Below, piece after piece: positions 1 to 36,724 of a stretch of 36,724 nucleotides of DNA. Within the stretch, counting starts at the first letter, position 1. Each line of letters begins with the position of its first letter. The position numbers were made by a program, and so were the translations under genes. The notes under the pieces are model-generated. The model was not told the origin of the DNA. It saw only the letters and a program-made list of their open reading frames with translations, and searched no databases. Source of the DNA: Alphaproteobacteria bacterium (GTDB lineage: Bacteria > Pseudomonadota > Alphaproteobacteria > SP197); the NCBI GenBank assembly GCA_022823765.1, contig JAJEHK010000094.1, forward strand, positions 1 through 36,724, written 5' to 3'.

Positions 1-1
1 T

Positions 2-244
2 GCGGCGATCAGGTTCTGGACGTCCATCCGCGCGGAGGCAGGCATCGAGGATGTGCGCCTCCATGACCTGCGTCACACGTACGCCTCTCTTGCCGTCATG
101 CAGGGAGAGAACATCCTCACCGTCGGCCGGCTGCTCGGTCACGCCAACCCCGCCACCACTCTCAGATACACCCACCTCGCCGACGGCGTGGTGGCCGAAG
201 CCGCCAGGGCCATGGGCGCCGTTCTCGGGAGGAACGACGCATGA
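2..244 (+). CDS. Tyrosine recombinase/integrase, C-terminal part (cut by window start)
   Basis: The reading frame is open from the window edge, so only the last 80 residues are visible. They hold the end of a phage-integrase catalytic domain: the HDLRH box (HxxR), then LLGHA with the second catalytic His, then TLRYTH with the nucleophilic Tyr. The family catalyses site-specific strand exchange through a 3'-phosphotyrosine intermediate. The stop codon overlaps the start of the next integrase as ATGA, so the two are translationally coupled. The visible part is clearly related to, but not identical with, the end of the downstream integrase. Its N-terminal arm-binding region lies outside the window, so whether the full gene is intact is unknown. 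Confidence 0.85.
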   Translation, partial: AAIRFWTSIRAEAGIEDVRLHDLRHTYASLAVMQGENILTVGRLLGHANPATTLRYTHLADGVVAEAARAMGAVLGRNDA

Positions 245-1374
245 AATGCAAACTGACCGATGCCCTCATCCGGAACCTCAAGCCGCAACCCCGGGAGTAC
301 ACGCTGCGCGATGCGATCGTTCCCTCGCTCGGGGTTCGGGTCCATCCGTCGGGCGGTCGCGGTTTCGTTCACATCGGCGGCGGAAGGAGGACATCGCTCG
401 GTCCGGCCGCGTTCAAGACAGTCAGGGAGGCCCGAAAGGAGAGCCTCGACAGACTGGCGACCGTCAACCACGACAGGACTCCGGCCCCGCTGTTCAGGGA
501 CTTTGCCGCCGGCCCATGGCGAGACTCCTGGCTCCATCGGTGCAAGCCCGGGACGATCCGATTGCGCAGCCGGGTTCTCGAGAACCGTCTGGCGCCCGCT
601 TTCGGGTCCCGTCCCCTCGACCGGATCACGCCCGTCATGGTGCATCGCTGGTTCGACGACTACAGCAGAACGGCGCCCGGCGGCGCCAATTCCTGTCTGA
701 AGATCCTGCGCCACATCCTCAACCACGCGGTTGCCTGTGGCCACATCGCCTCGAACCCGGCAAGGTCGGTCAGGCCCAACCCCCGCAGAAAACTCACCCG
801 CTTCTTGTCGCGGGAGGAACTTCATCGACTGCATGGCGTACTGGATCGCCATGAGAATCTTGGGAAGATCACGCGAGCACAGCGCATGCAAATTGACGTC
901 ATTCGGCTCCTCATCCTCACCGGATGCCGCAAGAACGAGATTGTCCGCCTGAAGAAGCAGGAGGTAGTCGCCAACAGTCTTCGGCTTCGCGACAGCAAGA
1001 CCGGTCCCCGAACGGTATTCCTCAATGCCCAGGCCCGGGCCATCATCGAGCGCCGCATCCCCGGCGACAGCGCATTTGTCTTCCCGTCGCCCCGTGATCC
1101 CGGCCGACCGCTCCACGACCATCTTGCGCTCTGGTACGTCATCCGCAAGGAGGCAGATATCGTGGATGTCCGCCTTCACGATCTGCGTCACACATATGCC
1201 AGCCATGCCGTGATGCTGGGAACGCCGCTCCCCGTCGTCGCAAGACTCCTCGGTCACTCGCATTCGACCATGACCTTGCGTTACGCCCACACCGGCGACC
1301 GGGAGACCGAAACTGCCGCTGAACGAATTGGTGGATTAATCTCAGAACTACTCGAGATGCCGACAAGCATTTGA
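241..1374 (+). CDS. Tyrosine recombinase/integrase, full length
   Basis: A 377-aa phage-type integrase. Residues 1-60 resemble the DUF4102 arm-type DNA-binding region. A SAM-like core-binding domain follows at about 90-185, and the catalytic domain occupies about 190-370. All visible catalytic residues are present: R230 (TGCRKNE), H313 and R316 (HDLRH), H339 (LLGHS) and nucleophile Y348 (TLRYAH); a Lys in the SKTG turn fits the beta-hairpin lysine. The start is set by the ATGA overlap with the preceding recombinase. Two coupled integrases suggest a multi-recombinase integration module of an island rather than a single phage integrase. The attachment target is not established here; a weak att candidate overlaps the stop codon. 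Confidence 0.93.
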   Translation: MKCKLTDALIRNLKPQPREYTLRDAIVPSLGVRVHPSGGRGFVHIGGGRRTSLGPAAFKTVREARKESLDRLATVNHDRTPAPLFRDFAAGPWRDSWLHRCKPGTIRLRSRVLENRLAPAFGSRPLDRITPVMVHRWFDDYSRTAPGGANSCLKILRHILNHAVACGHIASNPARSVRPNPRRKLTRFLSREELHRLHGVLDRHENLGKITRAQRMQIDVIRLLILTGCRKNEIVRLKKQEVVANSLRLRDSKTGPRTVFLNAQARAIIERRIPGDSAFVFPSPRDPGRPLHDHLALWYVIRKEADIVDVRLHDLRHTYASHAVMLGTPLPVVARLLGHSHSTMTLRYAHTGDRETETAAERIGGLISELLEMPTSI

Positions 1375-1381
1375 CGGCCCA
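1371..1381. repeat. Candidate attachment-site repeat, left copy (speculative)
   Basis: TTGACGGCCCA here, overlapping the integrase stop codon, recurs in the same orientation at 23371-23381, just before the core gene gshA. The two copies would bracket the accessory region. An 11-bp match is expected many times by chance in a window this size, so only the positions make it notable. Confidence 0.2.
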
Positions 1382-1884
1382 CCGCCCGTTAGGAGCAGCA
1401 TTGATCGGACAATGCGCACCTGCACCACGTACCTCCCTGCTTAAACCTGCGGAACCAGCATGCGATCAACAAGGATTAGTGGGTGCACCGGTCGTAGTCC
1501 GCATTCGAGACAATGCCATAGAAAGATAACACATGTGGACGTCAGACCCTTGCCGCCGCCCGACTCCCTGTGAATTTCCGCCACCTTACTTATGGAATCC
1601 CCGGAAGCGATCCGTGGCGAAGCATTGGCAATTCGATCATAAGTCTTTTCATTTTCGCCGGGTGAAGATCTATCTCGTCGTTAACTGGCCTGTTCCGCCG
1701 GACCTAGAGTGGAAGGTGCAACCTTTGGACTTGCTCTGCATACAGGACGGAGCTGGGGGTTGCTTGACGGCGACCCGCCTAATGAGTATAGTAACTCTTG
1801 ATCCAGTCAACTGCGCTGTCGCCAAAATCTTGGCGGGTCAGCAGGCTGTACCACTAAACTGACTAATGAGAGGACAAGGGAACT
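1375..1884. other. Gene-poor, lower-GC stretch after the integrases
   Basis: No convincing gene is seen. An open frame at 1533-1862 (109 codons) has no clear ribosome-binding site and no recognisable domain, and a good promoter for the next gene lies inside it, so I treat it as non-coding. Base composition is visibly less GC-rich than in the flanking integrases and this continues to about 2870, suggesting a separately acquired segment. Confidence 0.5.
1764..1792 (+). promoter_or_regulatory. Sigma-70-like promoter for the small secreted protein gene
   Basis: TTGACG (1764-1769) and TATAGT (1787-1792) are separated by exactly 17 bp. The -10 box lies about 90 bp before the start codon at 1885, and no other gene intervenes. 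This is inferred from consensus match only. Confidence 0.55.
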
Positions 1885-2154
1885 ATGCTTGTACGGTGTG
1901 CGCATATGGTGACCTTAGCCATAAGCATGACATTAGTCACGCCGCAAACGGGCATTGCCGAAGATAACTTCGACAAATGTATGTCAGACAACACTGACTT
2001 GATCAAGTGCTTAGAAGAAAGTGGGACAATAGGCAACTACTTATCTAATGAATCCTTTGTTGGACACTTGGATATATACCAAAATAGCGTGCACTCACGG
2101 GGAGGAATTTGGCTGCCCACCCCGGCGGATCAGTACTTGTCACATACAAAATAG
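1885..2154 (+). CDS. Small putative secreted protein of unknown function
   Basis: An 89-aa protein. It begins with a basic residue and a hydrophobic stretch (about residues 8-20) ending in GIAED, consistent with a Sec signal peptide cleaved near residue 26. The remaining short mature part has two cysteines (FDKCMSD and LIKCLEE) that could form a disulphide. AAGGGA lies 5-6 nt before the ATG, and a promoter-like pair is present upstream. I do not recognise the family. The end overlaps the next frame by 46 nt, so a translationally coupled pair or a frameshifted single gene are both possible. Its AT-richer composition differs from its neighbours. Confidence 0.5.
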   Translation: MLVRCAHMVTLAISMTLVTPQTGIAEDNFDKCMSDNTDLIKCLEESGTIGNYLSNESFVGHLDIYQNSVHSRGGIWLPTPADQYLSHTK

Positions 2155-2660
2155 GAAGAAACGGTGTCTTGACGTGCGCACGAGGAATTTCCGCGGTATC
2201 AATTTGGATCGCCGTATCCTCCATCGGACTGTTGATCGGATGGCTTCTTGGTCGTAGCGGTCCCGACGCTTCGGTGATAGCAACAGTTTTGCCAGCAATA
2301 ATCACAGCCCTGCTGCCTGGGTTTGGCCTAATCATATACCTGCGTCTCAACAAGAATAGAATTTCTAAGGTTCTTCGTTCCTTCAAATCGCAGGGAATCT
2401 ACATCACCCTCGTTTTCCTCAGTGTCACTGTGGTGGTTTTTTCCACATCCATATACGGAGGAGTGCGATTGGGAGGTATGGAAAGAGCAAATATTGTCAA
2501 TCACAACGCGAATGAGGCACTAAGAGCAACGCTTTTGGAGAGAGAATTGCAGCTCTTGGCGTGTACAGCATGGGAGGAAAAAATCAATAATAGCAGAAAG
2601 GGCAAGGGTCTCTTGCCCTTAGGCGTGGACTACTTTTGCGGTTACATGAGAGAGTATTGA
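2109..2660 (+). CDS. Putative small integral membrane protein, unknown function
   Basis: Up to 183 aa. Three hydrophobic segments stand out: about residues 27-48 (SIWIAVSSIGLLIGWLLG), 55-80 (ending GFGLIIYLRL) and 96-118 (ITLVFLSVTVVVF). A hydrophilic tail of about 60 residues follows. The start is uncertain: TTG at 2109 follows a GGAGGA that is too close for a good Shine-Dalgarno site, while TTG at 2169 follows AGGAAG at a more normal distance and removes the hydrophilic N-terminus. It overlaps the secreted-protein gene in another frame. No family was recognised. Small membrane proteins beside integrases are often accessory cargo, but nothing in the sequence shows a role. Confidence 0.5.
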   Translation: MAAHPGGSVLVTYKIGRNGVLTCARGISAVSIWIAVSSIGLLIGWLLGRSGPDASVIATVLPAIITALLPGFGLIIYLRLNKNRISKVLRSFKSQGIYITLVFLSVTVVVFSTSIYGGVRLGGMERANIVNHNANEALRATLLERELQLLACTAWEEKINNSRKGKGLLPLGVDYFCGYMREY

Positions 2661-2874
2661 CATTGGAAATCCGCGAGAGAGAACTTCACAGGAGTTCCAA
2701 ATTTAACTCTTTAATTCCAACTTGTTGTACCGCTGTGACACTTCTGGAGAGTTTGGTGAAAAGTTCCATTAGAGTCGATTGACCGACAGAGGTAAACGTC
2801 CGTGTTTACAACGCGATTGCTTGACTCTCACGTGAAATGCGTCGATCTTGTTCCGGTGTCGCTTTCCGGTTTAG
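2661..2874. other. Intergenic, nothing recognised
   Basis: A lower-GC spacer between a plus-strand gene end and a minus-strand gene end (convergent). No RNA gene or obvious strong terminator hairpin was seen. Confidence 0.4.
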
Positions 2875-3657
2875 CTAGGCGGAGTCTCGGTATCGAGACA
2901 AATCTTCAGGTGTCACATCAGATGCCGGCACAAGCCGGTAGTGTCGTTCTTGAACTACCCTGATTTCGCCGTCGACCATCGTCACTTCGAACATTGCAAT
3001 CAGGTCGCTCCCCGCGAACTGAGTGAGAATGGGCCGGCAAATTAGGTCGGGCAGTCTCTCGTGGCACCAAAGGAGGTCCTGTTCTGATTGCTCGACGGTT
3101 AGCTGGTCGCTACCGCCCTTGGCCTGCACCGGCAGCACGAACTGTCGGCCGGCGCTGTCCACGGCAACGTATATCTCGTCCACCTCGATCTGACCGATAC
3201 CCCTGACAGTTGTCCGAAGGTGGCTTTGTAGCGAGTAAGCTGAAACCCCCAAGAAGATGTCGATGAGGCGATTGTAGCGAATCTTCGCGAGGAGCGCCTG
3301 TTCGTCCGACATCGCGTGCGCAGAGACAATTTCCGGGGTGGCATCAGGGATTTTGATAGTCATCAGCGCGGTGTTCGGGACAATTCGGCTGACGGTAACG
3401 AGTCGAAACTTGTAGGTGCCCTGACCCGTGCCCCGGATAGACCATTGCTTGCCGGCGGGAGCCGTGTCGGCGACGGACTTTTGAAATGTTCTGCGGGACC
3501 GGAAGGTGTAGGTCACGTCGCCGAGATTCTTCGGGACTGGTAGGCCCAACGCTTCGGCGGCGTCAACCAGATCCTGCCTTACGAATGCGACCTCTATGTC
3601 ACCCGGACGATACCGTTCGGCGAAGACCCGCTCGATAATGCGATGGTACGTGCTCAC
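2875..3657 (-). CDS. Putative type II restriction endonuclease (PD-(D/E)XK-like)
   Basis: A 260-aa protein encoded last in a vsr-methyltransferase-this gene operon. The GTG start overlaps the methyltransferase stop as GTGA, so the genes are coupled. The likely catalytic core is at residues 155-182. Acidic residues in IEVDEIYVAVD (E158/D160/E161) are followed 17-20 residues later by VLPVQAK, matching the acidic-then-(D/E/Q)xK layout of PD-(D/E)XK nucleases. I infer that it cuts DNA unmodified by the neighbouring C5-cytosine methyltransferase. I recognise no specific enzyme family, and the recognition sequence cannot be read from the protein. The N-terminal half (1-110) has no recognised domain and may be the DNA-recognition part. 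Confidence 0.6.
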   Translation of the reverse strand: MSTYHRIIERVFAERYRPGDIEVAFVRQDLVDAAEALGLPVPKNLGDVTYTFRSRRTFQKSVADTAPAGKQWSIRGTGQGTYKFRLVTVSRIVPNTALMTIKIPDATPEIVSAHAMSDEQALLAKIRYNRLIDIFLGVSAYSLQSHLRTTVRGIGQIEVDEIYVAVDSAGRQFVLPVQAKGGSDQLTVEQSEQDLLWCHERLPDLICRPILTQFAGSDLIAMFEVTMVDGEIRVVQERHYRLVPASDVTPEDLSRYRDSA

Positions 3658-4937
3658 CCGGTCGCCGCCACTCTGTCTTGTTCGATGTCCCGCTGTTTGC
3701 GTTTGGTAGCGCCGCTCTTGCGGTCCCGTTTGCCGATAGGGACGTCCACGCCCCAGTGGACAGCCGCTTCAGTCATGTCCATTTCCAACAGACGAGGCGA
3801 GCCCAACGGGATAGATGCGCGCGGCGTGACCGGATCGACGCAAAGGACCTCAAGCACCGACGCGGCGACGGCTCTAGCCAACGGTGGCGGCACGGAGTTA
3901 CCGATCTGTCGTGCTCCGTGCCACTTGGTGACGTGAAAGCGAAACCAGTCCGGAAACCCTTGAAGACGAGCCATTTCTCGGACCGTGACACAACGGTCGT
4001 AGCTGTAATGAATCGGCCTGGGGCTGGTGAAGGCACCACGTGCAGCGTCCGTGCCGGCTCGCAGCGTATTGGATACGCCGTCCGCAGCGAGTTTGAAGAG
4101 TCGTGAGATAGGTTCCACGGTGCCTGGCGGGGTCCTGCGGAATCTCCGCCGCGAGATGTCCGTGTGGTCGGTCCGAAGGCTGGCCGTGAGCAGCTGAGCG
4201 TCCCAATCGCGGACGTAACCGAAGTGCCAAGCGTCGTTGCCAAGACATCTCATAGACCGAGCGTATGCGTTCAGTCCGACGAGGTCTCGGTCGATCCGAA
4301 CGGTGTCGGAGGACGTGAGCTCATCGAAATCCTCGGCGTTCGGCAGGTCGCCGAGCGCGTCGCGGCATGAAGGTGGCGGGGCGCTAGGGTCTGGTGTCGG
4401 ATACCTCGGGGTTCGGACGCGTTTGGCGCCGATCAGGAAGAGGCGCTGTCTGTCCTGTGGAACGCCGTAGTCACGCGCATTCAGCACCTGCCACGGGAGT
4501 GTCATCGAATAGCCGGCGCCCTGAAACTCTGCCGTGACCTCGTCGAGCAGTTGGCGGTGTTTGCCGACGGTTAGGCCGCGAACGTTTTCAAGAACGAAGA
4601 CGGACGGGTCAAGCTCTACTACGAGGCGCAAGAAGTGCTTCACGAGCTCGTTGCGGGGGTCGTCGAGCGCCCGCTTGCCAATCATGGAGAAGCCCTGGCA
4701 AGGGGCGCCTCCGACTACCACGTCGACGGGAGCGTGCAGCTGGCTTAGAATCTCCATGCCGCCTATCTTGGTCGCATCGGCGCAGAACGTCTCACACAGG
4801 GGGAAGTTGAAGGCGTGTGTGGCGGCATGGACGGGATCGAGTTCGATCGCTGCGACCACGTCAAACCCGGCCTGCTCGAAGCCGAGTCCTAACCCGCCCA
4901 CGCCGGCGAACACGTCGACGACTGTGGGCCGCGTCAC
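3654..4937 (-). CDS. DNA (cytosine-5-)-methyltransferase of a type II R-M system
   Basis: A 427-aa C5-cytosine methyltransferase transferring methyl from S-adenosylmethionine to a target cytosine. Visible motifs in order are motif I DVFAGVGGLGLGF (8-20), motif IV GAPCQGFS with catalytic C80, motif VI VLENVRG (E117), motif VIII QDRQRLFLIG (161-170), a target-recognition region at about 185-320, and motifs IX/X ending RQIGNSVPPP (343-352). The GTG start is chosen because AAGGAGG precedes it at good spacing and because GTGA overlaps the vsr stop; a longer open frame upstream runs through vsr and is not coding. The stop likewise overlaps the endonuclease start. A basic tail of about 50 residues follows the last motif. 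The cognate nuclease is probably the next gene. Confidence 0.93.
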   Translation of the reverse strand: MTRPTVVDVFAGVGGLGLGFEQAGFDVVAAIELDPVHAATHAFNFPLCETFCADATKIGGMEILSQLHAPVDVVVGGAPCQGFSMIGKRALDDPRNELVKHFLRLVVELDPSVFVLENVRGLTVGKHRQLLDEVTAEFQGAGYSMTLPWQVLNARDYGVPQDRQRLFLIGAKRVRTPRYPTPDPSAPPPSCRDALGDLPNAEDFDELTSSDTVRIDRDLVGLNAYARSMRCLGNDAWHFGYVRDWDAQLLTASLRTDHTDISRRRFRRTPPGTVEPISRLFKLAADGVSNTLRAGTDAARGAFTSPRPIHYSYDRCVTVREMARLQGFPDWFRFHVTKWHGARQIGNSVPPPLARAVAASVLEVLCVDPVTPRASIPLGSPRLLEMDMTEAAVHWGVDVPIGKRDRKSGATKRKQRDIEQDRVAATG

Positions 4938-5350
4938 GACGAATCCTCCTTGAGGAAGCGGACCAATCGTCGTCGAAGAGCCTCGGGATCGCGCGTTTCG
5001 CACTCCCAGACGACGCAGACGTTCCATCCCGCGTCCTTGAGCTCTGCGACGTTCGTTGCGTCCCTTGCCTGGTTCTTCTTGATCTTCTCGCTCCAGTAAT
5101 CGACTCGACTCGTCGGCAATCGACCCTTTCGGCAGTGGTGTCCGTGCCAAAAGCAACCGTGTACAAAGACTATCTTGCGACGGGGCGCAAACACCAAGTC
5201 AGGGCGCCCGGGCAGGTCGCGACGATGAAGAGCGTAGCGATACCCCATGCGGTGCAACAGACGCCGAACCGACATCTCAGGTCCAGTATTCCTCTGACCG
5301 ACCGAGGCCATGATCCTCGACCTAGTCTCCTGTGTGCGATTGTCGACCAC
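4934..5350 (-). CDS. vsr: Very short patch repair (Vsr) mismatch endonuclease
   Basis: A 138-aa Vsr-type nickase. Vsr enzymes nick 5' of the T in T:G mismatches that arise by deamination of 5-methylcytosine, countering the mutagenic cost of a C5 methyltransferase. The N-terminus (MASVGQRNTGPE) and LPGRPDLVF, VFVHGCFWHGHHC and VVWECE motifs are typical. Catalytic or zinc-site residues visible are D51, H64, H69 and D97, at the same numbering I recall for the E. coli enzyme. It lies directly upstream of the methyltransferase with a GTGA overlap, the expected genetic pairing. The GTG start at 5350 gives a normal family length; an internal ATG at residue 14 is an alternative. Confidence 0.95.
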   Translation of the reverse strand: MVDNRTQETRSRIMASVGQRNTGPEMSVRRLLHRMGYRYALHRRDLPGRPDLVFAPRRKIVFVHGCFWHGHHCRKGRLPTSRVDYWSEKIKKNQARDATNVAELKDAGWNVCVVWECETRDPEALRRRLVRFLKEDSS

Positions 5351-5355
5351 CGCTT

Positions 5356-5384
5356 GTTGTACAATCCTACCTTAGTCCTGACAA
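5356..5384 (-). promoter_or_regulatory. Possible promoter for the vsr-methyltransferase-endonuclease operon
   Basis: On the minus strand TTGTCA (5384-5379) and TACAAC (5361-5356) are 17 bp apart. The -10 box ends only 5 nt before the vsr GTG, so the transcript would be nearly leaderless, or translation would begin at the internal ATG. Weak consensus match. Confidence 0.3.
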
Positions 5385-5561
5385 TCCGGGCTGACCTTTG
5401 CTGCCGGGTCGCTCATGCTACCGGCGGCGACCAACCCCCGGCCGCCCGAATCGATCTGCTTGCTTGATGGCGTTACGATACAGCCGACTTTAGTCCAATC
5501 GGCGGCCACCGTGCACGAGAGCGGCGGGCAGGTGGCGGCCATCTGCCGCCACGTATGTAGG

Positions 5562-6125
5562 TCACGCGGAACCACCGTCGCGTTTTGAACGAATGACCGC
5601 TTCGCGTCCGCTAGCACTTTGCCGGATTGCAGCGTTCATCGCGCCTTCGAGTTGAGAAAGCTCGGAATCCCACCATTCTAGCGCCAGTCGATAGACGTCT
5701 CGTGCGTCTTCACCGGCCCCGAACCCTTCCATCACCGGTCGGAAGAGATTCTCGTCGAGTATGAACGCCGTTTCATTGGCAACGCCTCCGTCCTGCATAC
5801 TGACCACGCCAACACCAACCTCCGCCGAATCAACGACGTTTAAGCTATACTCCTTCAGAAGGCGGTTTCGCTCGTTGTCGATGAACTCCCGGAACACGGC
5901 GTGCTCGGCACGTTCGGCATCTTTCCATCTCTTGTAGGCGGCATCGAACTCCTCACGTCGTCGCAGATCCTCTCCGTCGACTTTCCGAAGGACGTGCCCG
6001 ACGGTACGCAACAGCGCCATCGCGCCGATCCAAAGCACTCTCCATCGTTGCTCGTCTCGCTCGTCGTCAAGCATCTCAAGGGCCGATTCGCAATCGCTCA
6101 AGACTCGTCTCGCAGCTTTCGTCAT
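5562..6125 (-). CDS. Conserved-looking hypothetical protein in the R-M cluster
   Basis: A 187-aa soluble, charged protein with no recognised domain. AGGAGA lies 5 nt before the ATG. The N-terminal half is strongly helical, and residues 55-95 (EDLRRREEF..AYKRWKDAERAEHAVFREF) look like an amphipathic helix rich in Arg and Glu. The segment LDENLFRPVMEGFGAGED and an acidic-aromatic LALEWWDSELSQLEGAM follow. It lies between two C5-methyltransferase genes on the same strand, 85 bp after one and about 210 bp before vsr, so it probably belongs to the modification cluster. A controller (C) protein is unlikely because no helix-turn-helix is evident. Function unknown. Confidence 0.65.
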   Translation of the reverse strand: MTKAARRVLSDCESALEMLDDERDEQRWRVLWIGAMALLRTVGHVLRKVDGEDLRRREEFDAAYKRWKDAERAEHAVFREFIDNERNRLLKEYSLNVVDSAEVGVGVVSMQDGGVANETAFILDENLFRPVMEGFGAGEDARDVYRLALEWWDSELSQLEGAMNAAIRQSASGREAVIRSKRDGGSA

Positions 6126-6210
6126 GGTCTCTCCTGAAAGGTCCGTGTCTATATCATTGGTAGCGCTAAGGCCCGGCGCAACTGTTCACGCCGTTGCGTC
6201 AACATCGTCG

Positions 6211-7353
6211 TCACTCGTCCACTCCACCCCGCTGTTTCCGCGGGGCGTCGCGGACCGAGTCTAGGAATCGATCCGGCATACGAAGGCGGCCTTCCACCGC
6301 CCGCCGGACGAAACCGGCCAACGCCCGTTCGGACAATCGCGACCAGGTCGGTTCCCTGAACAGTTCTATCGAAGGAGCAGCCGCGGCGATGGGCCTGTCG
6401 CTTGCCCTGACGCGCATTCGAACGCCGTCGACTTTCCATCCTGCGGACGGCCATCGATCGTCGTCTTCGATGGGGGCCGTTTCGAAGTCCAAGACGTCGC
6501 CGGGTTCCGCAATCCGGCCTGCGACCCAGCGCGCCACAGGGACGGACACTGAATTCCCAACAAGCCGCCATTCCGGGTTCCGTTCTCGAATTTCGGCCGC
6601 CGCTTCTGTCCAGCCGGCGGGGAAGCCTTGCAGTGCCTCGCAGGATCGAAGGCTCGGAGTAAGAACCTCGCCATCAGGAAACAGCACCGCTGGAGCAGAG
6701 GGTATGCCCCTGGTTGAGCCGGCCTTGAGCGGCGGGATGGCGTCTGCCGTCAACCCCACGCCCGACTTCCCTTCGGTCCAATAGAATCCGATCGGACGGC
6801 TGACGTCTGGCAATGGCGTTTCCGGTAAAGGGTGCTCGTCGGCGAAGAGAACGCAACGAGGGTCCAGGTCGCGGCAAGCCACAATGTAAACCCGCCGCCG
6901 GCGTTGCGGGAGGCCGAACCCCATCGTGTCGAGCACCCGGTAGGCCCACCGATAGCCGTGTTCCTCGAAGCGTTCCACTAACCAGGCCATCGCCCTGCCG
7001 CCGTCGAGTTGGAGCATGAAGTACACGTTCTCCAAAACGACTGTCGGAGGGTGAGTCGTCGCGATGAGAGCAAATAGCTTCTCCACCACACCCGACTTCG
7101 TTCCTGAGATCCCCGACTTGTCACCCGCCATACTGAGGTTCTGGCAAGGGAAGCCGGCGGTCACAACCGTCGCATCGGGCGGCAACCCATCGAGCTCGCC
7201 CACGTCGGAACGTATCGTGATGTCAGGAAACTGTGCTTTCAAAACAGCCCGGGCGGCCGGATCGATGTCGACGAGCAAACCGGTGTCGAACCCGACTTGA
7301 GAGAAGCCCAGTTCGAAACCGCCAATGCCCGAAAAGAGGCCCGCAACCTTCAT
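6211..7353 (-). CDS. Second DNA (cytosine-5-)-methyltransferase
   Basis: A 380-aa C5-cytosine methyltransferase distinct from the one at 3654-4937. Motif I is AGLFSGIGGFELGF (4-17), motif IV is AGFPCQNLS with C70, motif VI is VLENV (E108), and motif VIII is LPQRRRRVYIVA. The recognition region includes FYWTEGKSG and LKAGSTRGIPSAP, and motif X is RLVGNSVSVPVA. About 85 residues follow motif X, rich in Arg. The start is set at the ATG right before motif I; a GTG 39 nt upstream is also open, and neither has a strong Shine-Dalgarno site. It diverges from the adenine methyltransferase across about 130 bp. No dedicated nuclease is evident, so it may act alone, share one, or serve as an orphan. Confidence 0.92.
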   Translation of the reverse strand: MKVAGLFSGIGGFELGFSQVGFDTGLLVDIDPAARAVLKAQFPDITIRSDVGELDGLPPDATVVTAGFPCQNLSMAGDKSGISGTKSGVVEKLFALIATTHPPTVVLENVYFMLQLDGGRAMAWLVERFEEHGYRWAYRVLDTMGFGLPQRRRRVYIVACRDLDPRCVLFADEHPLPETPLPDVSRPIGFYWTEGKSGVGLTADAIPPLKAGSTRGIPSAPAVLFPDGEVLTPSLRSCEALQGFPAGWTEAAAEIRERNPEWRLVGNSVSVPVARWVAGRIAEPGDVLDFETAPIEDDDRWPSAGWKVDGVRMRVRASDRPIAAAAPSIELFREPTWSRLSERALAGFVRRAVEGRLRMPDRFLDSVRDAPRKQRGGVDE

Positions 7354-7484
7354 GGCGCCAGACACTACACGACAACACCGGCACGGTCGCACTCCGGTCT
7401 CTGGGCAGTGTGGACTATCCGGGCTTTCGCATCATATCATGGCGCTCAGCAGAAAGTGCCAGACTGAATCGGATTGACCGGTCG

Positions 7485-8894
7485 ATGTGGTGTCCCCAGG
7501 TGCCGGCCGCCGCAGGGAACGTGCCGCCGCCCAGCCCCGACAAGATTCCGGATCACGAGATCAGTGAGTTGCATCGCCGATGTGGGGTGTTCACACGCCC
7601 GGAGATCGTTCGGACGATCCTCGACGGCGTAGGATGGGTTGAGACGGCCGATCTTCTGGAGGCCAGTCTCCTTGAGCCAGGCGCCGGCGACGGGGAGTTC
7701 GTGACCGAGGCGGCGGCCAGACTGGTGTCTGCATGCCGTCGTCGCGCCCATCCGATATCTGCGGCAACCCTCGTCGGCAGGATCAAGGCATTCGAACTTC
7801 ACGCCGCGACCGCGGCAGCCGCACGCGACAGAGTCAAGACGCTACTTCGCCAACTTGACGTGGACCATCGCACTGCCGCGGCTTGTGCCAGAAAGTGGAT
7901 CATCACGGGAGATTTTCTTCTCACCGCTCCTAGGATTGGCGAGTACACGCATGTCGTAGGAAACCCGCCATACATCCGCTGGTCGAAGCTCCCTGAGACA
8001 ATGAGGGCCGTGTACGCGGACCGCCTTCCCAGGGACATGACGGGCGGCGACCTCTTTGTGCCGTTTCTCGACCGATCTCTCGAACAACTTCGCCCGGGTG
8101 GGCAATGCGGTTTCCTTTGCTCGGATAGATGGCGTTTCATGGGCTTCGCGGAGGCCTTCCGCCGGAAGTGGCTCCCTGCACTGTGCGATCTCAGTGAAAC
8201 TCCGGTTCCGGCCTCAAGCGCTTTCGTGACCGATGTCGGCGCCTACCCTTCGATCCTCATTGCCACGAAAAGTGTCGCCGCGTGTCGCGTCCATGAACGG
8301 CTCCCGCCCGAGCGCGGTGTGACGCTCGGCGACCTGGGTTGCCTGATCAGAGTCGGGCCAGCACTCGGTCATACGCCTGCGTTTGTTCTTGAGCCTGACG
8401 AGGTCGATGTCGAACCCGCCCTCCTTCGTCCCTGGATCGATGGATCGGAGATCAAGGAAGGTGCGATCCATTGGCGTGGACGCCGCGTCATCGCGATGCA
8501 TGATGACGACGGCAGACCCGTAAATCTGTGCCGATACCCGCTGCTCGAAAGTCGTCTCCGCCGCTTTGAGAGACAGTTGCGGCGGCGCGCGGTTGTGCGA
8601 AACGGTGCGCCATGGCACCGGACGATCGACCGCGTCCGGGCGGTCGACTGGACAAGACCGAAACTGCTCGTTCCTGAACTCGCGAAGCAACCCCGACTTG
8701 CCATCGACGAGTCCGGTGCAGTGCCATCGCATGGCGTCTACGCGATCTTCGCACCGGATGACGATATCGTTGCCTTGTACGAGAGACTCCGGGACGGGCG
8801 GCTCGCCCAGGCCCTTGCGGGCCACGCACCGAAGGTGAGCGGTGGCTACTTCCGTTGCTACAAGAGATTCCTTACTTCGGTCCGGTTGCCTTAG
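7485..8894 (+). CDS. N6-adenine-type DNA methyltransferase (Eco57I/TaqI-like fold)
   Basis: A 469-aa class I SAM-dependent DNA methyltransferase. Motif I is LEPGAGDGEF (about 63-72) and motif IV is NPPYIRW (N160-Y163), the NPPY signature of adenine-N6 enzymes. The segment GGDLFVPFLDRSLEQL fits motif V-VI, and GGQCGFLCSDRW fits the following strand. The C-terminal half (about 250-469) lacks nuclease motifs and probably recognises the DNA target, as in TaqI-like enzymes. The ATG at 7485 is preferred because a longer open frame would run into the divergent methyltransferase; no strong Shine-Dalgarno site supports it. Its end overlaps the end of the convergent gene at 8872-9519 by 23 bp. Partner nuclease not identified. 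Confidence 0.85.
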   Translation: MWCPQVPAAAGNVPPPSPDKIPDHEISELHRRCGVFTRPEIVRTILDGVGWVETADLLEASLLEPGAGDGEFVTEAAARLVSACRRRAHPISAATLVGRIKAFELHAATAAAARDRVKTLLRQLDVDHRTAAACARKWIITGDFLLTAPRIGEYTHVVGNPPYIRWSKLPETMRAVYADRLPRDMTGGDLFVPFLDRSLEQLRPGGQCGFLCSDRWRFMGFAEAFRRKWLPALCDLSETPVPASSAFVTDVGAYPSILIATKSVAACRVHERLPPERGVTLGDLGCLIRVGPALGHTPAFVLEPDEVDVEPALLRPWIDGSEIKEGAIHWRGRRVIAMHDDDGRPVNLCRYPLLESRLRRFERQLRRRAVVRNGAPWHRTIDRVRAVDWTRPKLLVPELAKQPRLAIDESGAVPSHGVYAIFAPDDDIVALYERLRDGRLAQALAGHAPKVSGGYFRCYKRFLTSVRLP

Positions 8895-9519
8895 GATCGC
8901 CGACGGTACCAAGCAGGCTGTGTAGCGCATTGACGAACGGCGTGGCCCGTCTTGACCGACTTGCTCGTTGGAACGCCTCACGTACTACCGCTTCTGTTGC
9001 ACCGGCATGACCATGAACCGAAACCAACATCGACAAAAACAGATCCTGCGGCTTCGACGATGGCAACGGGAACGCTGGATACTTCTCCGGCATGCCACCG
9101 GGAACCCCATCCAGCGGAATCCTCCCTTGGGCGACACGACGACAAGGCTGAATGTGAGGATAGCTGTGAGCTCGTGATGGTCCGTCCGCCGGTTCAAACC
9201 TGAAGGCCAAAAGAAGATTGCCGTGCACCAGAAGCACCAGATCGAACGCTAAGGTCCAGGAGCATATCCCGTCGACCTTTCTGGGAACGAAAAAGCAGCG
9301 TTCTATACCGATATGCCCGCACTGCGGGATCGGTATGATTTTGGAAGGGTTCGTCGTTTGTAGGTCGCTGATCAGGCTACGGACTTCTTCCTCGCTCTCA
9401 ACGATGCTGCTTTGCAGGTTCCGCAACGCCTTGGATCTTCGTAAGCCGTCTAACCTTTCATTCCAGTCCGCAAATCCGAACAGGGCGTATTGCGTTACAA
9501 ACTCAATCAGATCATCCAT
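8872..9519 (-). CDS. Unknown protein, third gene of the GHKL-receiver cassette
   Basis: About 215 aa from the ATG at 9519, which follows GGAAG at 8 nt and lies 28 bp after the receiver-gene stop. A longer open frame runs upstream through the receiver gene, so starts at 9585 or 9603 are possible. The region SRAHSYPHIQ, then PEKYPAFPLP, then QDLFLSMLVSVHGHAG has the look of a conserved core with histidines and prolines, but I cannot name the family. Paired cysteines and histidines occur (PQCGHIGIERC and PHIQPC). It probably forms one transcription unit with the two signalling-like genes upstream, and could be the effector or target of that cassette. Its end overlaps the convergent adenine methyltransferase. 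Confidence 0.6.
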   Translation of the reverse strand: MDDLIEFVTQYALFGFADWNERLDGLRRSKALRNLQSSIVESEEEVRSLISDLQTTNPSKIIPIPQCGHIGIERCFFVPRKVDGICSWTLAFDLVLLVHGNLLLAFRFEPADGPSRAHSYPHIQPCRRVAQGRIPLDGVPGGMPEKYPAFPLPSSKPQDLFLSMLVSVHGHAGATEAVVREAFQRASRSRRATPFVNALHSLLGTVGDPKATGPK

Positions 9520-9547
9520 CGCAAGGCTTCCAGACGGCTCTCGGCCG

Positions 9548-10837
9548 TCACATTGCGAGTCGCGTTCTAGGGACGTAGTGCCACCCATCAAGATTCGCCA
9601 CATATCGGCGATTCCAAGCACCCTCCAACTGGGTAACAAACTCTGCAGCATGCGACCCATCCGGCTGTTCGAAAGGCCGAAATTCAGAAACGTCCTCGCA
9701 AAACACGACATCCGGCCACTCCTCGCCGCTTGTCTCTAGAAGACAGGCGTTGAGGTTTTCATTGTCCCTCAACGCGTCCCACCATAAGCACGGTCGTGAT
9801 ACCCACTGCGTCCCGCTGTAAAGGGCCGATTTCAAGTGCTCGTCGTAGAGTGTCTGGTCAAGCCCGAAAGGTGCACCGTCGTAGGTCACGTTCGCCGTAG
9901 CATTCCATGCCTCCACGTCGTTGGCTCTGTCGCCAAGCAGGAACGGCATGCGCATAACGAGATGCGGCACGTCGACCAGTACGTTCTGCGGACCCAGAAC
10001 ATCGCGGCGAAACCAGAAATCGATATCCGCTGCGATGGCTCGTGCAATCATGTGTCTGATACCAAGCGCTCCGTCATCAAGTTTGCGTTCCAGTGCTTCC
10101 CTTTCGGACTTGACGGCCAGAGAGCGGTTCGACGCGCGAAACACGTCCAGAAATGTGACACCCACAAACTCATCCTCACCTTCGCCGTTCGTGGAGCCGA
10201 CGGCCGCCTGTGAGAGAATGGATCGGGCCTGTCGTGTGAGAGCATCAACGGAATCACTGTCGAACTTCAGTGTCCTCAGCAAAGGTTCATTGAGGTTCTC
10301 GCACACATTCTGGATTTGGTGTCGCCGGGTACGGGCTGCGTCAGTCAGTGAGGGCCAGTACCAAGGGAGGAAGTCTCCCGTTACGGTCTCCTTGTTTCGT
10401 GCCCACAGTGCGGGTTCAGCCAAGTGACTCTCGTTCACTGCCAGATCGGCCTTGGAGGGATAGTCGCCAATGAGATATCGAAGGTCGAAGTCAACATCCG
10501 GGTTCTTGTTGACAGAAACGATGTAAGGCGCTGACGAGAACGACCGGATGTAACCGATGATCGCTTCTGCAGTGAGGCGAACCCCGTCGATAGCGAGATG
10601 CGCGAGGTTGTTGTCGACAACGATGATGTCGGCATCATCAAAATCTGACGCCGGGCACTCAACGGTTGCCTCAGACTCCAAGACCTCGTTGGCCTCCGCA
10701 ATCAGTTGCGTAATGCACTCTTTCAATTGACCGCCACACAACCGATGCAATTCAACATGCTGCGGAACGCCGCGCGAGGCGGTATCTGCCAGGGTTGCGT
10801 CGTCATCTGGAAGATCGTCACATACGAGAATTCTCAT
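9548..10837 (-). CDS. Receiver-domain protein with large C-terminal domain of unknown function
   Basis: 429 aa. Residues 1-135 look like a CheY-type receiver: MRILVCDD (acidic D7/D8), IIVVDNNLA with a phospho-acceptor candidate D75, and PYIVSVNKN with the conserved Lys (K111). The long insertion between strands 1 and 3 is atypical. Residues 150-429 match no output domain I know; they contain a helical stretch, then NVLVDVPHLVMRMPFLLGDR and a tryptophan-rich C-terminus. No helix-turn-helix is evident, so DNA binding is not suggested. The start overlaps the GHKL gene end by 20 bp and GAGG precedes ATG 10837; an ATG four codons upstream is an alternative. Coupling to a histidine-kinase-like protein suggests phosphotransfer from it. 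Confidence 0.75.
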   Translation of the reverse strand: MRILVCDDLPDDDATLADTASRGVPQHVELHRLCGGQLKECITQLIAEANEVLESEATVECPASDFDDADIIVVDNNLAHLAIDGVRLTAEAIIGYIRSFSSAPYIVSVNKNPDVDFDLRYLIGDYPSKADLAVNESHLAEPALWARNKETVTGDFLPWYWPSLTDAARTRRHQIQNVCENLNEPLLRTLKFDSDSVDALTRQARSILSQAAVGSTNGEGEDEFVGVTFLDVFRASNRSLAVKSEREALERKLDDGALGIRHMIARAIAADIDFWFRRDVLGPQNVLVDVPHLVMRMPFLLGDRANDVEAWNATANVTYDGAPFGLDQTLYDEHLKSALYSGTQWVSRPCLWWDALRDNENLNACLLETSGEEWPDVVFCEDVSEFRPFEQPDGSHAAEFVTQLEGAWNRRYVANLDGWHYVPRTRLAM

Positions 10838-13085
10838 CGCCTGCCTCATTCCACGACATCTCGAACGTTGTAGTATAGCCTTTGAGAGGCTTGATAAAGC
10901 GAACCCGCGCCGCCCGCCTTCGCGCGATCATACGCACGATCGTCAACCCAAGGCCCTGCCCGCCCATGGCGATAGAGCGATTGTCATCGGAGATCGTCAT
11001 ACGGCGTTCGAAGGGTTCGAAGAGTTGCGGTGTTTCCTTCAGGGGCAAGCCCAAGCCTTGGCCAGTGTCACTCACGCGAAGCCAGGCCCGGCCGTGACGT
11101 GGCCGGTCCCCGTCGAACGAGACAGCGGACCTCCGGCTGTCAAGCATTGCGTTCCATGCGTTGGCAAGAACGTTCTGCAACAGTGCGTTCCACTCAGCAA
11201 ACGAGCCTGTCGGGAGATATAGATCAGGAGACACGCCTCGCACATCAATGTCGACGCGCGGTAGCAACGGTCGCATCGCACGCACGACCTGTTCGACCAG
11301 AGGGCGCGCCCTGAGCCTGTCTAACGCCACCCTGTCCTCACCCGATAGAAGCGGAGCGAACAATTCCTGCAGTGAGTCGAACCGGCCCCGCATCACCTCG
11401 AAATCCAATGCTACTGCCTCAAGATCGGTCAAGTCGGGCGCTTCCCCGAGCCGACGAAGTTTCGTGCCCATACGAGAGAGCATTTGGCTCTGACGAGCAA
11501 GTTCATGGCTGAAGGCAAGGGCTGTCATACCTGCCGCTGCCAAGGGAGCAAGCAGTGCAGCCCGCATGTCCTGAGACTTCTCTTCGGCGGACGCCGCCCG
11601 ACGTGCGGCGACTATCTCACGTCGTGCCTCTGAATATGCGCGACGGGGCATGCTGGCCTTCGCTCGGTCAAGAGCCTGCACTGCTCTGTCGTACTTGCGA
11701 GTTGGAGGTTCCTTGGACTCGGTCGACTCCGCAGCCCTCAGTGATAGAGCTCGAAATCTGCTGGCGTAAAGATCCAGTGAGAACCGCACGAGGTCGCGCA
11801 ACTGAAAGAATGCGCGATTGGTTTGGAGGCGATCACGTCCAGACTGGATTTGGAGCCACTCTGCAGGTGAGTCATCCGTCTCCTGCGCCGCCGCACGCTC
11901 ACCATTGGTATCGACCTCCACGGTACCCAGCAACCTACCTGCGGCCGGAAGGTCCTCCATGTAAGGTCCTCGGATGTTCAACCGATCAGGAAGCAGCGAC
12001 GACACGCTCAACCGGCGTCCGTGATCTCGGGCGACGTTCAACCAGTCCTGCCCTGTCTCATCGCTGCCGACACCATAGTAAGGCAGACGGAAACCGGCAT
12101 CGTAGACCGAGACGTTGCCAAACTTCCGAAGGTACTCGCGCATGTCATTAACGGAGAGGCCACCCTCCTGTCGCCCAGTCGCTCGGAAAATCAGAATCTC
12201 AAACGTGGTTCCGTTGACGAGTGGCCGCTCTCGTGCGGTTTCCCGATTTAGCGGCATCTCAACCTGCTCCACAAAAACGGATGACTCATCAATCCCGTCC
12301 GGATAACCGGCTTTGAACTCAACAGTCACGATAGCCTTGTCCCCGCGCATCCCATTCTCAAGATGGCCAGTAACGCGCGCTCGCCAGTTTGCTCGCAGTA
12401 TCCGGAGCATTTTGTCGAACGGGACCCGTGCGTTCTCAATACTCGGCGCCTCGATCTCCACAATGAAATCGTCCGCACCGCGTGCAGCTCCAGTGCCTGT
12501 AACCGGCGCAAACGGCGAACGGAGAAGCCAAATCTCCTCCCCTAGACTCCGTATGGCATCGGCATCCCAGGCGGTCTTCAGATCTCGCAACTCAATTCTC
12601 GTGCCCGTTGGCCGATGATCTGGAAACTCTATCCGCTCCGACCTCATTTCCCACTCAACTTCGACGATGCTGAGGTCCTCGCCACGATCAACTTGCCGCC
12701 AATCCACTACCACGAACAGGAGTTCATCAGGATGTGCTGTTGCAACGGATTCGATCGTCATTTCGCGAGCAAGAAACTGTGCGGACAGCCGTCCGATACC
12801 CTTGGATCCCGTCAACGTGCGTTTCAGTGTCCTCGACGTTATCTGATCGACCTTGTGAGTGGTGCCGATACGCATCCAATGATCGAGGAACTCGTCCTTT
12901 GACATTCCGTGACCGTTGTCGGCGATCACAATCCGGTCGTGCTCAATCTTGATCTCGCAGACGTTAGCATCTGCGTCGTAGCCGTTCTTGATGAGCTCGG
13001 CCAAAGCAATGTGCGCCTTACCGATCAGGCGATCACCGAGTTCCTGGAGGAGCGCCGCGTCGACAGCAAATTTCTGACGGTTCAC
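10818..13085 (-). CDS. Dual GHKL ATPase: HSP90/MORC-like N-terminus fused to histidine-kinase-like C-terminus
   Basis: 755 aa with two separate GHKL nucleotide-binding modules. Module 1 (1-200) has an N-box LAELIKNGYDADA (E30, N34), G1 DNGHGM (56-61) and G2 GSKGIGRLS (93-101), as in HSP90, MutL and MORC proteins. A middle region (200-430) with SVYDAGFRLPYYG resembles the transducer part of such ATPases. Residues 460-510 are predicted coiled coil. Then ALAFSHELARQ (H527) resembles a phospho-accepting DHp helix, followed by a HATPase_c domain: N-box NVLANAWNAM, G1 DTGQGLGL (673-680), G2 GGQGLGLTI. There are no membrane segments, so it is cytoplasmic. The next gene encodes a receiver, implying a two-component relay with an unusual ATPase sensor. 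Confidence 0.85.
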   Translation of the reverse strand: MNRQKFAVDAALLQELGDRLIGKAHIALAELIKNGYDADANVCEIKIEHDRIVIADNGHGMSKDEFLDHWMRIGTTHKVDQITSRTLKRTLTGSKGIGRLSAQFLAREMTIESVATAHPDELLFVVVDWRQVDRGEDLSIVEVEWEMRSERIEFPDHRPTGTRIELRDLKTAWDADAIRSLGEEIWLLRSPFAPVTGTGAARGADDFIVEIEAPSIENARVPFDKMLRILRANWRARVTGHLENGMRGDKAIVTVEFKAGYPDGIDESSVFVEQVEMPLNRETARERPLVNGTTFEILIFRATGRQEGGLSVNDMREYLRKFGNVSVYDAGFRLPYYGVGSDETGQDWLNVARDHGRRLSVSSLLPDRLNIRGPYMEDLPAAGRLLGTVEVDTNGERAAAQETDDSPAEWLQIQSGRDRLQTNRAFFQLRDLVRFSLDLYASRFRALSLRAAESTESKEPPTRKYDRAVQALDRAKASMPRRAYSEARREIVAARRAASAEEKSQDMRAALLAPLAAAGMTALAFSHELARQSQMLSRMGTKLRRLGEAPDLTDLEAVALDFEVMRGRFDSLQELFAPLLSGEDRVALDRLRARPLVEQVVRAMRPLLPRVDIDVRGVSPDLYLPTGSFAEWNALLQNVLANAWNAMLDSRRSAVSFDGDRPRHGRAWLRVSDTGQGLGLPLKETPQLFEPFERRMTISDDNRSIAMGGQGLGLTIVRMIARRRAARVRFIKPLKGYTTTFEMSWNEAGDENSRM

Positions 13086-13696
13086 GTACCAACTCCGATC
13101 AGCGATCGAATGCGCCGTTGCGGTCGGACGAGTTCGGTAAAGTTCTCTGATGTCAACATGCTTCCTCGTTCACACGCAGGTACTCGTCAACAAACTCGTT
13201 CGTGTAATGGTAAATTGTCAAGTCATCCTTCGCGGAAGAACGGCACTCCGACTGTATGGACCAACACAGTACTCTCATGCATCGATCACCAAATTTTTCG
13301 TTCAAATGCCACTGCGTCTCACAATAGCCCTACATTAGTGCACACGCGAGTGCAAACTAGTTTGTGCTAGGGTCCGTCTTGCTGGTCCGTGAGCAGCACT
13401 TGAGCCATCGCAACTACCAGACCAAATTGGTCCCGCGCGCCAATGGATCGGCGGACTTTCCCGTATGTAGAAGAACCCGACGCGGGGCTGGGATTGCAGG
13501 GGTGTATTGCGCGCGCGCATGCGCCACACCGGATTGGCGCCAAGACGTTAGACAAGCTTGGGCCGTAAGTACGAAAGCTACTTGTTGAAGCTATAGCTGA
13601 CTACTGGCCGGATCGGGAACTGGTGGTGATCCTGTTGTTGTGAAAAACTGGCACGACGTTGACAATTCAGATTGAATTCGGCCTGTCCTGCGTCCC
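13086..13696. other. Gene-free upstream region of the GHKL cassette
   Basis: About 610 bp between the start of the GHKL gene and the end of the DUF262 gene, both on the minus strand. Short open frames exist on both strands but none has a good start signal or recognisable content. It is less GC-rich than the genes around it and probably carries the promoter of the GHKL-receiver cassette, although I find no convincing -35/-10 pair. A compound palindrome lies at 13339-13364. Confidence 0.45.
13339..13364. promoter_or_regulatory. Overlapping palindromes, candidate operator
   Basis: TGCAC (13339-13343) pairs with GTGCA (13350-13354). Directly overlapping is a perfect 12-bp palindrome CAAACTAGTTTG (13353-13364). 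It lies in the otherwise empty region 255 bp upstream of the GHKL gene. The assignment as a protein-binding site is inferred from symmetry only. Confidence 0.35.
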
Positions 13697-15607
13697 TTAG
13701 GCGGCCAACGTCAAGGCGCGTTCTTCCATGTCGCCTTCGTCTTCCATAACATCATCGCCTTCGTCCTGCACGTCACCGCGGTAGATGGTGATTCCCGTGG
13801 CATTTTCGATTAACTTCAGCAAACGTTCCTGTCGATCATTCACAAACTTCTCGAAATCGTTGGTCTGCAAGAGCGTATAATCGATCAGGTGCGTCGCGAG
13901 ATAGTGTTCAAGTGTGTCGGAAGACATCGGATCGTGCTCTCCCGAACCCGTTTGCAGTTTGGCAAGGTACTCGGAGGGTGCGATGCCTCCAAGTCGCCGG
14001 TTGGTCCGATAGGAAAGGGGTGTCTTGTTGATGATCGAATCGTAGACCTTCCAGTCCTTGTCGTTCTTGTTACACCAGTCGCGTGGAAAGATGTGATGGA
14101 TATCGACGTTTTCGCCAAAGAAGACAGTGTGACTGAACTGTTGGCCCGACGAGAAGTCCTTAGCGCCTTCCCGCATTAACAACGCGTTGACTCCCTTGTA
14201 AGCGGCGGACAGGCGCATCCGCATACTGAAGAGTCGGTCGGCACGGAACGTTGCGTCAGTGACCGTTGATGGTTCGGGACCGCCGGCGATCCATTCAGGA
14301 ATTTCCATGAAATCCTTGGCAATCCGGTTCTCAACTGTGGAGCCGTACAACTCGCCGAACACCCCAGTCCAATACCAACGGAGAAGCTTGTCGCGCACCG
14401 ACGCGTCATGCCATCGGTCGCCGACCTCGGCCAAAACGGCTGCAAGCGGAACAACCTGGGACTGATAGGGAAGATCGAACGCTCGATAGATGTGCTGCAT
14501 GTTAAGAAACTTCGCGGCTTCCATGAAACCTCGTTCGACCCGTTCTTCGTAAAAACGGTAAGCTCTGAGCGGCAACGCCAGGAGAGCGCGGCGGTTCCCT
14601 GACACTGCCGGTAGTTCCTTGCCGGTCTTGCCTGCGGCTTCGGCCTTGCGGCGCATGTCGCGGGTGTGGAACAACGAAACGGCCTGGAGAAAATCCGTGT
14701 TGCCGACGTTGGACAGAATGCCGTGCGCTTGGCCCGGTGCACTGAAGGCAGTCTGCAATCTGCCGTGTCGGCCCACCGCTTCGTCGGAACCGTACCAGTC
14801 CTTGCGGAGTTCGTGGCCTTCGGCGGCATACATTGCAGTGACCAATTCGAAAGCATCGAGCGGTTTGCCACCGGTGTTAACCTTTTCGAACACAACGCAC
14901 ACGGCTTCTTTGCTGGTTTGCTTGTCAAGCGCGATAACCGGGACTTGATACTTCGTGAATTGGTTGATGATCTGCTCGTTGAAGGGCTTGATAATATCCC
15001 ATTTTTCGTTGAAATCGCCGGTCTTCACCGCGTGATCGATGAACTCCTTTTGCCAATCGTTCCAGTCGAATACTCGGGAGACAGGGTACATCAGGTTTTC
15101 GAACTCGGCCTCACGAGTGGAAAGATCGAGTTCCACGGTGCGACTGAAGGGTCCTCGAACGATACGGTCGTCGGGAATGCCGACGATAGCATCCTCCCGG
15201 TTGGCTGTGTCATCGAGTGCCGTCAGGATATCGATGTAGAACCAGCGCCTTACCTTCTTGCGCTTCGGCGTTACCGTTTCCACAACCTTATTGCGGATCG
15301 TGACCTGATAGAGGGACGTGATGCGCTGCTGGCCGTCTAGCAGAAGAGATTGCGGCATTGCTTTTCTCGCAACAAGTGGGGCGCCCTCGACCGTCCGCGG
15401 CTTGAACTCGACAGCTCCACCGTGCTCTAAGGTCATCAGGGCGCCGATAGGAAAGCCGCGCGACACTGAGGCTATCAGACTCTTGATTCTATCTTCATCC
15501 CAAACCCAGCTTCTCTGGAAGTCTGGCAACTGCAGGTGGCCGGCATGGCAATCACGCAGGAGTTTGCCGAGCGCGTACGGATTGGTCTTGAAGGTGGCTT
15601 CAGACAT
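13697..15607 (-). CDS. DUF262/DUF1524 nuclease, GmrSD/SspE-like restriction protein
   Basis: 636 aa. The N-terminal DUF262 domain shows LQLPDFQRSWVWDEDRI (26-41) and the signature LLLDGQQRITSLYQ (DGQQR at 91-95), the nucleotide-dependent part of GmrS-like proteins. The C-terminal DUF1524 domain has VDIHHIFPRDW (H504, H505), an HNH-type nuclease motif. Related proteins include the type IV enzyme GmrSD, BrxU and SspE, which act on modified or phage DNA; the substrate here is unknown. The ATG at 15607 is preceded by AAGGGAAG and begins right before the domain; an open extension of 35 codons upstream is less likely. No ssp/dnd or BREX genes are visible, so a stand-alone defence role is most likely. 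Confidence 0.88.
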   Translation of the reverse strand: MSEATFKTNPYALGKLLRDCHAGHLQLPDFQRSWVWDEDRIKSLIASVSRGFPIGALMTLEHGGAVEFKPRTVEGAPLVARKAMPQSLLLDGQQRITSLYQVTIRNKVVETVTPKRKKVRRWFYIDILTALDDTANREDAIVGIPDDRIVRGPFSRTVELDLSTREAEFENLMYPVSRVFDWNDWQKEFIDHAVKTGDFNEKWDIIKPFNEQIINQFTKYQVPVIALDKQTSKEAVCVVFEKVNTGGKPLDAFELVTAMYAAEGHELRKDWYGSDEAVGRHGRLQTAFSAPGQAHGILSNVGNTDFLQAVSLFHTRDMRRKAEAAGKTGKELPAVSGNRRALLALPLRAYRFYEERVERGFMEAAKFLNMQHIYRAFDLPYQSQVVPLAAVLAEVGDRWHDASVRDKLLRWYWTGVFGELYGSTVENRIAKDFMEIPEWIAGGPEPSTVTDATFRADRLFSMRMRLSAAYKGVNALLMREGAKDFSSGQQFSHTVFFGENVDIHHIFPRDWCNKNDKDWKVYDSIINKTPLSYRTNRRLGGIAPSEYLAKLQTGSGEHDPMSSDTLEHYLATHLIDYTLLQTNDFEKFVNDRQERLLKLIENATGITIYRGDVQDEGDDVMEDEGDMEERALTLAA

Positions 15608-16056
15608 AATGGTAGACTTCCCTTTCGAGGATTGCACCGAATAGGATGGCAAGAGAACATCGATAGTCGCGAGCTTCGAAGACTGCAGCATGGACCAACC
15701 GACCGGATCCAAGCGCGATTCTTGGAAGTTGTGAGTGGCCTGTCAACAGCATCGAATTCACTCGCCGAGCGATTGGAATTCCAGGCAACGATTCTGACGT
15801 TTGATTCGCCGCACATTGAAGCGAGTTGTGCAGCCTGCGCTGTTTCACTAGCGAACGAGTAGCGGGGCATTGTTGCGCTCCCGTCTTCAGTGGTGAAAGA
15901 CGTGTACCAGACGCGCGACGCACCGATCTGAACATGGCTGCATTGCATGGTTGGCAGCCGGCGGGCGCCATGCTCCAATGGCGGCATGATCGACAGTTGC
16001 GGGATCATGCCATTCCGGTGCCGGGTGACGCGTGTTCCCCTGCCCGACGGCTTCTG
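15608..16056. other. Divergent intergenic region between DUF262 gene and relaxase
   Basis: About 450 bp with no supported gene, although the relaxase frame stays open back to 15826. Divergent promoters are expected here. Relaxase genes often lie next to their oriT; the only strong symmetry seen is the inverted repeat at 15983-16011. Confidence 0.45.
15983..16011. promoter_or_regulatory. Perfect 9-bp inverted repeat upstream of relaxase, candidate oriT hairpin or operator
   Basis: GGCATGATC (15983-15991) and GATCATGCC (16003-16011) are perfect inverted copies with an 11-nt loop, ending 45 bp before the relaxase ATG. MobF relaxases bind a hairpin next to the nick site, so this is an oriT candidate; a transcriptional operator is equally compatible. 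Confidence 0.4.
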
Positions 16057-19000
16057 ATGGTCGCCACGGTCACCCGCCTCACCGAGGCCGCCTCGACGGT
16101 CCACTACTTCGAGGCGGACGGCTATTACGCGAAGAACGACGCCGAGCACCGCAAGGCGAGCCGCTGGCACGGCAGGGGCGTGGCGGCCCTGGGCCTCCAC
16201 GGCCCCGTCAAACCCCGCCGCTTCGAGGAGGTCCTCTCCGGCCGCATTCCCGGCACGAAGACCCGCCTGGGCCGCCTGCGCGACGGCAAGCACGAGCACC
16301 GCCCGGGCCTCGACATCACCTTCTCGGCCCCGAAGTCGGTGTCGCTGGAGGCCCTGGTCCACGCCGCCCCGAAGGCCGGCGCCCGGATCGTCCGCGCCCA
16401 CGACGAGGCGGTGACGGCCACCCTCGACTTCATCGAGAGGGAGCTGCTGGAGACCCGCGGCTGGGATCCCGCCACCCGCAGACGTCCCCGCATCAAGGCG
16501 GAAGGCCTGGTGGCCGCCACCTTCCGCCACGTCGCCAGCCGCAACCTCGATCCGCAGCTTCATACCCACAGCGTCGTCGCCAACATGACACGGAACGCCG
16601 AAGGCGAGTGGCGCAGCGCCGATTTCATCAGGATCGAGCGCGCCAAGCTGCTGATCGGCGCCCACTACCGGGCCGAGCTGAAGCGTCGCATCGAGGCCCT
16701 GGGCTACGCCACGGTTGAGACCATGGTGGGAAGCGTGCCGGGATTCGAGATCGCCGGCTACGACAGGGCGACGCTGAAGGCCTTCTCGACCCGCCGGGCT
16801 GAAGCCCTGGCATGGGCACGGGAACGCAACCTCGACGAGCGTTCGGCCGCCGTCATGCAGCAGGCGGTGCTCTACACCCGCAAGCGCAAGGACGAGCCTT
16901 CACGGGAGGAGCTCAGCAACATCTGGAAGGCCCGCATGGCGGAGTTGGCGCCCCGCAACCGGCGCGTCTCGCGCAACCGCCCGGCGTCCCACACGCGGCT
17001 CGACCGCGAGCGCTGGCATCTCGAGCGCCGGGACGCCGCCAACCGGCGCTCCCCCTCGGCGCTTCACGCGGTGCGCCGGGCGGTCGAGCACCTCGAGGAG
17101 CGGCACACGGTCTTCACCGCCGACATGCTGCGGGCCCTCGTCCTGGCGCCGGGCCGCTGGACCCTGGACGAGATCGACGCCGCCATCGACCGGCTGCGCA
17201 GGGAGGGCCACCTCGTCGAGGCGAGGGCGGCGCGTTCCGACCGCGCCTTCGTGACGGACCGGGCGGTGACGGCGGAACGCGCCGTCCTGCGCTGGATGAA
17301 GAAAGAGAGCGATGCACCCGGCCGGTTCGTCATCGATGCGGGTCGCGTCGAACGTCACCTCGAGGCCGGCACGCTCAACGACGGGCAGAAGGCGGCCGCC
17401 CGCACCCTGCTGCTGTCGTCCCGCCATGCCTGCGGCGTGCAGGGCCACGCGGGGACGGGGAAGACGACGATGCTGAGACAGGTGGTCGAGCTGGCCGGGG
17501 CGGAGAGGATCGTCGCGCTGGCTCCCTCGAGCAGCGCCGCCCGCACGCTCGAGCGCGAGACCGGGATCGGCACGAGGACGCTGCAGTGGTTCCTCACCCG
17601 CTACCGGGATGTCGGCGACGGCTGCGCCGACGCCCGGACTCTTGCGCGTGCCCGCGAGGCTCTGGAGGGAACCCTTCTCGTGGTGGACGAGGCGTCGCTC
17701 GTCAGCATGGCGCAGATGCACAGTCTCACCCGCATTGCCGAGGCGACGGGCATCGCCCGCGTCGCCCTGGTGGGCGATAAGGGCCAGCTGCGCTCGGTCG
17801 AGGCGGGACAGCCGTTCCGGGTGCTGCAGAAGGCCGGCATGGAGACGGCGGTGATGGACGAGGTCCTGCGGCAGCGGAACGAGAGCCTCAAGGCCGCGGT
17901 GCTTCACATGATCGAGGGCAAGCCGGAACTCGCGGTTCGTGAACTCGGTCCCGGCGTCCTGGAGATGGATGCCGACGAGCTCGGTCCCCGGGCGGCCGCC
18001 CTGTGGCTCGATCTCGACAAGGAATCGCGGGACGCCACGAAGGTTCTCGCCCCGACCCATGCCCGGCGCCGGGAGATCACGCAGAGCATCCGCGAGGGCC
18101 TGAAGGCCGAAGGGAGCCTCCACGGGCGGACGCTTCATGTCGAGCGCTACGTCAATCTTCACCTCACCCGGGCCCAGAAAGGGGACCTCGACAACTGGCG
18201 AGAGGGCGACGTCGCCGTCTTCCATGCGGACGTCTACGGCGTCCAGGCGAAGTCGGGCGACATCTTCGGCGTCATCGGATCGGAAGGGGAGAAGGTGCTT
18301 CTGAAGCACCCGGACGGCAAGACCCGGCGTGTCGATCCGTCGAAGTACCTGCGCTACCGGGTCGAACTCTTCGAGACGGAAGGAATCGAACTCCAGGCCG
18401 GGGAGAGGATCCGCTGGACCCGCAACGACAAGAAGCGCGATCTTCTCAATGGCGAGGAAGCCCGGATCCTCTCCATCGGCAAGCGGAACCTGCGGCTCCT
18501 GACAGCAGACGGCCGCACGCTGACCCTGGCCCATGACGATCCCCAGCTTCACTTCATCGACCACGCCTGGACCTCGACGGTCCATGCGGCCCAGGGGATG
18601 ACCTGCGACCAGGTGATCGCCGTTCTCGACGCCGACCAGGGCGCCATCGCCGGCCAGGCGGCGTTCTATGTCGAACTGACCAGGGCCCGCGACAACGCCG
18701 TGCTGCTGACCGACGACCGCGACGGTCTCGTGGAGGCCCTCGAGACGGCGGCCGGCGACGAACTCTCGGCTCTCGAGGCCATCGGCCACCAGTTCCGGGG
18801 TGAGACGTCGACAGCCATGGCGGAGAGAAGGGTGGCCGTGGCGGAGAAGAAGGCCATTCCACCCATGGGTCTGGCTGAAGCAAAGGCCTGGCGGGACGAG
18901 GTCCGCGCCACCCTGGAACGCCATCTCGATCGTCGTCTCGCCGAACGCGATGGTCTTCTCGACCGCGCCCGCAGCCTGAGGATGGACGACAATTCGGCGC

Positions 19001-21879
19001 TGGCCGGCACGGAAGGCCACGATGCGTGGCGGGAGCAGGCGCTGGCGACCGCCGGGGCCTGCCGCGAGTACACGGACGAGGGCGCCATCGCCGAAAGGGC
19101 GGGTCTCCTCGAGGCGCTGGTGGCCTTCGACGACCGTGTCGGCGCGTTCGACCGCGACCGGCAGCGTCATGCCCGGGCGGCCGGGGCGGCCGGCGAGGAC
19201 GTCGTCTTCTTTCCCGGGATCGAGGATCTCGTGTCCCGCGGCCGGGCGATCGTCGACGAGGCGCCGCGCCCCGGCGAGGTTCCCTGGACGCTGACCGGCT
19301 ATCTCGACATGGTCACCGATTCCCGGGCCCGGGCGGCGGCGGAGGCCGCGGCCATGGCCGAATTCGGCCGGGTGACGGGCAACCTTGACGCCGTGAGGGA
19401 CGAACGGCGGCGCCTGAGGGATGTGGCGAAGGGTGAGCCCCTTCACTCGACCGAGGGCTACGGGGCGTGGCGGGAGAGGGCCGCCGCCGTCCTCGACGCG
19501 TGGGACCGGGCGAACGTGCCGGAAGGCGAACGGGAGCGCGCGTACCGTGCCGGGACACGCCGTCTCCGGGAGGCCATGGATTATGATCGCGAGGTGGCGA
19601 CGCTGCTGGGCGACTGGGCCGAACACGAGAAGCGGGCTTCGGCACAGGGCATGGAGGCGCTCGATGTCGCCGCGGACGATCCGCTCCTGACGCGAATCCG
19701 CCACCTCGTCGAGGCCGCGCCCGAAGGCGAGACGCCGCCTCAAGCCCTGACGTCGCTCCTTGCCCGCCGCCAGGCGCGGATCGGGGAACGGGAGCGTGCG
19801 GCCCGGAGAATCGCACGGGCCCTCGACGACTACGCCGGCCGCCACGCGCGTCCCGGCGACAGGCCGGAACTGCAGGCCGCACATGTCATGACCTGGTGCG
19901 AAGGGACCAGGGAGGCCATCACCACCTGGCGGGCGATGACGGATCCGGACGCGAGGGATTCGGCGCTGTCGGAGACGGCGGCGGTCCTCGAGGACCTCAT
20001 CGCCTTCGAGGAACGCGCCCGCGGCCTCGACACGAGGTGGCGCGACGCCGGCAGGACGGCGCATCCCTTCTCCGGCACCGATGGCGAAGTCCTGGCCTCG
20101 GACCTGCGGGCACTCGAGGCCGGCGTTCCCCGCCACGGGATGATGCTGCCCACCCTCAGGCGGGCGCTGGGCGCGCTCGAATCTCACGAAAAGGCCCAGG
20201 CCCGGAACGCCGAACTGAAGGTCGCCGCCGCCACCATCGCACGGGGTCTCGACGACTACCGCGCCCGCCACGCATTGATGCAGGACACCATCAAACACCT
20301 CGGCGCGTTGCGGGACTGGTGCGGCGTGACGGAGGAAGCCATCGGCTCCTGGCGGGCGATGACGGACCCGGGCGAAAGGGATACGGCGCTGTCGGAGAAG
20401 GCCGCGGTCCTGGAGTCCCTCATCGGCTTCGAACGACGTGCCCTCGACGTCGCCGTCAGATGGTGGAACGCCAGGGGCGCCGACGGCACGGCCAACCCGT
20501 TCCCCGGCGAAGGAGGCGATGACCTTGCCCGGGACCTGCGTGCGCTGGAGGCCGGCGTTCCCCGCCACGCGATGATGCTCCCCACCCTCCGGCGGGCGCT
20601 GGGCACACTCGTGCTTCACGAGAAGGCGCAAGCCCTCCAGGAGGAACTCCGGCGCGCTGCCGCCGCCGTCACGCGGGCCCTTGACGACTATCCGGCCCTC
20701 CACGCGCCGACCGAAGACACGCTCGGACAGCCTCGCGCCATCCGGGAATGGTGCGGCACGGCGCATGAGGCCGTTCGCGCCTGGCGGGCGATGACGGACC
20801 CGGGCGCGAGGGATCCGGCGCTCTCGGAGAGGGCGGCGGTCCTGGAGTCCCTCGTCGCCTTCGAGGAACGCGCCGGAGAGGTGGTCCGGAGGTGGTGGCG
20901 CAGCCGCGCCGAGGGCGCGGCGAACCCGTTCCTCGCCGATGGAGGCGATGCCCTGGCCCGGGACCTCAAGAGGCTCGAGGCCGAGCGTCCTCCCCGCTCG
21001 ATCATCCCTCACGATCTCCGTGAACCTCTGGCGGCCCTGGCCGAACACGAAAAGTCCGCCGCCCGGGTGAGGGAACTGCTGCGGCGCGCAGCGGAGGTCG
21101 ACGACGCGCGGCGCTCCCTGCTGGAACGCGAGGGCGCGAAATCGCGGCCGCTCAACCGCCGTCTCAACCGGGCCTGGAAGCGCTGGCGCGAGGCGGCGCA
21201 CGCGGTGGTGGCCGACATCGAGGCGGCGGACGCGGCGCTGATCGCCCACGTCGACACGGAGGGCGTGGCGGTGCGCGTCAGGGCCGAGCTTGCGGCCAGC
21301 GACCGTCTCGACGGCCTGCCGGGCTGGCTGCTGCTGCGTCTCCACGACAATGCGGTGGCTGCCGGGTCCGCCATGGATCCGGCCATGACGGAGGCCTGGG
21401 GCGGGATCGTCGACGAGATGCGCCGCCTCGACGGACGCCTCGGGGACAAGGATCCGCGGCGCCCGGTGCTGCGTGGTGAAGTCAATGCCTGGCACGGCCT
21501 CCAGGAAACCCGGCGCAAAGTTGCCGAACTCCTCCGGGAGCTGACGGTTCACAACGCCCGGATCTCGTCGCTCGAGGACGCGGCAGGACGCGAGGCGCTC
21601 CCCCTGCGGCAGAGCCTCGCCTGGGCGAAGTGGTACAACGGCTCCAGGACGCTCGAGGAGCAGGCCCGCGCGGTGCTGGCCGGCGGCGGCGACCATGGGC
21701 GGGTTCTCCACGACGGCCAGGGCACGCGCCAGGCGATCGAGGAAGAGGTGGCCCGCTTCGCAGGAACGCGGGCCGCCCACGGAGAGCCCGACAACTCCGC
21801 GCGCCTGGAGAGAATCAGGAAGGAGTCGGAAGAGGAGCGCCGACAGCAGCGTCACCGCGGCCGCGGGTTCTCCCCGTGA
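16057..21879 (+). CDS. MobF-family conjugative relaxase-helicase (TraA/TrwC-like), extra-long
   Basis: 1,940 aa. Residues 1-300 form a TrwC-type relaxase: N-terminal tyrosines Y17, Y23 and Y24 (TVHYFEADGYY), DITFSAPKSVS, and the metal-binding HTH motif (LHTHSVVAN, H169/H171). Residues 440-880 are a RecD-like superfamily 1 helicase with Walker A GHAGTGKTT (K469), Walker B LLVVDEAS and STVHAAQGMT. It would nick one strand at oriT, stay covalently attached and unwind the DNA for transfer. The last ~1,000 residues are helical and contain three tandem repeats of about 143 aa. Typical TraA/TrwC proteins are 950-1,100 aa, so this tail is unusual. The start is the ATG just before the relaxase domain. 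The 3' end overlaps the convergent RHH gene by 28 bp. Confidence 0.92.
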   Translation: MVATVTRLTEAASTVHYFEADGYYAKNDAEHRKASRWHGRGVAALGLHGPVKPRRFEEVLSGRIPGTKTRLGRLRDGKHEHRPGLDITFSAPKSVSLEALVHAAPKAGARIVRAHDEAVTATLDFIERELLETRGWDPATRRRPRIKAEGLVAATFRHVASRNLDPQLHTHSVVANMTRNAEGEWRSADFIRIERAKLLIGAHYRAELKRRIEALGYATVETMVGSVPGFEIAGYDRATLKAFSTRRAEALAWARERNLDERSAAVMQQAVLYTRKRKDEPSREELSNIWKARMAELAPRNRRVSRNRPASHTRLDRERWHLERRDAANRRSPSALHAVRRAVEHLEERHTVFTADMLRALVLAPGRWTLDEIDAAIDRLRREGHLVEARAARSDRAFVTDRAVTAERAVLRWMKKESDAPGRFVIDAGRVERHLEAGTLNDGQKAAARTLLLSSRHACGVQGHAGTGKTTMLRQVVELAGAERIVALAPSSSAARTLERETGIGTRTLQWFLTRYRDVGDGCADARTLARAREALEGTLLVVDEASLVSMAQMHSLTRIAEATGIARVALVGDKGQLRSVEAGQPFRVLQKAGMETAVMDEVLRQRNESLKAAVLHMIEGKPELAVRELGPGVLEMDADELGPRAAALWLDLDKESRDATKVLAPTHARRREITQSIREGLKAEGSLHGRTLHVERYVNLHLTRAQKGDLDNWREGDVAVFHADVYGVQAKSGDIFGVIGSEGEKVLLKHPDGKTRRVDPSKYLRYRVELFETEGIELQAGERIRWTRNDKKRDLLNGEEARILSIGKRNLRLLTADGRTLTLAHDDPQLHFIDHAWTSTVHAAQGMTCDQVIAVLDADQGAIAGQAAFYVELTRARDNAVLLTDDRDGLVEALETAAGDELSALEAIGHQFRGETSTAMAERRVAVAEKKAIPPMGLAEAKAWRDEVRATLERHLDRRLAERDGLLDRARSLRMDDNSALAGTEGHDAWREQALATAGACREYTDEGAIAERAGLLEALVAFDDRVGAFDRDRQRHARAAGAAGEDVVFFPGIEDLVSRGRAIVDEAPRPGEVPWTLTGYLDMVTDSRARAAAEAAAMAEFGRVTGNLDAVRDERRRLRDVAKGEPLHSTEGYGAWRERAAAVLDAWDRANVPEGERERAYRAGTRRLREAMDYDREVATLLGDWAEHEKRASAQGMEALDVAADDPLLTRIRHLVEAAPEGETPPQALTSLLARRQARIGERERAARRIARALDDYAGRHARPGDRPELQAAHVMTWCEGTREAITTWRAMTDPDARDSALSETAAVLEDLIAFEERARGLDTRWRDAGRTAHPFSGTDGEVLASDLRALEAGVPRHGMMLPTLRRALGALESHEKAQARNAELKVAAATIARGLDDYRARHALMQDTIKHLGALRDWCGVTEEAIGSWRAMTDPGERDTALSEKAAVLESLIGFERRALDVAVRWWNARGADGTANPFPGEGGDDLARDLRALEAGVPRHAMMLPTLRRALGTLVLHEKAQALQEELRRAAAAVTRALDDYPALHAPTEDTLGQPRAIREWCGTAHEAVRAWRAMTDPGARDPALSERAAVLESLVAFEERAGEVVRRWWRSRAEGAANPFLADGGDALARDLKRLEAERPPRSIIPHDLREPLAALAEHEKSAARVRELLRRAAEVDDARRSLLEREGAKSRPLNRRLNRAWKRWREAAHAVVADIEAADAALIAHVDTEGVAVRVRAELAASDRLDGLPGWLLLRLHDNAVAAGSAMDPAMTEAWGGIVDEMRRLDGRLGDKDPRRPVLRGEVNAWHGLQETRRKVAELLRELTVHNARISSLEDAAGREALPLRQSLAWAKWYNGSRTLEEQARAVLAGGGDHGRVLHDGQGTRQAIEEEVARFAGTRAAHGEPDNSARLERIRKESEEERRQQRHRGRGFSP
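19813..21101 (+). repeat. Three tandem ~143-codon repeats inside the relaxase gene
   Basis: Repeat units begin at 19813, 20239 and 20671 (spacings 426 and 432 bp, all in frame). Each encodes ALDDY or GLDDY, then a WC motif, WRAMTDP, a conserved AAVLE..(I/V).FE segment, PF, an ALEAGVPRH-type segment (ERPPR in the third) and an EHEK/SHEK-type end. Units 1 and 2 are closest over the MMLPTLRRALG stretch. They look like recent internal duplications of a helical domain. Confidence 0.8.
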
Positions 21880-22328
21880 CCGCCATGGGTCTCGTCCGGC
21901 ATGTGGGAACGTCCCCTCGTCTCCAGCCAGGCCGTCACCATGCGCGCGCCGGAGCCGGCGCCGAACCGGCGGTCGAGGAGATTCTCGAGGTCCTCCCGGC
22001 GCCCCGCGTCGAGCATGGCGTCCATCGCTCTCGCCACGAGGAAGGCGATGCGCCTGTGGAGCATCGTCAGCAGCGGCGCCGCCGTCTCCGGCGGCACGGC
22101 CGGAAGGTGCGCCATGACCCGCCGGGCGGCCTCCATGACGGCCTCGTGGCGTTCCACGGCGAGGCCGGGATCCACGCGCGGCCGGGAGGGATCGACCGCC
22201 AGGGCCGCCTCGACGACGAAGGCCGAGACCGTCATGCCGGCGCGCGATGCCCGCGCCCTGATCCTTTCCCAGTCCTCGTCGGTGCAGGAGAGCGAGTGCT
22301 TGTCCGGTCTCGCCACCCTGCGCCTCAC
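21852..22328 (-). CDS. Ribbon-helix-helix protein 3 (MobC/relaxosome-accessory-like)
   Basis: 158 aa. The N-terminus (HSLSCTDEDWERIRARASRAGM then SAFVV) fits a ribbon-helix-helix DNA-binding fold of the MobC/TraY/NikA type seen beside relaxases: a short beta strand, helix, turn, helix. The rest is helical with HRRIAFLVARAMDAML. The GTG start overlaps the stop of the upstream RHH gene as GTGA. The 3' end overlaps the end of the convergent relaxase gene by 28 bp. Likely role: a relaxosome accessory factor or autorepressor. It shares the AGMxxSAF core with the next two genes upstream, so the three are paralogues. Confidence 0.7.
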   Translation of the reverse strand: MRRRVARPDKHSLSCTDEDWERIRARASRAGMTVSAFVVEAALAVDPSRPRVDPGLAVERHEAVMEAARRVMAHLPAVPPETAAPLLTMLHRRIAFLVARAMDAMLDAGRREDLENLLDRRFGAGSGARMVTAWLETRGRSHMPDETHGGHGENPRPR

Positions 22329-22633
22329 GAATCCGCCTCCGGCGTCTCCATGCGGCAGAGAAGCGCCAGGGCGTCGAGCACGGACATGCCGAGATCCGGC
22401 GCCGGCGCCATCAGGCGCTCCGCCATCCCGGCAGTCGCCGAGAGATGACCGAGGAGAGCCTCCCCGTCATCCGCCGCCGGCAGCGTCTCCGCGCCTGCCG
22501 GCTCGTCGTGGAGCGCGCAGGCGACGATGAAGGCCGAGCGGCTCATGCCCGCAGCCTTCGCCCGCCTGGTGATGATCGCCTGCCGCTTCGCCGAACAATA
22601 GTAGTTGCGCTGCCGGGCCCGGCCGCCGGTCAT
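22325..22633 (-). CDS. Ribbon-helix-helix protein 2 (paralogue)
   Basis: 102 aa. A basic N-terminus (RARQRNYYCSAKR) leads to QAIITRRAKAAGMSRSAFIV, the same RHH-like helix-turn-helix core as the flanking genes, followed by an acidic, hydrophobic tail. CAGGAG precedes the ATG, which overlaps the upstream stop as ATGA; its own stop overlaps the downstream GTG. The strict 4-nt couplings suggest balanced co-production, perhaps as heteromers. It is presumably a DNA-binding relaxosome or regulatory protein; the target may be the box array just upstream of the operon. Confidence 0.65.
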   Translation of the reverse strand: MTGGRARQRNYYCSAKRQAIITRRAKAAGMSRSAFIVACALHDEPAGAETLPAADDGEALLGHLSATAGMAERLMAPAPDLGMSVLDALALLCRMETPEADS

Positions 22634-22932
22634 CTCCTGAGCCGTCCCGCCAGCGCCAGGCGGGCCTCCACGTGCTCGTTGACGGCGTTCCAGGTCTCCG
22701 GTTCCTCGGCGAGGCTCAGCCGCTCGATCTCCTCGAGACAGGCCAGAGAGCGCTCCATGCGGGCCAGCGTGTCGCCGATGTGGGTGCCGTCGCCTTCAAC
22801 GTTGTGAGCCGCGAGGCGGTGGATTATGAAGGCCGAGACGCGCATGCCGGCGGCGGCCGCGGTCTCCTTCAGATCCTGCCATTCGGCATCGGTCATCATC
22901 ACCGTGTGCGGCTTCCTCGCGATGTCGTTCAT
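22630..22932 (-). CDS. Ribbon-helix-helix protein 1 (first gene of the RHH operon)
   Basis: About 100 aa from the ATG at 22932, which follows AGGGGG at 4 nt; an open extension to 22983 runs into the box array and is less likely. KPHTVMMTDAEWQDLKE supplies the beta strand and first helix, and AAGMRVSAFIIHRL the second helix of an RHH-type fold. The C-terminal half is helical and acidic (LACLEEIERLSLAEE). It is the most upstream of three paralogues and lies 8 bp from the first TTGTGGTCAC-like box, a typical layout for autoregulation by direct-repeat-binding RHH repressors. Function is inferred from fold and context. Confidence 0.7.
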   Translation of the reverse strand: MNDIARKPHTVMMTDAEWQDLKETAAAAGMRVSAFIIHRLAAHNVEGDGTHIGDTLARMERSLACLEEIERLSLAEEPETWNAVNEHVEARLALAGRLRR

Positions 22933-22940
22933 GGGCCCCC

Positions 22941-23100
22941 CTGTGGTCATGTTGTGGTCACCGTGTCCGAGTGCGCCCGGCATCCGTTATGGTCACCTTG
23001 TGGTCACAGTCACCGATGGTGTCGGGTCCATCCTGGGGTCAACTTGTGGTCACTGGGACGACGCTTTGGACACACACGATTGTGGCGTTTTTGTGGTATC
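22941..23100. repeat. Phased direct-repeat array (TTGTGGTCAC boxes; 11-bp pairs every 46-47 bp)
   Basis: Box pairs start at 22941/22952, 22987/22998, 23033/23044 and 23080/23091. Within each pair the spacing is 11 bp, about one helical turn; between pairs it is 46, 46 and 47 bp. Exact TTGTGGTCAC occurs at 22952, 22998 and 23044; other boxes differ at 1-4 positions (CTGTGGTCAT, TTATGGTCAC, CTGGGGTCAA, TTGTGGCGTT, TTGTGGTATC). A degenerate ATGGGGTCAG at 23126 continues the period. Sequence between boxes is poorly conserved. The array abuts the RHH operon start, so it is probably the RHH binding platform and possibly part of oriT. Confidence 0.8.
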
Positions 23101-23370
23101 GGGTGATATCACTGATGGGCACTCGATGGGGTCAGGTCTCTGTGACCATAAAGAGGGCGATGGGTGTCTCCCAATTCTCACGTCAGGAGAAATTTACCGT
23201 GGGTTCACCATGAGTGCAAGTCAGCGGTGGGAAATGTGTGCGTCTGGCGCTCCCGGAACCGCGTGCTTTCTGCGGATCGTCTATCGAGGATGGATAGTTT
23301 TCCGCAAATGCAACTCCTGCCATATATCACTCTTATGTCTTGTGGGCATCGTGACCCCGCAACAAGGCGC

Positions 23371-23381
23371 TTGACGGCCCA
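23371..23381. repeat. Candidate attachment-site repeat, right copy (speculative)
   Basis: TTGACGGCCCA in the same orientation as the copy at 1371-1381, about 22 kb away, located between the last mobile-element feature and gshA. The match is too short to be significant alone. Confidence 0.2.
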
Positions 23382-23454
23382 TTCATACTTATGATAATGG
23401 GACGTATTCATGAGAGGCAAGGTAGGGCGTAGATCTGGCGTTGTGGCGTGTTTC

Positions 23455-23479
23455 GAGGTGACCTTGTGGTTCACACCTC
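23455..23479. promoter_or_regulatory. Inverted repeat enclosing a TTGTGGT box
   Basis: GAGGTG (23455-23460) and CACCTC (23474-23479) flank TTGTGGTTCAC (23464-23474), a variant of the array box. It may be an outlying binding site for the same protein or a weak terminator stem; it lies about 50 bp beyond the end of gshA. Confidence 0.35.
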
Positions 23480-23530
23480 CAGGATTGAATCGTCTCAGCA
23501 TGGCTGCGGCGCTCCCTTACATGTGCAGGT

Positions 23531-24922
23531 CTAGAACGAGAACTCACTGAACACCGGATCGATGCTGCCTCCCCAGGCGTTCTCCCAACGATCCAGAAGG
23601 ATCTCCGCCGGTGTCCTCCCCGACATCGCGATTTCCATCAGTGAATCGAGAAAGTGCACCTCGTCGAGGCTGCCGTCGTAGTAGCGCCTCCGGTAGAGGC
23701 CCTCGCAGGAGATTTCCAGCATCTCGCGGGCGACATCCTGGACGGTTCCCGACCTGAACGGCGCCTTCAGGCCGAGCCGCGGCACGTCCGCCTTCATCTT
23801 GACCTGCTCTTCCCAGGTCCAGTCCCGCACCATCTCCCAGGCCGCGTCGAGTTGCGATTGCACGTAGAACAGCCCGGTCCACAGGGCAGGCAAGGCGCAG
23901 ATGCGCCGCCAGCTGGCGCCGTCGGCGCCGCGCACTTCCATGTATTGCTTGATCCGGACATCCGGGAACAGCGTGGTCAAGTGATCTTCCCAGTCGGAGA
24001 TTGTCGGAACCTCGCCAGGCAGGGCGGGCAGACGGCCCTCCATGAAATCGCGGAACGACTGGCCCGAGGCGTCGACATACTGTCCGTCGCGCAGCACGAA
24101 GTACATCGGCACATCGAGAGCGTAGTCGACGTAACGCTCGAAGCCGAACCCGTCCTCGGTGACGAACTTCAGCAATCCGCTGCGGTCATTGTCGGTATCG
24201 GTCCAGATGTGGGCGCGCATCGACAGGTAGCCGTTCGGCTTTCCTTCGCTGAAAGGCGAGTTGGCGAAGAGCGCGGTGGTCACCGCCTGCAGGGCCTGGG
24301 CGACCCTGAACTTCTTCACCATGTCCGCCTCGGAGCCGAAATCCAGATTGGCCTGGATGGTGCAGGTGCCGACCATCATGTCGAGGCCCATGGTCCCGAC
24401 CTTCTGCATGTACTCCCGCATGATCCGGTAGCGCCCCTTGGGCATCCACGGCACGTCCTGCCGGCGGTCGAGAGGTCTGAGACCCAGGCCGAGGAATGTG
24501 ACGCCGAGCTCCTCGGCGACTTCCTGGCACTGGTCCAGGTGGGCGTTCACCTCGCGACAGGCTTCATGGAGTGTCTTCAGGGGCGCGCCCGAGAGTTCCA
24601 CCTGCCCGCCCGGTTCCAGGGAAACGTGCTGCCGGTCCTTCTTCAGCCCGATGACATGCTCTCCCTCCATGAGCGGCTGCCAGCCGAATCGCTGCAGTTC
24701 CTCGAGGATGGCGCGGATACCGTTGGGAGCATCGTAGGAAAGCGGCTTGCGGGTGACGGCGTCGTAGGCGAACTTCTCGTGTTCCGTTCCGACTCGCCAC
24801 TCCTCGGGCGGCTTGCATCCCGATTCCAGATGCTCGACGAGCTGGTTGCGGGACGTGACCGGCGTGGTGTTCTGTGCGGAAGGTATGGACACGGTCGATG
24901 GGGCTCCCCGGGCGGCGCGCAC
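23531..24922 (-). CDS. gshA: Glutamate-cysteine ligase (GCS2 type)
   Basis: 463 aa. It catalyses ATP-dependent formation of gamma-glutamylcysteine, the first step of glutathione synthesis, in the cytosol. It matches the plant/alphaproteobacterial GCS2 class: VGTEHEKFAYD near the N-terminus, SLEPGGQVELSGAP, FLGLGLRPLDRRQDVPWMPKGRY, TCTIQANLDFGSE, GKPNGYLSMRAHIW and YMEVRGADGA. The length is normal. The start is uncertain: GTG at 24922 gives the longest form, and GTG at 24892 removes 10 residues without loss of conserved sequence. It diverges from ubiA. It is the first clearly chromosomal gene after the mobile region, and its 3' end faces the island edge. Confidence 0.95.
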   Translation of the reverse strand: MRAARGAPSTVSIPSAQNTTPVTSRNQLVEHLESGCKPPEEWRVGTEHEKFAYDAVTRKPLSYDAPNGIRAILEELQRFGWQPLMEGEHVIGLKKDRQHVSLEPGGQVELSGAPLKTLHEACREVNAHLDQCQEVAEELGVTFLGLGLRPLDRRQDVPWMPKGRYRIMREYMQKVGTMGLDMMVGTCTIQANLDFGSEADMVKKFRVAQALQAVTTALFANSPFSEGKPNGYLSMRAHIWTDTDNDRSGLLKFVTEDGFGFERYVDYALDVPMYFVLRDGQYVDASGQSFRDFMEGRLPALPGEVPTISDWEDHLTTLFPDVRIKQYMEVRGADGASWRRICALPALWTGLFYVQSQLDAAWEMVRDWTWEEQVKMKADVPRLGLKAPFRSGTVQDVAREMLEISCEGLYRRRYYDGSLDEVHFLDSLMEIAMSGRTPAEILLDRWENAWGGSIDPVFSEFSF

Positions 24923-25033
24923 GATATCCCGCGTTCAGGGCCCTTGCAAAGAAGGCCGGCGGACGGACAATGTCGCGCGCCATCCCGGGAGTCACCTGAA
25001 ATGAGCCGGCGTCTGTTCTCCGGGGAGTGGGTC

Positions 25034-25909
25034 ATGACGCGGGCACCCGCATCATGGCAACCATGGCTGCGCCTGGCGCGCGTCGACAGGCCTGCGGGTT
25101 TCTGGCTCCTGATGTGGCCCTGCTGGTGGGCGGTTGCCATGGCGTCGCCGGGATGGCCGGACTGGACTCTCCTCGGCCTCTTCGCCGCCGGAGCCGTGGT
25201 GATGCGATCCGCGGGCTGCATCGTCAACGACATCGTCGACCGGCGGATTGACGCCAGGGTGGAGCGGACCCGCGACCGGCCGCTGGCCAGCGGCGCCATC
25301 GCGCTGCCGGGGGCCCTGGCCTTCCTCGGCCTGCTGCTTGCAGCGGGCCTGATCGTGCTCCTCCAGTTCAACCAGGCAGCGATCATCACGGGAATCGCCT
25401 CGCTGGGCCTCGTGGTCATCTATCCCTTCATGAAGCGCGTCACCTACTGGCCGCAGCTCTTTCTCGGCCTCGCCTTCAGCTGGGGGGCTCTCGTGGGCTG
25501 GGTCGCGGTGAGAGGCGACCTCTCGAGCGAGCCCCTGGTGCTCTATCTCGCCGCCATCGCATGGACGATCGGCTACGACACGATCTATGCCCACCAGGAC
25601 AAGGCGGATGACACCAGGATCGGCGTGAAGTCGACGGCCCTTGCCTTCGGCGAGAACACCAAACCCCTCACCGGTCTCTTCTATGCCGTCTTCGTTGCCG
25701 GGGCGGCCCTGGCCGGTTACCTGACCGGGACCGGGTGGCCCTTCCTGGTGGTCCTCGCCATCGCCGCCGCCGATCTGGCGCGACAGCTCGTCACCGTCGA
25801 TCTCGACGACCCGGCCTCGTGCCACAGGGCCTTCGTTGCCAACAACCGGATCGGCCTCCTGGTCTTTGCCGGGTTCGTCCTGGGAAGCCTTGTCCCGGTC
25901 ACGCCGTGA
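25034..25909 (+). CDS. ubiA: 4-hydroxybenzoate polyprenyltransferase
   Basis: 291 aa from ATG 25034, which follows GGGGAG at good spacing; ATG 25001 would add 11 residues. This integral membrane prenyltransferase attaches the polyprenyl chain to 4-hydroxybenzoate in ubiquinone synthesis. Both Mg-prenyl-diphosphate-binding aspartate motifs are present: NDIVDRRIDARVERT (from residue 65) and YDTIYAHQDKADD (181-193). The N-terminal RVDRPAGFWLLMWPCWW is characteristic of the bacterial UbiA group, and about eight hydrophobic helices are visible. Its stop overlaps the end of the convergent Rieske gene by 11 bp. Confidence 0.95.
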   Translation: MTRAPASWQPWLRLARVDRPAGFWLLMWPCWWAVAMASPGWPDWTLLGLFAAGAVVMRSAGCIVNDIVDRRIDARVERTRDRPLASGAIALPGALAFLGLLLAAGLIVLLQFNQAAIITGIASLGLVVIYPFMKRVTYWPQLFLGLAFSWGALVGWVAVRGDLSSEPLVLYLAAIAWTIGYDTIYAHQDKADDTRIGVKSTALAFGENTKPLTGLFYAVFVAGAALAGYLTGTGWPFLVVLAIAAADLARQLVTVDLDDPASCHRAFVANNRIGLLVFAGFVLGSLVPVTP

Positions 25910-27026
25910 CGGACTTCAGCGAGTCGAGCACCATGGACTGGAAGAAGTGCACGTGGTGTTCGCTGTATTCGGGGTGATCCCGGTCGACGACGAACCGTCC
26001 CTGGTGATAGCCAAGCGAGTGCAGTCCCTGCTGGACGTTCTCGCAGAGCCGGACATCCTCCGCCACAAGAACGGTGCGGACATAGTCCATGAACCGCCGC
26101 TCGAGGTCGGAAGGCTCCCGGGACGTGAAGTAGAAGTCCCAGCGCTCGCGGGTGGTTTCGGGGCCGGTGGGCAGAACCTGGAACATCGCCAGGTGGGGAC
26201 TGCCGGGATACATGAGGGGGATGGCCGTCGGCCAGATGTAGCCGAAGAGGGCTTCCTGCTGTTCGACATCCGCCGCTTCGAGACGATAGGCGCTGTTGTC
26301 GAGATCCCTGGCGGCGATCCTGTGGCTGAAGGTGATGCCGTCATCGGACCAGTCGGCCTGGCCGTCGTAGTCCACGAGTTCCATCAGTGACCGGTGATTG
26401 GCATCGCAGTGGTAGCACTCGTGGTTGTTGTCGATCACCGTCTTCCAGTTCGCCGCCACGTCGACTTCCCAGCGACAGGCGCGCACCAGGTCCGGCAACC
26501 GCGGACAGGCGCGGTGCATGTCCTCGAGAAAGCGCCCCGCCTGGTCGATGAGAGGGACCGCTGCGGCATCGAGATTGACAAAGAGAAAGCCGCCATAGTC
26601 CTCGAGGTGCACGGGCTTGAGATCGGCGTTCCCTGCCGTCCAGTCCTTCAGGGATTCGCATCCCCGGCCGCCCCGAAAGCGGCCGTCGGTGCCGTAGGTC
26701 CACTGGTGATAGGGACAGGTGATGAAGGCGGTGTTGCCGCTGCCCTCGAGCAGCGGATGGGCGCGGTGGCTGCACACGTTATGAAAAGCGCGCAAGACGC
26801 GATCGTGGCCTCTGACAACGAGAACGTTCTGATCGACGATCCTGCCGGTGAGGTAATCGCCGCGCCGGGGCAGGTCGCTGACATGACCCATGTACCACCA
26901 GGTGCGGTAGAAGATCGCCTCGTGCTCGAGGCGCCAGATGGCGGGATCCCGGTACCATCTCGACGGCAGCGTGGCGGAGCTTTCGGCAGAAACGCCAAAG
27001 CCACCGGCATCGAGCGCGTTTGTCAT
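25899..27026 (-). CDS. Rieske non-haem iron oxygenase, betaine/stachydrine-demethylase-like
   Basis: 375 aa. The Rieske [2Fe-2S] ligands are C85, H87 (CSHRAHP) and C104, H107 (CPYHQW). The mononuclear iron site is in the NNHECYHCDANH segment (E203, H206, H211) with D324 (VAEDVRLCE) as the probable third ligand. The ECYHC signature and length resemble glycine-betaine (GbcA), stachydrine (Stc2) and carnitine monooxygenase alpha subunits rather than aromatic-ring dioxygenases. It would remove an N-methyl group as formaldehyde, using electrons from a reductase not present in the window. The ATG overlaps the histidine kinase stop (ATGA), with GGAG motifs inside the kinase gene end. Substrate inferred from nearby dimethylglycine- and sarcosine-type enzymes. 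Confidence 0.85.
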   Translation of the reverse strand: MTNALDAGGFGVSAESSATLPSRWYRDPAIWRLEHEAIFYRTWWYMGHVSDLPRRGDYLTGRIVDQNVLVVRGHDRVLRAFHNVCSHRAHPLLEGSGNTAFITCPYHQWTYGTDGRFRGGRGCESLKDWTAGNADLKPVHLEDYGGFLFVNLDAAAVPLIDQAGRFLEDMHRACPRLPDLVRACRWEVDVAANWKTVIDNNHECYHCDANHRSLMELVDYDGQADWSDDGITFSHRIAARDLDNSAYRLEAADVEQQEALFGYIWPTAIPLMYPGSPHLAMFQVLPTGPETTRERWDFYFTSREPSDLERRFMDYVRTVLVAEDVRLCENVQQGLHSLGYHQGRFVVDRDHPEYSEHHVHFFQSMVLDSLKSVTA

Positions 27027-28264
27027 GGGCCCTGCTCCTCTCCCCCGGCGGCCGTACGGGGGATGCTCACCTCGAAGAGCGCACCACCGCCCGGCCTCTC
27101 GAGGCAGACTGCGTCACCACCGTAGCGTCTGGCAATGCGCCGCGCCAGATAGAGACCGAGACCGGCGCCCCTGCCGTCGCCCGCGAACGAGCGGAAAGGC
27201 TCGAAGATGCTCTCCCTCAGGGATTCGTTGACCCCTGGACCCCTGTCGGCAACCCGGAGGCGCGCCCACGGTCCGTCAGCCGCCACATCGACGCTCACCG
27301 GACTCCCCGCGGCATGACGCCGCGCATTGCCGAGGAGAATGCGCACGAGGTGGCGGACCAGGTGCTCCTCGGCCGCGATGACGGCCGTGCCGCCGGTGAA
27401 GGCGACCTCGAAGCGGGCTGCCTCCCCGGCGGCGAGCACGCCGAGATCGATCTCGTCGAGACGAGCCGGTCCCTCCTCGATCTCGAGGCGGCTGCCGAGC
27501 AGGATCTCGTCGATCAGCTGATCGAGTTCCGCGATGTCGCGCTCGATCCTGGCGACAAGGTGTGGATCCGCCTGGTCGGCCAGCAGTCCCGTGGCCATGG
27601 CGATTCTCGCCAGCGGGGATCGCAGTTCATGGGACGCTGCCGCCAGGGTGTTGCGCTGGGCATCGACCAGGTCCTCGATGCGGCCGGCCGCCCGGTTGAA
27701 GCTCGTCGCCAGGGCGGCGATCTCGTCCCTGCCCTCGACCCTGACGCGCGCCGAAAGGTCGCCTGAGCCCAGGGCCTCGACCCTGGACTTCAGCCGCTCG
27801 AGACGCCCGGCGAGGCGGCGCGACAGGGGCCAGGCGCCGATGGCGGCGGCAAGGGCAAGAAGCCCGGGGACAAGGATGAATCCGGCTCCGGCGATGCCGC
27901 CCCTTCTCACCCGGTCGACCTCCAGGGTCCTGCCGTCTGGAAGCACGATGGCATGTGGGTGGTGCCACCATTTCTCCTCGCCATGACCGGGACCGGAGCG
28001 TCCCAGGACACGGCCGTCGGATGTAAGCAGGGTGAAACGGGCATCGAAGTGTCCCGCCAGTCCGGCAAGGTGCGCATCGACCTCTTCCCGTGGCGCGCCG
28101 ACCGGCGGCAGAACCTCCTCGAGGTAGGCGCCCATGCCCCTGACGAGTTCGCCTGGCCGGTGATCACCTGGGATGAACCACCATGCAAGGGCTGTCAGCA
28201 CGCCAAACAGGACGATGATGGAAAGGAACGTGAGATAGACCTGGAAGAAGAGGCGCCGCCTCAC
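27023..28264 (-). CDS. Membrane sensor histidine kinase (Cpx/heavy-metal-sensor-like)
   Basis: 413 aa. Transmembrane helix 1 is at about 8-30, a periplasmic domain at 31-124, helix 2 at about 125-147, then HAMP (148-200) and the DHp helix with AAASHELRSPL (H212). The HATPase domain follows, with N-box LLGNARRHA, DRGPGV and GRGAGLGL. The periplasmic part carries a histidine/tryptophan cluster (GHGEEKWWHHPH, residues 94-104) that could bind a metal. The GTG start overlaps the response-regulator stop (GTGA) and the stop overlaps the Rieske ATG. With the Spy/CpxP-like gene upstream it resembles Cpx-type envelope or metal-stress systems, although it is coupled to an oxygenase gene. Confidence 0.9.
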   Translation of the reverse strand: MRRRLFFQVYLTFLSIIVLFGVLTALAWWFIPGDHRPGELVRGMGAYLEEVLPPVGAPREEVDAHLAGLAGHFDARFTLLTSDGRVLGRSGPGHGEEKWWHHPHAIVLPDGRTLEVDRVRRGGIAGAGFILVPGLLALAAAIGAWPLSRRLAGRLERLKSRVEALGSGDLSARVRVEGRDEIAALATSFNRAAGRIEDLVDAQRNTLAAASHELRSPLARIAMATGLLADQADPHLVARIERDIAELDQLIDEILLGSRLEIEEGPARLDEIDLGVLAAGEAARFEVAFTGGTAVIAAEEHLVRHLVRILLGNARRHAAGSPVSVDVAADGPWARLRVADRGPGVNESLRESIFEPFRSFAGDGRGAGLGLYLARRIARRYGGDAVCLERPGGGALFEVSIPRTAAGGEEQGP

Positions 28265-28947
28265 CCTGCGTCGTCCCGCTGGCCGGTGAAGAGATACCCG
28301 ACGCCCCGCAACGTGACGATTCGTCGCGGATTCCCCGGATCATCCTCGATCGCCGCCCTGATTCTCGAGACATGCACGTCGATGCTCCGGTCGAAGGCCT
28401 CGAGAGAGGTGCCCCGCACCCTTTCCATGAGCTGATCGCGGCTGAGGACGCGTCCCGCATTCGCTGCCAGGGCGAGGAGCAGGTCGAACTGATGGCCCGT
28501 CAGGGCGCGCTCCTCGCCGTCAAGGGTCACCCGGCGCGTCGACCGGTCGATCACCAGGCGGCCAAACCGCATGACGTCGGGAGTCGACGCGCGCCGGCGA
28601 AGGATGGCGCGCAGGCGCGCCAGGAGTTCGCGCGGATTGAACGGCTTGGCGAGGTAGTCGTCGGCGCCGATCTCGAGGCCGACGATGCGGTCCTCCTCGG
28701 CGCCACGGGCTGTCAGCATCAGGACGGGAACGTCCGAGCGTGCCCGGATGGCCCGGCACACATCGAGTCCGTCGGCATCGGGAAGCATGAGATCGAGGAT
28801 GACCGCATCGAACCCGCCACTAGCCGCGACGGCAAGGCCCCTGGCGGCGCTGGCATGGTGTTCCAGGGTCATGCCCGCTCGCGCCAGATAGACCTTCACC
28901 ATCCCGGCGAGGTCCCGGTCATCCTCGATCATCAGCAGGTGGGTCAT
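28261..28947 (-). CDS. OmpR/PhoB-family response regulator
   Basis: 228 aa. The receiver domain (1-115) has acidic D9/D10, phospho-acceptor D52 (VILDLMLPDADG), T79 and K101 (LAKPFN). A winged-helix DNA-binding domain follows (about 130-224), ending in DVHVSRIRAAIEDD and IVTLRGVGYLF, typical of OmpR-type regulators. Partner of the downstream histidine kinase, coupled by GTGA; it is itself coupled to the upstream Spy/CpxP-like gene by ATGA. A likely target is its own operon promoter in the 92-bp gap at 29397-29488. Confidence 0.94.
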   Translation of the reverse strand: MTHLLMIEDDRDLAGMVKVYLARAGMTLEHHASAARGLAVAASGGFDAVILDLMLPDADGLDVCRAIRARSDVPVLMLTARGAEEDRIVGLEIGADDYLAKPFNPRELLARLRAILRRRASTPDVMRFGRLVIDRSTRRVTLDGEERALTGHQFDLLLALAANAGRVLSRDQLMERVRGTSLEAFDRSIDVHVSRIRAAIEDDPGNPRRIVTLRGVGYLFTGQRDDAG

Positions 28948-29396
28948 CGGCGCTCGTGGCGTTCCATGTGTTCGACGAGTGTGCGGCGCTGTTCGGGCGT
29001 CAGGACATCCGCCACGTCGGCAAGGGCGGTGACGAGACGCCTGGAGACCTGATCCATGGTCTCCATTCTCTGCTGGCGCAGCTCCTCCAGCGCCTGGCGG
29101 TCGACGGTCTCCTCTCCAAGGGTGGTGATGAGCGTCTGCCGGGTCTCGCGGTAGAGGCCACGCAACTCCTTCATGTCGGCAACCGCCGCCTGGACGATTC
29201 CGGCAACCTCCGCGCGCTGGCCGTCGCTCGCGTCGACCTTGTCCAGCATGCGATCAATGCGTTTCTCCGCGAACCGTTCAATGCCGTGGCCATGGAACGC
29301 GAAGGAAGCGGCACCGACGGCAACGACAAGGGCAAGGGCAATGCCTCCGGCGATCCACCAGCGGCGGTGACGGGGTTTCTGAGTCATGTCGGTCAT
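28944..29396 (-). CDS. Spy/CpxP-like periplasmic protein, membrane-anchored
   Basis: 150 aa. A basic N-terminus and one hydrophobic helix (14-34) anchor it or serve as signal peptide. The mature part is helical and charged, with one clear LTxxQ motif, LTPEQR (132-137), and a degenerate first copy near residue 57 (ASDGQR). The arrangement fits the Spy/CpxP/heavy-metal-resistance group, which act as periplasmic chaperones or as negative modulators of a sensor kinase. AAGGA precedes the ATG at 8 nt. It is the first gene of a four-gene coupled unit with the two-component pair, consistent with feedback on the kinase. Confidence 0.8.
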   Translation of the reverse strand: MTDMTQKPRHRRWWIAGGIALALVVAVGAASFAFHGHGIERFAEKRIDRMLDKVDASDGQRAEVAGIVQAAVADMKELRGLYRETRQTLITTLGEETVDRQALEELRQQRMETMDQVSRRLVTALADVADVLTPEQRRTLVEHMERHERR

Positions 29397-29488
29397 GGTT
29401 CGGTCCTTGTTCCGGTGAGAAGACTCATCATGAACGCCGTCGATGTCCCGACTGTTGCCCTTGTGTAAAGTTGTGTTGCCGGAGAGAC

Positions 29489-31903
29489 CTACATGCGCAT
29501 GCGCGAGCCGGACGGATCGAAGAGCGGCGCGTCAACGATGGTGGCAGGGCGCATGTCGCCCAGGATCTCGATCAGGAATTCGCCACCGGTCTCCGTCAAG
29601 TCCACCGGCACGAAGCCCAGGGCCACGGACTTCTCCACGTGGTGGGCGTATCCCCCCGACGTGACGAAACCGACGACTTCCCCGTCCCTCCACACCGGTT
29701 CATCGGCAACGCAGTCGGCATCGTCGGCATCGACAACGAACGTCACCAGCTGCCTGCCGGGTCCTTCCGCGGCTTCCCTCACGGCCACGTCGCGCCCGGG
29801 GAAGGCTTGCTTGTCGAAGGCGATGAAGCGGTCGAGACCGGTCTCGGCAGCGGTGTAGTCGGGCCGGTACTCGCGCAACCACGAACCGAAGGATTTCTCC
29901 AGGCGCAGACTCATCATGGCGCGCATGCCGAAGGGCACCAAGCCGAGGTCCGCGCCTTCGCCCTCGAGCGTCTCGAAGAGGGCATTCTGCGATGCGGGCG
30001 GCACGTAGATCTCGTAGCCGAGATCCCCGGTGTAGCTCACCCTCTGCACGGTGGCCTCGACCCCGCCGATGGTGACATGGCGAACGGCGCGGAAGGGCAT
30101 GGCGTTTCCCGACACATCGGCATCCGTGGTGCGCTGCAGAAGGTCGCGGGCGCGCGGCCCGGCAATCTGGAATCCGACGAGAGCGCGCGAGATGTTGGTG
30201 ACCGTCACCCCGTGCCCGGGCAGGAGATCGAGAAAGAGGCGCATGTGGGCATCCTGCGAGGCATAGCTCGCCTGCACCCTGAAGCTCTCGGGCCCGTCCC
30301 TGGCTATGGTGAAGTCCCCCGCCAGGCGGCCACGGTGGTTGAGAAGCGGCGACAGCGTGAGCCGTCCCTCCTTGGGCACGCGCCCGGCCATGATGGAATC
30401 GAGCCAGGCTGCAGCGCCCTCCCCCTCGATGCGGAACTTCGAGAAGTTGTGGATCTCGTTGATGCCCACGCCCTCGCGAACGCCACGGCATTCGCGGGCC
30501 GTCGCGGCAAAGGCATTGGAGCGGCGGAAACTCGGAGTCTCGTAGAGCGGCTGGCCCGGCAGTGCGAAGTAGTTGACATGTTCCATGCCGAAGGCGCTGC
30601 CGAAGACGGCGCGGCGCTCCTTCCAGACGCCATGGGCCGGCGTCGTGTGGAAGGGACGCCCGGCGGGAAGCTCCTCGTTGGGATAGGTGATGGCAAAGCG
30701 CCTCTGGTAGTTCTCGCGGGTCTTCGCACGGGTCCAGGCAGGCGTCGTCCAGTCTCCGAAACGCGCCACGTCCATGGCGAAGATGTCCCGTGACGGCTCG
30801 CCTTCGATCATCCATTCCGCCAAGGCCAGACCGACGCCTCCGGCCTGGCTGAACCCTGCCATGACGGCGCAGCAGGCCCAGTACCCGTCCACGCCCGGAA
30901 CCCTTCCTACCAGGGGATTGCCGTCGGGGGCGAAGGTGAAGGGACCGTTGATGATGCGCTTGATTCCGGCGGACTGCAGCACGGGATAGCGCCGGTAGGC
31001 GGTTTCCAGCGGTCCGGCAATGCGGTCGACGTCATCGGAAAGGAGTTCGTGCCCGAAGTCCCATGACGTGCCGTCGACGGCCCAGTGCCGGCACGCCTGC
31101 TCGTAGATGCCGATGACGAGACCCCGGCCTTCCTGCCTGAGGTAGCTTTCCCCGGCGGGGTCCATGACATGGGGAAGTTCCTTCCCGTGCCCGTAGACCT
31201 CCTCAATGTCGCCGGTGACGAGGTACTGGTGCTCGAGCGGGTGGAGAGGCAGGCGGACACCCGCCATCATGCCCACTTCGCGGGCCCACAGTCCGGCAGC
31301 GTTGACGACATGCTCGGCAACGACGGACCCCTGCTCGGTGACGACAGCCCAGTGGCCGTCGCTTCTCTGGTGAAGTTCGAGCACACGGTTGTGGAGCGAG
31401 ATGTCGGCCCCGGCCATCCTCGCCGCGCGGGCATAGGCGTGGGTCGTTCCGGAAGGATCAAGGTGTCCGTCGAGAGGATCCCAGAGCGCCCCGAGGAGAC
31501 CGTCCGTATTGATGATGGGGGTGTATTGAGCGATCTCACCCGGACCGATGATCTCGGTTTCGAGTCCCAAGTGGCGGTGCTTGGCCCGTTCGGCCTTGAG
31601 AAAATCCATCCTGTCGGGCGTTTCCGCGATGGTCAGTCCGCCGACATGGTGGAGGCCGCAGGAAAGGCCCGTGATCTCCTCGAGTTCGCGATAGAGACGG
31701 ATGGTGTAGCCCTGCAGGGCGGCGATGTTGGGATCCGCGTTCAACGTGTGGAAACCACCCGCCGCATGCCACGTCGAGCCCGATGTCAGGTCCGAGCGCT
31801 CGATGAGCATGACATCGCTCCAGCCGAACTTCGTCAGGTGGTAGAGGACACTGCACCCGACGACGCCGCCACCGATGACGGCCACTCGCACATGAGAGCG
31901 CAT
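29489..31903 (-). CDS. Dimethylglycine/sarcosine-dehydrogenase-like flavoprotein (FAD oxidoreductase fused to GcvT domain)
   Basis: 804 aa, close to the usual length of dimethylglycine dehydrogenases. The N-terminal DAO-type domain has VAVIGGGVVGCS (GxGxxG at 11-16) and SGSTWHAAG, where H46 matches the covalent-FAD histidine of this family. Residues from about 425 form a GcvT/aminomethyltransferase-like tetrahydrofolate domain (NFSKFRIEGEGA, GDLGYEIYVPP, GFVTSGGYAHHVEKSVALGFV). It oxidatively demethylates an N-methylated amino acid and passes the one-carbon unit to tetrahydrofolate. It lies 7 bp downstream of another DAO-type gene, so the two are co-transcribed. Dimethylglycine or sarcosine as substrate is inferred from architecture; a related N-methyl compound is possible. 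Confidence 0.85.
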   Translation of the reverse strand: MRSHVRVAVIGGGVVGCSVLYHLTKFGWSDVMLIERSDLTSGSTWHAAGGFHTLNADPNIAALQGYTIRLYRELEEITGLSCGLHHVGGLTIAETPDRMDFLKAERAKHRHLGLETEIIGPGEIAQYTPIINTDGLLGALWDPLDGHLDPSGTTHAYARAARMAGADISLHNRVLELHQRSDGHWAVVTEQGSVVAEHVVNAAGLWAREVGMMAGVRLPLHPLEHQYLVTGDIEEVYGHGKELPHVMDPAGESYLRQEGRGLVIGIYEQACRHWAVDGTSWDFGHELLSDDVDRIAGPLETAYRRYPVLQSAGIKRIINGPFTFAPDGNPLVGRVPGVDGYWACCAVMAGFSQAGGVGLALAEWMIEGEPSRDIFAMDVARFGDWTTPAWTRAKTRENYQRRFAITYPNEELPAGRPFHTTPAHGVWKERRAVFGSAFGMEHVNYFALPGQPLYETPSFRRSNAFAATARECRGVREGVGINEIHNFSKFRIEGEGAAAWLDSIMAGRVPKEGRLTLSPLLNHRGRLAGDFTIARDGPESFRVQASYASQDAHMRLFLDLLPGHGVTVTNISRALVGFQIAGPRARDLLQRTTDADVSGNAMPFRAVRHVTIGGVEATVQRVSYTGDLGYEIYVPPASQNALFETLEGEGADLGLVPFGMRAMMSLRLEKSFGSWLREYRPDYTAAETGLDRFIAFDKQAFPGRDVAVREAAEGPGRQLVTFVVDADDADCVADEPVWRDGEVVGFVTSGGYAHHVEKSVALGFVPVDLTETGGEFLIEILGDMRPATIVDAPLFDPSGSRMRM

Positions 31904-31910
31904 CGCGCTG

Positions 31911-33215
31911 CTATCCCAGAACGGAGAAGGTGCTGTTCTGGTTGATTTCCCTGTTGCGCGAGAAGAAGGACATGTCGACGTCGCGATCGATGTGCGGGAG
32001 ATGGAAGCTCACCGGATCGACATCATGGTCCTGGCCGCCTTCGCACGCTGCAATCAGGGCCGCCATCATCTCGCCGGCGATGGGCGCGTTCTTGAACTGG
32101 TTGCCGCTGGTGCCGATCGCCAGGTAGAAGCCGCCAAGGTCCGACTTGTCGTAGATGGGTCCCCAGTCTTCGGTGACATCGTAGAGGTCAACCGCGCCTC
32201 GTGCCGCGGAACCCGGGATCTTCAGTCCCGGGAAGCGTTGTGCCTGGCGCATGACAAGGGTTGTCCACATGCCCGTGAATTCCTGGAGATAGTCATCGGG
32301 ATCAACCCATTCCCTGTCGTCGCAGGCCGGATCCTCGCTGCCGATGAGGATGTGATTGCCCGTTTCGGGGCGGCAATAGGTGCCGATCTCGCTGTCCGAA
32401 AAGACATGGCTGACACTGGAATCGTAGTCGTCCGGCGCCGGGACGTGGGCGACCTCGTGGCGAAGGGCGCGCGTCGTGATGCGCATGGTGCCGGCAAGAC
32501 CCGCCATCTCGTTGACCTTCGACGAGTGCGGGCCGGCGACGTTGACCACCACGGGCGCATCGATCTCCTCGCCGGTGTCGAGGGTGACACCCTTCACGCG
32601 CCCGTTGTCGCGGCGGATGGCGGCGACCGTGGCATTGAAGCGGAACGATGCGCCGAACTTTTCCGCGGCTCTCTGGACGTTGTGGCCGGCAAGCTGCGGG
32701 TCCGAGATGTATCCGCCGCGCGGAAAGTAGGCAGCGCCGAAGACCTCGTCGCCAAGGGGTTCGCCGAACTCCGGGTCATCGGTGCGGCGTGGCTCACCGA
32801 AGCACGCCGTCGACACGGACGGCATGCGCTGGCGGACCTCTTCGGGGGTGAGTTCCTGGTAGGGGCAGCCGATCTCGTCCATGACCTTGAGGATGCTCTC
32901 CAGAAAGTTGTTCTGCCGGGTCTTCATGATCATGCAGCCGACATTGTGGTAGTGCGCCATGCCGCGTTCATCGACCACCCCGCAGTAGTTCTCCCAGTCG
33001 GACCAGTAGAAATGGCTCTCGTAGGCGATGGCCGAACCGTGCACCGTGGAATAGTAGGGGCGGACGATGGCGCAGGAATTGGCCGTCGAGCCGTAGCTGG
33101 CTGCCGGCAACCGGTCGATGGACAGAACATTCATGCCCCGCGCGGCAAGTTCACGTGCCGTGCTGGCGCCGATGATGCCGGCTCCGATCACGACGGCGTC
33201 CCTTGTGTCAGCCAT
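31911..33215 (-). CDS. DAO-family FAD-dependent oxidoreductase (sarcosine/glycine-oxidase-like)
   Basis: 434 aa from the ATG at 33215, preceded by GGGAG; a longer open frame upstream has no coding character. The N-terminal dinucleotide fold is VVIGAGIIGASTARELAARG (GxGxxG 11-16). VVNVAGPHS and the C-terminal GGFYLAIGTSGNQFKNAP are typical of the glycine/sarcosine-oxidase and SoxB-like group of the D-amino-acid-oxidase superfamily. It probably oxidises a secondary or tertiary amino acid such as sarcosine. It is the first gene of the unit that continues into the dimethylglycine-dehydrogenase-like gene 7 bp on. It diverges from the DddP-like gene across about 140 bp. Confidence 0.85.
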   Translation of the reverse strand: MADTRDAVVIGAGIIGASTARELAARGMNVLSIDRLPAASYGSTANSCAIVRPYYSTVHGSAIAYESHFYWSDWENYCGVVDERGMAHYHNVGCMIMKTRQNNFLESILKVMDEIGCPYQELTPEEVRQRMPSVSTACFGEPRRTDDPEFGEPLGDEVFGAAYFPRGGYISDPQLAGHNVQRAAEKFGASFRFNATVAAIRRDNGRVKGVTLDTGEEIDAPVVVNVAGPHSSKVNEMAGLAGTMRITTRALRHEVAHVPAPDDYDSSVSHVFSDSEIGTYCRPETGNHILIGSEDPACDDREWVDPDDYLQEFTGMWTTLVMRQAQRFPGLKIPGSAARGAVDLYDVTEDWGPIYDKSDLGGFYLAIGTSGNQFKNAPIAGEMMAALIAACEGGQDHDVDPVSFHLPHIDRDVDMSFFSRNREINQNSTFSVLG

Positions 33216-33357
33216 GGCTTCAGGTCTCCCTTGTTCTCCCGGACACACTCCGGACACGGCCTCCATACCACCGGTTGACGGTCTGCCGCCACCCCGGATC
33301 CGGCGCCGGCGCAACCGGACACGAAGGTGGCTTGCGCAGCGATCCGGGACATGCTTG

Positions 33358-34602
33358 ATGGTCGCCATGAACGACACCGCAGCAACCGCCCGGACGACGG
33401 GTGCCCACCCCTTGCCGGAACGGGGACAGGAATGGCGCGAGCGCCTGGATCTCGGCAGGCTCGCCCGCTTGAGAAGCGAAATCGCGCGGGCCGACTGCGG
33501 GGCCGGTCTCTTCTACGACCCGGTCAACATCCGCTACGCCACCGGCACCTCGAACATGCAGGTCTACGCCCTTCACAATCCCTGCCGGTATGTCTTCGTG
33601 CCCGTGGAGGGGCCCGTCGTGCTCTTCGAGTTCAGGGGGTGCGGGCATCTCTCTAAAGACTGCGTCGCCGTCAACGAGGTTCGCGATGCCGTCCCGTGGT
33701 ACTTCAGCGTCTCGGGCCCGAGAACCGGCGATCTGGCCGGACTCTGGGCGGCGGAGATCCTCGCTCTGGTGGCGGCGCACGGTGGTGGCAACCGGCGCAT
33801 CGCCATCGACCGTGTCGATCCTCAGGGACTGGATCTCCTGCGGGAATCGGGATGCCCGGTGGTGGACGGCCGGGAGGTGGCGGAACGCGCGCGCCGCATC
33901 AAGACGCCTGAGGAGATCGACGCCCTGCGCGATGCGGTTGCCGTCTGCCAGACCGGCATCGTGCGCATGATGGAAGCAACCGAGCCAGGCATGACCGAGA
34001 ACGCGATCTGGTCGGTCCTTCACGAAACCAACATCCGGATGGGTGGGGAGTGGATCGAGACAAGGCTCTTCAGTTCCGGCCCGCGCACCAACCCCTGGTA
34101 CCAGGAGGCCTCGAACCGGCGCGTCGAGGCAGGCGACATGGTGAGCCTGGATTCCGATCTCATCGGTCCGATGGGTTATTCGGCGGACATCTCGCGCAGC
34201 TGGATCGTCGACGGCAAGCCACCCTCGGGAGAGCAAAGGACGCTCTACGGCCTTGCCTTCGAACAGGTGATGCGAAATCAGGAGCTCTTCCGACCGGGAG
34301 CGACATTCGGCGAGATCGCCGGCAAGGCCTTCGCCCTGCCGGGGAGTTTCTCGGAGTACCAGATTCCGGCTGTCGCCCACGGTGTCGGCCTCGTCAACGA
34401 GTACCCGATCGTCCTCCATGCTTCCCGCCACAGGGAGAGAGGGCACGAGGGCATGATCGAGGCCGGCATGGTCTTCTGCATCGAAAGCTACGCCGGCAAG
34501 CCCGGCGGGACGGAGGGTGTCAAGCTCGAACAGCAGATTCTCGTGAAGGAGGATGGCATCGAGCTCCTCTCCGACATGCCCTTCGAGACAGAATTGCTGT
34601 AG
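33358..34602 (+). CDS. DddP-like M24-fold metalloenzyme with altered catalytic residues
   Basis: 414 aa, closest by my memory to the DMSP lyase DddP within the M24 (creatinase/aminopeptidase P) fold; shared stretches include FDP/YDPVNIRYAT, NMQ, GGEWIETRL and SGPRTNPW. Metal-ligand positions are all kept: D265, D267, D277, H341, E376, E391. These sit exactly 30 below the numbers I recall for Ruegeria DddP (295, 297, 307, 371, 406, 421). At the position of the reported catalytic D377 this protein has N347 (GLVNEYP), and at Y366 it has I336. It is therefore probably not a DMSP lyase but a relative acting on another compound, perhaps one linked to the adjacent betaine-type locus. Start ATG 33358 or 33367, both weakly supported. 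Confidence 0.8.
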   Translation: MVAMNDTAATARTTGAHPLPERGQEWRERLDLGRLARLRSEIARADCGAGLFYDPVNIRYATGTSNMQVYALHNPCRYVFVPVEGPVVLFEFRGCGHLSKDCVAVNEVRDAVPWYFSVSGPRTGDLAGLWAAEILALVAAHGGGNRRIAIDRVDPQGLDLLRESGCPVVDGREVAERARRIKTPEEIDALRDAVAVCQTGIVRMMEATEPGMTENAIWSVLHETNIRMGGEWIETRLFSSGPRTNPWYQEASNRRVEAGDMVSLDSDLIGPMGYSADISRSWIVDGKPPSGEQRTLYGLAFEQVMRNQELFRPGATFGEIAGKAFALPGSFSEYQIPAVAHGVGLVNEYPIVLHASRHRERGHEGMIEAGMVFCIESYAGKPGGTEGVKLEQQILVKEDGIELLSDMPFETELL

Positions 34603-34712
34603 GCCGGCGCGGCGGCGCGGTTGGGAACTTCGTCTCCGGGGTCACCTGATGTCCGGCAGGCCTTCGATGGGCTGGTGTTCGGAGGCAAGAAGCGCGGCCG
34701 CCATGGAATCCG

Positions 34713-36269
34713 TCAGAAGAGCCATGCGGGAAGCGCGGTCGCCAGAGATGGCACGAACCAGACCGCGGCGACGCCGAGGGCCTGCAGGCCGATGAACGGG
34801 AGGACGCCGCTGTAGATTGCGCCTGTGGTGACTTCCGGCGGCGCCGCGCCGCGCAGGTAGAAGAGGGAAAAGCCGAAGGGCGGCGTGAGGAAGCTCGTCT
34901 GCAGGTTGATGGCGATGAGGACGGACAGCCAGATCGGATCGTGTCCCATGAGGATGAGCGCCGGCGCAACGATGGGAAGCAGGATCACGGAGATCTCGAC
35001 GAAATCGAGAATGAACCCGAGGAGGAAGATCAGGATCATGACAAAGACGAGGGCGCCGTCGGCTCCACCGGGCATGAGCGACAGCAGCTCCTCGATCCGG
35101 TCATCACCGCCGAGACCGCGGAACACCAGGGCGAAGATGCTGGCCCCGATGATGGTGCCGAAGATCATGGCGCTGATTGTCAGGGTGCCGGTCGCGGCCC
35201 CGCCGAGGTGGCCCGAGCGACCGGTGACGAGGAAGGAGCGGCCGAGCACGGGCAGGGCGATGGCGGCAAGGGCGACGCCGAGGGCGCCGATGGCCCAGTC
35301 GGCGAACTCGAGATCGTGCCGCTGCAGGCGTACGGGCGCCAGCCCGGCGAGGACTGCCAGGGTCAGAAACGCACCTCCTGCGAGGAGGATCCAGCGCTTC
35401 AGACGCGCGCTTCCGAAACGGAAGGCCGCCAGCAGGACCGCGCCGATGGCCCCGACCGACGCCGCCTCGGTCGGGGTGGCGACGCCGCCGAGAATGGATC
35501 CCAGAACGGCGACGATCAGGAGGATGGGCGGCAGGAGCACCTTCAGAATGTCGCCCGCGGCTCCCCGTGGTTCGGCAAGGGGTGGCGCGACGGATGGCTT
35601 GAGGCGGGCGATCCCGAGGATGAAGACGATGTAGAGCGCGACAAGCACCAGACCGGGGAGCAGGGTGGCGGCAAAGGTCTGGCCGACGCTGATGGTGCTG
35701 ACCGTGAAGGAGCCTTTCTCGAACTGCGCCTGCTGGTATGCGTTGGACATGACATCGGAGAGAATGATGAGCAAGGTCGACGGGGGAATGATCTGTCCCA
35801 GCGTGCCGGCCGTGGTCACGGTTCCCGCCGCCAGTCTCGTGTCGTACCCGGCGCGGAGCATCGTCGGCAGGGCGATCAGTCCGATGGCGACCACGGTGGC
35901 GCCGACGATTCCGGTCGAGGCGGCGAGCAGGGCGCCGATCAGGACCACCGAAACGGCGAGCCCGCCGCGTGCCGTTCCGAAGAGCGTGCCCATCCTGGTC
36001 AGCAGATCCTCGGCGATGCGACTCTTCTCCAGCACGGCGCCCATGAAGATGAACATCGGAATGGCGATCAGCACCGAATTGGTCATGATGCCGTAGATTC
36101 GCTGGGACAGGGCGCCGAGCAGTCCGGCGTCGAACTGCCCGGTCAGCCAGCCGATGAGGGCAAATGCGAACGCCACGCCGAAGAGTGTGAAGGTGACCGG
36201 ATAGCCCATCAGGATCGCGCCCATCAGGGCGGCGACCATGAGGAGGTCGAGGGAGTCCGCGAGGATCAC
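34713..36269 (-). CDS. dctM: TRAP transporter large permease (DctM family)
   Basis: 518 aa, highly hydrophobic with about a dozen membrane helices. GYPVTFTLFGVAF, GIMTNSVLIAIPMFIFMGAVLE, AARGGLAVSVVLIGALLAASTGIVGAT and GGVATPTEAASVGAIGA are DctM hallmarks. It uses the sodium or proton gradient to import a substrate delivered by a periplasmic DctP protein, which lies outside the window. The GTG start overlaps the DctQ stop (GTGA) with GAGG upstream. A common DctM is about 430 aa; the extra ~90 residues sit at about 300-390 and contain two or three more hydrophobic segments, as in some carboxylate/mannitol-type subfamilies. Convergent with the DddP-like gene. Confidence 0.93.
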   Translation of the reverse strand: MILADSLDLLMVAALMGAILMGYPVTFTLFGVAFAFALIGWLTGQFDAGLLGALSQRIYGIMTNSVLIAIPMFIFMGAVLEKSRIAEDLLTRMGTLFGTARGGLAVSVVLIGALLAASTGIVGATVVAIGLIALPTMLRAGYDTRLAAGTVTTAGTLGQIIPPSTLLIILSDVMSNAYQQAQFEKGSFTVSTISVGQTFAATLLPGLVLVALYIVFILGIARLKPSVAPPLAEPRGAAGDILKVLLPPILLIVAVLGSILGGVATPTEAASVGAIGAVLLAAFRFGSARLKRWILLAGGAFLTLAVLAGLAPVRLQRHDLEFADWAIGALGVALAAIALPVLGRSFLVTGRSGHLGGAATGTLTISAMIFGTIIGASIFALVFRGLGGDDRIEELLSLMPGGADGALVFVMILIFLLGFILDFVEISVILLPIVAPALILMGHDPIWLSVLIAINLQTSFLTPPFGFSLFYLRGAAPPEVTTGAIYSGVLPFIGLQALGVAAVWFVPSLATALPAWLF

Positions 36270-36724
36270 CCGGTCCTCGCCTTGCCACCTCCGAGGATGT
36301 CGCGCAGGAGACAGGACAGACCCTGGAGGAAGAGCAGGAGGCAAAAGGCGGGGATCAGGGTCTTGAGCAGGAAGGTCGCCGGAATGCCGCCGACCGAGAT
36401 CGCGCCGTCGAGGTTCTTCCAGCTGTTCGCCACGAAGGGCAATGTGAACCAGGCGATGGCAGCGGCACCGGGCAACAGGGCGAGCGTGGCGCCAAGGATG
36501 TCGATGCGCGCACGGCCCAAGGGTGACAGGCGGGAATAGAAGATGTCGACGCGAACATGACCGTTGACGAGGAGAGTGTAGCCCGCACCCAGCATGAAGA
36601 TCATGCAGTGAAGATAGAGAACGCCCTCGTCGAGAAAGATGAAACTGATGCCGAAGACATAGCGCAGCAGGACGATGACAAACTGAAGGGCCACCATGGC
36701 CACCGCGCACCATCGGATGACGAG
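36266..36724 (-). CDS. dctQ: TRAP transporter small permease (DctQ family), 5' end cut by window
   Basis: The frame is open to the window edge (LVIRWCAVAMVALQF...), so the start is outside. The visible 152 residues have four hydrophobic segments and the DctQ landmarks FVIVLLRYVFG, IFLDEGVLYLHCMIFMLGAGYT, and NGHVRVDIFYSRLS. It forms the membrane complex with DctM, to which it is joined by a GTGA overlap. Substrate unknown; proximity to methylated-amine catabolic genes suggests an osmolyte or related compound. Confidence 0.9.
   Translation of the reverse strand, partial: LVIRWCAVAMVALQFVIVLLRYVFGISFIFLDEGVLYLHCMIFMLGAGYTLLVNGHVRVDIFYSRLSPLGRARIDILGATLALLPGAAAIAWFTLPFVANSWKNLDGAISVGGIPATFLLKTLIPAFCLLLFLQGLSCLLRDILGGGKARTG

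What the first reader, a model, noticed from the sequence alone, without database searches (positions are those of the whole stretch)
22941..23135. Phased array of paired TTGTGGTCAC boxes with 11-bp and 46-bp periods
Four box pairs (22941/22952, 22987/22998, 23033/23044, 23080/23091) keep an 11-bp internal spacing and a 46, 46, 47-bp pair period, with a degenerate fifth start at 23126. Spacers are poorly conserved, so selection seems to act on box positions. The array abuts an operon of three RHH paralogues and lies in the mobile-element half. It may be an operator and/or an oriT accessory platform loaded by one or several of the RHH proteins. I know of no described array with this geometry.
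Basis: partly seen in the sequence, partly recalled or inferred. Interest (0 to 1): 0.75.

Follow-up and report, generated by a model that had tools for sequence, protein, structure and literature searches.

The report
RHH-protein docking array in mobile element
A mobile DNA element in an uncultured alphaproteobacterium carries a row of short, evenly spaced sequence boxes beside three small DNA-binding-protein genes; related elements keep the same paired boxes, in one branch even inside a protein-coding gene, so the row is a real docking site, most likely a self-control switch and part of the element's DNA-transfer start site.

Summary
The array is real. Four 11-bp-spaced box pairs (TTGTGGTCA) repeat every 46-47 bp; none of 2,000 shuffles gave more than two pairs. 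The element looks like a mobilizable island: tandem integrases, restriction cargo, MobF relaxase, three NikA-like RHH genes, array, terminus, inserted in a ridA-like gene. Fourteen sibling copies in two other species of the genus keep the 11/35-bp pattern, starting 9-10 bp before the RHH1 ATG when that gene is intact. A second branch carries the same 11-bp pairs every 24 bp INSIDE the RHH1 gene, where one box is read in two frames (Thr-Thr and Pro-Gln), so selection is on DNA. In two siblings the boxes changed together to TTGAGGTCA; there RHH3 alone changed in its DNA-contact strand, at the residue aligned with Arc Asn11. Best reading: a multi-site RHH (probably RHH3) platform, autorepressor operator plus accessory arm of a MobF oriT, related in kind to TraY, TrwA and SmpO sites, with a new geometry. 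Binding, repression and transfer are inferred; the nic site was not identified.

The parts
22941..22960 (+). box pair 1 (CTGTGGTCA / TTGTGGTCA, 11 bp apart); overlaps RHH1 ribosome-binding region
22987..23006 (+). box pair 2 (TTATGGTCA / TTGTGGTCA)
23033..23052 (+). box pair 3 (CTGGGGTCA / TTGTGGTCA)
23080..23099 (+). degenerate box pair 4 (TTGTGGCGT / TTGTGGTAT)
23126..23134 (+). single degenerate box (ATGGGGTCA)
23143..23151 (-). inverted terminal box (TTATGGTCA), present in most clade-A relatives
22630..22932 (-). RHH1 (NikA-like; just below Pfam cut-off)
22325..22633 (-). RHH2 (NikA-like, PF21983)
21852..22328 (-). RHH3 (NikA-like, PF21983, plus C-terminal helical domain); candidate array binder
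16057..21879 (+). MobF (TrwC/TraI-type) relaxase-helicase, convergent to the RHH operon (ORF opens at 15826; conserved part starts about 16057)
23194..23209 (+). conserved block B, TTACCGTGGGTTCACC (inverted repeat in several relatives); speculative nic region
23300..23319 (+). conserved block C, TTCCGCAAATGCAACTCCTG; TGCAACT also at the element's left end
23371..23398 (+). sigma-70-like promoter TTGACG-N16-GATAAT reading out of the right end (into int1 in a circular form)
23459..23477 (+). right terminus TGACCTTGTGGTTCACACC; relatives diverge beyond it and the empty site is found in three genomes
241..1374 (+). tyrosine recombinase int2 (C-terminus of int1 at 11-226); left-end integrase pair

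Best explanation
The array is a multi-site docking platform for the element's own RHH proteins, most likely RHH3. Dimers sit on adjacent boxes one helical turn apart as a co-operative pair, and several pairs plus one inverted box make a larger nucleoprotein complex. In the window's clade the complex covers the start of the RHH operon and should repress it. The same complex is inferred to be the accessory arm of the element's origin of transfer, loading the MobF relaxase at a nic site elsewhere in the 540-bp right end. Shown: conservation of the boxes, rigid 11-bp pairing, DNA-level selection, coupling to RHH triplets and MobF genes, co-ordinated box change. Inferred: which RHH binds, repression, transfer role.
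For: Array kept in 14 sibling copies with 11/34-36 bp steps, often closed by an inverted box. In branch B the 11/13 boxes lie inside RHH1 and the same box is read in two frames (TT, PQ), using rare codons: PQ is CCA CAA in 12 of 14, expected 1.3%. RHH genes are NikA-like mobilization proteins facing a MobF relaxase. The right-end region is the only conserved non-coding stretch next to the transfer genes; nothing is conserved upstream of TrwC. Boxes in L039/L088 changed together to TTGAGGTC (10 of 12 boxes against 2 of 76); only RHH3 has a matching unique change in its DNA-contact strand, Ser12 to Ala/Thr. Four copies with broken RHH1 keep the array. Precedents: MobC of RA3 autorepresses and aids transfer (PMC4175270); SmpO sites include TGGGGTCA with a GNNNNC core (PMC8136818), which TGTGGTCA also fits; the F TraY train has two direct and one inverted site (PMC12117103).
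Against: No binding data. No RHH-operon promoter is recognisable in the array. Array length varies from 0 to 5-6 pairs; one sibling with 55% RHH1 identity (L086) and several distant triplet loci have none, so it is not strictly required for the element family. In branch B the array is about 140-220 bp inside RHH1, away from any promoter, which weakens simple operator repression there. Nic was not identified. L039 and L088 share a genome and may reflect one event. Tandem units are not independent, so the codon probabilities are overstated.
Confidence: 0.55

Rival explanations
1. Only a transcriptional operator: RHH proteins bind it to autorepress their own operon, and it has no role in DNA transfer.
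For: In clade A the first box lies 9-10 bp from the RHH1 ATG and overlaps its ribosome-binding region; the minimal form in distant relatives (L177, L106) is a single pair or box at that place. RHH autorepression is common.
Against: Branch B keeps the boxes inside the coding region and none at the promoter. Four copies with broken RHH1 keep the array. Up to six pairs and a closing inverted box exceed what a simple operator needs.
Confidence: 0.25
2. A recombination or excision accessory site: arm-type sites for the tandem integrases, or sites for a directionality factor, near the right end.
For: It lies within 540 bp of the right terminus, and the terminus itself contains GGTCA-like half-sites.
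Against: No boxes at the left ends, and elements with the same type of terminus lack the array. TGCAACT blocks, found at both ends and in array-bearing and array-less elements, fit arm sites better.
Confidence: 0.08
3. A centromere-like or filament-nucleating site of ParR type that stabilises a circular, perhaps multicopy, form.
For: ParR are RHH proteins binding tandem direct repeats, 11 bp in R1 (PMC9426499); spacing here is also 11 bp.
Against: No ParM-like gene was seen beside the array, and the RHH genes match mobilization (NikA-like) families, not ParR.
Confidence: 0.07
4. A neutral tandem duplication that merely spread with the element.
For: 46-bp and 24-bp units look like tandem copies; the spacer is also conserved.
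Against: Boxes are far more conserved than spacers (0.91 against 0.64); the 11-bp pair persists through gaps of 13, 22, 35, 47 and 59 bp; two reading frames carry the same box; boxes change together.
Confidence: 0.03

Closest known systems
SmpO sites (ossA/ossB) in pWBG749-family oriT (PMC8136818, PMC4652767)
   Same: RHH accessory factor beside oriT; site TGGGGTCA with GNNNNC core; subtypes differ in site centre and RHH strand; array boxes TGTGGTCA / TGAGGTCA fit GNNNNC
   Different: SmpO has two sites 65-67 bp apart; here 2-6 tandem pairs, three RHH paralogues and a MobF relaxase
F-plasmid TraY train at oriT (PMC12117103)
   Same: RHH units side by side on oriT of a MobF system, two direct and one inverted
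   Different: Three contiguous sites only; no repeated 46-bp or 24-bp unit; none described inside a coding gene
R388 TrwA with TrwC (MobF)
   Same: RHH accessory protein with a TrwC-type relaxase; TrwA is described as having regulatory and oriT-processing roles
   Different: One RHH gene, few sites (own knowledge); family identity to RHH1-3 not tested
MobC of RA3 (PMC4175270)
   Same: RHH protein autorepresses its operon next to oriT and stimulates transfer
   Different: Single imperfect palindrome as operator; MobP relaxase
ParR/parC of plasmid R1 (PMC9426499)
   Same: RHH protein on tandem direct repeats of 11 bp
   Different: Partition function with ParM; no 35-bp or 13-bp gaps alternating with 11-bp steps

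Membership tests
NikA-like RHH mobilization proteins (PF21983) | Profile match above the curated cut-off | tested here: met
   RHH2 30.1 and RHH3 31.5 bits against cut-off 27; RHH1 26.5, just below. Foldseek best hit of RHH3 is the NikA N-terminal fragment 2ba3, but E 1.7
MobF relaxase | TrwC/MobF relaxase domain followed by SF1 helicase | tested here: met
   PF08751 250 bits; NF041492 MobF 248 bits against cut-off 100; helicase domains
Integrative and mobilizable element | Integrase, two ends and a precise empty site | tested here: met
   Right end and empty site, left end with int1-int2 on contig C5
Integrative and mobilizable element | No own type IV secretion system | tested here: inconclusive
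   No T4SS family among the window ORFs scanned, but the assembly breaks inside int1 and not every ORF was scanned
MobF oriT with RHH accessory sites | RHH sites near a nic site cut by the relaxase | tested here: inconclusive
   RHH-type sites and MobF gene present; nic not identified
MobF oriT with RHH accessory sites | RHH protein binds the sites and stimulates transfer | not testable with these tools
   needs gel shift and mating assays
ParMRC partition site | ParM-like gene next to the RHH gene | tested here: not met
   Neighbours are the MobF relaxase and, beyond the terminus, chromosomal gshA (named from its sequence)
Integrase arm-type sites | Sites on att arms, kept wherever the integrase system is kept | tested here: not met
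   No boxes at left ends; array-less elements share the terminus type

The most novel reading that the evidence does not exclude
The paired-box array is a movable relaxosome-loading lattice of a MobF mobilizable-element family. Its 11-bp pair is fixed while pair-to-pair distance is free, and in one branch it is written into the RHH1 gene, in two reading frames at once, so that a transfer-control DNA site and a protein linker share the same bases. Three RHH paralogues may co-assemble on it, with RHH3 setting specificity.
Probability: 0.3. Interest if true: 0.7.

Novelty: new variant of a known kind. Interest (0 to 1): 0.55.

Why it matters
It links a large family of multicopy, defence-carrying elements to a natural series of RHH binding sites: same box, several spacings, one specificity switch, one coding-embedded version. 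That makes RHH pairing rules, specificity change and paralogue division of labour testable from sequence. A 2017 review stated that no known canonical IME encoded a MobF relaxase (PMC5704250), so the host element is itself notable, though later literature was not checked exhaustively.

Tried and rejected
Plasmid and viral collections gave no RHH1 relatives. The exact pair pattern in viral contigs gave 19 single hits and no arrays. In 385 genomes of the class only the window's own pairs and one isolated one-mismatch hit were found; RHH1 profile hits in the order were confined to the genus. PDB sequence search gave no useful relative. Other MobF loci (G008, G014, G089) showed only GC-rich repeats. 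Block C was considered as nic but TGCAACT occurs at the left end too, so it is more likely an att-related or regulatory block. Block B contains GGTCTACC in several relatives and might be nic, but the inverted repeat is poor in the window. DNA direct repeats for attL/attR inside the window: none, because the left end is on another contig.

Full report
OBSERVATION. A weight matrix made only from relatives scores the window's boxes up to the maximum of 16.3 bits and finds four 11-bp pairs, against a shuffle mean of 0.0175 and maximum of 2 in 2,000. Tandem Repeats Finder does not report the array, because the boxes are short and the spacers have diverged.

SETTING. The array starts 9 bp upstream of RHH1. 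RHH1, RHH2 and RHH3 overlap in one minus-strand operon, and all match the NikA-like mobilization family, RHH1 marginally. Facing them is a MobF relaxase-helicase. Left of it lie restriction-modification genes and a GmrSD-type gene and an integrase. All siblings end with TGACCTnnTGGkTCACACC or a close variant, after which their flanks differ. Three sister genomes have the uninterrupted site (...GGGGTGGCGnAACACC...), which puts the window's right end at about 23477, inside the start of a ridA-like gene next to gshA (gene names read from the translated sequence). The matching left flank lies on contig C5 of the same genome and runs into a tandem integrase pair, int1-int2; the window begins inside int1. 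Other left ends share ACACC-N5-CGCACC...GGTGCTAA and TGCAACT blocks but no boxes. Int2 homologues are numerous in G003 and G007 (56 and 36 matches, int1-type included).

RELATIVES. The host order holds only 16 genomes in the set searched, and RHH1 relatives occur only in this genus. Named records of G003 and G007 are metagenome-assembled 'bacterium EF100-94H03 bin56' and 'bacterium isolate RHO1_bin_48'. Clade A consists of the window, ten siblings (L039, L040, L041, L042, L082-L085, L087, L088) and four copies with broken RHH1 (L089, L109, L110, L176). Box starts step by 11 and then 34-36 bp (sometimes 47 or 59), with two to six pairs and in most an inverted box some 50-75 bp after the last direct one. 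The first box is always CTGNGGTCA, 9-10 bp from an intact RHH1 ATG, because it overlaps the ribosome-binding sequence. Branch B (L170-L175) has steps of 11 and 13 bp, with the array inside RHH1, between the RHH domain and the C-terminal part. Branch C (L107, L108) has pairs with a 22-bp gap. L177 has one pair, L106 one box, L073 one box; L043, L071, L074, L076, L086, L105, L180 and L181 have no array. All of these carry RHH genes, nearly all as triplets.

DNA-LEVEL SELECTION. In branch B the 24-bp unit is eight codons. Its two boxes are read in different frames, as Thr-Thr and as Pro-Gln. Pro-Gln is written CCA CAA in 12 of 14 cases although CCA and CAA make up 7% and 18% of Pro and Gln codons in sibling genes; Thr-Thr is ACC ACA in 12 of 20. 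Units copy one another, so these are not independent events, but protein selection alone cannot preserve one DNA word in two frames. L073 and L075 have the same protein without the repeat insert.

WHICH PROTEIN. In L039 all six boxes, the inverted one included, read TTGAGGTC or CTGAGGTC; in L088 four of six carry the same T-to-A change; elsewhere 2 of 76 do. RHH1 and RHH2 strands in L039 are identical to those of TTGTGG loci. RHH3 has KYALSC (L039) and KHTLSC (L088) instead of K[YH]SLSC. By alignment from memory this Ser matches Arc Asn11, a base-contacting residue. This favours RHH3, but it rests on two loci from one genome whose RHH3 are 78% identical, perhaps one event. AlphaFold2 of RHH3 gives two RHH helices plus a C-terminal helical domain (pLDDT 72.7; the strand is unresolved in the monomer); the best PDB fold match is NikA, not significant by E-value.

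MECHANISM. The parsimonious reading is a co-operative RHH platform. Repression is likely in clade A from position. A relaxosome role is inferred from the gene company, from the right end being the only conserved non-coding stretch beside the transfer genes, from array retention in copies with broken RHH1, and from published RHH accessory factors. Those copies lie at contig ends, so whether their relaxase genes are intact is unknown. A promoter near the end (23371-23398) reads outwards and would drive int1 in a circle.

COMPARISON. It works like the RHH accessory sites of conjugation systems: SmpO (site TGGGGTCA, GNNNNC core, specificity set by the RHH strand), TraY of F (two direct and one inverted unit) and MobC of RA3 (autorepression plus transfer stimulation). 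Tandem 11-bp RHH sites are also known from ParR/parC. Membership in a MobF oriT is not established, because nic and binding were not tested.

LIMITS. No wet data. Nic not found. MAG assemblies break inside these repeats. The literature library holds only open papers.

Noticed in passing
window 1-23477; L039, L214 (G007:C54): A multicopy element family with tandem tyrosine recombinases and a MobF relaxase, inserted at varied sites ending in ACACC; a MobF mobilizable element would be unusual by a 2017 review.
   Followed up: partly
window 2875-15712: Cargo with a type II restriction enzyme (2875-3657), two cytosine methylases, an HATPase/REase-like gene and a GmrSD-type gene.
   Followed up: partly
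window 19911-20966: 2.5 copies of a 432-bp tandem repeat within the C-terminal half of the MobF relaxase gene; homologues show matching internal repeats.
   Followed up: no
L110, L176, L089, L109 (G003 contigs C88, C50, C66, C27): Four copies of a 1.1-kb right-end segment, 84-89% alike, with broken RHH1 but the array, block B, block C, promoter and terminus kept.
   Followed up: partly
window 23300-23319; left ends L102, L214-L225: TGCAACT blocks at both element ends, deeply conserved; candidate integrase arm or regulatory sites.
   Followed up: partly
L083 12808-15400 (G003:C99): An integrase pair followed within 350 bp by the right end of a second element, at the start of a gene with a signal-peptide-like N-terminus that several copies use as target.
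   Followed up: no
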